Assembly (NCBI RefSeq): GCF_021731785.1
Contig: NZ_JAKFWS010000031.1
Coordinates: forward strand, 1-64,000
Source: Methylocystis sp.
GTDB taxonomy: Bacteria > Pseudomonadota > Alphaproteobacteria > Rhizobiales > Beijerinckiaceae
Reading direction: 5' to 3'
Length of the DNA: 64,000 nucleotides
The position numbers were made by a program, and so were the translations under genes. Shown here in pieces: positions 1-64,000 of this stretch. The notes under the pieces were generated by a model that was given only the letters and a program-made list of their open reading frames with translations, did not search any database and was not told where the DNA came from. The stretch's first letter is position 1; the number at the start of each line of letters is the position of its first letter.

Positions 1-87
1 CTTGCGCAGCATGGCTTCCAGATGCGCCCGCTCCTCGCCGCTCAAGCGCACCGCATACCGCTTCACGCCGATCGCTTCCCGCGCCAT
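1..87 (-). CDS. Transposase N-terminus (IS630-like), cut by window edge
   Basis: Reading leftward from an ATG at 87, the frame gives 29 residues (MAREAIGVKRYAVRLSGEER...) and runs off the window. The basic start followed by RLSGEERAHLEAML resembles the N-terminal helix-turn-helix of IS630-type transposases. Only the first 29 codons are present, so the family call rests on this short stretch and neither catalytic residues nor intactness can be judged. Confidence 0.45.
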   Translation of the reverse strand, partial: MAREAIGVKRYAVRLSGEERAHLEAMLRK

Positions 88-181
88 CTTCGCCTCCCGA
101 GGTCGAATCAATGGCGGAGCGAATCAGAAATCTTCAGCCGAGGGAAGCGTCCTATTCAAATTCGCTGAAGCGACCCACTAG

Positions 182-898
182 TCAGCAATCGAGTTCCGGA
201 TAGTGACGAAATATCCCCTGCTTGTTGAATTTGATCCGACGGTCGCTGTCGAGATATGCGCGAATGCGCGGGCGCTGGGCGATCGTCCGGCGCAGAGCAG
301 CCACTCGGGGAAACTCGGCGAGAGCGGTTTTTGTGCTTTTTGGAAAAGCATAGAGCAAGCCTTCGACTACTTGGAACAACGACAAGTCGGCGTAGCTTAC
401 GGTATTGCCGATGAGATTCGCGTCGCCTCCAGGATTACGGGCGAGGATTCGCTCGAACCAATCAAGGTATTTGTGGATTCGATTTTTGCGGAAATGTTTC
501 GTTCGGCGTAGCGCTTCGGGTTTTTGTTCCTCGTAATACAAGTCAGCGCCCAAAGGATGATGCGTGTCGTGGGCCTCGCCGACAAGATCGGCGATGGTGA
601 GCTGGATTTGGTGAACCCAAAGCCTCGTCGCCTCGTCTTTCGGAGCCAGACCGTGGCGATCGCCGAGATAGAGGAGTATCGCGGCGGTCTGGCCGATTAT
701 GACATTTCCGTCTTTCAAGAACGGCGGCGCAAACGGCGGATAAGCGAGGTCTTGTCTTTCGAGAAAAGCCAGGAGGGTCGCCTCGCCCCTCGGCTGACGC
801 GCCACGTCGATGTAATCGGCGGCGGCCTCTTCCAACACGAGCCTGACGAATTCGCCGCGCCCCTGAATGCCGGGCCAATAATAGAGTTCATAGGTCAT
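182..898 (-). CDS. Glutathione S-transferase family protein
   Basis: A 238-residue protein with a thioredoxin-fold N-terminal half (MTYELYYWPGIQGRGEFVRL; a Tyr/Trp-rich start where the glutathione-activating residue lies) and an all-helical C-terminal half with the ADLSLFQ motif typical of the GST fold. GSTs conjugate or reduce electrophiles with glutathione in the cytosol. Here the N-terminal signature IIGQTAAILLYLGDRHGL supplies the expected glutathione-contact region. Length matches the family. It is a metabolic gene isolated between mobile-element fragments, so it was probably carried in as cargo; the natural substrate cannot be inferred. Confidence 0.85.
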   Translation of the reverse strand: MTYELYYWPGIQGRGEFVRLVLEEAAADYIDVARQPRGEATLLAFLERQDLAYPPFAPPFLKDGNVIIGQTAAILLYLGDRHGLAPKDEATRLWVHQIQLTIADLVGEAHDTHHPLGADLYYEEQKPEALRRTKHFRKNRIHKYLDWFERILARNPGGDANLIGNTVSYADLSLFQVVEGLLYAFPKSTKTALAEFPRVAALRRTIAQRPRIRAYLDSDRRIKFNKQGIFRHYPELDC

Positions 899-1041
899 GG
901 TTAGGCCCGCTTCGCTGGCACCCCTTCAAATGATCCATTACTAAGGTGCGTCCTGAATATGGCTCCCGACGCGAACGCAGCAAGGATTCCCGGGATAACG
1001 TCGGCCGCGAGGCTTTGCGCGTGTATAATTCCGCGCCGACG

Positions 1042-1060
1042 TAGCAGGCTGCTGAAAAAT
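1042..1060. repeat. IS-end-like sequence of the IS5 remnant
   Basis: The stretch TAGCAGGCTGCTGAAAAA resembles the terminal sequence I associate with a subset of IS5-family elements (TTTTTCAGCAGCCTGCTA on the other strand). It lies about 110 bp beyond the stop codon of the IS5 transposase remnant, where such an end is expected. No matching end is visible on the far side, consistent with a truncated element. Confidence 0.45.
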
Positions 1061-1172
1061 GCTTTGCTATTGGCGTGCTGGGGCGGCCGAGCGAATCTTT
1101 GACGCTGAGTACGCCGAGGCGGAGAAAGCGGCGGGAGACCGAGAAACGCTCGTGTATCCTCGCCCGCGCCGG

Positions 1173-1575
1173 TCATGCCGAGCGCCCCTCGATCAACATA
1201 GACAGCCGCACCAGATTATAGGCGGTGGCGGCGAAGGCGAACGACCATCCGACGCGATCGGCGCCGCGAAATCTCGTCTTGCGCTGACCAGCCACGGTCT
1301 ACATCCAGCCGAAAGCTTCCTCGATGCGCTTCCGGATACGTAAACTGATCGCATATCCGGCGTGCCGGGTGGTTCGCCGGTCGATGGCGGAACGGCGTCC
1401 ATTGTCGTTTTGCGCCACATGCGGGCGCACGTTCATGGCGCGCAGCTCGTTGATGAAATCGGCGGCGGCGTAGCCCCTATCGGCGCCGAGCGCAACCCCA
1501 CCGGGACGGTCGGCGCGGCTCTCGATCATGGCCAACGCCGTGATGCGTTCGGAGTGGCCATCGCCACGTGCTAAG
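1173..1575 (-). pseudogene. IS5-family transposase, C-terminal remnant with in-frame stop
   Basis: The minus-strand frame reads GDGHSERITALAMIE, LGADRGYAAADF, PHVAQNDNGRRSAIDRRTTRH, then RIRKRIEEAFGWM followed by TAG and, in the same frame, TVAGQRKTRFRGADRVGWSF and LVRLSMLIEG to a TGA at 1173. This is the C-terminal half of a DDE transposase of the IS5 group, including the conserved final RIRKRIEEAFGW helix. The stop replaces a codon that is normally Lys, so the gene is dead. The N-terminal half is missing next to scpB, which places the element as a relic at the edge of the ScpB/integrase cassette. Confidence 0.8.
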
Positions 1576-1602
1576 ACGTTGCTACATAGAACAGACGCGC
1601 AT

Positions 1603-2355
1603 TCAATCGCTTTCGGTTAGGTCCTCAAGCTCGGCGTCTTCGGCGCCAAAACCCAAAATACCGTTGAGATCGGTTTCGGTTGGAGAGCATTGCAACAGCC
1701 CGGCGTCTTCGAGCTTTTCGATGTCGGGCAAATCGCGCAGGCTCGCCAAACCAAAGACCTCCAGAAATCTCTTCGTCGTGACGTAGGCGTACGGCGCGCC
1801 GGGCGTTGGCGCACGCGGTCCGGCGGCGATGAGATCGAGTTTTTTCAAACGGGCGATGACGTCGCGACTGATTTCGCGGCCAGCGAGGCGGGAGAGGTCG
1901 GCGCGCGTCGCCGGCTGCAGATAGGCGATCGCCGTCACGGCGAGGAGTTCGGTCGGCGTCAGCGGCGGCGGCCCGGCGTCACGCGCGCCATTGTTCAAGA
2001 CGCGAATGGCGTCGGCGTAGCGCGCCTTGGTGCGCAGTTGATAGCCGCCGGCGACATGAACGAGTTCATAGGGTCTTGCCCGCAAATCGTGACGAATGTC
2101 GGCGAGAAGATCGTCGAGATTGCAGGCGCGCCCGACAAGTCTGGCAAGCGCCTGACGCGTCACTGGCGACGGCGCGGCGAAAATCGCCGCCTCGACACGT
2201 CCCATCCATTCGCGCCAGCGCATGGCCTGCGGGAGATCGGAAAGATCGGCGTCGAACAGCAAGTCGCCACCCTGCCCTGTCGCGCGACGGCCGGGCCGTG
2301 CCCGCGTCTCATCGGACGCTGCGCCGTCAGCGCGCGCCGCCTTCATCGACCGCAT
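1603..2355 (-). CDS. scpB: ScpB-like SMC-complex subunit (plasmid-borne)
   Basis: A 250-residue protein with the tandem winged-helix architecture of ScpB, the kleisin-associated subunit of the SMC-ScpAB condensin that organises chromosomes. Supporting motifs are VEAAIFAAPSPVTRQALARLVG, GGYQLRTKARYADAIRVL, LTPTELLAVTAIAYLQPATRADL, and the winged-helix end PYAYVTTKRFLEVFGLASLRDLP. The long ORF in the track starts earlier, but the ATG at 2355 is preceded by GGGAGGAA eight bases upstream and gives the expected family length. It lies 16 bp after the DUF1403 stop, so the two are probably one operon. No SMC or ScpA partner is present in the window, so it may act with chromosomal partners or have an element-specific role with the nearby integrase. 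Confidence 0.82.
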   Translation of the reverse strand: MRSMKAARADGAASDETRARPGRRATGQGGDLLFDADLSDLPQAMRWREWMGRVEAAIFAAPSPVTRQALARLVGRACNLDDLLADIRHDLRARPYELVHVAGGYQLRTKARYADAIRVLNNGARDAGPPPLTPTELLAVTAIAYLQPATRADLSRLAGREISRDVIARLKKLDLIAAGPRAPTPGAPYAYVTTKRFLEVFGLASLRDLPDIEKLEDAGLLQCSPTETDLNGILGFGAEDAELEDLTESD

Positions 2356-2371
2356 GCCGGCGTTCCTCCCA

Positions 2372-3532
2372 TCACAGTCCGTAGAGCCGAAAATTGGCGC
2401 GACCGGAGAGTTCGCGCACGGCGCCAAGCGCAACGAGTCGATCGAACAGACGGCGCGACGCGCGATCGGAGAGCCCCGCCGCCTTCGCCGCGCGCGCCGG
2501 CGAGACCACATCATCGGCAAGCAGCAGTTCGACGACGCGCAAAGCGCCCTTGGCGCGCAGTCCTGGCGCAACGCTCAGCAGCATGTGCGAACGACGCGAC
2601 AACTCGCTGGCCAACGCGTAAGCCTCTTGCGCCGCGCGCGCCGCAGCGCACGCGACGCTCGAAGACCAATCGGGATCACTCGGACGTGGTCGGCGTCCGG
2701 TCGCCGTGCGCATCGATGGATGCGTGATCGTCGTCGCCAACAGCGGCAATGGCGCCGCCCAACGCAACCGCTGCGCCAGCACAAGATCGGCGAGCCACAA
2801 GGCAAAAATTTCCGCGTCGATTTGCGGCGCATCGACAAGGATGTGCAGAGCTGCGGTGCTCACACGCGTCGCAGCATTGAGCGGATTTTCAACCGTCGAA
2901 GCCTCTCCTACGAACGCGGCAAGCGCCGAACCATCGATGTGCGGCGGCAGGTCGAGACATTCGGCGGCGGCGCGCATCAACGGCGCGTCAAGCCGCGCCG
3001 GACGCGTCGCGAAGAGACGCCACAGGCGATGCAGCCGTCCGCCCGGCGTAGGTGCCGTATCGAAGGCGGCGAGATGCTCGGCGTCGCGCAGCGCCACTTC
3101 ATCTTCGCGTAGGCGCGCCATCGCTGCACAAACGGCGGCGGCGCGCAAGGCGAGGCGCTGGCGCAATGCGCCGACGAAGACGGGTTCCGCGCCCGCTTCG
3201 CCGAAGTTTTTGCCGGCGCTCGAAACATCGGCGGCTTTTCCGCCGGCGCTCGAAACATCGGCGCCGGAACGCAAAACCTGGTCGAGCCGCGCGAGCCCTG
3301 CGCCGGCGAAAAAGTGAGCGTCGCATGGATCGTCGAGCGCGCCGGCGCCGCCTTTCGCCCAACGCGGCAGCGGCTGGATTTGCGAGATATTTCGGAAGTT
3401 TTGCGCCTCATCGCGGCGCCTTGGCGCCCGGCGTTGGATCGTCGTGCGCGATGACGATTGCGCCTCGAGAACCGCGTCCGAATCGATTTGCAGCATGGCG
3501 GAATCGTAAGCTCGCAACCAGTCCGGCGGCAA
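2372..3532 (-). CDS. DUF1403 family protein
   Basis: A 386-residue alanine-rich, helical protein ending in SRRLFDRLVALGAVRELSGRANFRLYGL, the C-terminal signature I associate with DUF1403. The last 90 residues look like a winged-helix (VVSPARAAKAAGLSDRASRRLFDRL), so DNA binding is plausible. From memory DUF1403 is often next to plasmid ScpB and tyrosine integrase genes in Rhizobiales, as here; its biochemical role is not known to me. The gene shares an operon with scpB and starts about 60 bp from a perfect inverted repeat at 3596-3624 that may be its operator or a recombination core. Residues around 90-112 carry an in-frame 10-residue duplication (ADVSSAG twice). Confidence 0.75.
   Translation of the reverse strand: MPPDWLRAYDSAMLQIDSDAVLEAQSSSRTTIQRRAPRRRDEAQNFRNISQIQPLPRWAKGGAGALDDPCDAHFFAGAGLARLDQVLRSGADVSSAGGKAADVSSAGKNFGEAGAEPVFVGALRQRLALRAAAVCAAMARLREDEVALRDAEHLAAFDTAPTPGGRLHRLWRLFATRPARLDAPLMRAAAECLDLPPHIDGSALAAFVGEASTVENPLNAATRVSTAALHILVDAPQIDAEIFALWLADLVLAQRLRWAAPLPLLATTITHPSMRTATGRRPRPSDPDWSSSVACAAARAAQEAYALASELSRRSHMLLSVAPGLRAKGALRVVELLLADDVVSPARAAKAAGLSDRASRRLFDRLVALGAVRELSGRANFRLYGL
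3212..3263. repeat. 22-bp direct repeat inside DUF1403 (30-bp period)
   Basis: GCCGGCGCTCGAAACATCGG(CG) occurs at 3212-3233 and again at 3242-3263. The 30-bp period keeps frame and duplicates ten residues of the DUF1403 protein, consistent with a recent slippage or duplication event. Confidence 0.9.
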
Positions 3533-3595
3533 GTCGCGGCGGCGCTTTATCGTTAAGATTCGCCAGTAATCCGCCGCGCTTGTCGTCTCTTCTCT

Positions 3596-3624
3596 ATGTC
3601 CGATAATGTGCGCTTATCGGACAT
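3596..3624. promoter_or_regulatory. Perfect 11-bp inverted repeat, candidate recombinase core or operator
   Basis: ATGTCCGATAA at 3596-3606 is repeated in inverted orientation (TTATCGGACAT) at 3614-3624 around a 7-bp spacer (TGTGCGC). Two 11-bp arms around a 6-8-bp spacer is the geometry of tyrosine-recombinase core sites. The repeat lies between the divergent DUF1403 and integrase genes, so an operator role is also possible. A matching half-site (TTATCGGACATG) occurs at 12706-12717. Confidence 0.6.
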
Positions 3625-3897
3625 GATTCGAGCGGCCCGGAAAATCTGGAAAAATTTCGCGTTTGATCGGTGGACAGCCTTCTGACGCGTCGGATTCTTC
3701 CGGCCAAGGCTCCGCTTGCAAGGCTCCGCTTGAATGACCGGACTCCCCCCGTGGAAAATGTCGGAGAGCCGCAATTTTATGGGATCCGAGGCTCAATGCT
3801 GCCGGAAGCCGATTCACAATTCATGGGACGAAACCGCCCGAAAATTTGGGGAACTCGAGCATAATTTATGGAACCGCGCCGGCAATCGGGGGGCGGC

Positions 3898-3914
3898 AGT
3901 CCGACAATCGGACT
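3898..3914. repeat. Short perfect hairpin in the integrase leader
   Basis: AGTCCGA-CAA-TCGGACT forms a 7-bp stem with a 3-bp loop about 120 bp upstream of the integrase start. Its arm resembles the outer part of the TTATCGGACAT half-site. Nothing further can be said; the rest of 3533-4035 shows no convincing gene. Confidence 0.4.
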
Positions 3915-4035
3915 CTCACCCGTGGGAAAGTCCGGCCGATGTCGCCTTTTTTTTGGCCGCCGAAATTGGCTTATGAGACCGGTCGAATCGGGATTCCGAA
4001 CCGCCGTTGGAAATGTCGAAAACTGCCGAGGGCCC

Positions 4036-5124
4036 ATGTCGGAAGAAACCGCCACTTCACCGCCCGACGAAGACGTCCAAACCGACGCGCGGCTCATCGA
4101 GCGACCGGCGGCTCCCCATCTCGCGGCGCTCTCCGAAAAGGCGCGTGATTACGCCCGCAACGCCCGCTCCGAAAATACAAGGCGCGCCTATGAGGCCGAC
4201 TGGCGACAGTTTGCCGCCTGGCTGCGCCGCCAGGGGCTCGATCCCCTGCCCCCGGATCCCCAGACCGTCGGCCTCTATCTCGCCGCCTGTATGGAAGGAG
4301 CTCCCGGCCGCGAGCCGCTGAGCGTCGCGTCGCTCGAGCGACGGCTCTCGGGCATCTGCTGGCGCTACCGCCAGCGCGGCGCGCCGCTCGATACGTCAGA
4401 TCGGCACATTTCCACCGTGCTCGCCGGCATTCGCCGCGCCCATGGCCGCCCGCCGGTCCAGAAGCAGGCGATCTTCGCCGACGAGCTGCTGGCGATGATG
4501 GCGACGCTCGAGATGGATCTGCGTGGGATCCGCGACCGCGCCATTTTGGCGATCGGCTTCGCCGGCGGTCTGCGCCGCTCGGAAATCGTCGGCCTCGATT
4601 GCGGGCCCGATCAGACCGAAGACGGTGCCGGCTGGATCGAGATTTTTCCTCCTGGCGCGGATATATCCAGCGCCAGCAACAACGACGGCGGCGCGGTGCT
4701 GCAGATATCCGGCAAAACCGGCTGGCGCGAGGTCGAAATCGGTCGTGGCTCGCGTCCCGAAACCTGTCCCGTCGCACTTCTCGAAACCTGGATGCGGCTC
4801 GGGCGGATCAGCCAAGGCCCCCTCTTCCGCCCGATCGCGCGGAAGAATGGCGGCGTCTCGCCCGAGCGGCTGACCGACAAACATGTCGCCCGCTTGGTGC
4901 AGAAAACCGCCCTCGCCGCCGGCATTCGCGGCGATCTGAGCGAGGGTGAGCGCCGTCTCGCCTTCTCTGGACACTCCTTGCGCGCCGGCCTCGCCTCCTC
5001 GGCGCAAATCGACGAAGGGCATGTGCAAAAACATCTCGGCCACGCCTCCGCCGAAATGACGCGTCGATACCAGAGGAAACGCGACCGGTTCCGGGTCAAT
5101 CTCACCAAAGCCGCAGGTTTGTAA
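4036..5124 (+). CDS. Tyrosine recombinase/integrase
   Basis: A 362-residue site-specific recombinase of the XerC/XerD class. An N-terminal SAM-like core-binding domain (ENTRRAYEADWRQFAAWL, residues 47-63) is followed by the catalytic domain with every key residue visible: Arg in GLRRSEI (180/181), the beta-hairpin Lys in SGKTGW (227), His-x-x-Arg in HSLRAG (313-316), His in HLGHAS (336) and the Tyr nucleophile in TRRYQR (345). The upstream part of the long ORF (from 3868) has no family match, and MSEET at 4036 gives the normal length. It probably acts on the inverted repeat at 3596-3624 to integrate, excise or resolve multimers. DUF1403 and scpB are divergent neighbours. Confidence 0.9.
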   Translation: MSEETATSPPDEDVQTDARLIERPAAPHLAALSEKARDYARNARSENTRRAYEADWRQFAAWLRRQGLDPLPPDPQTVGLYLAACMEGAPGREPLSVASLERRLSGICWRYRQRGAPLDTSDRHISTVLAGIRRAHGRPPVQKQAIFADELLAMMATLEMDLRGIRDRAILAIGFAGGLRRSEIVGLDCGPDQTEDGAGWIEIFPPGADISSASNNDGGAVLQISGKTGWREVEIGRGSRPETCPVALLETWMRLGRISQGPLFRPIARKNGGVSPERLTDKHVARLVQKTALAAGIRGDLSEGERRLAFSGHSLRAGLASSAQIDEGHVQKHLGHASAEMTRRYQRKRDRFRVNLTKAAGL

Positions 5125-5150
5125 AAGCCTTTGCGCGGCGCGAACCACCC

Positions 5151-5180
5151 TTGATTTAAGTGCCCCATTGGGGCATATAC
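5151..5180 (+). promoter_or_regulatory. Toxin-antitoxin promoter with palindromic operator
   Basis: TTGATT (5151-5156) and CATATA (5174-5179) are separated by exactly 17 bp, and the spacer contains the palindrome TGCCCCA-T-TGGGGCA (5161-5175). An operator lodged between -35 and -10 fits autorepression by the downstream HTH antitoxin. The expected start of transcription falls at or next to the GTG at 5186, so the toxin mRNA may be leaderless. Confidence 0.6.
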
Positions 5181-5185
5181 GGCTC

Positions 5186-5527
5186 GTGAAGAAGCCGCTT
5201 CATACCGTCGCTGAGACGCAAATCTACCTGTCTCGCGCCGAAGGGTTGATGACCGAAAGCGAGCGGAGCGCAATTGTTGACCTCCTGGCTGCAAGCCCGG
5301 AAGTCGGCGATCTCATCCCGGGAACTGGCGGCCTTCGAAAAGTCAGGGTTCCCCTGGCGGGACGAGGAAAAAGAGGCGGCGCACGGGTCATCTACTACGT
5401 CTATGACCAGACGTTGCCGATTTATCTGCTGCTGGCCTACGCCAAAAACGAGCGAGACGATCTTTCCAGCGAGCAGAAGGCCGTGCTGCGGCGTCTCGTT
5501 GAAACCATCCTCGCAAGGAAACAGTAA
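5186..5527 (+). CDS. RelE/ParE-family toxin of a type II TA pair
   Basis: A 113-residue protein of the RelE fold. Diagnostic motifs are ASPEVGDLIPGTGGLRKVR, GKRGGARVIYYVY and LLLAYAKNERDDLS. Family members cleave translating mRNA at the ribosome; here the basic and tyrosine-rich core (KRGG, RVIYYVY) is intact. The ORF track begins at a TTG inside the operator palindrome; the GTG at 5186 is preferred because the promoter lies directly upstream. One base separates its stop from the antitoxin ATG, a toxin-first order as in HigBA and RelE/NadS modules. It sits near the repABC cassette and probably contributes to post-segregational maintenance. Confidence 0.85.
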   Translation: MKKPLHTVAETQIYLSRAEGLMTESERSAIVDLLAASPEVGDLIPGTGGLRKVRVPLAGRGKRGGARVIYYVYDQTLPIYLLLAYAKNERDDLSSEQKAVLRRLVETILARKQ

Positions 5528-5528
5528 A

Positions 5529-5825
5529 ATGAAAGAAGCACTGTTCAACGATCTTGTGAAGAGCTTGGAACAAGCGGCGGCGCATGCGCGGGGCCAGGCA
5601 GTTCCTGGCCTCCAGGTCCACCCGGCGCCAACCGCCGCCGATATTATTTCGATTCGTCAGCAGGCAGGCCTCACGCGCAAGCAATTCGCGGCGATTCTCG
5701 GAACAGCCGTCGGCACGCTTCGAAAGTGGGAGGATGGGTCCCGCGCGCCGAGTGGCGCAGCTCGCACCCTGCTCCTTGTTCTGAGACGTAATCCCAAAGC
5801 AGTGCTCGAAGCTCTCGCTGCCTAG
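5529..5825 (+). CDS. HTH antitoxin (NadS/HigA-like) of the TA pair
   Basis: A 98-residue protein with a C-terminal XRE/Cro-type helix-turn-helix (IRQQAGLTRKQFAAILGTAVGTLRKWEDGSRAPSG). The N-terminal 40 residues (MKEALFNDLVKSLEQAAAHARG) are the toxin-binding part in this family. It should neutralise the RelE-like toxin and bind the palindrome between the promoter elements upstream. The gene begins one base after the toxin stop, so the two are co-translated. Order, length and HTH placement match RelE/NadS-type modules. Confidence 0.85.
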   Translation: MKEALFNDLVKSLEQAAAHARGQAVPGLQVHPAPTAADIISIRQQAGLTRKQFAAILGTAVGTLRKWEDGSRAPSGAARTLLLVLRRNPKAVLEALAA

Positions 5826-5877
5826 AGACAACGCCGCGAAGGACATCACTTGGCGCTTAGCGGCACGCTCTCCGTTC

Positions 5878-6114
5878 TTAGTTGAGAGCCTCAAATCCCG
5901 GGCCATCGAAGCGCGGTTGTTGCACGGCGACAGCCTCGACGAGATCGCCGCCGAGAACCCTGATATACCGCGTGAAGCTTTCGTAGCGGCCCTCCTCTTC
6001 GCCAAAGCGCATCCCCTCCCCCGCTGAACCCTCGTTGCGGCTTGGGGAAATCCGATGGACGCCTTTGTCAATCACGGTCTCGATTCTGACGCGCAACGCC
6101 TGCGGACGCTTCAT
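5878..6114 (-). CDS. Small hypothetical protein downstream of repC
   Basis: A 78-residue product starting MKRPQALRVRIETVIDKG. I do not recognise a family. Its ATG overlaps the stop of the preceding small ORF as ATGA, and the protein-like frame (RYESFTRYIRVLGGDLVEAVAV) suggests a real gene translated by coupling. It is the last gene of the minus-strand run repA-repB-repC-ORF-ORF. The segment LGGDLVEAVAV could be a short amphipathic or helix-turn-helix-like stretch, but that is weak. Confidence 0.5.
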   Translation of the reverse strand: MKRPQALRVRIETVIDKGVHRISPSRNEGSAGEGMRFGEEEGRYESFTRYIRVLGGDLVEAVAVQQPRFDGPGFEALN

Positions 6115-6329
6115 TGCCTGTCGTCGGTCAATTGAGGTGCCAATGGCTCCGCGAATGGCGGCAACTGACCATAGGTGGCGGCGGCGGTCAGCGCCTGCGC
6201 GGCGATGTCGCCCGACCGGGTCAAAAGATCGGCGGGCGACGCCTTCCCTTCCGCGGCCATTGGGCCAAGCTCGATGATTTTGACCAGCGCATCGGAAAGG
6301 ATGGCGAGTTGGGTCGTCGTATCGGTCAT
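6111..6329 (-). CDS. Small hypothetical protein (72 aa) after repC
   Basis: A 72-residue, mildly acidic, alanine-rich protein (MTDTTTQLAILSDALVKIIELG, ADLLTRSGDIAAQALTAAATYG) predicted to be mostly helical. It follows repC by about 75 bp and overlaps the next small ORF by four bases. No family recognised. The overlap and co-orientation with the replication genes argue that it is expressed with them; its role is unknown. Confidence 0.55.
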   Translation of the reverse strand: MTDTTTQLAILSDALVKIIELGPMAAEGKASPADLLTRSGDIAAQALTAAATYGQLPPFAEPLAPQLTDDRQ

Positions 6330-6404
6330 GGCGTCCGCGCTCCGTCAAACAGAGACGATAGTCACCAAGATCGGACCATGAAAACGCGTCGCGGAACAGT
6401 CCTA

Positions 6405-7778
6405 TCACCCCGCCTGCCGCCGTTCACGCGCGGCCTTTGCGGCCTTGCCGCGCAACAACGCCATCAGCACCGGCCCCAGCGAGAACTCCCCTTCCCGCGC
6501 CTTTCCAGTCAGAACCCGCAAATAGCCGCCGGCGGATTTAATTTCATCGCCGCGCTGGAGGATCGCAGCAATGACGATCGAGGCGTCATGTTCGCCCAAC
6601 ACCTCCAGCGCTTGCGACCAGGCATCCGGCGAGACGCCAAGAGCAGAGCGCACGATCGCCGCCGCGTCGATCAGATCGCGCCAGCAGGAGATCTCGCCGC
6701 CCTTGCCGTAATCGACGATGTCGGGACAGGCTTGCAACACCATGCCTAGCGGATAGGTTCGTTGCGAGGGCGGTTGGCGATCGCCCGTTCTCAAATTAGG
6801 CGTCGTTGTTTCCGTCGATCCGACTGTTTCGGCTCCGTCGTCTTTCCGCATTGACCCGGGCGGTTCGGCCCTGCCTTCTTGAAGGTCAGGTTCAAGATCA
6901 GGAATGTTTGTGATTTGATTCTGTATATGGCGCTCAGTCTGGGACTCATTGGCGCTTCTTTTTTGCTGTTTTATGTGTGTTTCGAGCAAGTTCTGAATAT
7001 TGATCGCGAAGGCAGCCAATTCGCCCGCCAAAGCCGCCAGCCCGGTTCTCCCGAGGCTGCGCGAATAGCGCGCCGAGAGGGCCTGGTAACGCCCGTAAAG
7101 GCCTTCCCAGTCGCTTACATCCTGCCCCTCGATCGAGAGCGGCTTGATGCGAACGCTTTCCTCTATGCCGGTCTCGATCATCTTGACGATGTCGCGCCGC
7201 ACGATCGTGATCTTCTCGCGTAAGAGCGCGATCGCGCGGTTCTCGCTGCGGACTTCTTCGGCGAGATTTTCGATCTCGCTGGCCCGCGCAATCAGCGGCG
7301 TCAGATCGAAACCAAAGGCGCTTTCGATCTCGCCGCCCTGCCCGCGTCTCGCGAAGCGCTTGCCGTTCGGCGAGTCGCGCCGGATGATCAGCCCGGCCTC
7401 GACGAGCGACGCCAGATGCCGGCGCAGCGTCGCCGGCGCCATGCCGTGGGCGCGGATGGAGAGCTCTCTGTTCGACGGAAACACCACGACGCCGGGGCCA
7501 GGCGAATCATCCTCGCTCTCGGCTTTTGGGTCGCTTTCGGGCAGCGTCAGCGCCGTTTCTTGATGGAAGCTGAGCAATGCGTGCAAGACCGATAGCGCCC
7601 GATCGGTGACGCCGAGCGGCGCTTTGGCTTCAGTGAGCGCGCGAAACAGCCGCCATTTATGGACGACAGTCTCGGACGCGTCGGGTTTTGCCGCGAAATC
7701 TCGCGTCGCCGCCTGCGCCGCCAACATGGCAAGCGACAGCGGTCGCCGCCCAAAGGGCGTCGTTGAATGTGTGCGCAT
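6405..7778 (-). CDS. repC: RepC, replication initiator of repABC plasmid
   Basis: A 457-residue initiator. The N-terminal winged-helix DNA-binding region reads HKWRLFRALTEAKAPLGVTDRALSVLHALLSF and VFPSNRELSIRAHGMAPATLRRHLASLVEAGLIIRRDSPNGKRFARR, both highly characteristic of RepC. A central coiled-coil-like part (EIENLAEEVRSENRAIALLREKI) and a C-terminal domain (SCWRDLIDAAAIVRSALGVSPDAW, AGGYLRVLTGKA) complete the usual layout. RepC is rate-limiting and binds the origin that lies within its own gene in this plasmid class. The start ATG has AAGGA about four bases upstream. It is separated from repB by about 220 bp holding the ctRNA, as expected. Confidence 0.95.
   Translation of the reverse strand: MRTHSTTPFGRRPLSLAMLAAQAATRDFAAKPDASETVVHKWRLFRALTEAKAPLGVTDRALSVLHALLSFHQETALTLPESDPKAESEDDSPGPGVVVFPSNRELSIRAHGMAPATLRRHLASLVEAGLIIRRDSPNGKRFARRGQGGEIESAFGFDLTPLIARASEIENLAEEVRSENRAIALLREKITIVRRDIVKMIETGIEESVRIKPLSIEGQDVSDWEGLYGRYQALSARYSRSLGRTGLAALAGELAAFAINIQNLLETHIKQQKRSANESQTERHIQNQITNIPDLEPDLQEGRAEPPGSMRKDDGAETVGSTETTTPNLRTGDRQPPSQRTYPLGMVLQACPDIVDYGKGGEISCWRDLIDAAAIVRSALGVSPDAWSQALEVLGEHDASIVIAAILQRGDEIKSAGGYLRVLTGKAREGEFSLGPVLMALLRGKAAKAARERRQAG
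6893..7005. other. AT-rich patch in repC, candidate oriV
   Basis: Within an otherwise GC-rich repC, roughly 110 bp are conspicuously AT-rich (for example TTCTTTTTTGCTGTTTTATG and GAATATTGATCG). In repABC plasmids the origin has been mapped to an AT-rich segment in the middle of repC, so this is the natural candidate. No iterons are evident. Confidence 0.45.
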
Positions 7779-7833
7779 GATCCTTCGCCTCTTTCAGGCA
7801 AAAGAAATCTGCTCGCCGAAATGGCGCCGACTC

Positions 7834-7922
7834 TTGACAGTGATTCGCGGAAGTGAGACCTTGTGGTTGCTTAAGACACACAGGGGCTTCCGTTCGGCAA
7901 CGATCGGGGGCCTCTTTCTTTT
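7834..7922 (+). ncRNA. Counter-transcribed RNA (incompatibility RNA) between repB and repC
   Basis: The repB-repC gap on the strand opposite the rep genes has a consensus -35 (TTGACA, 7834-7839) and, some 45 bp on, a strong intrinsic terminator. The RNA itself probably starts near 7865 and ends near 7922. The antisense RNA of repABC plasmids lies here, pairs with the repC leader and limits RepC synthesis, which also makes it an incompatibility determinant. The -10 is poor, so the start site is uncertain. Confidence 0.75.
7882..7922 (+). terminator. Intrinsic terminator of the ctRNA
   Basis: AGGGGCTTCCG (7882-7892) can pair over all eleven positions with CGGGGGCCTCT (7905-7915) if three G-U pairs are allowed, followed by TTCTTTT. 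On the opposite strand those positions would be A-C mismatches, so the stem favours plus-strand RNA. Confidence 0.8.
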
Positions 7923-7996
7923 GCTGCTATCTCCTCGGTGAGTTAGTTACGCGGGTCGGCAACGCTCTCGCAAAAAACGCAAGTATGGGCATAATT

Positions 7997-8998
7997 TCAT
8001 TTCGCCGACGTCTCGGCAGAAGCCTCCTTGGCTCTTAGGAAGTCCCTGTAGAGTTCGGGAAGCTGCGCGAAAAGAAAGCGCCCGAACTCCGGTGCCTCCT
8101 TTTGATCAACGATCAACGAAGCCTTTTTCCCACCCTCTCGGAACGTCGCGATAGGTCGGCCGCCATCCACCGACCAGGACTTCGACTCGAGTGAGGGTCT
8201 TTCGATTTGGGGCTGCAACGCGTTGAACAAGGTGAGAAAACGTTCGTCGCTATCGCCGGAGCCGAACGCTTCCGATCCGATAACCGCAGCGGCGATCTCC
8301 GTTCCACACACTTCAAGTCGATCTGCAAGCGCCACCCATCTCGGCTCACCTGTCTTTGGAGCTGGGCCAACGGCCTGAATTATGGTGGCGGGAATCCGTC
8401 GACCGACCGAAATAAGCGTCGACAGGTGAGATTTCGACACGCTCAGCGCGGCCATAATCACGTCGCGTTCAAAACCACTGTCGCTGAGCCGTATCGAGAA
8501 AAACGCTCGCTCAATGTAACTCAGAGCCATTCTCGCGGAATTTTCTTGTCCTTGAGCAACCACCAACTGCGCGTCCGTCAGTGTCTTCACTACTGCACGA
8601 ACCGCGCGACCCAACGACTGACATGCCCGCACACGACGATGTCCATACACCACTTGATATCGAGCGCTATTATCGGGGTGCGGACGCAGAAGCACAGGAA
8701 CTTGCTGTCCGTGATCACGTATCGATTCCACGAGCTCGCTATGCTCGCTGTCGAAGCCGTCAATTCGATCTTTGATAAATGAGGAATCGATCAAAGTTGG
8801 ATCGACCTCAATCACAGCGTCGCCACTCTCAGCCCGAAGATCCGACGCGAGATGCAGAATGGGGCCGGTCTTGATCCTCAAATTCGCTCCACGCGGACGA
8901 ACAGAGTGCACCAGCGTTGATGGGATCGAAGTGTCATCAGCAAAACCAGCGTCAGGGTCTCCTGCTAGCAAGCTCTTCAACGTGTCCCGCCTGCTCAT
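7997..8998 (-). CDS. repB: RepB, ParB-family partition protein
   Basis: A 333-residue ParB-like protein. The N-terminal ParB/CTPase-type region includes SELVESIRDHGQQVPVLLRPHPDNSARYQVVYGHRRVRACQSLGR, the hallmark of plasmid ParB proteins. A central HTH follows (SYIERAFFSIRLSDSGFERDVIMAALSVSKSHLSTLISVGRRIP). The C-terminal part should dimerise. RepB loads at parS, probably the two GTTCCGAGCTCGGAAC palindromes upstream of repA, and works with RepA to segregate the plasmid. Its ATG overlaps the repA stop by four bases, so the two are translationally coupled. Confidence 0.95.
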   Translation of the reverse strand: MSRRDTLKSLLAGDPDAGFADDTSIPSTLVHSVRPRGANLRIKTGPILHLASDLRAESGDAVIEVDPTLIDSSFIKDRIDGFDSEHSELVESIRDHGQQVPVLLRPHPDNSARYQVVYGHRRVRACQSLGRAVRAVVKTLTDAQLVVAQGQENSARMALSYIERAFFSIRLSDSGFERDVIMAALSVSKSHLSTLISVGRRIPATIIQAVGPAPKTGEPRWVALADRLEVCGTEIAAAVIGSEAFGSGDSDERFLTLFNALQPQIERPSLESKSWSVDGGRPIATFREGGKKASLIVDQKEAPEFGRFLFAQLPELYRDFLRAKEASAETSAK

Positions 8999-10197
8999 GC
9001 CTTACGTCCCCATACAGCGAGGAGAAGCTCCTCGATTTCAGAGTTTACGGCATTCATTGCCGCAATCGCTCGATCGTATGTGCTCCGACTGAAACTCGTG
9101 CGCTCCACTTCATAGAGAGTCTGCTTCGACAAAGATGAGTCGGAGATCGCCGTTGTTTTTAGCATTGCATTCTTTAGGACATGCTCACCGCAGAGTCGCC
9201 GCATTAGAGTGTCCATTTGCTGTTGCGGCAAATCTGTAGGCTCAAAACGCGTCACGAGAAAACGAAAGGCGTCGTATTTCAAAACGAGCCCAAAATCCCG
9301 AAACACAGCCAAGAGATCCCCTGCCATCAGCAGATACTGGGAGGTCGATGAGACATCCAACATCTGCGGATGACAAGGAATGATGACAGTCGTTGCTGCA
9401 CATAAGGCAGAGAGCGTGAGGTAGCCCAGTTGCGGCGGACAATCGAAGATGACAAAGTCGAAATTCTCTTCTACCCGGTCAAGCATCACTCTGAGAGCTT
9501 TGTAGAATGGCGTCTTGCCCTTGACCCCTCGATTAACCGCGGTGGCGTGTTCAAACTCCATCAAATGTATTGATGACGGGACGAAGAACACTCCATCAAA
9601 ATACGATTCGCGTATGACCTCTTCGATTTGGACGCGCTCATCATCATAACGAAGCGCCCCGTATAGCGATTCATTCGGTTGCACCTCGGTTTCAGTGTGA
9701 TATCCGAACATGGTGCTGAGACTGCCTTGCGGATCGAGATCGATTGCTAGAACGCGATATCCTTGAAGAGCGAGGTATTGGGCCAAATGGGCGCTATGGA
9801 TTGTTTTTCCTATCCCGCCCTTAAACCCTGACACCGCGATTACTTGTAGCTTTTCGCCGTCGCGCCGGCGTTTGACGTAGCGCCGCGCGCCACCCCCGAC
9901 GTCCAGAAGCTCCCGAATTTCGTTGATCTGTTGAAGCGTATAGAGGCGGCGTCCGGTTGGAGTCGTTTCCAGCTCCGGGCCCTTACCGTCCAAGGATATT
10001 TGGCGAAGATAGGCATCGCTCACGCCGATGAGCTTTGCCGCTTCCGCGCAACTAAATGATCGAAGCCCCTTTTGTGAATTCGGAGGGAAGAGCTTGCTCC
10101 TCAGCTCCTGGAGATTATTCGACAATATCTCCCCGAGCTCCACCATAAGGGTGTCGCCTTCGTCAGCGAGTGTAACGCGTGGGGCGGGCAGGCTCAT
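8995..10197 (-). CDS. repA: RepA, ParA-family partition ATPase
   Basis: A 400-residue ParA-type ATPase. An N-terminal HTH region (FSCAEAAKLIGVSDAYLRQI, about 48-67) precedes the deviant Walker A KGGIGKT (126-132). The switch region DLDPQGSLS and the motif FVIFDCPPQLGYLTL are also present. RepA drives DNA segregation and, with RepB, represses the operon promoter. It is the first gene of repA-repB-repC. No clear ribosome-binding site precedes the ATG at 10197; a second in-frame ATG (Met18) is a possible alternative start. Confidence 0.95.
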   Translation of the reverse strand: MSLPAPRVTLADEGDTLMVELGEILSNNLQELRSKLFPPNSQKGLRSFSCAEAAKLIGVSDAYLRQISLDGKGPELETTPTGRRLYTLQQINEIRELLDVGGGARRYVKRRRDGEKLQVIAVSGFKGGIGKTIHSAHLAQYLALQGYRVLAIDLDPQGSLSTMFGYHTETEVQPNESLYGALRYDDERVQIEEVIRESYFDGVFFVPSSIHLMEFEHATAVNRGVKGKTPFYKALRVMLDRVEENFDFVIFDCPPQLGYLTLSALCAATTVIIPCHPQMLDVSSTSQYLLMAGDLLAVFRDFGLVLKYDAFRFLVTRFEPTDLPQQQMDTLMRRLCGEHVLKNAMLKTTAISDSSLSKQTLYEVERTSFSRSTYDRAIAAMNAVNSEIEELLLAVWGRKA

Positions 10198-10287
10198 GCT
10201 AGTTACGATCTATTCGCGTCCATCGGATTTGATCGTAACGAGCATCCGCCGATTCGCATCAAACAGCAAGCCTAGTCCGGGGCCATT

Positions 10288-10299
10288 TTTCGTTAACGA
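10288..10299. promoter_or_regulatory. Palindrome upstream of repA, candidate operator
   Basis: TTCGTTAACGAA is a perfect 12-bp palindrome about 90 bp upstream of the repA start. repABC promoters are commonly overlapped by a palindromic RepA operator, so autoregulation is the likely role. Confidence 0.45.
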
Positions 10300-10399
10300 A
10301 TCGTTGATCGGAATCACGACTATTTGTTGCAGGCATGTCGCGGCAGCCGGTCGTATGTTCGCCCGAACAATTCCGAATCGCGACGCATGAGGCAAAAAA

Positions 10400-10415
10400 G
10401 TTCCGAGCTCGGAAC
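10400..10415. promoter_or_regulatory. parS site 1
   Basis: GTTCCGAGCTCGGAAC is a perfect 16-bp palindrome with the GTTNN...NNAAC frame typical of repABC parS. It lies about 200 bp upstream of repA, and an identical copy lies 106 bp further on. Confidence 0.85.
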
Positions 10416-10505
10416 ACTTCTTTTCGCCGCCCCTGCCTTATCTGCATTACGCAGTCTGGGTTCCACGTTCGCCCCCGTTGGGCAGCGCATCTGCTCCAAA
10501 CGAGA

Positions 10506-10521
10506 GTTCCGAGCTCGGAAC
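10506..10521. promoter_or_regulatory. parS site 2
   Basis: A second exact copy of GTTCCGAGCTCGGAAC. Two identical centromere palindromes in the leader of the rep operon are the expected RepB loading sites. Confidence 0.85.
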
Positions 10522-10897
10522 CGCGGCAATCGACTTTAGATCAACATCGCGTTGCCGCCCGGGCGACTCAGCCGTGGCCGAGGCGGCCGTCCGCGCGTGG
10601 CGAGGCAAGAGAGCGGCGGCCGAAAAGACCCCGCGACCTGAGAGTTCTTTACTGTCGCCGCAGCGGGGCTCCCACAATTCTTATCGAGGCTCTACGCTCC
10701 GCCACCCTACGAGCCTCGCTTTGTCCCACCTCCGATTGCGGCGCAAGCATCTCCACACATAAGGTGCTCACAATCGAGCTTGTTGAAGGAGCGTGTCGCG
10801 CGTCGCGATGAATTTCAGGTTCCCCCTACCGCCGCCTTTGCGAAACGCGCCATGCAGATCCATCAGTGCCCGCCGCGACTCAAAAAGGGCGGTGAGG

Positions 10898-11076
10898 ATT
10901 CCCAAATCAAAGGCGGAGCGCCGCTCGGCATTGAGTGCAGGAGCGGCTGGACGAGGATCGTGCCGCTGTCGCAGGATCTTCGCGAGAAGGTGATGAAGGC
11001 GATACTGCGCGAGATGTCTCGCCCCGACACTCGGTTCGATATTGGTCCCGCAAGCGATACGCAGAGGTTAGAATAG
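10898..11076 (+). pseudogene. IS630-family 5' end, decayed copy 1
   Basis: The frame reads LSQDLREKVMKAILREMSRPDTRFDIGPASDTQ then stops at 11076. It aligns with copy 2 at 12008-12360, including upstream DNA (TTCCCAAATC... and ...CTCGGCATTGAG against TTCCCATATC... and ...ATCGGCATTGAC). This is the N-terminal HTH of an IS630 transposase with a deletion of the RQAAAR segment; nothing of the DDE domain follows. Confidence 0.65.
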
Positions 11077-12007
11077 TGGTGGGCACTCACGCGCCCGCCG
11101 AAGAATCGAAGCGCCATACCGGAGGGCCCATCCCTCGCCTTGTCGGCGAGGTTCGCGACAATGCCCGCTACGAGAAGCACGATGACACTGAAGGGGTGTC
11201 TTTCGAGTGTCGCGTCGTTGCTCTCAAAGGACTCCTCGTTCCTGTGATGCGTCTAATCCGGATTGAAGGCGACGGGATTCAGCGGCGTTACGCCTTTGAA
11301 TTATTCCCCACCCATCTCGCGGAGCACTATGCGACCGAAACCGATTCTTCTTGGCGTCTGCGCTCGTCTCACGTCGATCACTGCGCCCTCGTGGGACGCC
11401 GATCAACAGCCAGGATTCCCTCTAGGCCAAAAAAACTTGCCGAGATACACGCGCTCTTTCCTCATAGACATCGCAACACTCCCGCCGGCGGAGCGGACGG
11501 CGTCGATCGCTCGGCGGGTGCGCGCGAGATGCTGGGTCCGAAGAGGGCAGGGGACGCTAGCCAGGGAAGGCTAGTTCGCCGAGAAGATGCGAGGGCTGCA
11601 AATCCTCGCGATCCGCAGCAAGCATCCCTAAAGACTGGAGGCGACTCCTTCCGGCGGAAGGCGGCGCTCCGAAGCGTCGAAGCAATCCGAAGAACACTTC
11701 CCCGAAGACTTCATTATCGCCCGAGCAAAGCAAGAGCCAAGCGCTGGCCGGGCAGGAGGAACAAGCTGGCGCGGGCGCTGCGGAAAACGAGCAACACCTA
11801 GCGACCTCGCGTCAAGCCCGCCGAGCGCCCGCTCCGCGGCGCTCAGGTCACCCCGCGGCGCCAGAGGCTAGGGGAGGAGGCTCGACGCCGCGCACGATTC
11901 CACCGCCGACAGGCATTTCCCGATGGTGGCCCAGACGGGGTGCCTTTAGAACTCCAGCGCTAAAGCATCGTCCGAGCATGGCGATTCAATAAAGCCGGGC
12001 GGATTCC
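11077..12007. other. Non-coding or decayed DNA between IS630 remnants
   Basis: About 930 bp with no ORF I can support. The long plus-strand frame 10935-11801 is arginine-rich and lacks any family signature. A minus-strand stretch near 11180 (LLVAGIVANLADKARDG) could be a trace of a membrane protein but is too short to call. Confidence 0.5.
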
Positions 12008-12360
12008 CATATCGTAAGCGGACCGCCGATCGGCATTGACTGGCGCGAGTGGCCCGGGAGGGGATCAGGGCGCTGTCGATGGATCTTCGCGAGAAGGTGA
12101 TGAAGGCGATCCGGGGCGGGATGTCGCGCCGTCAGGCCGCCGCGCGGTTCGATATCGGTCCGGCGACCGACGTGTGCTGGGCCAAGCGCGTCGAGATCAC
12201 CGGCGACATCGGCCCGGCGAAAATGGACGGCGACCACCGCTCGCAGCGCATCGAGGCGCATGCCGACTTCATTCTCGCGCAGATAGAGGAAAAGCCGGAC
12301 ATGACGATCATGGAGCTGAGCGACAAAGTCAGGCGACGCTGCGGCCTCGCCGTCGGCTAG
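12008..12360 (+). pseudogene. IS630-family transposase N-terminus, copy 2 (truncated)
   Basis: The frame from 12049 reads SMDLREKVMKAIRGGMSRRQAAARFDIGPATDVCWAKRVEITGDIGPAKMDGDHRSQRIEAHADFILAQIEEKPDMTIMELSDKVRRRCGLAVG and stops. That is the HTH half of an IS630 transposase, in which the DDE catalytic half should follow. Beyond 12360 no DDE motif is found, so the element is truncated. Together with copy 1 this shows two insertions or a duplication of the same IS in this region. Confidence 0.75.
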
Positions 12361-13086
12361 GGCAGACTCTCCAAGCCGCCGATCGCGGTGACCCGGCTGG
12401 CCCGAATTCGAATGAGAAGACGCGCGCATCGAGGCGCTCGACGCGTTGAACCGAAGCGAAGTCGTGCAAGACGTGCGCTGGTCGTGCTTCGAATTCGCGC
12501 TCGATCAGAGCCGATCCAGCCGCTACAAGCACGCCGTGCGCCATTTGCTGGAATGAGCGAGCCTGGCGGCGAATGTCGGCGACTTCGGAACGCATGAAGC
12601 CTACGGGGCGCGGATACACGGTAAGAACACTTCGTTTTGGTCGCCTCTCTAAAGCATTATCAAGAAACCGAAGGGCAAAATAGAAGGCTCACTATAAGCC
12701 CAGATTATCGGACATGTGCATGAAAAGACAAGTGCGGCGGATTAGGCGGGAAAATAGGTGACAAAGCGCCGTGCCGAAACGCATCTTAGCGGGGCGCACG
12801 ATGTCGCCGCGCGAGGAGCGGCGGGGTGACGGAACAGCCCGTAACAAAAAGGGTTCAGGAGGCGTGATGCCCTCCTCGCATGAGAGCCGGAGCGAGGTGG
12901 AAAGTTCACTCCGGCGAACAGTCGCTAGCGCCCCTCGCGTTTCCTGTCCACGGCGACCGTCACGTCCCGCGCCGACCGTCGCCGTGAGTCTCGCGGCTTG
13001 TCACGTCCGTCTTCCCGTCGAGCTGGACGAGGTTCATGCTGCCAACGCTTAGGATATAGTCCAATATTGCTTCTGGGAGGGGACCG
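12361..13086. other. Decayed DNA and leader of the kinase island
   Basis: No intact gene is seen. A short open stretch at about 12419-12558 (IEALDALNRSEVVQDVRWS...) has no start and no family match. The TTATCGGACATG half-site lies at 12706. Closer to the kinase, TATAGT near 13053 and GGGAGGGG just before the TTG at 13087 are a plausible -10 and a good ribosome-binding site. Confidence 0.5.
12706..12717. repeat. Half-site matching the integrase-side inverted repeat
   Basis: TTATCGGACATG is identical to the right arm of the inverted repeat at 3596-3624. The opposite arm is absent. It may be the scar or a secondary attachment site of the tyrosine integrase, and it lies 380 bp before the kinase island. 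Confidence 0.4.
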
Positions 13087-14466
13087 TTGGACAGGGCACG
13101 CGCAAAGAGAATGGCGGCCGAATTGGAGGGACGACTCGTTGGCGGCTGGACCATTGGGGCGTATTTGGGAAACGGTTTCTCAGCCGTAGTACTGTCGGCG
13201 GAAAAGGAGGGGCAAACCGCAGCTCTAAAAGTCATCGATCCAGAGATGGTGGAACGTGCGGGAACACAGAAGCAATTGGCGCGCATCCTTCGTGAGAAGG
13301 AGCTTGCTGGACATGGGCACCCGAACCTCGTCGACATTCTCGACGGTGGGCAATGCGGAGAAACAAACCACCTCTATGTGGCGATGGAACTTCTTGAGCC
13401 ACGGACATTGGGACAAGTTCGGAAGAAGCTGCCGGCCTCCAGGATTGGTCCGCTCATCGGTCAATTGGCACGAGCTACGCGCTTCCTAGAGGAACGCGGC
13501 GTTGCCCACCGTGATATCAAGCCTGATAATACGGTGGTTTCTCTTGACTTCAACCGCGTAAAGCTTCTCGACCTAGGCGTGATTCACCCTCCGGCCGATC
13601 CGAACGACCCAAGCGCGGGAACGGGTGATCGGTTCGTCGGTACAGCTCGTTACAGCCCACCGGAATTTTTGTACCGCGAGGAAGTGGACACTCTCGAGGG
13701 TTGGCGGGCTATCACGTTCTATCAATTAGGGGCAACGCTATATGACCTTCTTATGCGTCGACCGATCTTCGACGATTTCCGCGAGCCGCCGGCCCGATTG
13801 TATCGAGCCGTCAAGGACCACATCCCACTGATCGATGCGGAGGATGCCGACCCATGGCTGGTAGATCTGGCGCGGCGCTGCCTGCACAAGGACTGGCGGA
13901 TCCGAAAGGAGCTCGTCACTTGGGACGACTTTGAAGGCCCAAGATCGATGCCGGAATCGGCACAACAAATCCGAGAGCGCCTGAAGAAGCGGATCGAGGT
14001 CGCAAAAACCTCTGCATCAGTGGAAACCACAACCTCAGGAGCACGGCCGACGCGACGCACCTTGGACCAGTTAGCGGGCGCGATGGCTACAATGGCCCGC
14101 GAAGTGTGTCAGCATGGCGGCCTTTTTCCACCGGTTGAAGTGTTGCATATCGCCGGCGACAATAAATGTGTTGTTACCCTTAGGACCGGCCCCTCGGTCC
14201 CTCATGAACTCGCCGGCATCCTCGAGGTTCAGTTCGTTGTAGAACCGCTTGATGCGCAGGCCGCTAATGTTCGTATCACGGCTGCGGCAAGATTGGGCGC
14301 ACCACCAGGCGAGAAGTCAGCTCTGTTATTCGTCGGCGAGCCGTCCGCTCCTGCTTTGCGAGACGCTATCGATTCCTATCTGCATGCAACGCTTGAGAAC
14401 GCGTTGGGTACAGGGACACCGCCAGAAGTGGGTTTGTCTGTGCGTCCCAACATGCCAAGGCTTTGA
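13087..14466 (+). CDS. Serine/threonine protein kinase, first gene of the island
   Basis: A 459-residue protein with a Hanks-type kinase domain over residues 15-290. Visible elements are the Gly-rich loop region (LGNGFSAVV), Lys48 in AALKVID, the catalytic loop HRDIKPDN (His141-Asn148), DLG in place of DFG (Asp162) and an activation-segment GTARYSPPEF. Residues after about 310 form an unrecognised C-terminal domain that could sense a ligand or bind a partner. The TTG start is preferred because GGGAGGGG lies just upstream; an ATG at 13111 is the alternative. The stop is 3 bp before the helicase start. There is no transmembrane segment, so it acts in the cytosol. Kinases gate several phage-defence systems, which makes a triggering role plausible but unproven. 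Confidence 0.88.
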   Translation: MDRARAKRMAAELEGRLVGGWTIGAYLGNGFSAVVLSAEKEGQTAALKVIDPEMVERAGTQKQLARILREKELAGHGHPNLVDILDGGQCGETNHLYVAMELLEPRTLGQVRKKLPASRIGPLIGQLARATRFLEERGVAHRDIKPDNTVVSLDFNRVKLLDLGVIHPPADPNDPSAGTGDRFVGTARYSPPEFLYREEVDTLEGWRAITFYQLGATLYDLLMRRPIFDDFREPPARLYRAVKDHIPLIDAEDADPWLVDLARRCLHKDWRIRKELVTWDDFEGPRSMPESAQQIRERLKKRIEVAKTSASVETTTSGARPTRRTLDQLAGAMATMAREVCQHGGLFPPVEVLHIAGDNKCVVTLRTGPSVPHELAGILEVQFVVEPLDAQAANVRITAAARLGAPPGEKSALLFVGEPSAPALRDAIDSYLHATLENALGTGTPPEVGLSVRPNMPRL

Positions 14467-14469
14467 GCG

Positions 14470-15636
14470 ATGGTGATGGAGGCGTGGTGGCGAGAACAGA
14501 GCGAACTCGATAAGGACCAGCTCGATGTTATCGGATTGCCCGATGAAGGTAGTTTTCTTGTGAAAGGCCCGCCCGGCTCTGGAAAAACGAATTTGCTTTT
14601 GCTGAGGGCAAACTACCTGACGACTCGCTCACACCCCAATCTTGCGGTCATCGTGTTCAACGCAACGCTGCGTGAATTTATCCGGTCAGGTGCCCAGCGG
14701 TACGATTTTGACGTGCGCAATGTGCAAACTAGCGCGTCGTTGTTGGACGGGTTGTTGCGTGAAGCTGGGGTGCGAATAGAGCTGACCGGTGAATTCGAGA
14801 CGGACCGACTGACTCGAATTGAGCTGGCAGAACGCGTTCTTGTGCGACCGGGCCGTGCTCCACTCTACGATGTGTTGCTTGTCGACGAAGCTCAGGATTT
14901 TCTGCCGCGAGAGATCGTCCTGTTCCGGCACCTTACCCACGATCTCTTCATGGTGGCGGACAGCCGCCAGCGAATCTACGCCGGCGAGTCGCCGATGGAG
15001 GCGCTCGAACAGGCTTCCGAGAGGGTCTTAACCTTGCGATATCACTATCGAAACGGACCGCCGATTTGCGAGCTCGCCGACGCGATCGGCCGAACGTTCT
15101 CAGCCGGGTATGATCCCATTCTTCCAACTTGCAACTACAATTCGCCGGCGCTTAGGTCGAGCGTGAATGTCTTTCGTGGAACTTTGGCGCAGCAGGCCGC
15201 TGAGATTGCCCAGCGATTGACGCTCCAGCGGCGGACCTATCCGGAGGGCTTCCTAGGCGTGGTCTGTCCACGCGCCGCCGATGTTCGCGGCGTCGCCATT
15301 GCTTTGGAAGGAGTTGGCTTGGGGAACCTTTTATGCGTGCAGGACCGCGAGGGGCGATATCAAGCTATTCAACCTGACAAACCGATATGGGTCTCCACCA
15401 TCCACGGCGCCAAAGGCTTGGAATTCAGAGCGCTTCATTTCGCGGCCGCGGAGACCACGGTCTCGGCCGGCGCGGGACAAAAACGGCTTGCATACACTGC
15501 TGTCACCCGAGCAAAGACCGCTTTATCGGTATATCACGATGCGCACCTTCCGGGATATTTGGATGCAGCGGTTCAAAAATTTCGGCAGGCACCTGCAGAA
15601 CGCCCGGGCATAGGAGCAGCGTTTGGACGCCGTTAA
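14470..15636 (+). CDS. Small UvrD/PcrA-like superfamily 1 helicase or ATPase
   Basis: A 388-residue P-loop protein with Walker A GPPGSGKT (33-40), Walker B DEAQDF, motif IV-like RYHYRNGPP, STIHGAKGLEF (motif V) and YTAVTRAK (motif VI). These are SF1A helicase motifs, but the length is about half that of UvrD, and the accessory 1B/2B subdomains look shrunken or missing. It may be a DNA-stimulated ATPase rather than a processive helicase. The start follows the kinase stop by three bases and its end overlaps the next gene, so kinase, helicase and the following gene are translationally linked. Confidence 0.85.
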   Translation: MVMEAWWREQSELDKDQLDVIGLPDEGSFLVKGPPGSGKTNLLLLRANYLTTRSHPNLAVIVFNATLREFIRSGAQRYDFDVRNVQTSASLLDGLLREAGVRIELTGEFETDRLTRIELAERVLVRPGRAPLYDVLLVDEAQDFLPREIVLFRHLTHDLFMVADSRQRIYAGESPMEALEQASERVLTLRYHYRNGPPICELADAIGRTFSAGYDPILPTCNYNSPALRSSVNVFRGTLAQQAAEIAQRLTLQRRTYPEGFLGVVCPRAADVRGVAIALEGVGLGNLLCVQDREGRYQAIQPDKPIWVSTIHGAKGLEFRALHFAAAETTVSAGAGQKRLAYTAVTRAKTALSVYHDAHLPGYLDAAVQKFRQAPAERPGIGAAFGRR

Positions 15637-17011
15637 TCGCAATCTCTGGACAGCAGCTTTACGTCGCGAGCAATTGGTTGAATTGCTCGAAGGCCGTGGA
15701 CCTCGCCCGACGCGTGACGACCTGACGAGGCTTCGCCATACACATGGCGGCAAGGAGTTGTTGGGCGTTTGGGTTGCCGAGGATGATCGCTCCTTGTCCC
15801 CGCTGCCGCAAATTCTAATTGCGGAGCGGACGGTGCTCGATGACCTTTTTGCTTGGACCGCATCCTATCTGCGTGCGTTGGGTCCGCTCAGTGCCATCAC
15901 GCGGCCCCTTACCCCCAATCAGTTCGAAGCTCTCCTGGAGCGCAGGCTGCCACAGGAGCCTTGGAAAATTGCGGGAGGGGCAGTTGGCCTTGTCATCTGC
16001 GAAGTGATGACGCTCAGCGAAGGCATCGAGATCGAAGGCGCGGCAGGGGCCACGCCAAATAGCACGCTTTCGTTCGCGATCTTGCGTGCGTGGTCGCTCG
16101 GGCTTCCCCTCGACGCGATCAACGAGATATCTGATGGTTTTACTCGTCTTTCCCATGAGGTGCAGCGGTTGCTGCCCAAAAATATCGTCCGCGGGGTGGA
16201 GGAGATCTCTATTTCTCTCTTAGGTGCCGATTGCGATGGCGGCCGCATAGGCCTGCCGCCGCAACGCGCACGCCATTGGATGCATGATCTGCGGTCAGGC
16301 GCAAATATTTACGAACTAGGCCGTGAGGTCTTGCGTCAGTCTACCGATCTGTTGAGTAGCCATGACGTTGTGCATCTCGAAGAAATGACGGCAGAGAAGC
16401 GCGTGCAATTTTTTGACGCGGTGGCCCCTTCACTCGTCGCATCTGTGGCCAATGAGAATCGCCTTGATTCTGCCTTCGCTCTCGCCTTGGCCGCTTTTAT
16501 CTGCCGACCAGGATTAGAACAGCAGGCCAGCCTCCTAACGGAGCACGCTCAACCGCTGCCTGAGTCCTGGCTTTGGCTAGGAGCTTTGCAGGCCTTCGCT
16601 CCGATATCAGACGTGCTCTCAGTCGGTTCCGGCGCAGGATGGCGCATTGCACGCGAACTATTTCGTCCTGAAGACCCTTGGGCAGCGCCGAGGGCCGACG
16701 CAGCTCTTACCGAGATTGACGTTTTGTCTCGAAGCAATTCAAAGATATTTCAACGATTACTGGGTAGATCGCGCCTCGATGTCGAGATCTACCCCATGAT
16801 AACGACTGCGATTCGAGGAACGAACGCCGCAGCAGACCAACGACGCAATGAAGAAAGCACCCGCGCTGAGTATGTCGCGTCCCGCGACGCTGCTGCCTCA
16901 GGAAAATTGGAGCTGGTTGAGGCCAGCTTAGAAGAGTCGCTGCGCTTGGTGCGCGGCCTGCGCCGCTACGATGGAGGGCCTGGCAGCAAACCAACTCGAC
17001 GTCGCCGATGA
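15623..17011 (+). CDS. Unknown protein coupled to the helicase
   Basis: A 462-residue protein I do not recognise. The frame overlaps the end of the helicase by 14 bases and opens with TTG. It looks helical throughout and has no transmembrane segment or obvious catalytic motif. Landmarks are ELLEGRGPRPTRDDLTRL near the start, an EALLERRLPQEPWKIAGG stretch, the segment EEMTAEKRVQFFDAVAPSLVASVANENRLDSAFALALAAFI, and a basic C-terminus (GGPGSKPTRRRR) that could bind nucleic acid. Tight coupling to the kinase and helicase suggests a scaffold or target of the pair. A gap of 150 bp with a TATAAT box separates it from the nuclease gene. Confidence 0.75.
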   Translation: MDAVNRNLWTAALRREQLVELLEGRGPRPTRDDLTRLRHTHGGKELLGVWVAEDDRSLSPLPQILIAERTVLDDLFAWTASYLRALGPLSAITRPLTPNQFEALLERRLPQEPWKIAGGAVGLVICEVMTLSEGIEIEGAAGATPNSTLSFAILRAWSLGLPLDAINEISDGFTRLSHEVQRLLPKNIVRGVEEISISLLGADCDGGRIGLPPQRARHWMHDLRSGANIYELGREVLRQSTDLLSSHDVVHLEEMTAEKRVQFFDAVAPSLVASVANENRLDSAFALALAAFICRPGLEQQASLLTEHAQPLPESWLWLGALQAFAPISDVLSVGSGAGWRIARELFRPEDPWAAPRADAALTEIDVLSRSNSKIFQRLLGRSRLDVEIYPMITTAIRGTNAAADQRRNEESTRAEYVASRDAAASGKLELVEASLEESLRLVRGLRRYDGGPGSKPTRRRR

Positions 17012-17074
17012 TTGTAATAAGCTCAGTTGGTGGGGGACGCATAGGCGGACTGCACGACCAAAAAATCTGATAAG

Positions 17075-17080
17075 TATAAT
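17075..17080 (+). promoter_or_regulatory. Candidate -10 for the nuclease-ATPase genes
   Basis: A perfect TATAAT lies 80 bp upstream of the nuclease start in the only sizeable gap of the island's first five genes. The -35 region (TGCACG or so) is weak. It may permit separate expression of the SbcD/SbcC-like pair. Confidence 0.4.
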
Positions 17081-17161
17081 TTCACGCGTTGACGATCTCA
17101 TCAAACGCACAAAGGCGGACAAAACGAAGAGTGCAATTCAACTTAGCGTAGGACGTGCATC

Positions 17162-18436
17162 TTGAGACCCTTTCGCTTCATTCATGCCGCCGACATTCAC
17201 CTTGATAGCCCATTGACGGGGCTCGCCGGCTATGAGGGACCTGCTGTCGAGTGCATTCGTAGGGCAACGCGCCAAGCCTTCGACAATCTGATCAGCGAGG
17301 CGATTGACCAAGAAGTTGGTTTTGTATTGATAGCCGGCGATCTGTATGACGGCGACTGGCGCGATTATCAGACCGGCTTATTCTTCATCCGCCAAATGGG
17401 CAGGCTCGCGAAAGTGAACATTCCTGCGTTCGTACTCCACGGCAATCACGATGCAGAAAGCCAAATTACTCGGAGACTCACGCTTCCCGAAGGCGTCAAC
17501 GTGTTTTCCACTCGGAAGCCCGAGACATTCACACTTGAGGAACTTGGCGTTGCGCTTCACGGTCAAAGCTTCCGGCAGCGCAACGTTACCGACAACCTGG
17601 TCCCTGCTTACCCGGAGCCGGTTGAAGGGGCTTTCAACATCGGTATTCTGCACACCGGCATGGGTGGCATGGGCGGGCACGCGAATTACGCACCCTGTGC
17701 GCTCCATGAACTCGTCGCCAAGGGCTACGATTACTGGGCGCTTGGTCACGTTCACCAAGGCGTCATTCTGCACCAGAATCCCCATGTGGTTTTCCCCGGC
17801 AACCTACAGGGACGGCATATTCGGGAAACGGGCCCCAAGGGCGCATACCTTGTCTCTGTCGAGGATCACAAAATCGTCGAATTAGGCCTGCTGTACACCG
17901 ATGTCGTTCGCTGGGCTCATCTCCAGGTCAATGTCGATGGCTGCGACCGCAATGCCGATGCACTAGAGCGCGTGCGGCGCGCTATCGAACAAGCGATAGA
18001 AAGCGATGCCGATGATCGTCTTCTTGCGTGCCGTATCGAGCTAACCGGCCGCACCGAAATCCATGATCATCTACTGATATCGACCGAACATCTTCTCGCC
18101 GAGGCTCAGGCCGCTGCACTGGGGTTCGGCGACGCTGCGGCTTGGATCGAACGCGTCGTCGTTTCCACGGAACCCGTAATCGACCCCGCGGTGCTTGCTG
18201 TGCGTGAGGATGCGCTGGGGGAATTTCACCGCATGTTGGGAGATGCCGCTGCCGACACCGAATTGCTCGGTCAGCTAGAAGCAGATCTCAGCGAACTCGT
18301 CCGCAAGCTCCCATCCGAGTTACGTAGTGATATAGAGGATGCTGCCCTAAAAGCAGCTGTTCAGGCTGATTATCCCACTCTCATCACGCACGTACGCGGC
18401 TACCTCAATGCGCGCCTCACGGTTCAGGAGGGCTGA
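17162..18436 (+). CDS. Mre11/SbcD (YhaO)-like metallophosphoesterase nuclease
   Basis: A 424-residue protein with the full metallophosphoesterase signature: AADIHLDSP (Asp11, His13), AGDLYDGD (Asp60), HGNHDAES (Asn95-His96), LHTGMGG and GHVHQG. This is the nuclease of Mre11-Rad50 and of the Bacillus YhaO/YhaN pair. It is smaller than many SbcD proteins but has the capping C-terminal region (ADTELLGQLEADLSELVRKL). The start is a TTG with TAGGA 9 bases upstream. The next gene begins 3 bp after its stop, as expected for a nuclease-ATPase complex. It should act on DNA ends in a complex with the following ATPase. Confidence 0.9.
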   Translation: MRPFRFIHAADIHLDSPLTGLAGYEGPAVECIRRATRQAFDNLISEAIDQEVGFVLIAGDLYDGDWRDYQTGLFFIRQMGRLAKVNIPAFVLHGNHDAESQITRRLTLPEGVNVFSTRKPETFTLEELGVALHGQSFRQRNVTDNLVPAYPEPVEGAFNIGILHTGMGGMGGHANYAPCALHELVAKGYDYWALGHVHQGVILHQNPHVVFPGNLQGRHIRETGPKGAYLVSVEDHKIVELGLLYTDVVRWAHLQVNVDGCDRNADALERVRRAIEQAIESDADDRLLACRIELTGRTEIHDHLLISTEHLLAEAQAAALGFGDAAAWIERVVVSTEPVIDPAVLAVREDALGEFHRMLGDAAADTELLGQLEADLSELVRKLPSELRSDIEDAALKAAVQADYPTLITHVRGYLNARLTVQEG

Positions 18437-18439
18437 GCC

Positions 18440-21400
18440 ATGAGGCTTCAGCGACTTGATCTTCTGCGTTATGGCCGCTTCACCAATAGGCATCTCGAAT
18501 TGCCCGTGAGCAATTCCGATATCCATATAGTGTTTGGACCGAACGAGGCAGGCAAATCGACCGCACTTTCCGCCATAGAGGACTTGCTGTTCGGTGTTGA
18601 CAACAACTCGCGCTATAACTTCCTGCACGATTATGGAAGCATGAGAATCGGCGCCATCCTGGAGAACAGCGGGATGACCTTGGAGGTTAGGCGTCGCAAG
18701 GGCCACAAGGATACGTTACTGACAGCAGACGAGGTGCCCATCGCGGGGGGGAACGGCGCACTAGCCGCATTTCTTGCGGGTGCCGACCGGCCTTTCTTCG
18801 AACGTATGTTTAGTCTCGATCATGAGCGTCTTCGCACGGGCGGTCGCGAGATCCTCGAAGCGCAGGACGAAGTTGGCCAGATGCTATTCTCCGCCGGCGC
18901 TGGTCTCTCTGGGCTGCGAGACCGACTCAAAGCGCTCACCGAGGAAGGAGATAGCCTATGGGCTTCCCGGAAGGCAGGGCACAGGAAATATTACCAAGCT
19001 TTGGAACGTCTGGATGGCGCCGACAAGGCGCTTCGTGAACACACGGTCACGGCCAGCAAGTGGCAAGAGGTAAAACGTGCGTATGACGATGCGCATGAGG
19101 CCTATGATGGCCTTGAGAAACAGATCGAAGACATTTCGGCGGAGCAGCGAAAGCTGAGCCGTATTCGACGCGTCTACCGGGATATCCGAAAGATTGCCGG
19201 TCTAGTCGACGAGATCACTGCCTTAGGCGAAGTCATCCCGCTGCCCGAGGATGCGAGTTCGAAACTGGAAGCGGCGGAGCGCGAACACGCTGGCGCCACT
19301 GCGCGCGTCGAAACTCTTAAAGAACAGCTCGAAGGTGAGCGGAACCAACGTGATGCGCTGGAATGCAATGAGGAGCTTCTGATCCGAGAAGACGACATCC
19401 AGCAGTTCCATAAACGCCGAATCGAAGTGCAAAAAGAGAAGGCCGATTTGCCCAACCGCCGAGCCGATCTCGCGAGTGCAGAGGCAAATTTGCGGCGGCT
19501 AGCCGAGGAGCTGGAGTGGGAAGCTGACGACATAGAAACGCTGGTGAAGCGGATTCCGTCGCGCGCTAAGGCCACAGCTCTTCGCACGCTCCTTAACTCC
19601 CGCGGCGAGCGAATGTCAGACACTACGAATGCAAAGGTCGCAGTTGATGAATTGGAAAGTCAGATCGCTGACGTGCAGCAAGAGCTTGATGGCATGGGTG
19701 CGCCTATAGACGTGTCGAAGCTAGCGGCCATCGTCAAAGCGACACGTGAGAGCGATGATATCACATCACGAATAAATGCCGCCGAAAGCGAGACACGGGA
19801 GGCAAAAGCAGCCATCCAACGTCGCCTCAAAGCCCTTAAGCCGCTAGTTGACGAAGAAGAGACGTTGGCGTCAACGCCGGTGCCGGCACGCGACACGGTA
19901 CAAAATCATCGTGATGCCCGGCGCAGCGCCGACCAAAAGATACAGGCTTGTCGCGAGCGTATCCGAGCCGCCAATCAGGATTTGGCAAGATACCGCAAGG
20001 CGCATGAGCGGCTTGCCCACGACGAGGATGCAGTTGCCCCAAGGGACATTGCCGACGCACGCGAATTGCGCGACACTGGTTGGTCGTTAATTCGCCGGCA
20101 CTATGTCGAAGGTGAGTCTGTCCCTGATGCTGAAATCCGCGCGTTTGCAAGCACCGAAGGTGATCTGACCAACAGATATGAGGCGGCTGTCAGTGCCGCC
20201 GACACTTTGGTCGATCGTCGATTCGACAATGCTCAGGCGGCAGCTCAGATTGTCATTACCTCCCGGCAGATCGTAGAGCAACAGGAATTGTTGGAAGGCT
20301 TGCGTGAAGAAGAAAGTGCGCTTGCAGAGGAAAGCCGCACGTTGGATTCTGCCTGGCAAGAGATGTGGGCTGGGGCTCTTTTCAAGCCGCTAGGACCCGA
20401 TTTGATGCTGGAATGGTTTACCTCACGGAGTGAGATACTTGAGGCTATCGCGTGCCGTGCGACAGCCGAGCGCAAACTGGCGACTCTCCGCGGCGAGGAG
20501 ACAGACGCCAAGGCTCGCATTCTTGCAGAATTGGCTGTTGTCGCTGCCGAGACCGAAGCTCTCTACGACCAACCGCTACGGATCGTCATGGAAGCTGCAA
20601 TCGCTGTTCAAACCCGGCATGAAAATGATGCCGCCAATAGGCGCCAATTGGAAGAACGGGTTCGCAAGATGAAAGCCGAAGCTGTCCGCAAGCGCGCAGC
20701 GTTAGAAACGGCAGCAGCGGCATGGGGCAATTGGCAGACTGAGTGGCTTGCTGCGCTTAAACTCGTTGGCGTGGCTGCTGACACACAGCCCGAGGCAGCC
20801 AGTACGCAGCTTGACGCCATTGATCGGGTGCGGGAGATCGCGGTCGAAATCAATCAACTGCGCCACGAGCGGATCGAGAAAATTGAAAACGATATCGACG
20901 TCTTCGGTCAGGACGTCGAAGCCCTCGTGGCCATTGTTGCAAATGATCTTACGAAAACAGGCTCGGAGGACGCAATTCTTGAGCTAGAGCGCCGTCTTGA
21001 GAGCGCGAAACGAATACGCGAGCAGCAGAAGAGCAAGGATGCGGCCATTTCATCCCTGCAAGAAAAGATCGATGGATGCGTGGCTTCGGGGCGTCAGGCG
21101 CGTGAGACGATTAGCCACCTCCAAGAATCTGCTGGTGTGACTGATATTGATCAGCTCAAAGCTGCTATCCACAAGTCCGATAAGTTGAGGGAACTGGAAA
21201 GCGGACGTTCTTCGGTTATGGACGCGCTTGCACGGGAAGGCGACGGACTATCGCTGGCTGAGTTGAATAAGGAATGCGAACCCGTTGATGTCGATCAAGT
21301 GGGTGCCCGTGAGGAGTCGCTTGAACAGGAACTGAAGGAATTACGCGGTCGGCTAATGGAGGCCTCAGAACACCAAACCCAGACTCGAATCGCATTCGAG

Positions 21401-21991
21401 GCTATTGGCGGGGACGACCGCGCTGCGGAAGCTGCGGCGGTCAGACAAGCAGCGCTCGCCGAACTTAGGGAGGTCGCTGCACAATACGTTCGCGTTCGAT
21501 CCGCCGCCACTATGCTCCAATGGGCCATTGAGCGCTACCGCCGCGAGAAGCAGGCTCCGCTTCTCAAACGTGCCGGAGAAATTTTCGCCACGCTTACCAG
21601 CGGTTCTTTCAAGGATCTACGGGTCGAGTTCGATCAACACGACCATGCTCAACTGGTCGGTCTTCGCCCCGACGGGAAGCAAGTCCGCGTTGGCGGGATG
21701 AGCACGGGTACAGCCGATCAACTCTATTTAGCGCTGCGGGTTGCCTCGCTAGAAGATTATCTTGGCCTCACGAACGCTCTTCCGTTTGTCGCCGACGACC
21801 TTTTTATTAATTTTGATGATACGCGCGCGTCGGCAGGCTTTGAAGTTCTTGGCCAATTGGCACGCAAGACTCAGATTCTGTTTTTTACCCACCACCGGCA
21901 TTTGGTCGAAATTGCCCAAGCAACCCTTGGACAATCGGTAGCGGTCGTCTCCTTGGTAGAGGAAGCAGCTGCTGCTGCTGCGGAAAATTAG
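18440..21991 (+). CDS. Rad50/SbcC-like (YhaN-type) coiled-coil ATPase
   Basis: An 1183-residue SMC-class ATPase. Walker A GPNEAGKST (33-41) is followed by about 1000 residues of coiled-coil and charged helical sequence, and then a C-terminal head with the motifs RVGGMSTGTADQLYLALRVA (ABC signature) and FVADDLFINFDD (Walker B) plus HHRHLV. No CxxC zinc hook is visible in the middle, which points to the YhaN subfamily rather than canonical Rad50/SbcC. The protein should clamp DNA and control the adjacent nuclease. It starts three bases after the nuclease stop and ends 145 bp before the next, still larger, SMC-like ATPase. Confidence 0.9.
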   Translation: MRLQRLDLLRYGRFTNRHLELPVSNSDIHIVFGPNEAGKSTALSAIEDLLFGVDNNSRYNFLHDYGSMRIGAILENSGMTLEVRRRKGHKDTLLTADEVPIAGGNGALAAFLAGADRPFFERMFSLDHERLRTGGREILEAQDEVGQMLFSAGAGLSGLRDRLKALTEEGDSLWASRKAGHRKYYQALERLDGADKALREHTVTASKWQEVKRAYDDAHEAYDGLEKQIEDISAEQRKLSRIRRVYRDIRKIAGLVDEITALGEVIPLPEDASSKLEAAEREHAGATARVETLKEQLEGERNQRDALECNEELLIREDDIQQFHKRRIEVQKEKADLPNRRADLASAEANLRRLAEELEWEADDIETLVKRIPSRAKATALRTLLNSRGERMSDTTNAKVAVDELESQIADVQQELDGMGAPIDVSKLAAIVKATRESDDITSRINAAESETREAKAAIQRRLKALKPLVDEEETLASTPVPARDTVQNHRDARRSADQKIQACRERIRAANQDLARYRKAHERLAHDEDAVAPRDIADARELRDTGWSLIRRHYVEGESVPDAEIRAFASTEGDLTNRYEAAVSAADTLVDRRFDNAQAAAQIVITSRQIVEQQELLEGLREEESALAEESRTLDSAWQEMWAGALFKPLGPDLMLEWFTSRSEILEAIACRATAERKLATLRGEETDAKARILAELAVVAAETEALYDQPLRIVMEAAIAVQTRHENDAANRRQLEERVRKMKAEAVRKRAALETAAAAWGNWQTEWLAALKLVGVAADTQPEAASTQLDAIDRVREIAVEINQLRHERIEKIENDIDVFGQDVEALVAIVANDLTKTGSEDAILELERRLESAKRIREQQKSKDAAISSLQEKIDGCVASGRQARETISHLQESAGVTDIDQLKAAIHKSDKLRELESGRSSVMDALAREGDGLSLAELNKECEPVDVDQVGAREESLEQELKELRGRLMEASEHQTQTRIAFEAIGGDDRAAEAAAVRQAALAELREVAAQYVRVRSAATMLQWAIERYRREKQAPLLKRAGEIFATLTSGSFKDLRVEFDQHDHAQLVGLRPDGKQVRVGGMSTGTADQLYLALRVASLEDYLGLTNALPFVADDLFINFDDTRASAGFEVLGQLARKTQILFFTHHRHLVEIAQATLGQSVAVVSLVEEAAAAAAEN

Positions 21992-22045
21992 AACCTCGAA
22001 TTACCGTTCCACCAATGCCCAAGTGGTTTTGGTAATGAGAATTTA

Positions 22046-22063
22046 GTTCGTCTTTAGACGAAC
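22046..22063. promoter_or_regulatory. Inverted repeat before the SMC-S24 gene
   Basis: GTTCGTCT-TT-AGACGAAC has perfect 8-bp arms and sits about 75 bp upstream of the SMC-like gene, inside a 145-bp gap that also has a longer imperfect repeat (ATTACC...GGTAAT). It could be an operator for a repressor or an RNA hairpin controlling readthrough from the previous gene. Confidence 0.5.
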
Positions 22064-22136
22064 ATGCAGCGTTCCTTTCTCTAAAAGAGCGGTGGCGTGT
22101 GTCGGTAAAGGCGCAAATCAAGAGGCTCGCTTTCGT

Positions 22137-25100
22137 ATGGGAATATCGTTAGCAGAAGCGACCGGGTTGCTTTTGGCCGGTACGAAGCTCGCCTGGAACA
22201 AATATAAGGATCACAAGGCAGGCTCAATCACCCTCGACAAACCCGAGCAGCGTCGCTTGCTTGAATTCCTGCTTGCCGCTGATTCCAGCAAGGTCGCCAG
22301 CGGTGACGAGACCCTATTCGCCGGCCTTGTCGCGGTCTGGGAAAACAAGGACCATGACCCAGCGAAAGCCAAAGCGAACGCCGTCGGTAAGGCGAGCACG
22401 CAGTCGTGGCGACTAGCTCGCATCGAGGCTTTCGGCTTCGGCGGTCTGACCATCTTTGGCGGCAAACCGTTTGACCTCTACGTTGGTGGCAACAACTGGT
22501 GCCTTGAGGGGCAGAACGGCTCCGGCAAGACCTCGCTCGTGAGCGCGATCCTCTGGGCGCTAACAGGTAAACGCATCCGCGAACATGAAGGGCCGGTAGA
22601 CGAACGCGGTGAGCGCGAGGATGTCGAAAGCGACGATGGGACGAAAGTTGGTAACTGGCCGCCGCTGGCAGCCTATCCGACGACCATTGCAGACTTACGA
22701 AAACAAGCTGAAGTGTGGGTGCGGCTTACCTTCAAAGCAGCTGACGGCGACACGGCAACAGCCTATCGCCGAATGGTTAGCCCGTTGCTTGGCAACGCCC
22801 AGCTAGAAGAGCAGATCGACGACCGCCTGAAAGCGGCGCTCCGCCTTGCAGAAATCGGTGTTTTGATGCCGGCGCGGCTTGCGAAGATCGGCTTCGGGAG
22901 AAGCAGCCTAACGCTCTATGAGGCGGTGAAGCAGCTGACCGGCCTCGATCAGCTATCCGACATTGCCGAAGGCGTTACAGCCTTCGGTGCTGGTAACCGC
23001 AAGTTCATGAAATACGCCAAGGACCAAGGCATAGAGAATTACGAACGTAAGTTCGCCGATAATATCGCCAGCGCGAAACAGTTGGCGGAGGAGTTCGACT
23101 TTAAGCTGCCCGAGACCATCAGACTCGGCGAAAAGGAAATCGACGAAACGCTCAAGGCGGCAGCAAAACGGGCATCCGACGGCGCGGGTAAGCATCTTGA
23201 GACGCTGAAGAACGAAATCCCCGCTACCATCGACACGACCACAGCCGAGGGTCGCAACACCATTAAAACGGCAGTATCTAGTGCGCGCGGTCTTGTCACA
23301 CAGGGACCGAAGTCTATCCCGCTATTTCAGACGTGGAAGGCTTTGACCGACGCCGCTACTGCCTCGGATTTCGCCAACCTACCGGCTGCCTTGGAAACGG
23401 CCAAGGCGAACCTAAAGAAAGCTTTGGAATGGCACGACCGCCAGACAGCTGACGTCAAACTGCGCCTGAAGGCGCTGGCTGCGCAGAGCTTCATTCCGGT
23501 CAAGGATGCCGACGCCGATTGCCCACTATGTACGTCGCCGCTCGATAACGAAAAGAAACGAGCGCTAGCGGTCGAGCTGGAGGAACTGAAGACCAATGCC
23601 GACGCTGCTGAACGCAAAATTGCCGACGTGTGCCGCAGTATCCAAGAGGCGGTGACGGCTACGGTGCCCGTGGCTATCCGCAATTCGCGAACCACTATCG
23701 ACAAGATGGAGCCTGCGGAAGCCTACGCCGTCGCCATGCAGGAGAAGTTTGTCACGGACGAACCGTTCTCGAACGTCCTCACCGGCCTCGCGGCTTCGGC
23801 AAAGACGCTGGTCGAGGATCAAAAGGGTGCACTTCCGCACTTCACCTATGCCGAGCTCACGCCGACAAAAGGCGAACCAGAGTCGGTGATGCAGCTACGG
23901 CGCGAAATTCACGCGCTGGAACGTCTGATCGCATTGGTGGAATGGTGGAAGACCGCGCGCCCCGCTTTCAGCGATGCATGGAGCGCGCTGATCGGCAAGA
24001 AGCAAGAGGATGGGATTTTTCCGGCCCATAGCGTGGAAGGTAAGCTGGCTGTGCTTGAACAGGCGCTGGGTCATGCCCGACCGCTGGATGATCTATCCAA
24101 GCACCTAACGCACGCTGCAACGGCAGCGACGACGTGGGTCCGAATCGACACCGTTCAAAAAACGCGCGAAGCGATCAAAGACGCGCTGGAACCCCTCAAG
24201 GCCATGCGAGTGCTGGTCGCGGCGGAAACGGCCAGCTCTATTGCCGGGCTGTCTGGCACCATCATTGCCGTCTGCGAGCGCATTTGCTTGAAGGAGCGAC
24301 TTGCCTATGAGGAAGCGGTTATTGGCAGGAAGGAAGTCAGCGTTACCGGTAGCTTCAGCTCCGGCATGCGCATCAATGCAGCGCTCGTCGCCAACACCTC
24401 GTGGCTGCGCGCGATCCTATGGTCGTTCGTCTTCGCCCTACGCGAAGAGACGCTTAAGGCGATAGGATTCAATCCGTTGCCGCTGATGGTCCTCGATGAT
24501 CCGCAAGGGACCTTTGATCCGCGCAATAAGCGCAAATGGGCACAGGAGCTGGTGCGCTGCGCCAACATGCCGACCACCGATTTGCTCGGCGCGCAGCTCA
24601 TCGTGGTGACACACGAGCGTAACTTCTACCAAATGATGATTGATCATGAAAAATTCCTTGCGCAGCAAGGCCTCATCGGCGGCGTGAATAAGGTTTCCGG
24701 AGTCGCCACCGTCGCCAACGGTGGCGAGCTTCAGCGGGTCTATAGTGAAGCCAAGGCAAATAACAACGACGCCAAGGCTCGTGAGTATATCCGTAAGGTG
24801 CGCATTTACTGCGAAGACCTTATCAAGTTCATGCTGCGCAGTGTCAGCAATCGAATCCCAGACATGTCGCTTAATGAGCTTAAGGAGGAGCTGAAGAAGC
24901 TTTGCAAGGCGCATGTCGCACCGTTCGACCGTAAGGCGTTCGAGACGCTTATCAAGGCCCTTAACGAGAGCCAGAAAGCCGTCCAGTATATCAACGAGCC
25001 GCACCATAAAGATGATGAGAGCTTCGGCGTCGCCGAGGCTGATGTGGTCAAGGAGTATTGGGACAAGACCCTGCTCGACAAAATTCACACCGCGTTCAGC

Positions 25101-26003
25101 GTCTTCGACACTTTCGATCTATACACAGGCGAACCGCGCACGTTCCCGTGGGCGAAAAACGTCATCGAATTCCCGGATGGCCATAAGAGCAAGGTCAAGG
25201 AATCTGAAATGCAGCAGACCGGCATCGCGGCGGCAGCAAAAACCGACGGCCGTGCCGGCGACGGCCTCTTAACCGTGAAGGAATGGGATTCGGGCGACAA
25301 GGTTGTCCTGCCGAACCATGATGTATTTCAGCTCGCGGCGGGCACGCTCGACCCCGTGGCCGGCATCGGCGATCTTATCATCGTCAGCAACTACGCAACA
25401 ATCAACCCGCGCAACCTGGTGGTGGCCGTTTTGGGAAGCGCGCTATTGGCGCGCCGCTTTAACAAGCCAGAGAACCATTCAGAAATCGTTGTGCTTACCG
25501 GGCAAGCCGTTGACCCGTCCGCGCTGCCCCCGCCAGTGATCGTCCAGCCTGATACCGATTTCCGCAAAATTGTCGGTACACTATTCACGTCGCATCTCTT
25601 GCCGGTCCCACCGATTGATCCGGAGCGCGAGTTCGTCGCAGTACCTGACCCGGATATCTTAGACGAAACACTGAAAGGCGCACGACTATTCAAGGTAGAA
25701 GGGCGCAGCGCCGAGCCCATTGCTCTTGAAGGGCAGTTCCTCATCACCCGCGACAAGCCTGTAAAAGCGAACGAAATTGCGTCACTCGATGGACGACTGG
25801 TCGTGGGCATCGACGAAGATGGCGCACGGTATTTCAAGCGGCTTCGGTGTCACGACAAGATCGTGGTGTTGGAGAGCCTGAACCCAGACGGGCTAACAGC
25901 GGCGGAGGTCCTGAGCTTGGACGGGTCGCATTCCTTCCCGAAAATCACGGAAGCGCTTGAAGTCATCGGAGTTCTTTTTGAGCTGCCAAATTCTAAATCA
26001 TGA
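22137..26003 (+). CDS. SMC-like zinc-hook ATPase with C-terminal S24/LexA-like peptidase folds
   Basis: A 1288-residue protein from the ATG at 22137 (a GTG 45 bases upstream is an alternative). The N-terminal head has LEGQNGSGKTSL (Walker A about 125-132); CPLC (462-465) is a zinc hook flanked by helical arms; LMVLDDPQGTFDP (near 787) is Walker B. After about residue 1050 two segments resemble the S24 peptidase fold. The second reads VEGRSAEP, GQFLI, DGRLVVGIDEDGARYFKRL, VVLESLNP and VIGVLFELP, with Ser1191 and Lys1234 at a spacing compatible with the Ser-Lys dyad of repressor-type S24 proteins. The first has Thr1070 and Arg1106/1107 instead and is probably inactive. This fusion is new to me. 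It may couple DNA sensing to proteolysis, of itself or of a partner. Confidence 0.82.
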   Translation: MGISLAEATGLLLAGTKLAWNKYKDHKAGSITLDKPEQRRLLEFLLAADSSKVASGDETLFAGLVAVWENKDHDPAKAKANAVGKASTQSWRLARIEAFGFGGLTIFGGKPFDLYVGGNNWCLEGQNGSGKTSLVSAILWALTGKRIREHEGPVDERGEREDVESDDGTKVGNWPPLAAYPTTIADLRKQAEVWVRLTFKAADGDTATAYRRMVSPLLGNAQLEEQIDDRLKAALRLAEIGVLMPARLAKIGFGRSSLTLYEAVKQLTGLDQLSDIAEGVTAFGAGNRKFMKYAKDQGIENYERKFADNIASAKQLAEEFDFKLPETIRLGEKEIDETLKAAAKRASDGAGKHLETLKNEIPATIDTTTAEGRNTIKTAVSSARGLVTQGPKSIPLFQTWKALTDAATASDFANLPAALETAKANLKKALEWHDRQTADVKLRLKALAAQSFIPVKDADADCPLCTSPLDNEKKRALAVELEELKTNADAAERKIADVCRSIQEAVTATVPVAIRNSRTTIDKMEPAEAYAVAMQEKFVTDEPFSNVLTGLAASAKTLVEDQKGALPHFTYAELTPTKGEPESVMQLRREIHALERLIALVEWWKTARPAFSDAWSALIGKKQEDGIFPAHSVEGKLAVLEQALGHARPLDDLSKHLTHAATAATTWVRIDTVQKTREAIKDALEPLKAMRVLVAAETASSIAGLSGTIIAVCERICLKERLAYEEAVIGRKEVSVTGSFSSGMRINAALVANTSWLRAILWSFVFALREETLKAIGFNPLPLMVLDDPQGTFDPRNKRKWAQELVRCANMPTTDLLGAQLIVVTHERNFYQMMIDHEKFLAQQGLIGGVNKVSGVATVANGGELQRVYSEAKANNNDAKAREYIRKVRIYCEDLIKFMLRSVSNRIPDMSLNELKEELKKLCKAHVAPFDRKAFETLIKALNESQKAVQYINEPHHKDDESFGVAEADVVKEYWDKTLLDKIHTAFSVFDTFDLYTGEPRTFPWAKNVIEFPDGHKSKVKESEMQQTGIAAAAKTDGRAGDGLLTVKEWDSGDKVVLPNHDVFQLAAGTLDPVAGIGDLIIVSNYATINPRNLVVAVLGSALLARRFNKPENHSEIVVLTGQAVDPSALPPPVIVQPDTDFRKIVGTLFTSHLLPVPPIDPEREFVAVPDPDILDETLKGARLFKVEGRSAEPIALEGQFLITRDKPVKANEIASLDGRLVVGIDEDGARYFKRLRCHDKIVVLESLNPDGLTAAEVLSLDGSHSFPKITEALEVIGVLFELPNSKS

Positions 26004-26059
26004 TCGGAACGTGGCTGCCTCTCAAATGTTGGCTGCTACCAATACGACACCGCTAGTCC

Positions 26060-26444
26060 GGGACCGTTAAATTAGCTGGGGCGCTACGTCGCTCTGAGGA
26101 GCGGCGGCGTCGGTTTGAACATCCAATCCAACCGCGATTTGAATATCGGTGGCCGGTAACACAACTGCTCACGCAGATCCCCGTTCATGACTGCGGCGCG
26201 CACCTGTAGCATCAGATGAGCGCCGCGCTTCGACCATCGCATCTGCTGCTTCTTGACCATGCGGCGGGCGACCAGCGAATTCACTGCAGACGCTGCGAGC
26301 GCCGCGGCAATCCGCCGCCCTGAGCCGAATTCATCCGCGCCTTCGATCGTTATCATTCGCCGCATTGCCGTCTCCCATTGAGCCGGCAACCTTTTGCTCC
26401 CGAAGGCCTGCGCAGGGACCCACCCCAGTTAATTTAACGGTCTC
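26060..26444. mobile_element. MITE-like internal-deletion derivative of an ISKra4-type element
   Basis: The ends GGGACCGTTAAATTAGCTGGGG (26060-26081) and its inverted partner (26423-26444) match at 20 of 22 positions. Between them only the C-terminal transposase codons survive. Short size with both ends intact means it could still be mobilised by a full-length relative. No target duplication is obvious. Confidence 0.65.
26084..26389 (-). pseudogene. ISKra4-type transposase C-terminal fragment
   Basis: About 100 residues including ASAVNSLVARRMVKKQQMRW and GAHLMLQVRAAVMNG, which resembles the C-terminal end of the second ISKra4-like transposase at 48184-48510 (VNALVNARMNKLQQMRWSPHGAQRVFQARAAVIDG). 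The rest of the gene is missing within the terminal repeats. Confidence 0.6.
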
Positions 26445-26512
26445 CCGCCCCGCGGTCATTTTGAAACCGAAATCGACAACCATAGCCCGTCCGAGATTGG
26501 ACTACAGTCTGT

Positions 26513-26543
26513 AGCCATGCGAGCCATCGTGCCTCGCATGGCT
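26513..26543. repeat. Perfect 11-bp inverted repeat, hairpin
   Basis: AGCCATGCGAG and CTCGCATGGCT flank a 9-base loop in the non-coding stretch before the IS66 element. There is no T-run, so it is not a clear terminator. The remainder of 26445-26662 shows no gene. Confidence 0.5.
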
Positions 26544-26662
26544 AGCCCGCTGGCGCATCGAACGCTTTCGTGTGAATTGCGGCGACTACGACAGCGCGCC
26601 ATCGACCGGCTGAATGAAGGTAGCCATCCGGCGTAGGCCGCGGGCTTCGCAGTCTCCTGAGT

Positions 26663-26896
26663 TCAACGCTTTAGAAGCGTCGGATCATCTTTGTAGAGTT
26701 TGATCAGCTCGACCAAGGTTTCGATCCCGAAGTCGGTGAATGCCATCACGCCGTCGTCGCCGATCCCATAGACCCATATCAGGCCGTCTTCGGGCTCCAT
26801 TTCGGCGGCGACGTCGAACAGCCAATCCTCGTTTTCGCCGAGTTCCCTGGCGATGTGGCTGATCGTCTTGACGTGGGAGACTTTGTTGACATGCAT
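26663..26896 (-). CDS. Small IS66-associated ORF
   Basis: A 77-residue acidic protein (MHVNKVSHVKTISHIAREL, DWLFDVAAEMEPEDGLIWVYG, VMAFTDFGIETLVELIKL) whose ATG comes two bases after the transposase stop. I recall similar small proteins after IS66 transposases in alphaproteobacteria, so it is probably a passenger of that element; its function is unknown. The ORF track starts it further upstream, inside the transposase. Confidence 0.6.
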   Translation of the reverse strand: MHVNKVSHVKTISHIARELGENEDWLFDVAAEMEPEDGLIWVYGIGDDGVMAFTDFGIETLVELIKLYKDDPTLLKR

Positions 26897-26898
26897 GC

Positions 26899-27761
26899 TC
26901 AGGCCGCACGAGCGGAGACAGTCGGATATTGTTTCGCCCAGTTCCACGGCAGCAGCTCATCAAGCCGGTGCGCGGGATGGTCGGCGATGCGAGAGAGGAC
27001 GTCAGCGAGCCAGGCCTGAGGATCGACGCCATTCATTTTGGCTGTGACGATGAGACTATACATTGCCGCAGCGCGCTGCCCGCCGCGATCGGATCCGCAG
27101 AACAGCCACGATTTTCTTCCCAGCGCGATGCCTCTTAGCCCTCGTTCCGCAGCATTGTTGGACAAGCACACGCGTCCGTCTTCGAGGAACAGCGTGAACG
27201 CGGTCCAACGCTTGAGCATGTAATTGACAGCCTTGACCAGGTCGTGCCCGCGCGAGAGCCCGGCCGCCTGCTCGCGCAAATAGCCCCACAGACCATCGAC
27301 CAGCGGCCGGCTCAGCGTGCGGCGGACCGCCAGGCGTTCTTCGGCGCACTTTCCATTGATGGACCGCTCGATCTCGAACAGGGCGTCGATGCGGCGCACG
27401 ACCTCGATCGCGATCGGAGACAAAGGGATTTCCTTTTTGCCCGCTGCCTTGCGGCGCGCGTTCTCCTCCAGATCAGCCATGGCGAAGAAGGGGCGCCGCG
27501 CGTGCACCCAGCACGCCGCCTCCTTGACCGGGCCGGGCTTGCGGTCCGCCAGATAGAGCCTGTTGTAACCGTCATAGGCATCCGCCTGCAGGATGCCGGC
27601 ATATCCCGCCAGATGCGCCTGCGGATGCTCGCCCCGGCGATCGCGCGAGTAATAGAACATCGCCGCCGGCGGCCCGGCGCCGCCGAACGGATTGTCGTCT
27701 CGAACATAAATCCAGCACCGCCCGGTATCGGTCTTGCCTTCGGCCAGAACCGGCACGGTCG
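26899..27761 (-). CDS. tnpC: IS66 transposase TnpC, 3' exon
   Basis: The C-terminal 287 residues of an IS66 transposase: [73 protein letters not shown] and [25 protein letters not shown]. The catalytic Asp-Asp-Glu residues should be those in YDG, the upstream exon and the NNAAERG helix. Joining base 31607 to 27761 gives the normal family sequence [13 protein letters not shown] and keeps frame (790 + 863 = 1653 nt), so splicing would restore a 550-residue transposase. The ORF track start (27786) lies within the intron. Confidence 0.88.
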
Positions 27762-27874
27762 GGCGAGTAGGCCGAGGGACTTTCACCCCCGGCCTCTCTC
27801 AGGTAGGGTCGGGGACTGGCGCGCCGGCATTGATCAGCTCGCGACCGAACCACGTTTCCAGCCCCCGCCACGTC

Positions 27875-27907
27875 GAACGCAGCATGCGGTTTTCCCGCAC
27901 TACGCTC
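27875..27907 (-). ncRNA. Group II intron domain V, inner intron
   Basis: GAGCGTAGTGCGG-GAAA-ACCGCATGCTGCGTTC folds as a 33-nt hairpin with a GAAA tetraloop and a bulged lower stem, the layout of domain V, the catalytic core that binds metal ions in group II ribozymes. Confidence 0.75.
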
Positions 27908-27939
27908 TCCTGTTTGTTTCGCCTCAAGGATTATGGGAC

Positions 27940-29241
27940 CTATCGTGCCGGAGCGACTTTCGAAGCGGGCCTTACAACTCGGTAGCCGTTAAAAAGCTTC
28001 AGAGTTTGGTACAACCAACTCCTAGTCCATCGCGTCCAGCCGAAGCCCTGTCGGTTCTTGGCTCTCATCATGTGGCGCCTGATCTTCTTTTCAACCCAGT
28101 CCTTTACCATTCCGAAGCACTTGCTGGCGTGCCCCACCGCAAAGTAGTTCACCCAACCGCGCAGCACCGGATTGATCAACTTGACGATCCGATCAACCGG
28201 TTGCGATTGGTGGCGGCGGAACACAGCCTTGAGCTTCCGTAGCAGCGCTGTCCGCTTTTTGAGTTTGGGCGTGTAATGAGCACGCCATACACCTCGCAGA
28301 CTGCGCATGCGGCGGAAGTCGAACCCCAGGAAGCCGAAACTTTCGCCTCGGCATAGATCCACGATTCGACTTTTCTCTTCGTTGATTTCGACCTGCAGTT
28401 TGGCGAGCTCTTGCCGCAACCGCTTCTCCACCGCCGCCATCAGCCAGTCATGTCGCGGGTGGGCGTCGACCAAGATCACCAGGTCGTCCGCGAATCTCGC
28501 GTATTCGACAGAGGTGTACTTGCCGTAACGCGTGACCTCTTTCGCGCGCTCCAGCATCTTATCAACCTCCGTGAGGTAGATGTTGCTGAGCAGCGGCGAA
28601 GCGACCCCGCCTTGCGGAACGCCTTGCTTTCCGTTGGATTTGAGCATGACCTTCAGCAGGTGCATCACGTCGTCATCATCCACCCGCTCGGCCACCTTCG
28701 CCAACAACCGATCATGTCGGACATTGTCGAAATAGCTGCGCAGGTCGATATCTATAACGCGTGTTTTCTGCTGAACGATGGCTCGCGCCACACGGTCCAC
28801 CGCTTCGTGAGCTGTCCGGCGGGGACGGTATCCAAACGACCCCGGCTGGAAGTCTGCCTCGAAGATAGGTTCCAATATGAGTTTGAGCGCACCCTGTACC
28901 ACCCGGTCGCGGATCGAGGGAATCGAAAGAACGCGGACCTTGCCGCCATCTTTCGGAATTTCCTGTCTCCGAGCCGGTAACGGCACGTAGGAGCGTTCGA
29001 CCAGTTCGTCCGCTATCTGCGCGAGGAAAGCCTCTACGCCTTGCGCTTCGATGGCCTCGAAGGTCACGCCGTCACTTCCCGGAGCGCCTTCGTTCTCTTT
29101 GGCCAGCGCATACGCCTCGCGTAGCGTTTCCAGTTTGCAGATATGGACATACAGTCCCCAGAACTTCCAGGACGTCTCAGCCTTCGCCTTGACGTATATT
29201 CTCCGCCGCAGGTCTTGCAAATCGATGGACGCCTTTGTCAT
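27940..29241 (-). CDS. ltrA: Group II intron reverse transcriptase/maturase, inner intron
   Basis: A 433-residue RT with the finger-palm motifs GAPGSDGVTFEAIEAQG, RVLSIPSIRDRVVQGALKLILEPIFEADFQPGSFGYRP, LRSYFDNVRHDRL, PQGGVASPLLSNIYL, ARFADDLVILV (catalytic FADD in place of YADD) and FLGFDFRR. A group II maturase X domain follows (LINPVLRGWVNYFAVGHASKCFGMVKDWVEKKIRRHM). No HNH endonuclease domain is present. It should help its own intron splice and retrohome. All core motifs are intact, so it could be active. Confidence 0.92.
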   Translation of the reverse strand: MTKASIDLQDLRRRIYVKAKAETSWKFWGLYVHICKLETLREAYALAKENEGAPGSDGVTFEAIEAQGVEAFLAQIADELVERSYVPLPARRQEIPKDGGKVRVLSIPSIRDRVVQGALKLILEPIFEADFQPGSFGYRPRRTAHEAVDRVARAIVQQKTRVIDIDLRSYFDNVRHDRLLAKVAERVDDDDVMHLLKVMLKSNGKQGVPQGGVASPLLSNIYLTEVDKMLERAKEVTRYGKYTSVEYARFADDLVILVDAHPRHDWLMAAVEKRLRQELAKLQVEINEEKSRIVDLCRGESFGFLGFDFRRMRSLRGVWRAHYTPKLKKRTALLRKLKAVFRRHQSQPVDRIVKLINPVLRGWVNYFAVGHASKCFGMVKDWVEKKIRRHMMRAKNRQGFGWTRWTRSWLYQTLKLFNGYRVVRPASKVAPAR

Positions 29242-29755
29242 CTCGTCCTTGCCTTCCTTATGGTCGGAGACTTCACAAACAGCAGGGCCCCTTTGCTCCG
29301 CGGACGTTATTCCGCTTCATCGCTCATACGGACCCATCCGCCACCCTCTCGTCTTCGATCGATTTCCCGGTTGGGCCGGTTATACGATCTACCCTGCTCC
29401 GGTGATTTCGCACCGGGACGAGGAGGGCTTCTCCAGTTGCTCGGCATGTCCTTGCCACCGTGCTGTCGCTTCCACCCCGCCGAAGTAAAGGAGCCGCTTC
29501 GGTCAGATTTCGGCTCCCCATGCTGCCTTCGCCCTACGGTTGCAGGCTCGACCTTCGGGGTTACTCACTTTCGAGGCCACTTTTGCGTTCACTTTCATTA
29601 CGGCCCGGTGACTCGTGATCTCCCCAGGGGAGATCTTGTCGATAGGCTTCAGAGTCTTGGTTTCCCGCCACCCTGCTATCCAAACTACGGGGCTTCTGAC
29701 TCTTACCCCGGCAGGTCTATCTCCTGCTGAACACGCCAGCTTTCGCTGGACACAC

Positions 29756-29788
29756 AACCGGGCGTGAGGCTCTCGCCTCACCCGGCTC
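29756..29788 (-). ncRNA. Group II intron domain V, outer intron
   Basis: GAGCCGGGTGAGGC-GAGA-GCCTCACGCCCGGTT is a near-perfect domain V hairpin with a GAGA loop. It is immediately followed by the GTGTG 5' end of the inner intron. Confidence 0.85.
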
Positions 29789-29791
29789 CCA

Positions 29792-31048
29792 TCAAGCGAG
29801 CCCGCCGCTTGCGCCAAGTTGCCAGTGCACAAACAATCTTGGGTTTTCGCGCGCTATCTTCGCGAGGAAAAGGCGCGCGCGTCCCAACCGATGGTGGAAG
29901 CGCTTGAACTTGCGTTTGATCCAGACGGCCAGCGTCTGATCGATATAGCGGACCACCGGATAGAGCGCGGAGCGCGTATATCGCCCGTAGTAAGCGATCC
30001 AGCCCCGAGTCATCGGGTTCAGTTCGCGAGCGACGTCGTCCAACGTCACCTCGGTTCGCTTACGCAATTTCAAGTCGCGGATCGTTGATCGCATCGCGTT
30101 CAGCGCAGGCTTGCTCACCGCCGGCGTAAACCCGCAGAACAGGTTCTGCGAGCGCGGGCCTTTTACGGATCGCGGCCTGAAGCAATATCCGAGAAAGTCG
30201 AACGCGACCGTCTCGTAATCGCCTTTTCGCCGATCGTCCTTGCAATAGACGATCTTGGTCTTCGAGGGATGCAGTTGCAGATGGCACTCCGCCAGTCGAG
30301 ACGCCAGCGCTTCTTTGACGATCCACGCCTCGTTCTCCGTCCGGCAGTGCACCAACCCGTCATCCGCATATCGACACCATCGCAAGTGCGGAAAGGCACG
30401 CGCCATCCAGAGGTCGAACGTGTAATGCATGAAGAGGTTGGCTAGGATCGGGCTCACAACGCCACCTTGCGGTGTGCCGCGTGTTCGCTCGGTCGTCGCA
30501 CCATCCTCTTGCAACATTGGGGCCGCCAGCCATCTTTCGATGTAGAGCAGCGCCCAAGGACACGTAACGTGTTTCCGGACAGCCCGCAGCAGCAACGCGT
30601 GGTCGATGTTGTCGAAGAGACCTTTGATGTCGAACTCCAGAACCCAATCATATTTCCAGCATCGCTCTCGCGTGACCCCAATAGCGTCGAGCGCGGATTT
30701 TCCGGGTCGATAGCCGTAGGAATCTGCCAGAAAGATTTCATCCAGAGCCGGTTCAATCATCTCTTTGACGACAGTCTGCGCCACGCGATCAGCCACGGTG
30801 GGCACTCCAAGGACCCGTTGGCCTCCACTCTTCTTCGGAATGGAGACGGCGCGCACCGGCGGCGGGAAATAGGCGCCCGAGCTCATTCGATTCCAGATCT
30901 TGTAGAGATTGCCCTTCAAGTCCGCTTCGAACTGCTCGATCGTCACTCCGTCGACGCCTGCTGCACCGTCCTTGGATCGCACTTGCAGATATGCTTCGTA
31001 CACTTGTCTCTTGTCGATCTTGAACGGCTTGCTTGGCGGGTTCATCAA
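29792..31048 (-). CDS. ltrA: Group II intron reverse transcriptase/maturase, outer intron
   Basis: A 418-residue RT, almost exactly RmInt1 IEP length. Motifs: GAAGVDGVTIEQFE, RVLGVPTVADRVAQTVVKEMIEPALDEIFLADSYGYRPGKSALDA, LEFDIKGLFDNIDHALL, GTPQGGVVSPILANLFMHY, CRYADDGLVH (catalytic YADD) and FDFLGYCFRPR. A short maturase domain ends the protein (LNPMTRGWIAYYGRYTRSALYPVVRYIDQTLAVWIKRKFKRF). No endonuclease domain is present, as in RmInt1-type introns that prime from nascent DNA. Its ORF lies in domain IV of the outer intron, before domain V. Confidence 0.92.
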   Translation of the reverse strand: MMNPPSKPFKIDKRQVYEAYLQVRSKDGAAGVDGVTIEQFEADLKGNLYKIWNRMSSGAYFPPPVRAVSIPKKSGGQRVLGVPTVADRVAQTVVKEMIEPALDEIFLADSYGYRPGKSALDAIGVTRERCWKYDWVLEFDIKGLFDNIDHALLLRAVRKHVTCPWALLYIERWLAAPMLQEDGATTERTRGTPQGGVVSPILANLFMHYTFDLWMARAFPHLRWCRYADDGLVHCRTENEAWIVKEALASRLAECHLQLHPSKTKIVYCKDDRRKGDYETVAFDFLGYCFRPRSVKGPRSQNLFCGFTPAVSKPALNAMRSTIRDLKLRKRTEVTLDDVARELNPMTRGWIAYYGRYTRSALYPVVRYIDQTLAVWIKRKFKRFHHRLGRARLFLAKIARENPRLFVHWQLGASGGLA

Positions 31049-31606
31049 CGTCCTCCTGTCGCCAGTTGCGTTAATGGTCCGCCGGCCTGATCCAACCCCT
31101 TCGCTCCGGCTCCATTACGAGCCCTCATCGCTACTACGAGTTGGTCCGTCCCAGTGCTCCGCTTCGGTACTCTCGCCTCACGGTCTTCTCCGCTTGGGCT
31201 TCTCCCTTTACATCGGAGCGACTGGTTCCTGCAGTTCCGCGGCGACGCCCGCATCCGATTCACGCCCCCTCAACGCCGGTCGTCGCTCGCCCGGTCATCA
31301 GGCATCTGGCGAGCTGATCCCAGAGGGACGACACACCCCTGGTTTTGACGACGCTTTCCACGTAACGACGCTTCATCGGTGGGTTCATTTTCATTCGTCT
31401 CTCGGACGCTTACCTGCTCGAGGTGTTCCTCGAACTTTGTCTCCAACGCTCACGACCGCGCCTCTTGAACGCAGCCGCTTGGAGTGGTTTGAGACCTGCT
31501 CCTGAAAGCCGATCCCGAGGGGCCAACCCTCATCGTCGCCGCAGCTTGTGCGCACAGAAATCTCAGACCATTGCGATCATCCTTCCTGTGCGCCTCTGCA
31601 GCACAC

Positions 31607-32396
31607 TATCGTCGCCATGCAGGCGTTCGGCCGCCATGACGTGAGTTTCTAGAAGGCGAAGGAGCGGATCGAGCGCCGTGCAGACCGAGCCCACCGCGTC
31701 GGCCATGGTCGACAGCGCGATCGGCACGCCTTCCAGCGCGTAGCGCTCGGCCTGACGGTTCAAAGGCTGGTGCTGACCGAACTTCTCGAACACAATCATC
31801 GCTAGGAGGCTCGCCCCCGCCCATCCTCGCGCGATAACATGGAACGGCGCTGGCGATTGGCTGATCTTCTCGCAATCCCGGCAGGTGAACTTCTCCCGAA
31901 CCGTTTCGATCACCTTCCACTGACGGAGCGTCGTTTCCAATGTGCGCGTCACATCCTCGCCAAGCTTACGCAGGCGAGCGCTCCCGCAGCATTCGCATGC
32001 CGTCGGCGGGTCGATCACCACGCGCTCACGAGGAAGGTGGTCGGGGAACGTATTGCGTTCGGGACGTTTGCGCGTAAATCCGGCGACCGTCGTCGTCATG
32101 GCGACAGCCTTTTCGGCCGCGATCTCGTCTTCCGTCGCGCCGGTTTCCAGCTCTTCGAAGGTGAGCGCTAGTTGATCGATCAGCCGCGCCGAGCGCTCCG
32201 ACCGCTGCCCGTAGACCTGACGCTCGAGTTTCGCGATCCGAAGCTTCTGCTGTGCGATCAGAGCCATATCTTCCGACGCTTTCGCGCGGGCGACCGCCAG
32301 TTCCGCGGCAACTTCCAGGCCATTGGTCTGCGCAACGGCCAGCGCCGCTTTCAGGGCGGCGTTTTCTTGGGCGAGAGCGGCGCGAGCGGCATCCAT
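31607..32396 (-). CDS. tnpC: IS66 transposase TnpC, 5' exon
   Basis: The N-terminal 263 codons (MDAARAALAQENAALKAALA; a coiled-coil leader; LRIAKLERQVYGQRSERSARLIDQLAL; a zinc-finger-like CECCGSARLRKLG ... FTCRDCEKI; and HVMAAERLHGDD). The ORF track carries on through the intron boundary for about 15 residues to a stop at 31563, which is not part of the transposase. An upstream in-frame Met at 32456 is possible but the coiled-coil leader begins at 32396. Confidence 0.88.
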
Positions 32397-32480
32397 GCGA
32401 CGAAGTGAATCATAACTTGCGTGATTTGAGGCGCCCAAAAATGCACGCAACCGCAATTTTTTCGACCCGATCCGCGCACG

Positions 32481-32828
32481 CTACCCGGCGCTCTTAGGCC
32501 GCCATGTCAGTTGCGGATTTCGCCAATCGATTCCTTCGAGCATGTACGCCATCTGCGCCGCCGAGATCGATACCGCGCCGTCTGACGCCGACGGCCATAT
32601 GAACTTTCCGCGATCCAGTCGTTTGGCGTAAAGCGATAGCCCGATGCCGTCGTGCCAGAGGATCTTGGCGAGATCGCCGCGGCGGCCTCGGAAAATATAA
32701 AGATCGCCGGCATGCGGATCGCGCTTCAGACATTCCTGGACCTGCAGCGCCAGACCCTGCATGCCGCGCCGCATGTCCGTATGACCAGTCGCAATCCACA
32801 CCCTGACGCCGCTCGGAATCGGAATCAT
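32481..32828 (-). CDS. tnpB: IS66 accessory protein TnpB
   Basis: A 115-residue protein of the IS66 Orf2 family: MIPIPSGVRVWIATGHTDMRRGM, GDLYIFRGRRGDLAKILWHDGIGLSLYAKRLDRGKFIWPS and YMLEGIDWRNPQLTWRP. The whole family signature is intact. It overlaps tnpA by four bases (ATGA) and precedes tnpC by 84 bp. TnpB is needed for IS66 transposition but its precise action is unclear to me. Confidence 0.93.
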   Translation of the reverse strand: MIPIPSGVRVWIATGHTDMRRGMQGLALQVQECLKRDPHAGDLYIFRGRRGDLAKILWHDGIGLSLYAKRLDRGKFIWPSASDGAVSISAAQMAYMLEGIDWRNPQLTWRPKSAG

Positions 32829-33205
32829 CGCCGCGACAGCGCCTTCAATACGCGCGACAACGCCGCCGTCTCGACATCAGCCCAGACGAGGATCCGGTCG
32901 CCCTCCGAAAGAACGATTTCCATCTGGCCGCGCGATCCCGAAGTGGAACCTTCTGCGGTGGTGTCCGACGCGATCGTCACCGGCAGTATTGGCGTGAGAT
33001 TCTTCGGCGCGGCAGGGTCGACGTCGAACTCTCGGCGCCAGGTGAAAAGCTGATTGGCGTTGAGTTCGTGCCGCCGCGCCACCTCGGCAATCGACGCGCC
33101 TTCTTCGAGGCTCTCATCGACGATCCGGCGCTTCTCGTCCCGGTTCCAGGACCGACGTTTGCGCCTGATCGGCGCCAACTCGCCGTCTTTGCCCACCGAT
33201 ATCAA
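32825..33205 (-). CDS. tnpA: IS66 TnpA, HTH accessory protein
   Basis: A 126-residue HTH protein of the IS66 Orf1 family: RSWNRDEKRRIVDESLEEGASIAEVARRHELNANQLFTWRREF, then a variable linker and MEIVLSEGDRILVWADVETAALSRVLKALSRR. The start is TTG at 33205 (or a GTG three codons on), six bases after a GTGTCCA...TGGACAC inverted repeat. It should bind the element ends. The same organisation is found in the second IS66 at 63175. Confidence 0.93.
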   Translation of the reverse strand: MISVGKDGELAPIRRKRRSWNRDEKRRIVDESLEEGASIAEVARRHELNANQLFTWRREFDVDPAAPKNLTPILPVTIASDTTAEGSTSGSRGQMEIVLSEGDRILVWADVETAALSRVLKALSRR

Positions 33206-33210
33206 CGATA

Positions 33211-33235
33211 GTGTCCATTTGTCTTAAGTGGACAC
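33211..33235. repeat. Inverted repeat before IS66 tnpA
   Basis: GTGTCCA and TGGACAC flank an 11-bp spacer just before tnpA. The second IS66 in the window has the same repeat with a 10-bp spacer, so the arms are conserved while the spacer varies. It could be an operator, an RNA hairpin over the start region or part of the element end. Confidence 0.6.
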
Positions 33236-33596
33236 GATCATCGAGCCACTCTTCAGACAGCTATCTCCAATATCGAGTTCAAAACCAGGCGGCCGCCGGC
33301 GAAGGGATACGAATGAAGTGGGGCAGGCGATTTTCTATGAGATGTTTGGCGATCCAATATCTAATCCCCATGGTTACAAGACTGAAGAGCTTGGCTCTGT
33401 TTCTGACGTAAGGGACGGGACCCATGATTCCCCCAAATACGTCGAGGAGGCGTATCCACTTCTGACCTCGAAAAACTTCACTTCTGGAAAGATAGTACTC
33501 CAAGGTGCAAATCAAATATCCAAGCGAGATTATGCCAACATCAACAAGAGGTCGAAGGTCGACATAGGCGATATTGTTATGCCAATGATTGGCGCG
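33236..33596 (+). pseudogene. hsdS: hsdS fragment inverted relative to the type I RM operon
   Basis: The plus-strand frame reads AIFYEMFGDPISNPHGYKTEELG, RDGTHDSPKYVEEAYPLLTSKNFTSGKI and NKRSKVDIGDIVMPMIG, the linker and second target-recognition domain of a type I specificity subunit. It shows no likeness to the complete hsdS at 37544. It has lost both ends: IS66 lies on the left, and at about 33596 the frame passes into the antisense of the AIPR gene. This is a relic of a second specificity gene fused by rearrangement. Confidence 0.75.
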
Positions 33597-34429
33597 TCGC
33601 CATCTAACGTCATCTTGTTGGACAGCGCCGTCACGCCGTTGTGGAAGAAGAAGAAATCGCTCCGCTTGTCGCCCAAGATTGTGCTACGAATGCCCTTGTT
33701 GACAACATTGCTTGTGCCAAGGCTTTGGCGCACGTTCTTTTGGAACAGCGTGCCATCCTTGATGCCCGGCAGCTTCACGCACTCCTTCAAAGGTAGTGCG
33801 GCAATTAGCACGGGCGTTCCCGCGACTTCGTGGTACATGTGCTTCACGCCCGCCAGCGGAAGTTTGTAGTTGATGCTGGGGTTGTCCGCTTCGATCGCGT
33901 AGTCGTAGCGCCGCCTCAGTTCGTCCGCGTCGATGACATGAATGGTGGCGTCGAACGCTTCATTTTCATTCAGCTTCGCTAATTCCTCTTGAAACGTCTG
34001 AAGATCATGCTGCGCCGCTTCGCTCAGCGTGCCTATCGTAATCAGTTCGAACGACACTTCGTAGTCTTCTTCCAGAGCGGCCGCCAATTCTGGAAGCTTG
34101 CGGGCAAGTTTCTGGTTTGCGACGTTCTGGAGCCGGGCGAGATCTTTGATTTGCACCCATGACGAGAAGACTTCGCGCAAGGGTTCTGCATCGAGCGTGC
34201 CGCTCTGAATGAACTTGCCTTGCACGATGCTAACCAAGGACTTGTCGTCGTCCACGATAAGCGCATCAATCTGCTTGTCGTCGGCACCGTCGGTAATGTC
34301 GTCGCGGGGTTCGTTCATGTCACGGAACAGGATGTTCCGAAGGTACCAAGCGACAAAGCGCTGCCCGTCATTGGGGAATCTTTGCTGAAAGTAGTCGGTC
34401 GCGATCTGCTTTTGAATAGGGTCATACAT
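33596..34429 (-). pseudogene. AIPR-family (abortive phage infection) protein, C-terminally truncated
   Basis: About 277 residues starting MYDPIQKQIATDYFQQRFPND. Features include DKQIDALIVDDDKSLVSIVQGKF, a nuclease-like segment, a middle region (ELITIGTLSEAAQHDLQTFQEEL) and the family motif KGIRSTILGDKRSDFFFFHNGVTALSNKM near the break. AIPR proteins are abortive-infection ATP-independent nucleases or modulators in phage resistance. The C-terminal half is replaced by an inverted hsdS fragment at about 33596, so it is presumably inactive. It is the distal gene of the type I RM operon (110 bp after hsdR). An upstream part of the ORF (to 34606) overlaps hsdR and is not family sequence. Confidence 0.75.
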
Positions 34430-34539
34430 GGCAAGGCCCCATAGCGGAGGTGGTTGGAACTTGGTTGGCTTAGTCCCCGGGTTGCTGAACCCAAATGATT
34501 CCAGCTGGAGCGCACGCAGGTCATCGATCTCGACGCAAA

Positions 34540-37500
34540 TTATGTCGCTGGCGGCGCTGGATTCTGCGCCCGCTTTGCAGCGTCGAATAGCCGTTCTTGC
34601 AGCCACGTCTTGAAAGCCTTGTCCGTATTGTAGAGCGCATAGAGGTCGGTGTGATCGGCCAGGCTGCCCAGCAATTCGTCATCGACCGCCCGGTCGTGTT
34701 CGATCCGTGCGTTCTGACTGTCGCTGTTCCGCAGCGCGTTCTGCACCCGGCCGTTTGCGCCAATCTTCTCCGGCAACTCCTCGAACAGGAACCGGGTGAC
34801 ACGATCCTGGTCGCGAAATTCCGTGGCGCCGAAGCGTTCATTGAAGTCACGGATCACACTGCTGAGTTGGTCGACATCCGGCTCCGGACGGCCTCCCGCC
34901 GCGCCCGTGGGAACCGGCTCGATCTCCGCATCGGCGTCCGCCAAGGCAATCTCCATGGCCGCCTCGACCTCCACGCGGTAGCTGTCCATGTCGATGGTTT
35001 CGAGCACGTCGACGGGCGTTTCGTCGCTCGTGGGACTGGGCAACTTCGGGATCAGCAAGGTGAGGAAAGTCGACAACTTCTCCCACTCCGGCACCGCATA
35101 TCGCAGAATCGCGCCGAGGAACGCATAGGTGCGAACGAACGCCTTGGCCGCACCCTTGAACGCAATCTGATCGTCTTCCGGGAGTTGTTCGTACTGCGCC
35201 GAACATGCATCCAGGATGGGGTCGATCTGGTCGCGCGGCGCCACTTGCAGGAACAGCGAGACGACGCTCTCGACGTCGCTCCCAGCGTAAACACCCGCCG
35301 CGTCGAGCGCACGTTTGAGGTCGTGGAGCTTGTTGGGATCGGTCTCGCCGGACAGGATTGTCGTGCGGTAAAAGTCGGAAAACGCAGCTTCGATGACAGC
35401 CGGGTCGTTGCGGAAATCCAGCACGATTGGCTCGGTTTTCCCCGGCCGGGCGCGGTTGAGACGTGACAAAGCCTGCACCGCCTTAACGCCGGCAAGCGTC
35501 TTGTCGAGGTACATTGCGAACAGTTTGGGCTGATCAAACCCGGTCAGATATTTGTCCGCGACGACGAGGAAACGGTAAGGGTCAGCGTCGAACTTATCCT
35601 CCAGTTCGCTGCTCGGAAATCCGTTGAACGACGCCTCCGTGCGCTGCTCGCCCGCGTCGTCGACGGTACCCGAAAACGCGATGATCGCCTTGTAGGGCGA
35701 GCCTCGCTTGACGAGGGCTGCGTTGATCGCGCGCCAATAGTCGATCGCCCGCTCGATGCCGTCGGCAGCCATGATCGCGCGTGCTTCGCCGCCGACCTTG
35801 CGCCGGGCAATCACCTGATCGAGGAAATGATCGACCACGATTCCAGCCTTGGTGGCGATCGCGTGGTCATGCCCTTCGACATAGTGGCGCAGGGTTTTCA
35901 ACGTGCGGGACACATCGACTTCTGGGTCATCAGCCGCCGTCTTCGCGAGCCGATAGTAACTGGAAACCGGCGTGTAGTGCGCCAGCACGTCGAGGATGAA
36001 ACCCTCCTCGATTGCCTGCTTCATGGAATAGAGGTGGAACGGCCGGTGCTTCACCACGCCGTCTTCCTCATAGCGCTCGCCAAACAACTCCAGGGTCTTG
36101 TTTTTCGGTGTCGCGGTGAAGGCGAAGTAGCTGGCGTTGTCCAGCATTCGGCGGCCCTCGATGATGGCGAGGATGCGATCCTCGGTCGTCATCTCGTCGT
36201 CCGCCACGCTGCCGCCGAGCGCCGTGTTCAGCGCCCCGGCCGCACGACCGCCCTGGCTGGAATGCGCCTCGTCGATCACGATGGCAAAGCGGCGACCGCG
36301 ATGCGTGCTGCCGATATCGTCCAGGATGAAGGGAAACTTCTGAACGGTCGTGACGACGATTTTCTTGCCGCTTTCGATGAAGGTGCGCAGGTCGCCGGAA
36401 CGCTCGGCATGGCCCATGAGGCGCGCGGTCTGGGCGAACCCGCCGATCGTGTCCTTCAGGTTTTTGTCGAGTACATGGCGGTCCGTCACCACGATGACGG
36501 TATCGAAAGCCGACGCGCCCGCGCGCTCCAGTCCGACGAGCTTGTGCACCGTCCAAGCGATAGAATTGGATTTACCCGAGCCGGCGGAATGCTGGATCAG
36601 ATATCGCTTGCCCGCACCCCGCTCGGCGGCGTTGGCGCAGAGCGACCGCACGACGTCGAGTTGATGGTAACGGGGAAAGATCGGCTTGCGCGCAGTGATC
36701 CGGCCGCGTGCGTCGCGTTCCTCGATTATGCCGGCGAAATTCTCGATGATGTCAGCCAAGCTGCGTTTCGCAAGCACCTGTCGCCACAGATAGTCGGTCT
36801 TGATGCCGCCGGGATTGGGAGGGTTACCCGCGCCGTCGTTCCAGCCGCGATTAAACGGCAGGAACCAGCTTTTCTGGCCCGCAAGCTGACTGCACATCCG
36901 CACCTCACGGTCATCGACCGCGAAATGGACGGCGCAGCGACCGGAGCGAAAAATTAGTTCTCGTGGGTCGCGGTCGGTCTTGTATTGCTCCTCGGCATGG
37001 GCCGCCGTCTGACCGGTCAGGCTGTTCTTCAGCTCGAAAGTGGCGAGAGGCACGCCATTGATGAACAGGCCGAGGTCGAGCGCGCGTCGGGCGGTATCGA
37101 GCGAATAGCCGAGTTGCCGGGTGACGGAGAAGCGATTGGCGGCGAAGCGAGTCGCCGCCGCCGTGTTGCCCGGTGACGGGAGAGGAAAATACAGCTTCAC
37201 CTCATGCGGGCCGTGACGGACACCGGAGCGCAACACGTCGATCACGCCGCGCGAAGTGATCTCGTCGCGCACCCGGGCCAGGAAGGCGCGGCGCACCGGC
37301 GTGTCGGTGTCGATCGACAACGTGCCGACTAGGTCGGGTTGAGTCGCGTGCAGGAACGATGCAAACTGGACGAGGTCGAGCGAGTGAACCCGGTCATAGT
37401 CTTCTCGGTGGCCCTCGATATAGTCATCAGGACCGGCGACGGGCGCGGCCTCCTCGGAGTGGCCCGGCGTTGGGAGCACGCGCGCAGGCGTTGTGCCGGT

Positions 37501-37560
37501 TAGTGCCGCGACGATGAATGTTTCCAGCCCGCCTTCGCTGATGTCAGTCGACCTGCTCAA
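34540..37560 (-). CDS. hsdR: Type I restriction endonuclease subunit HsdR
   Basis: About 1006 residues. The N-terminal PD-(D/E)XK-like nuclease contains the acidic/lysine element ATFELKNSLTG; the motor has QHSAGSGKSNSIAW (Walker A), IDEAHSSQGG (DEAH), FTATPKNKTLELFGERYE and VVADKYLTGFDQPKLFAMYLDK. HsdR cleaves unmodified DNA after ATP-driven translocation. The reading frame has no ATG near its start; TTG at 37560, overlapping the hsdS end by 17 bases, gives TDISEGGLETFIVAALTG, the family N-terminus. The ORF track starts earlier within hsdS. It forms a complete R-S-M set with its neighbours. Confidence 0.93.
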   Translation of the reverse strand: MSRSTDISEGGLETFIVAALTGTTPARVLPTPGHSEEAAPVAGPDDYIEGHREDYDRVHSLDLVQFASFLHATQPDLVGTLSIDTDTPVRRAFLARVRDEITSRGVIDVLRSGVRHGPHEVKLYFPLPSPGNTAAATRFAANRFSVTRQLGYSLDTARRALDLGLFINGVPLATFELKNSLTGQTAAHAEEQYKTDRDPRELIFRSGRCAVHFAVDDREVRMCSQLAGQKSWFLPFNRGWNDGAGNPPNPGGIKTDYLWRQVLAKRSLADIIENFAGIIEERDARGRITARKPIFPRYHQLDVVRSLCANAAERGAGKRYLIQHSAGSGKSNSIAWTVHKLVGLERAGASAFDTVIVVTDRHVLDKNLKDTIGGFAQTARLMGHAERSGDLRTFIESGKKIVVTTVQKFPFILDDIGSTHRGRRFAIVIDEAHSSQGGRAAGALNTALGGSVADDEMTTEDRILAIIEGRRMLDNASYFAFTATPKNKTLELFGERYEEDGVVKHRPFHLYSMKQAIEEGFILDVLAHYTPVSSYYRLAKTAADDPEVDVSRTLKTLRHYVEGHDHAIATKAGIVVDHFLDQVIARRKVGGEARAIMAADGIERAIDYWRAINAALVKRGSPYKAIIAFSGTVDDAGEQRTEASFNGFPSSELEDKFDADPYRFLVVADKYLTGFDQPKLFAMYLDKTLAGVKAVQALSRLNRARPGKTEPIVLDFRNDPAVIEAAFSDFYRTTILSGETDPNKLHDLKRALDAAGVYAGSDVESVVSLFLQVAPRDQIDPILDACSAQYEQLPEDDQIAFKGAAKAFVRTYAFLGAILRYAVPEWEKLSTFLTLLIPKLPSPTSDETPVDVLETIDMDSYRVEVEAAMEIALADADAEIEPVPTGAAGGRPEPDVDQLSSVIRDFNERFGATEFRDQDRVTRFLFEELPEKIGANGRVQNALRNSDSQNARIEHDRAVDDELLGSLADHTDLYALYNTDKAFKTWLQERLFDAAKRAQNPAPPAT

Positions 37561-38872
37561 GCGCGTCCTCCATATCGTCGTCGTCGGACGGCACATCGGC
37601 CAGCAGGTCTGAGCCCTGGACAGCGCCGACTTCCGCCATTCGCACGTCGAGTTGGCCCGTAACGACAGCGGCAATCATCGCGTCACGATACTCGACGATC
37701 AGGTCGATCTCAGCCGCAGTTCGCTCCTTGGCGGTCTGCAAATGGCGAGTCTCAGTATTTACTTCTCGTATTATAGAATTCTGCTGCTCGACACTGGGTA
37801 AATTGATTTGCATGGCACCAAGACGGGACGTCGATATTTCCTGAAATGTTGTGCCGGTCGAAAGAACTCTCATCAGCGGCACAAGCCTTCTGACCGTAAG
37901 AGCCAGAAACTCACTTGATATCTTTTCCGAGTTGGGCACTAGCGCCTTGCACCCCTGATTGGTCGCAAGCGGAACATCGGCAATAGCTATGTTTCCTACC
38001 GGTGCGCGCGAAGTTAGGATGACGGAACCCGCAGGTACGACAGTAGCGGCGCAGCTTCGCAATCCGGCTGCCGTTAGCGATCTACGCGATGAGGACAGGC
38101 GATCCGCTGCGCTAATATCCGGCGGCGTGATCCATACGATTTCGCCGTTCCAAAACTCCGGATTTGGCGACGGAGTAGACCCACCGACGATCGCGTTGAG
38201 CGCCCTCTTGAGCATCATCTCAACCGCAACTTCGGTTCCATGGTGAACAAGAATGCCCTCGATTATCTGGTCGCGCTGTTCGTCGATAATGGTAATCGTT
38301 CGCCTCTTAGCGGCGACGAGACGTTGAACCAGCGTTGCATAGGTATCGAGGAACTCGGCAATTCGGCGCTGCTCGTCATGCGGGGGCGCAGGCGACAGAA
38401 TCGGCTTGAAATACTGCCAGTAGAGACGATTGCGATCGGGCACGATCCCACGCGACGCAAAATCGACTTCGCGCATATAGGCGCTAGTCCGAAAGAGGTA
38501 GGTGTAGAACCTCGAAACGACGCCCGGTAGCGGCTGGGCGACGACATAGGCCGGGCTGATAAGGCCGTCACATGGCGCGACGCCGACCGCGCCCTGCCAC
38601 ATACGCATGATGTTGTAGGCGATATCGTTTTGGGCTGCCCGCTTATACTTGGCGCGGTCGGACATTTGCTGCTTGCGTCCGCCCTCCATGTCGCGGACCC
38701 GAACACCCGTCCGCAACGACACCTCAAGGATCGGCAGCTCAGGAAAACCCGTCTCGTTTCTTTCCGCGAAGAGCCGGCCATTGCGTACGACGTCCCAATG
38801 GGCCGGGACGCGACCAAGCCAATCGACGCCACTGTCGCGGTATTCAGGATAGGGTTTCAGCTTGGCGTTCAC
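37544..38872 (-). CDS. hsdS: Type I specificity subunit HsdS
   Basis: A 442-residue protein with two target recognition domains separated by conserved helices: PYPEYRDSGVDWLGRVPAHWDVV at the start, DEQRRIAEFLDTYATLVQRLVAAKRRTITIIDEQRDQIIEGILVHHG in the middle, SAADRLSSSRR...TSRAPVGNIAIADVPLATNQGCKAL (TRD2) and EQQNSIIREVNTETRHLQTAKERTAAEIDLIVEYRDAMIAAVVTGQLDV at the end. It sets the recognition sequence of the complex. It overlaps hsdM by 4 bases (ATGA) and hsdR by 17 bases. Length is normal and no disruption is seen. Confidence 0.93.
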   Translation of the reverse strand: MNAKLKPYPEYRDSGVDWLGRVPAHWDVVRNGRLFAERNETGFPELPILEVSLRTGVRVRDMEGGRKQQMSDRAKYKRAAQNDIAYNIMRMWQGAVGVAPCDGLISPAYVVAQPLPGVVSRFYTYLFRTSAYMREVDFASRGIVPDRNRLYWQYFKPILSPAPPHDEQRRIAEFLDTYATLVQRLVAAKRRTITIIDEQRDQIIEGILVHHGTEVAVEMMLKRALNAIVGGSTPSPNPEFWNGEIVWITPPDISAADRLSSSRRSLTAAGLRSCAATVVPAGSVILTSRAPVGNIAIADVPLATNQGCKALVPNSEKISSEFLALTVRRLVPLMRVLSTGTTFQEISTSRLGAMQINLPSVEQQNSIIREVNTETRHLQTAKERTAAEIDLIVEYRDAMIAAVVTGQLDVRMAEVGAVQGSDLLADVPSDDDDMEDALEQVD

Positions 38873-41220
38873 GTGTCGGCCTCGACCAGCACAGCGTCAA
38901 GCAGGGCCTGCGTCTGACGCTCTAAGGCGTCGATCTCGGCTTTGATCTCGGCCAGCGGGCGAGGCGGTTTCGGCTTATAAAAATGGCGCGCAAATGAGAT
39001 TTCGTAGCCGATCTTGGTGGCAGCGCGATCGATCCACGCATCAGTCAAGTGTGGCGCAACCTCGCGCTCAAAGAATGCGTCAATGCCGCCGGGTTCAGTA
39101 AACGCGATGATCTCGGTATCCGACAGCTGTTTATCCGCCTCATAGGTGACGACCGCAGGCTTGCCCTTTGGCGTGACCAAATAAAAGCCGCCCAGAGGAT
39201 TCGCGGGTTTGGCGGACGGCTTGTACGTCGCCTTCACGATTGGCTTGGCGCCGGGCGACCGCCAACTCATGGCGCGGGCGATCAGCCGCGTTTCCGCTGG
39301 AGTTACGTCAAGCTTGGCGGCCTTGACCGCATCCTGCACCTTGGCCTCGAATGCCGCATAGTCGTCATACTCTTTTTCCCCGACTGCCTTCATCAAGGCC
39401 TTGGCCGCGCGGTGCAGTCGTCTGTCCCGTGACCATGTCGCCGGATTGAGCAGCTTCTTGACGGTTTTCTTCGGCAGGCGTGGGGTCTCTTCAGCCGTCT
39501 CGCCCGCGTCCTCCTCGCCTTCGTCGGCCTCCTCGGCCTCCGGCTCAGGGGGATCGAGATGCATTTTCAGGCGATCGGCGACAGACACGAAATTGTCGAA
39601 CAAAGAATCGCCGAACTCGACGTGCAGCGCCTCACGCAACGCCTTATGTCCGCTTTGGAACCGCAGCGCCTCCACCCCCTCGCTGGTAAATTGGGACGCG
39701 AGCCGTAACGGGCGCTCGACGACAATCTTCCAGTAACCGAAGGATTCGTTAGGCAGCACGACCGATATATCGCTCACCTCCATTGACGCATAGGCGGCGA
39801 GCACAGTCTCTATATGTGCGGCGTTCATCTCGCAGTTGCGCTTGCCCAGGTTCCGGCGCAGCGGTTGGAACAGTTTGGTTGCATCGATCAACTGGACCTT
39901 GCCCTCGCGGGCCTTGGCCTTACGGTTGCTCAGCACCCAGACATAGGTCGCAATGCCAGTGTTGTAGAAAATGCTGAGGGGCAAGGCGACGATCGCCTCC
40001 AGCCAATCGTTTTCGATAATCCAGCGGCGGACATTGCTCTCGCCCGAACCTGCTTCGCCGGTGAACAATGCCGATCCGTTATGGACGTCGGCAATGCGCG
40101 AGCCGAGCGGGGTATCCTTCATCTTGGACAGCTTGTTGACCAGGAACAGCAATTGGCCATCCGAGACGCGCGGCAATAGCCGCAGCCGATCGTCGTTGCT
40201 GGGCAGCCCATCATGCTCGACGACGAAGCGCGGATCGTTTGCGGCGGACTTGCCGCCCATTTCCGCTAGGTCGATCTTCCAGGTTGTCCCGAATGGCGGA
40301 TTGGCCATCATGAAGTCGAATTTCAGCCCGTTCCGGCCGTGGGCGTCGGCCGACAATGTCGAGCCGAAGGCGATGTTGCGGGCTTCCTCGCCCTCGCCCT
40401 TGAGCAGCAGGTCGGCTTTACAGATTGCGTAAGTCTCGGGGTTGAGTTCCTGGCCATAGAGGTGAATTTCGATCTTTTTTCCCTCCTTGCAAGCAAGCTC
40501 GCGCAGTTTGGCTTCTCCGACGGTCAACATGCCGCCGGTGCCGCAGGCGTCGTCATAGAGAAGGTAGGTGCCGTCGCCGATGCGGTCTTTTATCGGACGA
40601 AAGACCAGGTCGGCCATCATCTCCACGATATCGCGCGGCGTGAACTGTTCACCGGCCCCTTGGTTGTAATCTTCGTTGAATCGGCGAAGCAGCTCCTCGA
40701 AGATCGTGCCCATGGTATGGTTGTCGAGACCAGGCAGGCGCAAACGCCCCTGGTCATCACGAACCGGAGTCGGCCCGAGATTAATCCGCTCGTCGCAGAA
40801 CTTCTCGATCAGCGCATGAAGTCGGTTGTGCTCGGTGAGCCTGCCCAGTTCCTCGCGAAACTTGAAGCGCGCAATGACTTCCCGGACGTTTTCGGAAAAC
40901 CCGTCAAGGTAAGCCTCGAAGTCCGCCTTCTGAGTCTCGGGGTTAGGCCGGGCAAGAAGCTGCCGGAGGGTGAAAGGCGAGCGGTTGTGAAAAGCCTGAC
41001 CGGCCGCACGGTCTAGCGCCGGCCCTTGGGCGGCCTCCGGGATGCCCGCCGCGTCCAGTTCCGCTTTCCGCGCCAGGACGGCGGCGCGGGTGGGTTCAAG
41101 CACCGCATCGAGCCGCCGGATGACCGTCATCGGCAGGATGATGTCGCGGTATTTCGTGCGGTCGTAGACATGGTGGAGCACGTCATCGGCGATGCTCCAG
41201 ATGAAGCCGTTGATGTTCAT
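38869..41220 (-). CDS. hsdM: Type I DNA methyltransferase subunit HsdM
   Basis: A 783-residue N6-adenine methyltransferase. The start MNINGFIWSIADDVLHHVYDRTKYRDIILPMTVIRRLD is the family N-terminus. Motif I is DDACGTGGMLTV and motif IV is MMANPPFGTTW, the adenine-flipping pocket. The C-terminal third carries an acidic linker (EEADEGEEDAGETAEE) and ends with AEIKAEIDALERQTQALLDAVLVEA. It is longer than many HsdM proteins. The ATG at 41220 overlaps the stop of the GTPase gene (ATGA), so hsdM translation depends on it. The ORF track begins within that gene. Confidence 0.93.
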   Translation of the reverse strand: MNINGFIWSIADDVLHHVYDRTKYRDIILPMTVIRRLDAVLEPTRAAVLARKAELDAAGIPEAAQGPALDRAAGQAFHNRSPFTLRQLLARPNPETQKADFEAYLDGFSENVREVIARFKFREELGRLTEHNRLHALIEKFCDERINLGPTPVRDDQGRLRLPGLDNHTMGTIFEELLRRFNEDYNQGAGEQFTPRDIVEMMADLVFRPIKDRIGDGTYLLYDDACGTGGMLTVGEAKLRELACKEGKKIEIHLYGQELNPETYAICKADLLLKGEGEEARNIAFGSTLSADAHGRNGLKFDFMMANPPFGTTWKIDLAEMGGKSAANDPRFVVEHDGLPSNDDRLRLLPRVSDGQLLFLVNKLSKMKDTPLGSRIADVHNGSALFTGEAGSGESNVRRWIIENDWLEAIVALPLSIFYNTGIATYVWVLSNRKAKAREGKVQLIDATKLFQPLRRNLGKRNCEMNAAHIETVLAAYASMEVSDISVVLPNESFGYWKIVVERPLRLASQFTSEGVEALRFQSGHKALREALHVEFGDSLFDNFVSVADRLKMHLDPPEPEAEEADEGEEDAGETAEETPRLPKKTVKKLLNPATWSRDRRLHRAAKALMKAVGEKEYDDYAAFEAKVQDAVKAAKLDVTPAETRLIARAMSWRSPGAKPIVKATYKPSAKPANPLGGFYLVTPKGKPAVVTYEADKQLSDTEIIAFTEPGGIDAFFEREVAPHLTDAWIDRAATKIGYEISFARHFYKPKPPRPLAEIKAEIDALERQTQALLDAVLVEADT

Positions 41221-43436
41221 GCTGGTACCCGACGCGCGAAGGCCACTACGTTGGCAGGACGAATATCCTCCGGCAGTTCGCCGGCGCTTTCGTTCGACAG
41301 GCGTTCCAGGGGCCTGACAACGGTCTCCTCCCATAGTGCGGCCATTACGCCCTCAAGCTTTTGATTCAGCCCGATCTGTGTCTCGAACCAGTCGCGGATG
41401 ATTCGCTCTACGCGGCTCTTGAAGCCCGGCCCGGCGCCCCACTGCGCCGCACATTGCGACCACAGCCCAACATCTGCTTCCAATGGGCCACGATAAACCT
41501 CAACGGCCGCCGTGCGTGCCGCCTCGGCGAAGGCCCGCCGCCAGCCTTCAGCGCTCACCTCGACCTGCTGGATGGTCTTTTGCGCCAGCATGAGGTCATT
41601 GTCCTGCTTAAGCGTATCGAGCACACCCTGGAGCTTTTCGAACCAGGTTTTGGAACGAAGAAGTGCGTCCTTAGCTCCGCCGGCCCCGACCTGATGGCTG
41701 ACACTGAAGTTGTAGTATTCGCCGTTTCGACGGGTCATCGCCCAGATGGTCGATGCATACCGGATCGCGCGCATGGCCTCGATCAATTCCGCCGACGGCT
41801 GCCGGACACGGGGGGGTAAAGGAGCGTGGGCCCCTAGAAAGTTACTGAGTTGATCGGCGACCGCCAGCACCGCAGACGTGAAAGCCTGAGTCTCATGGTG
41901 ACGGATCACTTCGTCGGCGGCCGCGCACTCGTCGAGAAGCCGCTCCTCACAGGATTTGCGAAGCCGAACAATTTGATCAATCAGCTGGCCTCGGACCTTG
42001 GCCGCGTCATCCCTTTTCGCGTTAAAGAAAAGGATGGGCACGCCTTTCAGCGCCCCGTCGCCGCTAGCCAACGTGCGGAGAATCTGGTCGCGCTTCAGAT
42101 TGTAGCCATCCTCGTCGTCGATCGGCGGCTCCCCGCTGTCATCCTTGACGGCCATTGCTTCGTCATCGCGCGGCAATGCCAGCACCGACACCTTGCCAGC
42201 GTCCACCCGCACCCCGTGGGCATTGCGAAGGTGATCGAGAAGAAGCTGCACTGACGTGCTTGGCGCCTGGTTGAATGTCGAACACAGGACAACGTGAGTT
42301 CTACTATCTTTTAACCGTGCATCGAGGTCGGCGCGCACAGCAACTTCATCAAGGCCCTTGGTGTCAACCGCGGATACCGCCAGTCCGGGCATTTCAGCGC
42401 CGAAGCCAGGGATAAGGAGGTCGATCGAAGCCGGTAACGGCACGTCTTCGATGCGACCGTTGTTGATGTCGCGGAACAGCTTGCGCAATTGCTGCATGGC
42501 CGTCTTGGCGCCCCCGTCTTCGATCCAGATTTCGCGCCGCGTCCGGACTTCGAGCTTCATTCGCTCGATGACGCGCGCACGAAATTCTTCCTCGGTAGCG
42601 CACCGGCTCGCCAGTTCGGCATTTTGATCGTGAGAATTAGTCTTTCCGTTGGAGTCGCGTTCACGCTTCACCGTAAGGCCGGACATGTTTCGAAGTGCGC
42701 GCTGCACTTCCTCGCTGACGTTGACGCTGTCGTTCTTTTGACCGTCTTCCCGTGATCGGCGCAGCCATGTGGCGGCGCAGAAATCGCCGACTAGGTTGCG
42801 CATCTCTTCGTCTGACTGGGCTTGGAGCACAATGCCGAACCCAGGGCCGCGCCGGATATTGACTTCACAGAGAGTCGTGTGTCCGCCGCCGGTCTCCAGA
42901 ACGACCCGCTCCCGAAGATCGCCCGCAGGTAACGTCGGATCGAGCAAGCCATACAGAAAGCTGATCGCCGTCGATTTCCCGACACCCACTTCGCCGATGA
43001 ATGCGATTTGATGAGTGTTCTTTCCCAGATACACCGCAGTCGCCTCGATAGCCGCCCGCTGACGTTCCAACTGGCGTTTTAGGGGCCAGGGACGCTCCTC
43101 TTCCTCCAGAAAGGCCGCTATTTGCCGAAGACCCTCCTCGGCCAGCTCCAGGACATTGCGCTGCGGATTGGAAAAGTCAGGCCGCTCGACATATTGCCAA
43201 TCTCTGGCCAAATACGATCCGTAGTCCGAAGCGCCCTTTGACCCCAGATCCTTCAGTGCGGCCAAAATCTTGCCGAGCTCGCTTTGCGTTCCGGGCTCGC
43301 CTTTCTCGATGCGGGATACCCGGCTTTGATCAACACCTGATTTAGATGCGAGCTGACTCTGTGTTGCGCTTATTTCAGCGCGAAATTGCGCTATGTCCTG
43401 GCCGATGCCGATCGGCGCCGCCGCGATTGATTCCAT
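41217..43436 (-). CDS. HTH-P-loop GTPase (dynamin-like) coupled to hsdM
   Basis: A 739-residue fusion. Residues 12-65 form an XRE HTH (IAQFRAEISATQSQLASKSGVDQSRVSRIEKGE). The P-loop is IGEVGVGKSTAIS (148-156), followed at 358-361 by VDTKGLD, which fits the G3 motif of Ras-like or dynamin-like GTPases. The remaining C-terminal part is helical, without membrane segments. I do not know a described gene of this architecture, and it is the first gene of a type I RM operon with the hsdM start overlapping its stop. It could autoregulate through the HTH and use nucleotide state to sense infection, or tune RM levels. The N-terminal HTH has a candidate operator upstream. Confidence 0.82.
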   Translation of the reverse strand: MESIAAAPIGIGQDIAQFRAEISATQSQLASKSGVDQSRVSRIEKGEPGTQSELGKILAALKDLGSKGASDYGSYLARDWQYVERPDFSNPQRNVLELAEEGLRQIAAFLEEEERPWPLKRQLERQRAAIEATAVYLGKNTHQIAFIGEVGVGKSTAISFLYGLLDPTLPAGDLRERVVLETGGGHTTLCEVNIRRGPGFGIVLQAQSDEEMRNLVGDFCAATWLRRSREDGQKNDSVNVSEEVQRALRNMSGLTVKRERDSNGKTNSHDQNAELASRCATEEEFRARVIERMKLEVRTRREIWIEDGGAKTAMQQLRKLFRDINNGRIEDVPLPASIDLLIPGFGAEMPGLAVSAVDTKGLDEVAVRADLDARLKDSRTHVVLCSTFNQAPSTSVQLLLDHLRNAHGVRVDAGKVSVLALPRDDEAMAVKDDSGEPPIDDEDGYNLKRDQILRTLASGDGALKGVPILFFNAKRDDAAKVRGQLIDQIVRLRKSCEERLLDECAAADEVIRHHETQAFTSAVLAVADQLSNFLGAHAPLPPRVRQPSAELIEAMRAIRYASTIWAMTRRNGEYYNFSVSHQVGAGGAKDALLRSKTWFEKLQGVLDTLKQDNDLMLAQKTIQQVEVSAEGWRRAFAEAARTAAVEVYRGPLEADVGLWSQCAAQWGAGPGFKSRVERIIRDWFETQIGLNQKLEGVMAALWEETVVRPLERLSNESAGELPEDIRPANVVAFARRVPA

Positions 43437-43482
43437 GGTCCTGCTCCTGCCGACAGCCGGGCCGCTGCTGCCCTGCGGATTC

Positions 43483-43512
43483 TATGTAAACGGTGGTTAG
43501 CATATATGCAAC
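43483..43512 (-). promoter_or_regulatory. RM operon promoter with palindromic operator
   Basis: On the minus strand TTGCAT (43511-43506) and TACATA (43488-43483) are separated by 17 bp. The -35 is covered by GTTAGCATATATGCAAC (43496-43512), a near-perfect palindrome with core GCATATATGC. This is a natural site for autorepression by the HTH of the GTPase, whose start is 47 bp downstream. Confidence 0.6.
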
Positions 43513-43530
43513 AAAATATTTTCATATTTG

Positions 43531-44168
43531 GTGCCGAGTCGGCCCGGGGAATTTCACCCCGAGCCGCTCACAGATCCGGACTGGACACTCTCGCGTCATC
43601 CGGCTCGTGCCACCAAGCGAAGGCTGCCGCCTTCCGTCGAGAATTGGAGCTCCTCCTGTCGCCAGTTGACTCACTCCCAACGTTGGTGACCTCTGCCTTT
43701 GCTCCGCGGGCATTACCCCGTTTCATCGCTACTACGAAGCAGTCCGCCCCTCCCCGACGCATCGGTACTTTCGGCCTCGCGGGGTCTCCGCTTGTGCCTT
43801 TTCCCTTGGCATCGTCGGTCAGGTTCTCAAGTTCCGTACGACAGCCCGTATGAGAGTCACGCCTCCTAAACACCGGACACCACATGGTCAGTAAGCAGGC
43901 ATCTTCCATGCTGATCCCGGAGCACTGGTGAAGCCCCGGTTTTGGTGTCGTCTAAGGTCTTTCGATGCTTCATCAGAGGTTCACTTGCGTTCGTCTCTCC
44001 CATCCACACATGACGCGGTCTTTGCCGCGCCTTTTGACCATGACGTTCACGACCGCGGCTTTTGACCGAAGCAGCTCATGGTAGTTCGGAGCCTCCTCCT
44101 GCAAGGCGGCTCCGAAGGGTCTTCCTTCATCTCTCGTACAGCATGGCGCTTTCGCGCCTTCTTGACAC
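43531..44168 (-). mobile_element. ORF-less group II intron remnant
   Basis: The 5' part (about 44168 to 43650) resembles the 5' ribozyme of the outer intron (for example TCCTCCTGTCGCCAGTTG and the GCTCCGC...CATCGCTACTACGA tract). The domain V hairpin GAGCCGGATGACGC-GAGA-GTGTCCAGTCCGGAT (43574-43606) and a domain VI ending GACTCGGCAC follow. The RT gene is missing from domain IV, leaving about 640 nt. It might still splice if an RT is supplied in trans. End positions are approximate. Confidence 0.72.
43574..43606 (-). ncRNA. Group II intron domain V, ORF-less copy
   Basis: A 33-nt hairpin with a GAGA loop and the AGCCGG lower stem. It is the same architecture as the outer-intron domain V. Confidence 0.75.
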
Positions 44169-44235
44169 AACACCAGCGCGGCCCTTGTTGCATGGAGCAT
44201 TTGCAAGGCGTGTTTGAACGTTGAGGCGGCTTCGC

Positions 44236-44505
44236 TCATGCCCGTCGAACGAATTTTGCGCGCCCGAGTTCGTTCATCCGGTTGAGAGATTTGATGGCAA
44301 TCGCAACTTCTGTCGCGCGGCGGTCGTCGTGGCGTGATTTTAAAGCCCGATAGCGGGAGAAGCCCCAGACAATGAGGGCGAAACCGACGAGGGCCACCAG
44401 CGAATAGACGCCCTTGAATGGTCCCAAACCGAACTGTTCAATCAGCCCTATCCCTCGACCTCGTCGTGGATCAGATAGAACATGCCGGAAATGATTCGGA
44501 GGCAA
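44236..44505 (-). pseudogene. NnrU-like membrane protein fragment
   Basis: The core GPFKGVYSLVALVGFALIVWGFSRYR is like the second membrane helix of NnrU proteins. The upstream 35 residues do not match and the expected further helices are lacking, so this is a fragment of a larger membrane protein. A second start overlaps its stop and is interrupted by the ORF-less intron 70 bases on. Confidence 0.45.
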
Positions 44506-44509
44506 GACG

Positions 44510-44731
44510 ATGCCAGCAATAGACCTCGAACGAACGAACGAGCCTCAATTCGCGATTTTGATTTGGGAAGATGGAAGGCACGTCGGATCGCACTCAGCAA
44601 GTGACGGGCTTAGCGCTCGTCGCTGCTTCGCCGAGGTTGTAGCTCGCTCCAAGGCGTCGCCACTCGCGCGCCGTGTAGAGCTTTACGACGGTCCAGACTT
44701 GATCGATTCGTGGCCGGGGGAGGAGGGGTAG
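44510..44731 (+). CDS. Small hypothetical protein
   Basis: A 73-residue protein ([44 protein letters not shown] and [17 protein letters not shown]) with protein-like composition. It is compact and its frame is not in antisense to a known gene over most of its length. No family recognised. It faces the truncated dinB. Confidence 0.45.
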
Positions 44732-44744
44732 GGCGTCACTGGCG

Positions 44745-45121
44745 TCCTGATCTCCTCGGCGATCTGCGTTGCGGAGGGGATCCCCATTAGATTTTCGGTC
44801 ACATCGAGATATGCCTCGTCGAGCGACAGCGGCTCGATGATCGGCGTGTGCTCGGCGAAGATCTCTCGGATATCGAGCGACGCCTGCTTGTAGACATCGA
44901 AACGCGGCTTCACGAAGATCAGATCGGGACATTTGCGCTTGGCGGTCACCGACGGCATTGCGGAATGCACGCCGAATTTCCGCGCCTCATAGCTCGCAGC
45001 CGCCGCGCTCGCGCGATCCGCCGACGGCGACGGGCTTTCCACGCAGCTCAGGATTATCTCGTTGCTCGACGGACGCAAAGAACGCATCCATGTCGATATG
45101 GATGATCTTGCGCTGCCGCAC
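44745..45121 (-). pseudogene. dinB: dinB (DNA polymerase IV) fragment with frameshift
   Basis: From a GTG at 45121 the frame reads [40 protein letters not shown], the Y-polymerase palm with its first catalytic Asp. A deletion of a few bases near 45015 shifts it to [36 protein letters not shown] and [28 protein letters not shown]. It is then cut off, about one third of the way into the gene. It begins 3 bp after the SRAP stop, so it was the third gene of the SOS operon. Confidence 0.85.
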
Positions 45122-45124
45122 CCG

Positions 45125-45856
45125 CTAGGCCGAGGCATCCTGATCAAGCTGTTCGGCGTCGATCAGTATCGTGTCTCCATTGGCGTCTGGGGTGAGCGCA
45201 AGGCCTCCCTCGTCCCTCCTGTTGCCTCTCGCGACGATCACGAGGGCATCGTCAGGAAGCGGCCGTTGCAGCGTGAGCGCTTCCTCCGCCGGAGCTGTCA
45301 TCCAGAGGTCGATCTCCTCTCGTGCCGTCAGAATGACAGGCATTGCTTTCGGATGGATTGCCCCGACCTCCTTATTCGCGTCGGTCGTCAGAAACGCGAA
45401 GATGTCATTGGTCGTCTCGCCTTCCTTCACCTTTCGCACGGAAGTCCAGCGTGTCCAGATGCCGGCGAAAAACGCGAGCGGCCGCGTCTCGTCGAATGCA
45501 AACCAGACAGGCGGATGCGTGCCGTCCAGCAGCGCCTCATTTTTGGAGAAGCTTGTATAAGGAACGATGCAGCGATTTTCGATCCCGAGCCAGCGTCGCC
45601 AATGAGGAGATTTGACATTGCGGACGTTGGTGACTCCCGGGTCAGATTTCTTGCCCTTGAGAGCAAAGGCCGGTGACGGCATGCCCCAGCGGGCCATCGT
45701 CAACTCGCGGCCCTTAGCTTGATTGCGCACTATCGGCGCCGGATAATCGGGAAATACAGCGGGAAGGGGAGGGAGGTTGCCCGTCCGGTCGCTCATCGCG
45801 CCCGCCAATTCGCGGATCGCCTGCTGTCCTTTCGTCAATGAATACAAGTTACACAA
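45125..45856 (-). CDS. SRAP (YedK/HMCES-like) DNA-damage protein
   Basis: A 243-residue SRAP protein. Family members form a thiazolidine link between their N-terminal Cys2 and abasic sites in single-stranded DNA. That fixes the start as TTG at 45856 (giving [11 protein letters not shown]), preceded by AGGAG nine bases upstream; the ORF track starts over 80 residues earlier, inside uvrD. Further matches are [76 protein letters not shown]. The active residues Cys2 and the conserved Asn-Arg and His are present. It begins 14 bp after uvrD, under the same LexA box. Confidence 0.92.
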
Positions 45857-45869
45857 AGGCCAGTTCTCC

Positions 45870-47939
45870 TCATCGCCACATGCCGAGCATTCGCGAGCCG
45901 ACATCGACTCGAACCTGTCCAGCGTTCCGTTTTCCGTCTGCCGCGGCCGCTTTGACGGGCCAAGTTCTGCATTCGAAGAACTGCAGCAGTGCAGCCGGAA
46001 TGAAGCGTGTTCGCGAGGCATAGACGTGGCGGTCGCCTTGCGCACTCTGACCCTGGGTGAAGAAGCGCTGCGGCACAACGAGATGCAAACTGTCTTTTGC
46101 ACGTGTCATGGCGACATAGAGTAGGCGCCGCTCCTCTTCTATTTCCGCTGTAGCTCCCGCGCCGAGATCGGAAGGGATGCAGCCATCGACGACATTCAAC
46201 ACGAACACCGCTTTCCATTCCTGTCCTTTGGCGGAATGAATCGTAGAGAGGATCAGGTAATCCTCGTCCAGCAGCGGCGCACCCGCATGATCGCTCGTTG
46301 CGTCGGGCGGGTCGAGCGTCAACTCCGTGAGAAAGCGCTCGCGCGACGGATAGCTCGCCGCGATCTGCTCGAGTTGCAAAAGATCGGCCAGGCGTGCGGA
46401 CGCGTCTTCGTGAATGAGCTCCAAGTGCGGTTCGTACCAGCGGCGCGCACATTCGATCTCAGCAGGCCAGCCAGCGTTGCCCGAGCGAAGCTGTTGAAGC
46501 GTGTCGACGAAGGCGGCCCAGTCATCGCCTGAGCGCGGCGGCGCCGGAATGTCGGAGAGGGCGGAGAGCGGATCAGAATGGTCGGCCATCAAGTCCATCA
46601 CGCGATGCGCCGCTGATGGCCCGACACCGGGCAGAAGCTGCATGAGGCGGAATCCTGCGACGCGATCACGTGGGTTCTGCGCAAAGCGCAGCACCGCCAA
46701 CGTGTCCTTGACATGGGCGCTGTCGAGGAATTTTAGGCCGCCGAATTTGACGAAGGGAATGTTGCGGCGGGTCAGCTCCACTTCGAGCGGACCGCTGTGA
46801 TGGGAGGTCCGGAAAAGCACAGCCTGCTGTTTCAGGTCCGCGCCAACCTCCCGGTTCTCCAACACGCGTTCGACGATATAGCGGGCCTGATCGGCTTCAT
46901 CGCGTACGTTAACCAATTGGGGACGCTCCGCCGACTGGCGTTCCGTCCAAAGATTCTTTGTGAAGCGCTCGGAGGCGAGATCGATTACGCCATTGGCTGC
47001 CGCGAGGATCGGCTGCGTCGATCGATAGTTCCGGTCGAGCGTGATGATGTCGGCAGATGGACTGAACGCATTTGGAAAATCGAGAATGTTGCGGACGGTC
47101 GCGGCGCGAAACGAATAGATCGACTGTGCATCGTCGCCAACGACGGTGAGGCCCCGCCCGCCCGGCTTCAATGCGAGCAAGATCGAGGACTGGAGACGGT
47201 TCGTGTCCTGATACTCGTCGACCAGAACGTGGTCGAACCGCTCGCCGATATCGTCGGCGAGCACCGGATCGCTGACTGTTTGCGCCCAATAGAGCAGCAG
47301 GTCGTCATAATCGAGAACGTTCTGCGCCTGCTTGGCTTCGACGTAAGCGGCGAACAACTCGCGCAATTGTGCTTCCCAACCGGCGCACCAAGGATAGGAT
47401 CCCCGGAGCACCTCATCGAGCGGCATCTCTGCATTCACGGCGCGCGAATAGATGGCAAGGCAGGTGCGCTTGGTCGGGAACCGGCTTTCCATCTCCGAGA
47501 AGCCGAGTTCGTGGCGGACCAGATTTATCAGATCGGCGGAATCCTCTCGGTCGTGAATCGTAAAATCTGGATCGAGCCCGATCTGCTCCGCATAATCGCG
47601 CAAGAGCCGTGCGCCGACGCCATGAAACGTTCCTGCCCAATCGAGCGCATTGCTCATGACGTCGGCATTGCTCCCCAGCACCTGAGCGCAGATACGCTCG
47701 ACGCGGCGCACCATCTCGGCCGCCGCGCGGCGGGAAAAAGTCATCAGCAGAATTCGCCGGGGGTCGGCGCCGTTGACGATGAGGTGCGCCACACGATGGG
47801 CGAGCGTGTTGGTCTTGCCTGAGCCCGCGCCAGCGATGACCAAGAGGGGACCGCCGATCCCGTTCTCGGCAGGTCCAACGCCATGCTCCACGGCCCTGCG
47901 CTGTTCGGGATTTAATTTGTCCAGATGGGCGGCGCTCAT
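45870..47939 (-). CDS. UvrD/PcrA-family DNA helicase
   Basis: A 689-residue SF1A helicase. Motifs: LNPEQRRAVEHGVG (Q motif), IAGAGSGKTNTLAHRV (Walker A), LMTFSRRAAAEM (Ia), VLVDEYQDTN (Walker B), TVVGDDAQSIYSFRAA (III), TLDRNYRST (IV), LSTIHSAKGQEWKAV (V) and YVAMTRAKDSLHLV (VI). It unwinds DNA with 3'-5' polarity in repair and displaces proteins. It is slightly shorter than housekeeping UvrD and leads an operon with SRAP and dinB. A LexA box lies about 130 bp upstream. Confidence 0.93.
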   Translation of the reverse strand: MSAAHLDKLNPEQRRAVEHGVGPAENGIGGPLLVIAGAGSGKTNTLAHRVAHLIVNGADPRRILLMTFSRRAAAEMVRRVERICAQVLGSNADVMSNALDWAGTFHGVGARLLRDYAEQIGLDPDFTIHDREDSADLINLVRHELGFSEMESRFPTKRTCLAIYSRAVNAEMPLDEVLRGSYPWCAGWEAQLRELFAAYVEAKQAQNVLDYDDLLLYWAQTVSDPVLADDIGERFDHVLVDEYQDTNRLQSSILLALKPGGRGLTVVGDDAQSIYSFRAATVRNILDFPNAFSPSADIITLDRNYRSTQPILAAANGVIDLASERFTKNLWTERQSAERPQLVNVRDEADQARYIVERVLENREVGADLKQQAVLFRTSHHSGPLEVELTRRNIPFVKFGGLKFLDSAHVKDTLAVLRFAQNPRDRVAGFRLMQLLPGVGPSAAHRVMDLMADHSDPLSALSDIPAPPRSGDDWAAFVDTLQQLRSGNAGWPAEIECARRWYEPHLELIHEDASARLADLLQLEQIAASYPSRERFLTELTLDPPDATSDHAGAPLLDEDYLILSTIHSAKGQEWKAVFVLNVVDGCIPSDLGAGATAEIEEERRLLYVAMTRAKDSLHLVVPQRFFTQGQSAQGDRHVYASRTRFIPAALLQFFECRTWPVKAAAADGKRNAGQVRVDVGSRMLGMWR

Positions 47940-48065
47940 GAAATCTCCCGATATCCTGCTGTTGTTCTTAACTGATTTCCCAAGGACCGACGCATTGCCA
48001 TGATCGACTTTGTAGCGCTCCGACAGAGCGGTTGGCCGCTACGGATTGACTCATGGGGCCAACAA

Positions 48066-48080
48066 GAACAAATAAGGAAC
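48066..48080 (-). promoter_or_regulatory. LexA box (GAAC-N7-GAAC)
   Basis: GAACAAATAAGGAAC has the direct-repeat form of the alphaproteobacterial SOS box (GTTC-N7-GTTC on the other strand). It is 127 bp upstream of the uvrD start, and SRAP plus dinB are SOS functions, so regulation by LexA is well supported. Confidence 0.8.
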
Positions 48081-48160
48081 GTATCACCCCCGCAAGCCGT
48101 TGGGAAGAGCGCCAGAGACCCATTGTTCCATGAGTAAAGCCTCCGCCCGTCCCGTCGTTG

Positions 48161-49583
48161 CGGGAGCGGGAAAAAGCTGGGGGTCATGCTGCGAGATTGA
48201 ACGCGCCAGCTTTCAACCGGCCATCAATCACAGCGGCTCTCGCTTGAAACACGCGCTGCGCGCCGTGTGGCGACCAGCGCATCTGCTGCAGCTTGTTCAT
48301 GCGCGCATTGACCAGAGCATTGACCGTGGATTCCGCTCGCGAACTTGAGATCGGCAAGCCCTTCCAATAGCGTTGACAATAATTGATTACGGAAGCCTCG
48401 TTCAGTCGGAGGTATGTCGCCAACTCGTCGATGAGCAACAGAAACCGTTTCATTTTTGCATTGATCTCGCGAGTATGTTCGGAGACAACACTGCGAACCC
48501 AATAACTCATCCCCCCAATGCTTCGCGGGTCTCGTCAACGTAGCCGCTCCAAAGGAGATGACGAAGGCGCGGCACATGGCAATAGGCCGATGTCAGGAGC
48601 CAAGACTTCAATTCTGGCCTCGCCTGTCGGATGCCTTCGAAAGCCTGCTCGATGTGACGGACACGCATCGAGATGTGGAACCAGTCGAGGACATGCGTGA
48701 TTTGCTGTCGCGCGGCGCTAATCACGGCGCCTTTCAGCGCCGGATCGCCGTCGCTGAAAACCGTGATGTCTCTGCCAGGAACCCAACCCTGGGCGCGTAA
48801 CGCAGCTCGAACAGCATCAACGTTGCTCGTCGAAATATTTGACGCGGCTGCAAAATGGCGTGGCGGGCGTCCGTCGGCTTCGTCGCGTCCCATGATAACT
48901 TCGAAATGCCGCGTCTGATATCCCGGCACGGCTCGGAGCGGCTCATGCGATGCGGGCTCGCAAAATCTTTTGTCTCGATCTGAGCTGCAACCCGTGCGAG
49001 CCGATTTTGAACGCTTTTGTGATTGTGAGGGCGGGCGGCGGGCACGAAAAGATCGAGAACCCGGCTTGCTTCGCGGAATGAAAGCCGCGCACCCAATTCC
49101 GCCTGTACGCGCTCCAGCTCGGGGGTTGTTCGTCACGCCATTAGCGCCAGCAATCGACTTGCCGACGCCGCATCACGCGGCGCCGAACAGTTGCAGGATC
49201 GAAATCGAGGCGCGCGAACCTGACAGACGCCATACAGCGTGTGAATTGAACGTGTCCGATAATCGTGGATGGCGCGAAGCCGCTCGCAGCCCACACATTC
49301 CCGATCACGCATGCCGCACTGCTCGACCTGAAACTGCGTGTGTTCGACTTGCATTCGCTGCAAGATGGCTTTGCCTTCTTCCAGGGTCAGGCCGAAATCT
49401 TTGAGATGAGGCTGGTCCACATTGCGCCGGACAAGGAAAATCTCTCGTCGCGCCGAAACGCCATCCACGCCGACAAATTCCGCCAATATCTTCATCTCAA
49501 TAATTCCCGTCACAGGCCCGCCTCCTCACTCGAAAATTCGAGCTTACATGACCTGACGGACCCCCAACTTTTTCCCACTCCCG
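48161..49583 (-). mobile_element. ISKra4-like element
   Basis: The terminal repeats CGGGAGCGGGAAAAAGCTGGGG(GTC) at 48161-48185 and 49559-49583 match at 23 of 25 positions when inverted. They enclose one broken transposase. The element separates gapR from the SOS operon. No target-site duplication is obvious. Confidence 0.8.
48184..49513 (-). pseudogene. ISKra4-like transposase, multiply frameshifted
   Basis: The N-terminal part (FGLTLEEGKAILQRMQVEHTQFQVEQCGMRDRECVGC...RTLYG-like VCQVRAPRF), the middle (ARLSFREASRVLDLFVPAARPHNHKSVQNRL; then VIMGRDEADGRPPRHFAAAS; DVVFSDGDPALKGAVISAARQQITHVLDWFHISMRVRHIEQ) and the end (RAESTVNALVNARMNKLQQMRWSPHGAQRVFQARAAVIDG) lie in different frames. At least two frameshifts are needed, so the element cannot encode its transposase. 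Confidence 0.75.
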
Positions 49584-49783
49584 TTCGACTCCCTCGCGCC
49601 GACCGTCTCAGACGATATCTCGATCCCGTAAAACCTTCGATCGAACTCCGCCTGTGACCTTCTCCGTTAGCTTCGGTCGCGCGCCACTGAAACGGCCGTG
49701 CGCGCAAGCGGAATCTAATGCCGCCGGCGTGCGTTCGCGAAAAAGGCCCCGCTCAAACTCGGCGAGCTCTCCGAATAAATTCA

Positions 49784-49817
49784 GGAGGGCGGGGCGAATC
49801 CGCCGCCCTCCCTTTTT
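49784..49817. terminator. GC-rich hairpin with T-run beside gapR
   Basis: GGAGGGCGG pairs with CCGCCCTCC over nine bases, followed by CTTTTT on the plus strand. It lies between the ISKra4 element and the gapR stop. The T-run favours termination of plus-strand transcripts; on the minus strand it could still stop gapR, less efficiently. Confidence 0.6.
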
Positions 49818-49829
49818 GCGTACGGCGCG

Positions 49830-50099
49830 TTATGCGGCCTTCGCTTCGGGGGTCTCCGCAGACTCCATGGCCCTAAGATAGAGGTCGAGCAGGGACTCGT
49901 GTTCGTCGCGCTCGTCCTTGTCCTGCTTACGCAAGCGAAGGATTTCCTTCAGCACCTTCACATCGAAGCCTTCGCCCTTGGCCTCGTGTAAGACTTCCTT
50001 CTTCCCCTCGTTCAATGCTTTGATCTCTTCGTCGATGTGCTCGATGCGCTCGACAAATGAGCGAATACGATCGCCCGCGATTCCCACCGTGTCTGTCAT
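49830..50099 (-). CDS. gapR: GapR (DUF2312) DNA-binding protein
   Basis: An 89-residue protein with the family sequence MTDTVGIAGDRIRSFVERIEHIDEEIKALNEGKKEVLHEAKGEGFDVKVLKEILRLRKQDKDERDEHESLLDLYLRAME. GapR is an alphaproteobacterial nucleoid protein that tracks overtwisted DNA ahead of replication and transcription and stimulates topoisomerases. Met at 50099 (GAGGGG upstream) is chosen over the ORF start four codons earlier. A plasmid-borne copy could help maintain plasmid topology. It stands alone, with addA about 255 bp upstream. Confidence 0.92.
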   Translation of the reverse strand: MTDTVGIAGDRIRSFVERIEHIDEEIKALNEGKKEVLHEAKGEGFDVKVLKEILRLRKQDKDERDEHESLLDLYLRAMESAETPEAKAA

Positions 50100-50354
50100 A
50101 ATTCCCCTCATTGATGTGGAGGGAGATACGGTAAGGCTGTTAAAGTAACCGAGAGATTAACCGGAGACCTCCAAATACCAAGCGATCGTCGAATTCTGGT
50201 GACGGGCGGTTGGGTCAGGCGGCGGCTGACCTTGGCGCGGCCTGCCGCCGCGCTTTGCTAAAGTGACGATTCAAGCGTTTCCACCCGGTCACGAGCGAGA
50301 CCCCTCTTCACTAATTTGCGTGCTGTCGGCGACAGGCGATCATTTTGGAAATAT

Positions 50355-53300
50355 TCATCCGCAATGCATTCGCTCGATCCTGCCGTTCGTCACAAACACC
50401 AGCAAGGCCTCTTTTGCTGTGGTAGTAGCAAGATAATCTTTGAGTTGTTCACGATAGAGTTCGATTTGAGCCGGTCCCGGATCGACATCACTCTTCCAAT
50501 CGACGACCACCTCGACGGCGCCATCGTTGTCGAGAGCCAAGGCATCGACAACGCCGCCAATATATGTCGAGCAATCTGCGGCGATATCGGCCGAGAAGAC
50601 CGTCACCTCCGGCAGTAGGCGATTTCTGATTGCTGCAATTTCCGGTATCGCTAGCGCCCGCACCGCGGTCGCTGCTAGTTCGAGCGCATTTGGACCATCT
50701 TCGGGGCGATCCGCTTCAGTAACGCCGAGCTCAGCAAGCAAAGTTCTCGCACGCGCCTCCAATATCTGATGGTCCTCAATTATCTGGCCCGTCAGTAGTT
50801 CCTCGAGCAGCTTGTGCAGGACAAGCCCGCGTTCCCGGCCGCCTTGGATGATCCCAGCGGGCGAAGCGGGCCCCGCATCGGTTGGCAAAGATTCTTCCAA
50901 AGTTGTTGCGTCTGTATAGACTTCCGCCACTGGCAGTCTGAACGGCTCTTCAGCGGGCGCCTCATGACGGCTCGGACTTTTCCAAATGATTGTCCGTCGC
51001 GTAGTTGCGATCGTCGCCGCTTCAGCAGTCCAGGTTGCCACGTCTTGATGGTTTTCTGGCCCTTCCGTTGGAGAGCGAAGACTTCTTGAGATAGCGGCGC
51101 CATCGAAACCTGGAAGCTCATCAAGTCGCAATTCAAGTAAGCTCAACCAATCAGAGCCCGCGCGTTCGCTCTGCCGGGGCAGCAACAAGAGATCACAAGC
51201 GCGGGTGAGCGCCACATACCATAGTCGGATGCGTTCCCGTCGAAGTTGATCACGTTCGTCGCTTTTGACCAACTCGTAGTCAGGACCGGCCGCGCCCAAC
51301 AGCTTGAAATGCACGGTATCATCCGATCGCCGATGCAGAAATTTCATGTCGTCATCGAGGATGGTCGGCGAATTGATTGGAATCACGATCGGCCATTCGA
51401 GACCTTTTGCCGAGTGCATCGTAATGATCGACACTGCTTCTGCATCTGCATCAGGGCGGCCCTCCATCTGCTTTTCCGAATCTTCCCAACTCGCTCGGAG
51501 AGCCTCGACGAAAGCCGTGAGCCCGCGTGCGTCATACGCGCGCGCCATTTCCAGGAAAAGTTCGACATTGGCGAGCGCACGTTCGGCGCCGCTGCGGTAC
51601 CGGGCGCGCAGGATCGGGCGCACATTCAGCTCTTCGACCGCTTCGGCCATAAATTGGTATGGCGTGGTGTGGCGGGCCCGACGAGCGAGATTTTGCAGCA
51701 CTTCGAGGGCGCGGTTGAGAACGGGATGGCTGACAGCGCTGCGATCCGTCCAAAGGTGAAGTTGTGGCGGCGCGCCATTTGGTCCTGCCGGTAAGGCGAT
51801 AATAGAGTCCGCGATTTCTTCTTCGGTGAGGCCGACGAGCGGCCCGCGCAGAAGTGCGCCTAAGCCGAGCGTGTCGCGCCAATCGACGCAGGCGCGGGCG
51901 ACAGCTATCAGCTCTTGGACCTCCTGCCGGCGGAAGAAGCTCTTCCCCGCCTGGGAGGCGATCGGAATGCCGCGCCGCTCGATCTCGCGTTCATAGATCC
52001 AAAGATTTGTGCCGGTTGGCGCGAGTAACGCGATATCGCCAGCGCGGCACGGTCTCATCGTCTTCGATCGCTTGTCCCAAATCTCATAGGCGCCGATGAT
52101 TCGTTCGAGGAGCTCGGCGACGATGTTTGCTTCCTCTCGCCGTACGCTGTCGACAGCGAGCTTCCCGCGGCTATCCTTGTGTCGGTCTTCGATCACGATT
52201 TCGAAACACGCCACGGCGGCGCGTCCGTCCTGCGGTCGACGCGTCGATTGCAACGCCGTGAAGCCGGGTTGTCCCTGCTCTTGCGAGAGAAGCGCGCGGA
52301 ACTGATCATTCGCGAAATCCAGGATCGGCTTCAGCGATCGAAAGTTCGCCGTGATTTCGATGACTAAGGCCGGATCGCGCGTCACTAGCGCGCGCTTGGC
52401 CTCGAGATAGGTGTCGACGTCGGCGCCTCGAAACCGATAGATGGCTTGCTTCGGATCGCCGACCACAAATAGGCTACCCGCACGCAAGGCGCGATCGATC
52501 CACGGCGTCTCCTGGGCGCCTTCGCCGCAGAGGCGCCAGAGAATCTCCGCTTGCAGGGGATCGGTGTCCTGGAACTCGTCGACCAGAACTCTCGGATAGC
52601 GGCGGCTGAGGTCATGGCGCACCGCTTCATTATGGGCGAGCAGATCGCGGGCGTGGTAGAGCAGGTCATCGAAATCCAGAAGCGCCGCTTGACGTTTGTA
52701 ATCTGCATAGAGTTTGGCGAGGGCATCGAATTCGGCGACGAAGCGACTGAAGGCGGCGGCGCATACTGCTGCGACGAAGGTCTGATAGGCTCGATCGCAC
52801 CGGTCATAATGAGCTTGCGCATCGGCTGACAGCTGACTGCCGCGCGGTTTGCCGAATCCGGCGTCGCTCGATGCGTCCTGCCACTTGCCCTTATTTCTCC
52901 AAGCGACAAATCGTGTTTCGGAGCCATGTCGACATTTCGGCGCTTCATGTAGCAGTAATTGGGTTATGCGTCGCCCGGTCGTGACTCCGACGCGGGCGTC
53001 GTTGACCATACTCCAGAGGCGGCGGAGATCGACGATAAGATCCCTAGTGACGGGTTCGACAATCCCGCATCCATCATACCAATTCGCGAACGCTTCGACT
53101 TCGTGTGACAGAGTCTCGAGCGCTGCTCGATCAAATTCGGCAGTCGGCGCTTTGGCCGTTCGCTTCGTTCGCAGGAAAGCGGCGACGTCTTGGATCAATC
53201 TGACGACGGCGTCAGGCTCGTCGAGGAGAAGCTCCGCGAAGAAATCTTCTTCCCCCAATTCCGGCAGCGGCGGCATGCGCCCAAGTCCTTCGCTCCCGCG

Positions 53301-53810
53301 ATCCCGCCCGAAACGGGCTGAGAGCCAGGCCTGAAGCAGGTCTTGATAGGCGAGGTCAGCGGCCCCCGGATCGATGATCGCGGCGCCGGGATCAATCCCC
53401 GCCTCGACGGGGTATGGCTTCACGAGCTGCTGGCAAAATCCGTGAATGGTGGTGCAAGTGATTTCGTCGAGGGTTTCAGCCGCCGCCGCAATGGAGCTCG
53501 CCTGATCGGCCGAGAGCCCGTTCGGCAAAGCGATGCGCAGTTCGTCGGGAATGAGACCGAGCGCCAGCTCGCCGACGAAGCGATCGATGCGGTCGAGCAG
53601 TTCCGAGGATGCGGCCTCGGTGAAAGTGATCGCGACGATTTCGCGGGGCTTAGCTCCACTGGCAAGAAGAAGCGCCACTCGCCCGGCCATGAGCGAGGTC
53701 TTGCCGCTGCCGGCCCCTGCTTCAACCAAAAGCGTCGAATTGTGATCGAGCAGCGCGCGTCTCCGAGCTTCCGCGTCCGGTAGATCGCTCGAGTAGGGAG
53801 CTTTGGTCAT
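50355..53810 (-). CDS. addA: AddA-like helicase-nuclease
   Basis: An 1151-residue UvrD-like helicase with a C-terminal RecB-type nuclease. Motifs: LLVEAGAGSGKTSLMAGR (Walker A), ITFTEAASSELLDRID, RVLVDEFQDTDPLQAEIL, FVVGDPKQAIYRFRGADV, ITANFRSLKPIL, ITMHSAKGLEWPIVI and WYVALTRACDLLLL. The nuclease core is VEVVVDWKSDVDPGP followed by YREQLKDYL. With AddB it resects double-strand ends. The start codon overlaps the addB stop by one base (TGATG); the ORF track start (53825) lies in addB. The pair may be a plasmid-specific version, because chromosomal addAB is normally present in these bacteria. Confidence 0.9.
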   Translation of the reverse strand: MTKAPYSSDLPDAEARRRALLDHNSTLLVEAGAGSGKTSLMAGRVALLLASGAKPREIVAITFTEAASSELLDRIDRFVGELALGLIPDELRIALPNGLSADQASSIAAAAETLDEITCTTIHGFCQQLVKPYPVEAGIDPGAAIIDPGAADLAYQDLLQAWLSARFGRDRGSEGLGRMPPLPELGEEDFFAELLLDEPDAVVRLIQDVAAFLRTKRTAKAPTAEFDRAALETLSHEVEAFANWYDGCGIVEPVTRDLIVDLRRLWSMVNDARVGVTTGRRITQLLLHEAPKCRHGSETRFVAWRNKGKWQDASSDAGFGKPRGSQLSADAQAHYDRCDRAYQTFVAAVCAAAFSRFVAEFDALAKLYADYKRQAALLDFDDLLYHARDLLAHNEAVRHDLSRRYPRVLVDEFQDTDPLQAEILWRLCGEGAQETPWIDRALRAGSLFVVGDPKQAIYRFRGADVDTYLEAKRALVTRDPALVIEITANFRSLKPILDFANDQFRALLSQEQGQPGFTALQSTRRPQDGRAAVACFEIVIEDRHKDSRGKLAVDSVRREEANIVAELLERIIGAYEIWDKRSKTMRPCRAGDIALLAPTGTNLWIYEREIERRGIPIASQAGKSFFRRQEVQELIAVARACVDWRDTLGLGALLRGPLVGLTEEEIADSIIALPAGPNGAPPQLHLWTDRSAVSHPVLNRALEVLQNLARRARHTTPYQFMAEAVEELNVRPILRARYRSGAERALANVELFLEMARAYDARGLTAFVEALRASWEDSEKQMEGRPDADAEAVSIITMHSAKGLEWPIVIPINSPTILDDDMKFLHRRSDDTVHFKLLGAAGPDYELVKSDERDQLRRERIRLWYVALTRACDLLLLPRQSERAGSDWLSLLELRLDELPGFDGAAISRSLRSPTEGPENHQDVATWTAEAATIATTRRTIIWKSPSRHEAPAEEPFRLPVAEVYTDATTLEESLPTDAGPASPAGIIQGGRERGLVLHKLLEELLTGQIIEDHQILEARARTLLAELGVTEADRPEDGPNALELAATAVRALAIPEIAAIRNRLLPEVTVFSADIAADCSTYIGGVVDALALDNDGAVEVVVDWKSDVDPGPAQIELYREQLKDYLATTTAKEALLVFVTNGRIERMHCG

Positions 53811-56551
53811 CACTCGAGCTCCCATAATGGAGCCAGACCCGCCAGGCGTTCGGCAATCAGCGGACGTTTCATCTCGAAATAGCTCTCCTTCGCGCCCCCA
53901 GGCAGGGCGAAAGCGAGATCGTTGAAACTATCTTCAGCGCCGGCGCCGGGCAGCAGATTGCCCGCAAGGACATGGCGCTGCGCGGCTCCCACGAAATCGG
54001 CGAGGCGCTCGAGCGCATCGGCGGGATCGGCGAGTAGATAGAGCCCGCCATCGACGCCTTTCGGATAGAGTAGTCGCGCCTCTACCTTATCGAGACCCTC
54101 CACGAGCGCACGAACAGCATAGGCGTAAAGGCACCGTTGCAACTCGGCTCCGCCCTTTAATACGGGCTCTTTGCTTCGGCGTGGCGGCGCACCAGACTTA
54201 TAGTCTGTCACGCGGGCGCTCGCGCCTGAACCAGACAAATCGAGACGATCGATCGAACCGCCGATCGCCACAGCCGTGCCCGGAATGACAACGGGCCTGA
54301 GGGCGTCCCAGGGAAGGCGCGCGCGATGTTCTGGCGCAAGCGCTTCCGCGCGAGGGTCGCCGCCGAATGGAATTTCGGCAAAGCTTTTTTGCGCCGGCAA
54401 CTGCTGCTCTGGGAAGGTGAGAGCGGCGAGCGCAAGGGCGCGAACATTTTCGAGTTTACGACGCCAAATCACCGGGGGAGGGACTGGCGCGTTTCGTTCC
54501 CATTCCACGGCGACTGTGTTGAGGCTTTCATCGAGCGCATCCGAAATGGCGCCCGCGTCGGCGTTGCCAAGACCTCCCGGATGGGCCGCCTCGAGACGAT
54601 CGACCGCCTTTTGCAGAGTGATGTGAAGCAGATTGCCGAAGGCGAGAGCATCGAGCAACAGTGGTTCCTCGCTCTCCTGCGGCTCCTGCCAGCGGAAACC
54701 ATAGGTCCATAAATAACCAAGGGGATCACGCAACAATTTGGTCAGCGACGTCGCCGACTGTCGGCGATTGAGCGCCGCGACAACCAGTGGATGACGATGA
54801 CGGACCAACCCGTCATGAGCGGTGAGGCGATCGGTATGCCAGTCGATCCAGCATGACAGCGCCGATTGCGCCACGGGCAATGTGCTGAATTCGGCAGGTC
54901 GCGCGAACAGCCGGTCTGACCAGCCGGCGGCATGCTCAGGTATCCGAGCTCTCTGCCGATAAACCTGGGGCTGCGATTTCGGATAAAGCGGCGAAAGCCC
55001 GTTGATCCGCCCTTGCGCGTCACGTCGCGCATGTGAGCAGACGACTTGCCGCGTCGTTGTCTTGAGGATCGTGTCGAAATCGCGCCGATCAGCTTCGTGC
55101 ACAGGCAGTGGATCGAGCAAATCCGAACGAATAATGTGGTTTGGCAATAGCGGATCTTCGGCCTGGCGACGTGGCCAGGCTCTCGAGGTGAGGCCGATCA
55201 GTCTCACATAAGCGCGAGGTTCGGCGGCGAGCGCCGACGCGGGCGTCCAAATAACGGCCGCCTCCGGCTCCACGTCATCGGGCAAATGAAGCTTGGCGAG
55301 CGTCACATCTAGTGCTTCTGGCGGTCCCTCTGTCAGTGACTTACGCCAGATTGCGAGGCTTCGAACACCAAGGAGCCGTTCCCCGATTTCAGGCGCTCGT
55401 TTCAGGCCGAACGCCAGCGTTTCGACCAAGTCGCGGAGAAGCGCCGCCGCAGCGTCACCCTTTGGAAACGCGTCATTTGCAAGAGCGCCGAGCGTTTCGC
55501 GCCACTGCGCCACGCCGAGTAGCGGGGCGTCTTTGGGCAGCGCGCGCCACCAGTTTGCGGGCACAACCTCGAAGGCGGGGTTCTGGTGGCGCAACAGCGA
55601 GACGAGGCGGATCATGCGGGCTTTGCTGAACCCGCGCAGAAGAATTTCGGCAAGCGCTGCGGCGAGTTGGCCCTGCGGCGTTGTCAACGCCTTGCGGCCG
55701 TGAACGAAATGCAGATCGAGCCCGCTCATCTCACTGAGCGCCAAGAAATGATCGTCCCATTCTTCCGGAGAAGCCGTTGCGATGGCGATCTGTTCCGGAC
55801 GCACGTCTCCCCGGGCAATCAGGGACCGCGCCCAGCGTAAGGCTTCGAGCGCTTCGTGCCTTGAACTTGCGCAGGATTCGCAAAGAATTTCGGGGTTCGC
55901 CGCCGTCGTTTCGACGATGGGAATGCCGAGGTCGCGAAGCCAACCAGGCGTGTAGCGGGGCCCGGAGATCCAGCGCACCTCCATGACACCGGCGAGCGCG
56001 GCGAGCAGGGGCCGCCAAACGGGTGACATTTCGGTGCGGCCTTCAACTGAGATTTTTCCAAACAATGTTTCTGCATGATGGAGACGGCCGAGGGCCATTG
56101 CGACCAGATCGGCCGGACGTCGCATTGATGGGGGTATATGTTGCAAGGCCTCACTCTCGAGCCGTGCAATGGCGGCGAGCCGAGATCGCGTGGCTGACCC
56201 CTCAGGCGCTGAGCGTTCATTGAGGTCGAGGCCTGCCGACCAAGCCTTGCTCAGCGTTGCGGCGGCGGCGCGGGCGAAGCCGGGTAGTAATTTTATGTCG
56301 TTCAGTTCACCGAGATCGGCCAAAATAGCCTTGGCAATCGCAGATTTGAGCGCGTCGGAATCGATCGGCTGAAGAAAGCCTCCCGCCAATCGCGCGGCGA
56401 GAAGTTCGATCGGCAGCGCTTGCAGACCATGCCGCCGCGCGACGGCGGCATCCGCACGGAACCGGCGCCAGGCAAGACGCGAATGGATGATGATTGTATT
56501 GCGCACGATTCGCGACGCCAAGAATTGATGGAACGAATTCTCTTGTATCAT
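53810..56551 (-). CDS. addB: AddB-like PD-(D/E)XK nuclease
   Basis: A 913-residue partner of AddA. The C-terminal nuclease reads IPFGGDPRAEALAPEHRARLPW, IGGSIDRLDLSGSGASARVTDYKSG and ELQRCLYAYA, which is the AddB/RecB family core. The N-terminal half is helical and weakly conserved, and unlike some AddB proteins has no Walker A that I can see. The pair order addB-addA on one strand is as in alphaproteobacterial addAB. Met at 56551 (MIQENSFHQFLASRIVRNTIIIHSR) is taken as the start, though the frame stays open to 56593. Confidence 0.8.
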   Translation of the reverse strand: MIQENSFHQFLASRIVRNTIIIHSRLAWRRFRADAAVARRHGLQALPIELLAARLAGGFLQPIDSDALKSAIAKAILADLGELNDIKLLPGFARAAAATLSKAWSAGLDLNERSAPEGSATRSRLAAIARLESEALQHIPPSMRRPADLVAMALGRLHHAETLFGKISVEGRTEMSPVWRPLLAALAGVMEVRWISGPRYTPGWLRDLGIPIVETTAANPEILCESCASSRHEALEALRWARSLIARGDVRPEQIAIATASPEEWDDHFLALSEMSGLDLHFVHGRKALTTPQGQLAAALAEILLRGFSKARMIRLVSLLRHQNPAFEVVPANWWRALPKDAPLLGVAQWRETLGALANDAFPKGDAAAALLRDLVETLAFGLKRAPEIGERLLGVRSLAIWRKSLTEGPPEALDVTLAKLHLPDDVEPEAAVIWTPASALAAEPRAYVRLIGLTSRAWPRRQAEDPLLPNHIIRSDLLDPLPVHEADRRDFDTILKTTTRQVVCSHARRDAQGRINGLSPLYPKSQPQVYRQRARIPEHAAGWSDRLFARPAEFSTLPVAQSALSCWIDWHTDRLTAHDGLVRHRHPLVVAALNRRQSATSLTKLLRDPLGYLWTYGFRWQEPQESEEPLLLDALAFGNLLHITLQKAVDRLEAAHPGGLGNADAGAISDALDESLNTVAVEWERNAPVPPPVIWRRKLENVRALALAALTFPEQQLPAQKSFAEIPFGGDPRAEALAPEHRARLPWDALRPVVIPGTAVAIGGSIDRLDLSGSGASARVTDYKSGAPPRRSKEPVLKGGAELQRCLYAYAVRALVEGLDKVEARLLYPKGVDGGLYLLADPADALERLADFVGAAQRHVLAGNLLPGAGAEDSFNDLAFALPGGAKESYFEMKRPLIAERLAGLAPLWELE

Positions 56552-56687
56552 GCCTGTTCGCCGAAAGCCCACGAACCGACGTCGCGACTTCATGAACTAA
56601 CAGCTGATTTTCAACGACGGTGGAGACAGGCGAGCAAACCAAAAAGCCGAGGCGTTGGCTGGCGCTCGAATCCGAAGCCTTGCTCAT

Positions 56688-56715
56688 CATCAAGCACGCT
56701 AAATCAAGCACGCTA
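56688..56715. repeat. Tandem 14-bp duplication in a gene remnant
   Basis: ATCAAGCACGCTAA occurs twice in direct succession. Removing one copy joins the plus-strand frames to give EALLIIKHAKDDWKLYPNRGGYLLNGSF, which reads like protein. The duplication shifts frame by two bases. The gene it belonged to, antisense to the end of the Y-polymerase, is not recognised. Confidence 0.6.
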
Positions 56716-56781
56716 AGGACGATTGGAAGCTCTATCCGAATCGAGGCGGTTATCTCCTCAATGGAAGCTTCAGATTGAACA

Positions 56782-58023
56782 TCAAAACTCACTCAAGTCG
56801 GGAACGCGCTGGAACGCGATCTTGCTGGTCATGCGGCGCAACGATGACGTCGTCGCGCCGAACCCCACCGTGCCGCGCCCGAATTTCTGGTTGAGCCTAT
56901 CGATCGCCTCGGTCAACGCGGCATTTGTTGGACGTTCGAAAAGATCGGTCTGATGTTTGTTAGCAGGAACAAGCCCCGCGAGCGTCACTCCGACGCGTAA
57001 AGGCTTCTGCGCCGGCACGCGCGACCATATCTCCATCAAGATGCGGCTGAGAGTTTGCGTGTCGTCCGTCTCATGAAAGGATCGCTCGTCGATCCAATGG
57101 CCGCGATCGTTCGCCCATTTGATGTCCGCAATCAAGCGACGGCAGTAGAAATTCTCTTGCCGCAAACGTTCGGCGGCGCGCGCCAGCAACTCGCGCACTA
57201 CGGGCGTCGCCGCTCTGATGGTCCTCTGCTCGGGGGCCAGAACATGTTGATGGCCAAAACTAGCGCGCCGCCGGATTGGCGCGGGCAGGTCCTCTCCGTG
57301 AAGCAGCGCATGAAACCTTCCCCCAACAACCCCGCCCCAGATGCGTTGAAGAGTGTCGGCGTCCGCCAGCCAGAGTTTGCAGACGGTATCGAGACCGGCC
57401 GCCCGAAGCCGCCGCGCCATGTTGACGCCGACGCCGCTAATGTCCCCGATGCCGAGATGCAGGATTTTCGTCGGCATCGATTCCGGTTCCAGGATCGTTA
57501 GACCATCCGGCTTCTGCATGTCGGAAGCGAGCTTAGCGAGCAATCGATTGCTAGCAGCGCCGATGGAACTGGTGAGGCAATCCCCTACCTGCTGGCGTAT
57601 CGCCTGTTTGATCTGCGTGGCAAGCCGCGTGATGGCTTCGGGCGAGCGCTGGCTGCGGTCCAATTCGCACGCCACTTCGTCGATCGACATCACGGTTCCG
57701 ATCGGAATGCAGCTTTCAATCGCGTCGAGGATACGGTGATGATATTCGACATAGAGTTTGGGATGACTCTGAACGACGATCAAATGCGGGCAGAGGCGCC
57801 GCGCGTCGCCGATCATCGTTCCCGTCTTGATGCCGAAGGCCTTCGCCGGATAGCTGGCGGCGATGGCGCAAGTAGTGTCAGCGAGCAGCGGCGCAACGAC
57901 GACCGGTTTGTTACGCAAGTCCGGTTGCTCCTGCTGTTCGCAGGACGCAAAATAACTGTTCAGGTCGATCACCATCCAGCGCAAACCTGGTGTTGCGCCT
58001 GATGAAGAGCTCGATGCGCTCAT
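56782..58023 (-). CDS. Y-family DNA polymerase (UmuC/DinB-like)
   Basis: A 413-residue polymerase of the Y family. Landmarks: WMVIDLNSYFASCEQQEQPDLRNKPVVV (first catalytic Asp), MSIDEVACELDRSQRS (Asp-Glu of the palm), LTSSIGAASNRLLAKLASDMQKPDGLTIL and DISGVGVNMARRLRAAGLDTV (helix-hairpin-helix). The C-terminal part is the little-finger domain (RLRQENFYCRRLIADIKWANDRGHW, LRVGVTLAGLVPANKHQTDLF). It should copy past lesions at the cost of errors. Lengths match UmuC better than DinB. It is next to addB-addA and there is no umuD or imuA in the window. No LexA box is visible upstream. Confidence 0.9.
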   Translation of the reverse strand: MSASSSSSGATPGLRWMVIDLNSYFASCEQQEQPDLRNKPVVVAPLLADTTCAIAASYPAKAFGIKTGTMIGDARRLCPHLIVVQSHPKLYVEYHHRILDAIESCIPIGTVMSIDEVACELDRSQRSPEAITRLATQIKQAIRQQVGDCLTSSIGAASNRLLAKLASDMQKPDGLTILEPESMPTKILHLGIGDISGVGVNMARRLRAAGLDTVCKLWLADADTLQRIWGGVVGGRFHALLHGEDLPAPIRRRASFGHQHVLAPEQRTIRAATPVVRELLARAAERLRQENFYCRRLIADIKWANDRGHWIDERSFHETDDTQTLSRILMEIWSRVPAQKPLRVGVTLAGLVPANKHQTDLFERPTNAALTEAIDRLNQKFGRGTVGFGATTSSLRRMTSKIAFQRVPDLSEF

Positions 58024-58396
58024 GTTTCGGTTTCTATCTGACCGGACACAAGGACCATAGGTTGTGGTGGTTTCTGTGGCAAGATTCCGCCCCTTGAGAC
58101 TACTGAAAGGTGCAAGACTTGACGCGCGCGGGGGGCAGCGCCCCTAGTAAAGGGCCGCGTCTGTCCGATTAAGGCCGGCTTTCCATCCACGGTGGACGGT
58201 CAGTCTCGGGCAGTGGATCACGGTCATGCATGGCAAAGGACGTTGTCATGCGTGAGATTTGGCCGGAAAAACGGGGAGGGAGCCACGCGCGTCAGGACGC
58301 TCGCCAGCGGCGATCAAACCTCGCGGATTCGCAGAACGCTCATTGTGGAACAGCACGGCGTCGCGACGCCAAGCAATGGCATGACCATCGGCCTCC
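58024..58396. other. Non-coding stretch between Y-polymerase and HEPN gene
   Basis: No gene is supported. It has a GGTGGA/TCCACC repeat (58184-58199) and a weak TGTCCGATTAAG similarity to the integrase half-site. The two short plus-strand ORFs in the track have no family signature. Confidence 0.5.
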
Positions 58397-59224
58397 CTAT
58401 ACCAGCTCTTTCCGAAGTCTCATGAGCTGCCGCGCAAATGGAACAAAAATCACGAGCCACATATAGACTTGTTCGCGGGTCGGGGGCTTCGCGCCGGTCG
58501 GGTGACCGGATTCATTGCGCGCTATGCGGATTGCTGACTGAATAGCCGTGAGGTTCACTTCCAAGTCTTCTGTCGCCGACTGTGAAAGTGTTTTGATTAT
58601 TGGATTTAGCAACTCATGAAATTTGGTGATTTTCGCTCGAATGAATGGCAGCTTTGTCACAGGCAAAAACCTCGATCCATGAGTGGGGCTGTTGGCTGCC
58701 ACCTCTACAAGCCGCAGAAATTCGATTTCTGCGGCCACGCCAAGCATGACGAGACTTGCTAACAGGCAATCTGCATAGAACGCCGCTACGGCTTCCTCTA
58801 AGTAGACGACTGCCGCTGCGGATATATCCGGCACTTCAGCATGTAGAACTTTCAAAAAGCCGCTGCTATCGTGGAAACGAAAGGGGCTTTGATGCTGTAA
58901 GGCCTGCTGTCCAAAACGACTAAGGCGGAGCCACGGCCACCCAGGATTGCTGCTGTTTAGGCCGAGAGTAACAACTCCCTGCCGAAATAAGTCCCACACC
59001 ACCTCAAGAACGATATTGGAATCGTTGGGATGCAATTGACTGTCCGCACCGGCGTAAGCCATTCCAGTTGGAAGCGGGGGCGCATTATGTCGTCGCGCCA
59101 AAGTGCGTGCTGTGTGTTCTAAAACGCCGGCAAACTGATTGACACCGTTTGTAGACGCTTTGCTTAGGACATCTACGACGACTTCTCGAATTTCTTCATA
59201 ATCGTGCTGGGGTAGATTCCACAT
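58397..59224 (-). CDS. Hypothetical protein with HEPN-like Rx4H motif
   Basis: A 275-residue protein I cannot place in a named family. The C-terminal half looks like a HEPN domain: a helical region (AAAVVYLEEAVAAFYADCLLASLVMLGVAAEIEFLRLVEVAA) precedes the catalytic-type motif ARNESGH (Arg236-His241), with Asn after Arg as in RNase HEPN toxins. HEPN proteins cut RNA in toxin and abortive-infection systems. The N-terminal half has no recognised motif. The ATG overlaps the stop of a resolvase C-terminal remnant, so translation may be coupled to it. The call is motif-based only. Confidence 0.55.
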   Translation of the reverse strand: MWNLPQHDYEEIREVVVDVLSKASTNGVNQFAGVLEHTARTLARRHNAPPLPTGMAYAGADSQLHPNDSNIVLEVVWDLFRQGVVTLGLNSSNPGWPWLRLSRFGQQALQHQSPFRFHDSSGFLKVLHAEVPDISAAAVVYLEEAVAAFYADCLLASLVMLGVAAEIEFLRLVEVAANSPTHGSRFLPVTKLPFIRAKITKFHELLNPIIKTLSQSATEDLEVNLTAIQSAIRIARNESGHPTGAKPPTREQVYMWLVIFVPFARQLMRLRKELV

Positions 59225-59319
59225 TACGTCAGCCTCGCAATCGCCCCGCCGCTGACGTGATAGCTGCGGCCAATCTCCGCAAGGGTTTCGTGGCTTTGAT
59301 CGTTGCGGCGGAAACTCAT
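59224..59319 (-). pseudogene. Resolvase C-terminal HTH fragment before the HEPN gene
   Basis: Thirty-one codons read MSFRRNDQSHETLAEIGRSYHVSGGAIARLT, the HTH tail of a serine resolvase, ending TAA that overlaps the HEPN start (TAATG). The rest of that resolvase is missing. The intact resolvase on the other strand at 59419 is a different gene. Confidence 0.65.
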
Positions 59320-59418
59320 TGCGAAACCTCTACCTTTTGCAACGTTCATCCTTCCCACCATAAATTACTGAAATTCTTACCTATCGACTTTTGCAAAACC
59401 CTATTGCAGAATCCCCCC
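59225..59418. promoter_or_regulatory. Resolvase leader, possible res sub-sites
   Basis: CTTTTGCAA occurs near 59335 and again near 59392 in the DNA before the resolvase. Repeated elements before a serine resolvase often belong to its res site. The match is too short for a firm call. Confidence 0.3.
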
Positions 59419-60036
59419 ATGAAAATCGGATATGCCCGCATCTCGACCGACGAGCAATCGCTTGACCTTCAGCGTGACGCGCTGCGGAAAGCGGGCTGCA
59501 TGGAAGTCTTCGAGGATAGGGGCGTGTCGGGCGTCGCCACGCAACGCCCCGGCCTTGAAGCCGCGCTCAAGCGGATTGGCGTGAATGATGCGCTGGTTGT
59601 CTGGAAGCTCGATCGGCTCGGGCGGTCGCTGCCGCATCTAATTGAAACGATAAGGGAGCTGGGCGCGCGGGGTGCGGGCTTTGCCTCGTTGTCGGAAAGC
59701 ATCGACACGACGACGCCGGGCGGAAAGCTGGTGTTCCACATTATGGGCGCGTTGGCGGAATTTGAGCGAACGTTGATTGTCGAGCGCGTCAACGCAGGGA
59801 TTGCGGCGGCGAAGAAACGCGGAAAGCATGTCGGTCGCCCCCGCAAACTCACCGTGGAACAGGTCGCCCATGCGCGCGAAGCGATAGAGGGTGGCTTGCA
59901 GACTCGCGCCGGTATGGCCGCGCTACTTGGCGTGGACGGCTCGACGCTGTGGCGGGCAATACGCGCGGCCAATGATGCCGCGCCTGCCGCAGCAATGCCG
60001 CGCACAATGGGCGGGGGCGGTCATGGCCACCATTAA
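59419..60036 (+). CDS. Serine resolvase/invertase
   Basis: A 205-residue serine recombinase: MKIGYARISTDEQSLDLQRDALRKAGC contains the catalytic Ser in RIST, followed by VSGVATQRPGLEAAL, VWKLDRLGRSLPHLIETI (the Arg pair) and LVFHIMGALAEFERTLIVERVNAGIAAAKKRGKHVGRP. A C-terminal HTH follows (LQTRAGMAALLGVDGSTLWRAI). The ORF track starts 54 codons earlier, but Met at 59419 is the family start. It overlaps the next gene by 14 bases. Confidence 0.92.
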   Translation: MKIGYARISTDEQSLDLQRDALRKAGCMEVFEDRGVSGVATQRPGLEAALKRIGVNDALVVWKLDRLGRSLPHLIETIRELGARGAGFASLSESIDTTTPGGKLVFHIMGALAEFERTLIVERVNAGIAAAKKRGKHVGRPRKLTVEQVAHAREAIEGGLQTRAGMAALLGVDGSTLWRAIRAANDAAPAAAMPRTMGGGGHGHH

Positions 60037-61231
60037 AGCCCTCGTGAAACCGGCGATGCTGAGATGGGCGCGCAGCCGCGCCAAGGTGAAACCGGAAGAT
60101 GCCGCGAAAGCGGCAAATGTCCCGGTTGAGCGCCTTCACGCGTGGGAAAGCGACGAGAATCCCGATGTACCAACCTTGGGGCAGCTCCGCGCGCTTGCGG
60201 GAAAATATCATTTCCCTTTGGCGGTCTTTTACCTGCCGGAACCGCCAAAGGATTTCGCGCCGTTGCGGGATTTCCGCAGGCTCGCGCATTTTGACGACGA
60301 GCCGATTTCGGCGAACCTCGCCTATCACATTCGCAGCGCCTACGATCGCCGCGAGCTGGCGCTCGAACTGTTTCAGGAACTCGACAACAAGCCGCAGCGG
60401 TTCCCACTGAAGGCGACAACGCGCGACAATCCCGAAAATGTTGGCCGCGCAATCCGGGAGTTTCTGAACGTGGACAGCGAAGCGCAGAAACGCGCGGCGC
60501 GGCAGGGGAGGGCATTCGATTTCTGGCGCCGACGGCTGGAGGAAAACGACATACTCGTTTTCGTTATCAGCGGGCCACATTGGAGCGTCGAGCTTGAGGA
60601 AATGCGCGGGTTTTCGATTGCCAACCGCGAACTGCCTGTCCTTGTCGTCAACGGCAAGGATTACAGCCAGGGGGGCAAGGCGTTCACGCTTATCCATGAA
60701 CTCTGCCATGTCCTGTTAGGGGAAAGCGCCATTTCGAATGGCGCGGCTGAAGACCCCCAGCTCGCTCCGGCAAGCCGCACGGTTGAACGCTTCTGCGATG
60801 CTGTCGCGGCGGCAACTTTGATGCCGCGTGATTTGTTGATGTTGTTCGAAGAAGCTGCTGGAAGGGATGTCCGCGAATGGAGCGACGACGAATTGCGCAA
60901 GATCGGAGACGCAATCGGTGTCAGTCGTCAGGCGCTGCTGCTACGTTTCGTGACCATGAAGCGCGCAACATGGGACTATTACAAAGAGCGGCATGAAGCG
61001 TTCGAAGAAGAATATCGGCGGCTCGCAAAGGAAAAAGCGGCGCAGAAAAAGCCCATTCAGATCAAACGACACATCATGCTGATGAGCTGGAACGGTCGCG
61101 GTTTCACGCGGCTGGTGTTGCGCAGCTATTACGGCAAACGCATTACCCTCAACGACGTTTCGAGCTTTCTGGGAGCCAAGGTCAAATACATCCCCGCGCT
61201 TGAGCATGCCGCCTTTCAGGTGGCCGAATAG
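60023..61231 (+). CDS. XRE-ImmA/IrrE metallopeptidase (antitoxin-like)
   Basis: A 402-residue protein. An N-terminal HTH (VKPEDAAKAANVPVERLHAWESDENPDVPTLGQLRALAGKY) precedes an ImmA/IrrE metalloprotease domain with FTLIHELCHVLLGESAIS (HExxH zinc motif) and a downstream DAVAAATLMPRD acid region. Such proteins regulate mobile elements or act as antitoxins for PIN-domain toxins. The start ATG at 60023 overlaps the resolvase end, and the PIN-like gene follows 9 bp after its stop. The arrangement recalls XRE-ImmA/DUF4411 modules. Confidence 0.9.
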   Translation: MATIKALVKPAMLRWARSRAKVKPEDAAKAANVPVERLHAWESDENPDVPTLGQLRALAGKYHFPLAVFYLPEPPKDFAPLRDFRRLAHFDDEPISANLAYHIRSAYDRRELALELFQELDNKPQRFPLKATTRDNPENVGRAIREFLNVDSEAQKRAARQGRAFDFWRRRLEENDILVFVISGPHWSVELEEMRGFSIANRELPVLVVNGKDYSQGGKAFTLIHELCHVLLGESAISNGAAEDPQLAPASRTVERFCDAVAAATLMPRDLLMLFEEAAGRDVREWSDDELRKIGDAIGVSRQALLLRFVTMKRATWDYYKERHEAFEEEYRRLAKEKAAQKKPIQIKRHIMLMSWNGRGFTRLVLRSYYGKRITLNDVSSFLGAKVKYIPALEHAAFQVAE

Positions 61232-61240
61232 CAGGGGGGA

Positions 61241-61711
61241 ATGACGATATATTGCATCGACACAAGCGCCCTCATAGCCGCGTGGCAAGAGCGATACCCC
61301 CCAGAGAACTTTCCGAGATTCTGGGGGCTCATGGATTCACTGATTGAGGACGGGCGCTTGGTCGCCCCCACGGAAGTGCTAACCGAAACGGCGAAGCGTT
61401 CCGACGAGCTGCACAAGTGGCTTGCGGAACGGAAGTACATGTTCCGCGAACTCGAAGACGAGATTCAGATCGCCGCTGCTGGCGTGTTGGCCCAGTTTCC
61501 GCGCTTAGTCGGCGAACGGAAATTGCGGACATCCGCCGACCCCTTCGTCATTGCGTTGGGACAAGTGGAGAGCCTGCAAATCGTCACGGACGAGAAGCCC
61601 ACGGGAAGCGCACAACGCCCGAACATTCCCGATGTTGTAACGGCTTTGGGTCTACCGCCCTGCATGGGCCTTCTTGAACTCATTCGCGCCGAAAAGTGGA
61701 TTGTCGGATAA
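61241..61711 (+). CDS. DUF4411 family PIN-like protein
   Basis: A 156-residue protein starting MTIYCIDTSALIAAWQERY, the DTSALI element of PIN domains, with acid residues at LVAPTEVLTETAKR (second site), SADPFVIALG (third) and VTDEKPTGSAQRPNIPDVV (last). PIN toxins cleave RNA. DUF4411 members are usually partnered with an ImmA/IrrE XRE protein, as here, so this is probably the toxin of the pair. Its stop overlaps the following ATG (TAATG). Confidence 0.85.
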   Translation: MTIYCIDTSALIAAWQERYPPENFPRFWGLMDSLIEDGRLVAPTEVLTETAKRSDELHKWLAERKYMFRELEDEIQIAAAGVLAQFPRLVGERKLRTSADPFVIALGQVESLQIVTDEKPTGSAQRPNIPDVVTALGLPPCMGLLELIRAEKWIVG

Positions 61712-62598
61712 TGGCGAAAGGAAAACTCTATTTCTCTGCCGACGACCCTGAAGTCGGCGTGACGCCATCGCGTCTCAAACGCCTTGGAAAGGCAAAGCAG
61801 TGCGAGTACCTTCTTGCGTGGTTCCATCATCACTTCGAAGACCCCGCCCAAGAGACGCCTTATAACGGTCGAGAAGGTGGATATCTCTACATTTGGGGTG
61901 GCCCATATGATGCGCGAGAAGAAATAGAGGCTGAATTTGGTTCGTTTATATCTGAGCAGGTTATCGAAGACGTAGTTGAAGAAATTGAGAGCGACGGCCT
62001 CACTGAGTGGGCTCCAAGCCACAATCATGCCGACCATGAGCAGGTAAGGGCTGAGTGGGAGGCAGAACGGGAAGAGCGCGAATCCGCTGCACCACAGCCT
62101 GATATTGAATCAATTATCGCCGCGCTTCAGCGCGGTGAGACAGCTCGTTACGGCGATGTGGAGGAGAAGCGCCAACGCCAAGAAATCCTTGACCGCCTCG
62201 AACAATTGGAACGCCTGCTGCCCCGGCAGGCGCATGGTGGGATCGGGCACAACAACCCCCCTTCAGAAGAAGGCGGGCTTGGCACTGACCTTGTGCCTGA
62301 CATCCGCGAGGCAAGCGCAATTATACGAGAAGAACTCGTAAAGCCTGAGCCGAACGCCCTTGAGGTTGCGAAGGCGACCTCCCGCCTATCGGCTGCCGTG
62401 TCCTGGATTGGCAAGAAGCTCGACGTGGCGATTGAGAGCTTCTCTAAAGAGGTTGGAAGCACTAGCGGAAAGGCCGTTGGCGTTGTCATCGGCGCGTACG
62501 GGGTTGGGAAGGTCGCCCCGTCGATTGGCGGAACCCTCGGCCACGTGGTGGAGAGCGCAATTCAATGGCTTTCTCATATTATTACCCTGCCGTTCTAA
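61711..62598 (+). CDS. Unknown protein coupled to the PIN gene
   Basis: A 295-residue protein without a family I know. The first 75 residues (KQCEYLLAWFHHHFEDPAQETPYNGREGGYLYIWGGPYDAREEIEAEF) look like a conserved domain; an acidic, charged middle (EQVRAEWEAEREERESAAPQ) is followed by RLEQLERLLPRQAHGGIGHNNPPSEE, and a glycine-rich hydrophobic C-terminus (GKAVGVVIGAYGVGKVAPSIGGTLGHVVESAIQWLSHIITLPF) that could be membrane-associated. TAATG coupling to DUF4411 makes it part of the module. Confidence 0.7.
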   Translation: MAKGKLYFSADDPEVGVTPSRLKRLGKAKQCEYLLAWFHHHFEDPAQETPYNGREGGYLYIWGGPYDAREEIEAEFGSFISEQVIEDVVEEIESDGLTEWAPSHNHADHEQVRAEWEAEREERESAAPQPDIESIIAALQRGETARYGDVEEKRQRQEILDRLEQLERLLPRQAHGGIGHNNPPSEEGGLGTDLVPDIREASAIIREELVKPEPNALEVAKATSRLSAAVSWIGKKLDVAIESFSKEVGSTSGKAVGVVIGAYGVGKVAPSIGGTLGHVVESAIQWLSHIITLPF

Positions 62599-62625
62599 GA
62601 GTCGGACTCAAAATTAACACCTTGA

Positions 62626-63130
62626 TTATGCGTTTCTAGCGATGCGTCGGGAGAGCTGTCTGATGGAGGCGATGAGCAACTAGGCCTCAGATGAGGCGAT
62701 GGAAGCTTTCCAATCCTTGGCTAGCCTTCGGCAGTGATTAAGCCAGGCGAGGGTTCGTTCGACGACCCAACGCCGTGCAACGAGGACGAAGCCCTTTGTG
62801 GCATCTGGGCGTTTGACGATTTCGATGACGGGGCCATTCGTCTTCACCAGCCAGAGCGGCTTCAAGCTTCTCGCCGGCGTAACCGCTGTCGGCGAATATA
62901 TGCGTGATGGTCGGGAAGCTTTCGCAGGCGAAGCCGATGACGCGCGGCGCGCCATCCCTGTCCTGAATGCTCGCTTCGTGCACGATCCCGGTGAGCATAT
63001 GGCCTTGCGTGTCCGTCACGATGTGACGTTTGCGGCCCTTGATCTTCTTGCCGGCATCGAAGCCGCGCGGTAAGCCTCCGCCGAGGGCCGTCTGGCGATT
63101 GGGGCTGACGGCGGCGATAGTCGTGCGCGT
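62626..63130 (-). pseudogene. IS5-family transposase fragment (frameshift and nonsense)
   Basis: The minus strand reads PRGFDAGKKIKGRKRHIVTDTQGHMLTGIVHEASIQDRDGAPRVIGFACESFPTITHIFADSGYAGEKLEAAL in one frame and LWLVKTNGPVIEIVKRPDATKGFVLVARRWVVERTLAWLNHCRRLAKDWKASIASSEA in another. TAG then replaces the expected Trp before LLIASIRQLSRRIARNA. The N-terminal half is missing where the second IS66 begins near 63140. This is a dead IS427-like copy. Confidence 0.8.
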
Positions 63131-63142
63131 GGCGCGGGGATC

Positions 63143-63166
63143 GTGTCCACTATCGATGATGGACAC
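63143..63166. repeat. Inverted repeat before second IS66 tnpA
   Basis: GTGTCCA and TGGACAC flank a 10-bp spacer; the same arms are present before tnpA of the first IS66 (11-bp spacer). Here tnpA starts 8 bases later. Confidence 0.6.
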
Positions 63167-63174
63167 TATCTCCG

Positions 63175-63546
63175 ATGACCGAGGCGGAAAAAGACGAGGC
63201 TGCGGGTTCCGGGGGCCGGCGGCGCTATTGGAAGAACGACGCGAAGCGCCGCATTGTCGCGGAGAGCTTGGAGGAAGGAGCGTCGGTGGCGGAGGTCGCG
63301 CGGCGCTATGGCCTCAACGCGAATCTGCTGTTCACTTGGCGGCGGCGGTTCGCGGCCGGCGATGCGAGCGAGCAGCCTGCGGTTTTACCGGTGACGATCA
63401 CGTCGACGCCGGCCATGGCGCTTTCATCGGCGCCCGGGACCATCGGCCGAATGGAGATCATGCTTTCCATGGGCGAGAGAATCGTGGTCGGCGCGGATGT
63501 CGACGCGTCGGCCTTGGCGCGCGTGGTCAAGGCGTTGCGGCGATGA
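63175..63546 (+). CDS. tnpA: IS66 TnpA, second element
   Basis: A 123-residue HTH protein: RRYWKNDAKRRIVAESLEEGASVAEVARRYGLNANLLFTWRRRF and MEIMLSMGERIVVGADVDASALARVVKALRR. It is a diverged relative of the first TnpA (only the HTH core is close), so the two IS66 elements are different members of the family. It overlaps tnpB by four bases. Confidence 0.93.
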   Translation: MTEAEKDEAAGSGGRRRYWKNDAKRRIVAESLEEGASVAEVARRYGLNANLLFTWRRRFAAGDASEQPAVLPVTITSTPAMALSSAPGTIGRMEIMLSMGERIVVGADVDASALARVVKALRR

Positions 63547-63890
63547 TCCCGGTCTCGGCGGACGCACGGGTCTGGCTCGTCACCGGCCAGACCGACATGC
63601 GCAAGGGCTATGCGAGCCTGGCGCTGATCGTTCAGGAGACGCTGCGCCGCAATCCCAATGGCGGACATTTATTCGTGTTCCGTGGGCGCCGCGGCGATCT
63701 GATAAAAATTCTCTGGCATGACGGCCAGGGTCAATGTCTTTTCGTGAAGCGATTGGAGCGCGGGCGTTTTATATGGCCGTCGGCCTCATCCGGCGCGGTG
63801 ACGATCAGCTCCGCGCAGCTCGGCTATCTTCTTTCCGGCATTGACTGGCGCGCTCCACAATACACATGGCGCCCGGAGGCAGCGGGCTGA
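63543..63890 (+). CDS. tnpB: IS66 TnpB, second element
   Basis: A 115-residue IS66 Orf2 protein: MIPVSADARVWLVTGQTDMRKGYASLALIVQETLRRNPNGGHLFVFRGRRGDLIKILWHDGQGQCLFVKRLERGRFIWPS and YLLSGIDWRAPQYTWRPE. The ORF track starts it over 500 bases upstream; ATG at 63543 overlaps tnpA (ATGA) and gives the family length. Confidence 0.93.
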   Translation: MIPVSADARVWLVTGQTDMRKGYASLALIVQETLRRNPNGGHLFVFRGRRGDLIKILWHDGQGQCLFVKRLERGRFIWPSASSGAVTISSAQLGYLLSGIDWRAPQYTWRPEAAG

Positions 63891-63956
63891 GATTTTTCGA
63901 GTGGATGGCCAGCGATAAGTCTTGCCGGCGCGCGCCATTGTGATTCGATCGTGACC

Positions 63957-64000
63957 ATGAGCGCCGCTGATTCTCTTCCCGACGACGTCGAGGCTTTGAA
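63957..64000 (+). CDS. tnpC: IS66 TnpC start, cut by window edge
   Basis: ATG at 63957 opens MSAADSLPDDVEAL, the expected acidic beginning of an IS66 transposase, 66 bp after tnpB. Only 14 codons are in the window. Its position after tnpB is the main support. Confidence 0.7.
   Translation, partial: MSAADSLPDDVEAL

Follow-up and report, generated by a model that had tools for sequence, protein, structure and literature searches.

The window analysed here is a stretch of 64,000 nucleotides, bases 1-64000 of a 131,122-base contig from a genome of 4.2 Mb. Its central feature is a run of six co-oriented open reading frames (Table 1), all of them present as described in the initial annotation. The kinase and UvrD genes are separated by 3 bp, the UvrD and P3 genes overlap by 14 bp and the YhaO and YhaN genes are again separated by 3 bp, and larger gaps of 150 bp and 145 bp, also in agreement with that annotation, precede YhaO and P6. 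The P6 frame opens at a GTG (22092-26003), but P6 homologues begin at the residue encoded by the ATG at 22137, and the gap before P6 is therefore taken as 145 bp. P3 may start at TTG 15623 or slightly downstream. The earlier domain calls hold for the kinase, the UvrD-type protein, the SbcD-like nuclease, the YhaN-like ATPase and the family-less P3, whereas the protein listed as an SMC-like ATPase (P6) is a Rad50-like protein with a zinc hook, whose C-terminal S24/LexA-like domains had been overlooked.

Table 1. Features of the window, in order of position.
Feature	Position	Strand	Details
repB, repA, S-element RNA	7776-10197	-	Pfam RepB and ParA-type; Rfam S-element RF00490
Direct repeat, left flank	10955-11023 / 12062-12130		86% identity
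Unit 1 gene 1, Hanks-type Ser/Thr kinase	13087-14466	+	459 aa, TTG start; Pfam Pkinase 8.5e-23
Unit 1 gene 2, mini-UvrD SF1 ATPase	14470-15636	+	388 aa; Pfam UvrD_C_2 and UvrD
Unit 1 gene 3, P3	15623-17011	+	462 aa; no family or fold matched
Gap P3–YhaO	17012-17161		150 bp
Unit 2 gene 1, YhaO/SbcD-like Mre11-type nuclease	17162-18436	+	424 aa; Metallophos 4.9e-12
Unit 2 gene 2, YhaN-like ATPase	18440-21991	+	1183 aa; AAA_27 1e-74
Gap YhaN–P6	21992-22136		145 bp
Unit 3, P6, Rad50-like ATPase with two predicted S24/LexA-like domains	22137-26003	+	AAA_23, Rad50_zn_hook
Right flank	26899-32456	-	
IS66 transposase gene, halves	26899-27786, 31563-32456	-	
Group II intron maturase ORFs	27940-29241, 29792-31048	-	
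Group II intron RNA	29593-29729, 31412-31531	-	
Second defence-like gene block	33530-58023	-	
AbiU-like	33530-34606	-	
Type I R, S, M subunits	34540-41334	-	
Large proteins without assigned family	41217-43436, 53810-56593	-	
Further group II intron	43533-44128	-	Rfam D1D4-2 44008-44128; Intron_gpII 43533-43608
GajB/RecD-like helicases	45870-47939, 50355-53825	-	

The island adjoins a repABC plasmid replication locus, as indicated by the RepB and RepA genes and the S-element RNA to its left. The decayed insertion-sequence DNA reported on both flanks is broadly borne out: the left flank consists of short related fragments that include an 86% direct repeat and look IS630-like on visual inspection only. 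On the right, a break at about position 77 of the DDE profile splits an IS66 transposase gene, the two halves of which are held apart by stacked or nested group II introns. Beyond this gene, on the reverse strand, lies a second defence-like gene block, with a further group II intron in its type I restriction-modification region.

Each of the six proteins was searched for by profile among the ORFs of 132 loci and then of further loci; the mini-UvrD alignment, scanned against genome contigs, brought in another 29 close relatives (E at most about 1e-66). These profile searches divide the six genes, exactly at the two non-coding gaps, into three units that occur separately in other genomes: kinase–UvrD–P3, YhaO–YhaN and P6. 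In a survey of 31 other UvrD–P3 loci, 19 YhaO–YhaN regions and 9 P6 regions, joined units are seen in a single case, a Phyllobacterium plasmid, and all six genes stand side by side in this region only. The region is thus a composite of three independently inherited units beside a plasmid repABC locus. The initial annotation had proposed a candidate new defence or DNA-surveillance system of six genes. A conserved, unnamed operon of defence-island-like character is supported for kinase–mini-UvrD–P3 but not for the set of six, the members of which are scattered and do not recur together, an outcome that the annotation itself had named as refuting its proposal. Scans for promoters and terminators in the region gave no signal above that of shuffled sequence, so the operon borders are drawn by comparison only.

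Mini-UvrD is followed by P3, in the same order, in all 34 loci examined (the window, L004, L005, L032-L060, L147 and L148; L158 is apparently the same genome as L051), with the kinase gene in first place in 30 of them. Taxonomically, they span Alpha-, Beta- and Gammaproteobacteria, desulfobacteria, Acidobacteria and Planctomycetes, and because the order recurs in such unrelated phyla, it is far beyond what chance would give for the first three genes. The distance from the kinase stop to the UvrD start ranges from -4 to +22 bp (27 loci), and the mini-UvrD relatives share 35-57% identity with the window's copy. Distribution is rare and patchy: 3 of 385 alphaproteobacterial genomes and 2 of 399 phylum-sample genomes (the window's counted in) contain UvrD, and the 3 of 265 class-sample genomes that contain P3 (the window's, G101 and G156) are those that also have UvrD. 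Copies sit on plasmids (two by profile search) and on chromosomal contigs, and flanking genes are not recurrent. By tblastn against plasmids, mini-UvrD lies beside the kinase in Cupriavidus and Rhizobium, where YhaO, YhaN and P6 are absent, and P3 gave nothing in plasmids and phages by the same method, the profile search later placing it beside UvrD on two plasmids. Where the sequence extends far enough past P3, which it does not in L041, L044, L047, L050 and L054, no other copy has YhaO, YhaN or P6 after it. The module was not found in viral or phage records, a pattern scan of viral contigs gave no match to mini-UvrD, and a literature search returned no description of a kinase–UvrD–P3 gene set. 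Directly 3′ of P3 the gene varies (a STAND-like ATPase, an FRG fragment, a HATPase protein, DUF2971 and proteins of no known type), and a fourth gene recurs too little to count as part of the module. A family of ∼170-180 aa that has no Pfam match occupies this place in three loci (L037 12549-13058, L054 4526-5062 and L055 12439-12957).

The mini-UvrD protein carries Walker A (residues 33-40), DEAQD (139-143), HYRNG (192-196), AKGLEF (314-319) and TRAK (346-349) motifs, which are conserved in 32 aligned members; since these SF1 motifs are present, the protein should bind and hydrolyse ATP. Compared with the lengths of the 1B and 2B subdomains of UvrD, the spacing of the motifs appears too tight to hold both in full, and the protein is predicted to be a bare SF1 core. 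Its closest solved relatives are HelD (top PDB match, 2.2e-23), UvrD, PcrA and GajB, and HelD is also the top NCBIfam match (1e-9), at a score of 36.9 against a cut-off of 419. The HelD-specific arms are absent from this core of 388 aa, Bacillus subtilis HelD being matched over the core only (chain residues 527-762). Cyanobacterial mini-UvrDs are solo genes in ordinary surroundings and were set aside as members of the module, as was the mini-UvrD of Deinococcus gobiensis, which is distant (26.8%) and has a neighbour that is not P3 by profile. On plasmid P4 (L164 1-7833) the latter stands after a helicase-related and a DUF1998 gene, which resemble the drmA–drmB pair of DISARM, and before the gene of an unassigned 576 aa protein. 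In Micromonospora yasonensis (L061 7933-13400) a UvrD-type helicase gene overlaps that of a 1272 aa protein in which a NERD and two kinase domains are recognizable by eye, a PglW-like arrangement and an actinobacterial parallel to the kinase–UvrD pairing.

P3 matches no family in Pfam, NCBIfam or PADLOC, and W318, D359 and E364 are invariant in 29 aligned members. AlphaFold2 models P3 with confidence (mean pLDDT 86.2, pTM 0.82), and Foldseek searches with this model against PDB and BFVD gave no match at E<=0.001; a profile search of PDB likewise gave none. The predicted fold of P3 is thereby unmatched among solved (PDB) and viral (BFVD) structures.

In the kinase, K48, H141-R142-D143, N148 and D162 are invariant among 25 aligned homologues, and the initial annotation had named Lys48 correctly. 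The model of this protein (pLDDT 82.6) places an alpha+beta domain C-terminal to the kinase domain, and a fold search with the model returned ordinary kinases only and was uninformative on the C-terminal domain. Four of the 34 loci (L035, L042, L047 and L148) keep UvrD–P3 and have another gene in place of the kinase. That of L035 encodes a P-loop ATPase of 528 aa belonging to the Sll1717 family (NCBIfam ATPase_Sll1717, 206 bits against a cut-off of 75, contig bases 77046-78464 inside the ORF); those of L042 and L047 encode a common family of 296-299 aa with 48% mutual identity; and that of L148, where UvrD bears an extra N-terminal region, encodes an unassigned protein of 275 aa, a third family. 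An assignment of the L042/L047 family to Abi_C (PF14355), suspected by eye, found no confirmation, the matches of that family in the genome of L047 lying elsewhere. The first position is therefore exchangeable around a constant UvrD–P3 pair, and these four cases suggest that a change of gene 1 would be a change of effector.

Named defence systems resemble parts of unit 1. The mini-UvrD has its best PADLOC match in C3a187 (NERD with UvrD, 8e-17) and the kinase matches C3a189 (1e-17); PADLOC groups a UvrD with a kinase in this way, both as candidate accessory genes, but unit 1 lacks NERD, consists of separate short proteins and has P3 as a constant third gene. The best PADLOC match of the unit 1 kinase (P0001) is PD-T4-6 (2e-31). 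PD-T4-6 is a single-gene system, whereas the unit 1 kinase does not stand alone, being translationally coupled to UvrD and P3 and found with them in 30 loci. The module has in common with Gabija a UvrD-like ATPase of reduced size that acts together with a partner; GajB functions in a complex and showed no unwinding of DNA in vitro (PMC10681800). Gabija differs in that GajA is an OLD-type ATPase with TOPRIM where unit 1 has a kinase and P3, and the SF1 core of unit 1 is shorter (388 aa). None of the three unit 1 proteins matches the GajA family, and the weak GajA matches of P0005 are generic ATPase matches. Ser/Thr kinases also occur in multi-gene defence loci as PglW of BREX type 2 and as the methylation-associated MAD6 kinases, to which the kinase domain gives weak matches, but unit 1 contains none of the core genes of BREX or MADS. 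No drmA–drmB, dpd or brx/pgl core genes (DISARM, Dpd and BREX) were found in the window's unit 1, and DpdF was seen near L033 only.

Unit 2 is an Mre11-type nuclease adjoining an AAA_27 ATPase. Nuclease motifs are visible in the sequence of the YhaO-like protein, which also matches Mre11 structures, and in relatives YhaN always adjoins YhaO. The pair is present in 20 of 101 genomes (the window's counted in) and in 13 of 63 genera, and within the regions fetched from other genomes no kinase module lies near it. It has the same two-gene make-up as the B. subtilis-type YhaO–YhaN pair, from which no difference was found, and is an ordinary, patchily spread member that would act as a separate Mre11/Rad50-type nuclease–ATPase pair.

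P6 combines a Rad50-type Walker A, a CPLC (CxxC) zinc hook and an LDDPQ Walker B with a C-terminal part of ∼270 residues. Peptidase_S24 (PF00717) is detected in 10 of 10 members, the window's C-terminal part scoring 26.8 bits against a cut-off of 23.3. The first half of this part aligns with LexA (PDB) but is devoid of the Ser and Lys, and in the second half Ser1206 and Lys1249 are invariant in 11 of 11 sequences. P6 is thus predicted to carry an S24 (LexA/UmuD-type) domain with a conserved Ser–Lys dyad and to be a protease. The likeness to Rad50/SbcC lies in the Walker A, CxxC hook and LDDPQ Walker B and that to LexA/UmuD in the dyad, but P6 differs from both families in that the two are fused in one solo protein; a literature search found no description of a Rad50–S24 fusion. 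The gene is normally solo (L006, L008, L146 and L152-L157), is found by tblastn as a lone gene on plasmids of Sphingomonas and Rhizobium, and gave one short weak match in a scan of viral contigs. On plasmid p_2 of Phyllobacterium sp. 628 (L007 6303-17036), the order YhaO–YhaN–SH3 gene–P6, with P6 annotated in two pieces, lies directly beside repABC, as do all three units in the window; units 2 and 3 may both favour this location. Functionally, P6 may couple recognition of DNA ends to proteolysis.

The reading we favour, at about even chances, is that the island holds three cargo units and that unit 1 is self-contained and most likely anti-phage, with UvrD–P3 as sensor and gene 1 as effector. 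In this scheme mini-UvrD and P3 would form a constant sensing complex in which mini-UvrD engages invader nucleic acid, a DNA end or a stalled polymerase, with P3 as its partner; the complex would switch on the Hanks kinase, the exchangeable effector, which may in turn phosphorylate host or phage targets such that growth or phage replication stops. A named defence protein lies within 10 kb in at least 6 of the 31 other loci, plus the window, a raw count taken without matched control genes; these neighbours of the other copies are Hachiman, Gabija, type I R-M, DpdF, type IIG R-M and IetA, and the window's copy has type I R-M genes (about 34.5-41.3 kb) and GajB-like helicases further on. Two findings speak against an anti-phage role: the module is absent from the viral and phage records searched, and the nearest solved relative of mini-UvrD is the RNA-polymerase motor HelD.

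As the effector role of gene 1 is drawn from the four non-kinase cases, the assignment of roles could also be reversed: unit 1 would then be a defence or stress module, with sensing or regulation falling to the kinase and P3, or UvrD–P3, acting as toxic effector. The invariant acidic and aromatic residues of P3 could make an active site, and there is precedent for a kinase as regulator in CapK, an ssDNA-activated kinase of a different fold that regulates immune operons (PMC13373217). Replacement of the kinase while UvrD–P3 stay is, however, the usual behaviour of an effector, and we regard the reversed assignment as unlikely. A role outside immunity, in plasmid maintenance, DNA damage or transcription recycling, with a HelD-like motor regulated by phosphorylation, is improbable: HelD, an RNA-polymerase motor, heads both the PDB and NCBIfam matches of mini-UvrD and the window's copy lies ∼3 kb from repA, but only the SF1 core is similar, chromosomal contigs carry copies as well, and exchange of gene 1 and the defence neighbours fit defence better. 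The single kinase–helicase–Mre11/Rad50–SMC system first proposed, in which kinase and helicase would signal to the nuclease-ATPase proteins, is very unlikely, for the common strand, short gaps and YhaO–YhaN–P6 adjacency on the one Phyllobacterium plasmid are outweighed by kinase modules without these genes downstream, by units 2 and 3 occurring without the module, and by gaps that fall precisely at the unit borders.

In place of the guessed six-gene system there is now a compact three-gene unit open to cloning and immediate testing, and with P3 comes a family of proteins whose fold is predicted with confidence yet unmatched. The rule of a fixed UvrD–P3 pair with an exchangeable first gene offers a way to find further members and effectors. 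We propose, with considerable doubt, that unit 1 represents a new modular immune class, in which a reduced SF1 ATPase and a new-fold protein would serve as a universal sensor for exchangeable effectors, and that P6 constitutes another system, of one gene, where sensing of DNA ends by a Rad50-type ATPase would trigger a built-in LexA-type protease. If true, P6 would directly link Rad50-type DNA sensing to LexA-type proteolysis.

What the first reader, a model, noticed from the sequence alone, without database searches (positions are those of the whole stretch)
22137..26003. SMC-like ATPase fused to tandem S24/LexA-like peptidase folds
Seen: zinc hook CPLC, Walker A and B in a 1288-aa protein. 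The C-terminus has VEGRSAEP (Ser1191) and ARYFKRL (Lys1234), then VVLESLNP and VIGV, the order of motifs in S24 peptidases. A preceding copy has GTLDP (Thr1070) and ARRF (Arg1106/1107), with a similar spacing but lacking the dyad. Inference: ATP-driven DNA sensing may trigger self-cleavage or cleavage of a partner, in the way RecA triggers LexA.
Basis: partly seen in the sequence, partly recalled or inferred. Interest (0 to 1): 0.88.

Follow-up and report, generated by a model that had tools for sequence, protein, structure and literature searches.

The report
RloC-like ATPase with tandem LexA-like tail
A large plasmid-borne bacterial protein joins a Rad50-like DNA-sensing ATPase, a probable tRNA-cutting toxin domain and two copies of the self-cutting module of the SOS repressor LexA, which suggests a defence toxin switched by DNA damage.

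Summary
The 1288-aa ORF is real, with a zinc hook, Walker A/B and two C-terminal S24/LexA-like copies. Copy 1 (about 1021-1152) finds only LexA and UmuD among solved structures; copy 2 (about 1177-1286) carries Ser1191 and Lys1234. Both residues and Pro1194 are invariant in every homologue covering them, at a median pairwise identity of 22%. Copy 1 has lost the dyad (Thr/Ser/Asn; mostly Arg) but keeps the Ala-Ala that aligns with LexA Ala83-Ala84 at its cleavage site. Copy 2 keeps the dyad but has no such site.

Between ATPase and S24 tandem, R889, E893 and H957 are invariant and align with the R-x3-E...H triad of RloC, a Rad50-like zinc-hook ATPase with an anticodon-nuclease domain. The protein is best described as an RloC-like ATPase-toxin with a LexA-like control module; no such combination turned up in the libraries and papers searched. 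It is rare and mostly on plasmids or among defence genes. In 8 of 20 loci it lies within 7 kb of an Mre11/Rad50-type nuclease pair.

The parts
22137..26003 (+). whole gene, 1288 aa
   Evidence: ORF; homologues with 18-70% pairwise identity
22137..22404 (+). N-terminal region of about 90 aa before the ATPase, function unknown
   Evidence: conserved positions L12, G15, L33, R39; no Pfam match
22405..22900 (+). Rad50-like ATPase N-lobe with Walker A (aa 125-133)
   Evidence: AAA_23 1.8e-10; Rad50 chains in the PDB 5e-12 with the family profile
23506..23547 (+). zinc hook CPLC (C462, C465) at the tip of the coiled coil
   Evidence: Rad50_zn_hook 3.6e-4; both Cys invariant
24340..24640 (+). ATPase C-lobe: N753-x-S-x-L-R in place of the LSGGE signature, Walker B/D-loop LDDPQGTFD (D787, D788), His switch VTHERNF (H826)
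   Evidence: invariant columns; aligned to RloC DDP and TH motifs
24720..25151 (+). RloC/PrrC-like anticodon-nuclease (HEPN-type) candidate domain, triad R889, E893, H957 (aa 862-1005)
   Evidence: only three invariant columns in A6; Viterbi profile alignment pairs R889-R679, E893-E683, H957-H726 of RloC homologue L040; 0 of 200 column shuffles reach the score
25197..25592 (+). S24/LexA-like copy 1, degenerate: T1070 and R1106 at the dyad positions; G-x2-A-A at the LexA cleavage-site position (A1033/A1034)
   Evidence: LexA 2.6e-4 aligned over LexA residues 76-166; S24 in 14 of 15 members
25665..25994 (+). S24/LexA-like copy 2 with intact dyad S1191 (GRSAEP) and K1234 (YFKRL)
   Evidence: S24 3.2e-4; dyad invariant; homologous to copy 1, E 2.4e-8
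17162..18436 (+). neighbour: Mre11/SbcD/YhaO-type metallophosphoesterase
   Evidence: Metallophos 4.9e-12; homologues beside related loci
18440..21991 (+). neighbour: YhaN/SbcC-type AAA_27 ATPase
   Evidence: AAA_27 1e-74; homologues beside related loci

Best explanation
The protein is a large RloC-like defence toxin with a LexA/UmuD-like control tail. A Rad50-like ATPase with a zinc-hook coiled coil senses damaged or foreign DNA ends, possibly made or presented by the neighbouring Mre11/Rad50-type nuclease. The ATPase gates a downstream R-E-H domain of the RloC/PrrC (HEPN) type, which would cut tRNA or another RNA and stop translation. The tandem S24 module forms a single-chain pseudo-dimer: copy 2 (Ser1191-Lys1234) is the active protease half, copy 1 the catalytically dead half that may present the segment to be cut (Ala-Ala at the LexA cleavage-site position). 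Cleavage, perhaps stimulated by RecA filaments or by the ATPase, would release or switch the toxin. Shown here by sequence: domain order, conserved catalytic residues, homology of the two S24 copies, recurrent Mre11/Rad50 neighbours. Inferred: RNase activity, autoproteolysis, the cut site, the trigger, and a role in defence.
For: S24 assignment of both copies. S1191, P1194, K1234 and R889, E893, H957 are among the 12 highest-scoring positions of residues 862-1288. In copy 1, A1034 is invariant and A1033 nearly so, at LexA's A83-A84. RloC triad in register from an alignment anchored at Walker B, with the domain contributing beyond 200 column shuffles. The ATPase C-lobe resembles RloC more than SbcC/YhaN (probability 90% against 1-35%). 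RloC itself is a zinc-hook Rad50-like tRNase with Arg-X3-Glu-X36-52-His (PMC2610378), activated by DNA-break inducers (PMC3874168). Mre11/Rad50-type pairs within 7 kb in 8 of 20 loci. Carried on plasmids or beside other defence genes.
Against: The R-E-H region alone gives no significant profile match to RloC (probability 3%) and no Pfam or PDB hit. Its E-to-H spacing is 62-71 residues, longer than RloC's 36-52. The canonical ABC signature is missing. The canonical scissile Ala-Gly is absent, so LexA-type self-cleavage at copy 1 may not occur. Structure prediction failed. No activity is known for any member.
Confidence: 0.5

Rival explanations
1. The S24 module is the effector: the ATPase senses foreign DNA and copy 2 cleaves another protein, host or phage, or a subunit of the adjacent Mre11/Rad50-type nuclease; the R-E-H domain is only structural.
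For: No Ala-Gly site within the chain; Ser-Lys dyad strictly conserved; recurrent nuclease neighbours as possible substrates. Lamassu systems pair an SMC-like sensor with effectors that include proteases (PMC10586767).
Against: 12 of 20 loci lack the neighbour within the flanks held, so it cannot be an obligate substrate; characterised S24 proteins act on themselves or on close partners; R889, E893 and H957 are as conserved as the protease dyad.
Confidence: 0.2
2. The tandem S24 copies act without proteolysis, as a docking or dimerisation platform, for example binding RecA filaments to place the ATPase-nuclease on damaged DNA.
For: Copy 1 is catalytically dead yet retained in every homologue that covers it; no canonical cleavage site; LexA and UmuD modules dimerise and bind RecA filaments (established knowledge; RecA-LexA structures 8trg and 8s7g are in the PDB).
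Against: Ser1191 and Lys1234 are invariant across homologues of about 20% identity, which is hard to explain without catalysis.
Confidence: 0.2
3. The middle domain is not an RNase; R889, E893 and H957 are structural in a helical extension, and the protein is a Rad50-like DNA-repair or plasmid-maintenance ATPase under SOS-type control.
For: No independent match of the domain to HEPN or RloC; the window also carries repair genes (UmuC-type polymerase, AddA/AddB-like nucleases, SRAP).
Against: R-x3-E...[SAP]-H invariance plus Walker B-anchored register with RloC; rare, patchy, plasmid- and defence-associated distribution.
Confidence: 0.1

Closest known systems
RloC (zinc-hook anticodon nuclease; Pfam AAA_13, PADLOC PDC-S06) and PrrC
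   Same: Rad50-like ABC ATPase, CxxC zinc hook in a coiled coil, DDP Walker B/D-loop and TH switch, followed by R-x3-E...N-x2-[SA]-H in the same order; encoded among defence genes.
   Different: 1288 aa against about 720-830; no LSEGE signature; longer E-to-H spacing; no AAA_13 match; an extra tandem S24 module and an extra N-terminal region.
LexA, UmuD and phage CI-type S24 self-cleaving peptidases
   Same: S24 sequence signature, Ser-Lys dyad with G-x-S-x-x-P, C-terminal strand V-x-G-V-L-F, and in copy 1 the G-x2-A-A segment aligned with the LexA cleavage region.
   Different: Two fused copies with functions apparently divided between them; Gly after the cleavage-site Ala not kept; attached to an ATPase instead of a DNA-binding or polymerase-binding part.
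Lamassu LmuB and MADS mad3 ATPases (PADLOC)
   Same: Weak whole-protein similarity (5.5e-13 and 7.8e-12) through the Rad50-like head and coiled coil.
   Different: No LmuA or LmuC partners seen at the loci examined; the effector-like domains are in the same chain.
SbcC/Rad50 and YhaN
   Same: Head and zinc-hook design; an Mre11-type partner gene often nearby.
   Different: Those proteins end after the head; here about 420 further residues carry effector-like domains; C-lobe closer to RloC.

Membership tests
S24 self-cleaving peptidase (LexA/UmuD/CI) | S24 sequence profile | tested here: met
   Pfam S24: copy 1 in 14 of 15 members, copy 2 in 6 of 16, no other family hit by more than one member; LexA/UmuD the only PDB matches for copy 1. 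The score of P0001 itself is below Pfam's gathering cut-off.
S24 self-cleaving peptidase (LexA/UmuD/CI) | Ser-Lys catalytic dyad | tested here: met
   Copy 2 S1191/K1234 invariant; copy 1 not
[quoted passage not shown]
   Copy 1 has Ala-Ala, -His, -Phe, -Arg, -Gln, -Ser or -Leu; copy 2 has no equivalent
S24 self-cleaving peptidase (LexA/UmuD/CI) | S24 fold with Ser and Lys in contact | tested here: inconclusive
   AF2 pLDDT 31 and 42; Foldseek lists several LexA chains, none significant
S24 self-cleaving peptidase (LexA/UmuD/CI) | RecA-stimulated autocleavage | not testable with these tools
   needs purified protein
RloC/PrrC anticodon nuclease | Rad50-like ABC ATPase with CxxC zinc hook | tested here: met
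RloC/PrrC anticodon nuclease | R-x3-E-x36-52-H triad after the ATPase (PMC2610378) | tested here: inconclusive
   R-x3-E and H invariant and in register with RloC, but spacing 62-71 and the domain alone does not match
RloC/PrrC anticodon nuclease | AAA_13 profile, LSEGE signature | tested here: not met
   no AAA_13 match at E 0.1; N-x-S-x-L-R in place of the signature
RloC/PrrC anticodon nuclease | tRNA anticodon cleavage | not testable with these tools
   needs an assay
Lamassu (LmuB) | SMC-like LmuB encoded with LmuA effector and usually LmuC | tested here: not met
   LmuB-like score only; no LmuA/LmuC identified among the annotated or scanned neighbours

The most novel reading that the evidence does not exclude
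A new toxin class with a divided self-cleaving switch: a RloC-type RNA-cutting ATPase whose activity is set by a single-chain LexA pseudo-dimer in which one copy has become the substrate and the other the protease, so that DNA damage or an invading replicon triggers an internal cut that releases or quenches the toxin.
Probability: 0.28. Interest if true: 0.92.

Novelty: new variant of a known kind. Interest (0 to 1): 0.78.

Why it matters
RloC and PrrC show that Rad50-like ATPases can hold a translation-stopping nuclease, but how such toxins are held off and coupled to DNA damage is incompletely understood. A natural fusion of such a protein to the LexA/UmuD switch would link toxin control directly to the cell's DNA-damage signalling and can be tested with a handful of point mutants. 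It would also be an unusual S24 case: two fused copies, one active and one decayed, a natural single-chain version of the intermolecular cleavage described for UmuD-like enzymes.

Tried and rejected
Five viral-contig scans returned only P-loop matches or nothing, and the phage collection had none, so no viral homologue is known. The Mre11/Rad50-type pair as an obligate operon partner: rejected, since it is absent within the flanks held at 12 of 20 loci and occurs in two distinct types and in both orientations. An SOS box upstream: none of the LexA-box patterns tried was found in the 250 bases before 19 genes; the 18-bp palindrome at 22046 is not shared. A stand-alone S24 tandem: none found. 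Lamassu membership: rejected for lack of partners. Whether copy 2 is closer to signal peptidase I (same clan): only one weak match (E 0.7), so not pursued.

Full report
WHAT IS THERE. The gene at 22137-26003 (+) encodes 1288 aa. Its start is supported by the homologue L020, whose ORF begins MAISFAEATRRLLSGNKL against MGISLAEATGLLLAGTKL. Pfam finds a Rad50-like ATPase (AAA_23 1.8e-10), the zinc hook (3.6e-4) and Peptidase_S24 at 1177-1251 (3.2e-4); the last two are just below Pfam's cut-offs. The window is a plasmid contig: repABC genes and the repABC S-element lie at 6405-10197.

HOMOLOGUES. The closest is in a bog metagenome-assembled Gammaproteobacterium (81%, with a frameshift). Others at 54% down to about 18% pairwise identity occur on plasmids of Sphingomonas, Phyllobacterium, Rhizobium, Bradyrhizobium, Mesorhizobium, Methylorubrum, Croceicoccus, Azospirillum and Pseudomonas and in a few genomes (4 of 385, 3 of 399, 1 of 78 and 1 of 368 genomes searched by class or phylum; counts include the window's own genome where it was in the sample). 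The gene is therefore rare and patchy. None was found in the phage collection.

THE S24 TANDEM. Fourteen of fifteen copy-1 sequences and six of sixteen copy-2 sequences hit Pfam S24 on their own, and no other family is hit by more than one member. A copy-1 profile finds only LexA and UmuD chains in the PDB, best E 2.6e-4, and aligns over LexA 76-166. Copy 1 against copy 2 by hhalign gives probability 95%, E 2.4e-8, with the T1070 region facing the S1191 region. In copy 2 the residues S1191, P1194, K1234, R1235 and G1278 are invariant. In copy 1 the Ser position is Thr, Ser, Asn, Ala or Arg, and the Lys position is Arg in most and lost in L036 and L024; the Ala-Ala at the LexA cleavage-site position is kept in nearly all, including those two. 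LexA has Ala84-Gly85 there; here the residue after the second Ala is Ala, His, Phe, Arg, Gln, Ser or Leu. Copy 2 has no counterpart of this segment. The two copies thus look complementary: one keeps the cleavage-site segment without the dyad, the other the dyad without the segment. This is an inference from conservation, not a demonstration of cleavage.

THE MISSED DOMAIN. Residues 862-1005 match nothing in Pfam or the PDB, yet their only three invariant columns are R889, E893 and the second His of N-x2-HH, H957. RloC has Arg-X3-Glu-X36-52-His, often with Ser before His, in the same place after a zinc-hook Rad50-like ATPase; mutating any of the three abolishes its anticodon-nuclease activity (PMC2610378), and the domain belongs to the HEPN superfamily (PMC3710099). 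Twelve RloC/AAA_13 proteins were collected; all have CxxC and eleven the triad. Profile alignment anchored at Walker B (probability 92%, E 5e-7) runs on through this domain and pairs R889, E893 and H957 with RloC R, E and H. Replacing the domain's columns by 200 shuffles never reached the real score (52.75 against a mean of 44.4, maximum 51.1). Without the ATPase anchor the domain alone gives probability 3%. The assignment is therefore likely but not proven. The ATPase C-lobe also resembles RloC (90%) more than YhaN (35%) or SbcC (1%; only two or three sequences for the last two).

NEIGHBOURS. Directly upstream in the window are a YhaO/SbcD-type phosphoesterase (17162-18436) and a YhaN-type ATPase (18440-21991). 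Mre11/Rad50-type pairs, of two different types and in either orientation, lie within 7 kb of the gene in 8 of 20 loci; two of the eight are close relatives. The window's genome has 9 metallophosphoesterases of all kinds in 4.2 Mb, so about 0.04 per locus would be expected by chance. A functional link is likely but not obligate. Other neighbours are defence or mobile genes: type I restriction-modification and AIPR in the window, AbiEii, Shedu, reverse transcriptase, S8 peptidase-ATPase pairs and abortive-infection genes elsewhere.

MECHANISM. Most likely: DNA-end sensing by the ATPase, an RNA-cutting effector of RloC type, and a LexA/UmuD-like pseudo-dimer as a proteolytic switch (0.5). Shown: domain order, conserved residues, homology between copies, neighbour association. 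Inferred: both enzymatic activities, cut site, trigger, role in defence. Rivals: S24 as the effector (0.2), S24 as a non-proteolytic docking platform (0.2), repair ATPase with a structural middle domain (0.1).

COMPARED WITH WHAT IS KNOWN. It is built like RloC, but fails AAA_13 and the ABC signature, so it is not filed as RloC. It carries S24 domains, but fails the Ala-Gly criterion of the self-cleaving S24 proteins (PMC8565304). Paper searches for S24 or LexA together with SMC, RloC or anticodon nuclease found no description of this combination; the library holds only openly licensed papers and no preprints, so a report elsewhere cannot be excluded.

LIMITS. Structure prediction was restricted to window and search-fetched sequences, leaving two near-identical rows, and failed. 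All functional statements await bench tests.

Noticed in passing
6405-10197 and 7776-7839: repABC replication/partition genes with the repABC S-element RNA: the contig is a plasmid.
   Followed up: partly
26899-32456: An IS66 transposase appears split, its C-terminal part at 26899-27786 and N-terminal part at 31563-32456, with two group II intron maturases and two different group II intron RNAs between them: nested insertions just downstream of the gene.
   Followed up: partly
43533-44128: A further group II intron RNA signature (two Rfam matches) between the restriction locus and the UvrD helicase gene.
   Followed up: no
33530-43436: Type I restriction-modification locus (HsdR, HsdS, HsdM) with an AIPR gene and a 739-aa HTH protein of unknown function.
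   Followed up: no
50355-58023: Plasmid-borne UvrD-PDDEXK and PDDEXK proteins resembling AddA/AddB, next to a UmuC-type polymerase with no UmuD gene found beside it.
   Followed up: partly
22046-22063: 18-bp inverted repeat GTTCGTCT-TT-AGACGAAC ending 73 bases upstream of the gene, unique in the window and absent from homologues; possible operator.
   Followed up: partly
13087-17011: Ser/Thr protein kinase, UvrD-like helicase protein and a 462-aa protein without Pfam match run in the same direction as the nuclease pair and the gene; possibly one transcription unit.
   Followed up: no
L062:774-3847: An ordinary RloC-like gene in Sphingopyxis is followed directly by a DNA repair exonuclease gene, hinting that Mre11-type neighbours also occur beside RloC.
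   Followed up: no
L039:9001-12893: In several Bradyrhizobium plasmids the homologue and its YhaN/YhaO-type neighbours are broken into many ORFs, so the locus is decaying there.
   Followed up: partly
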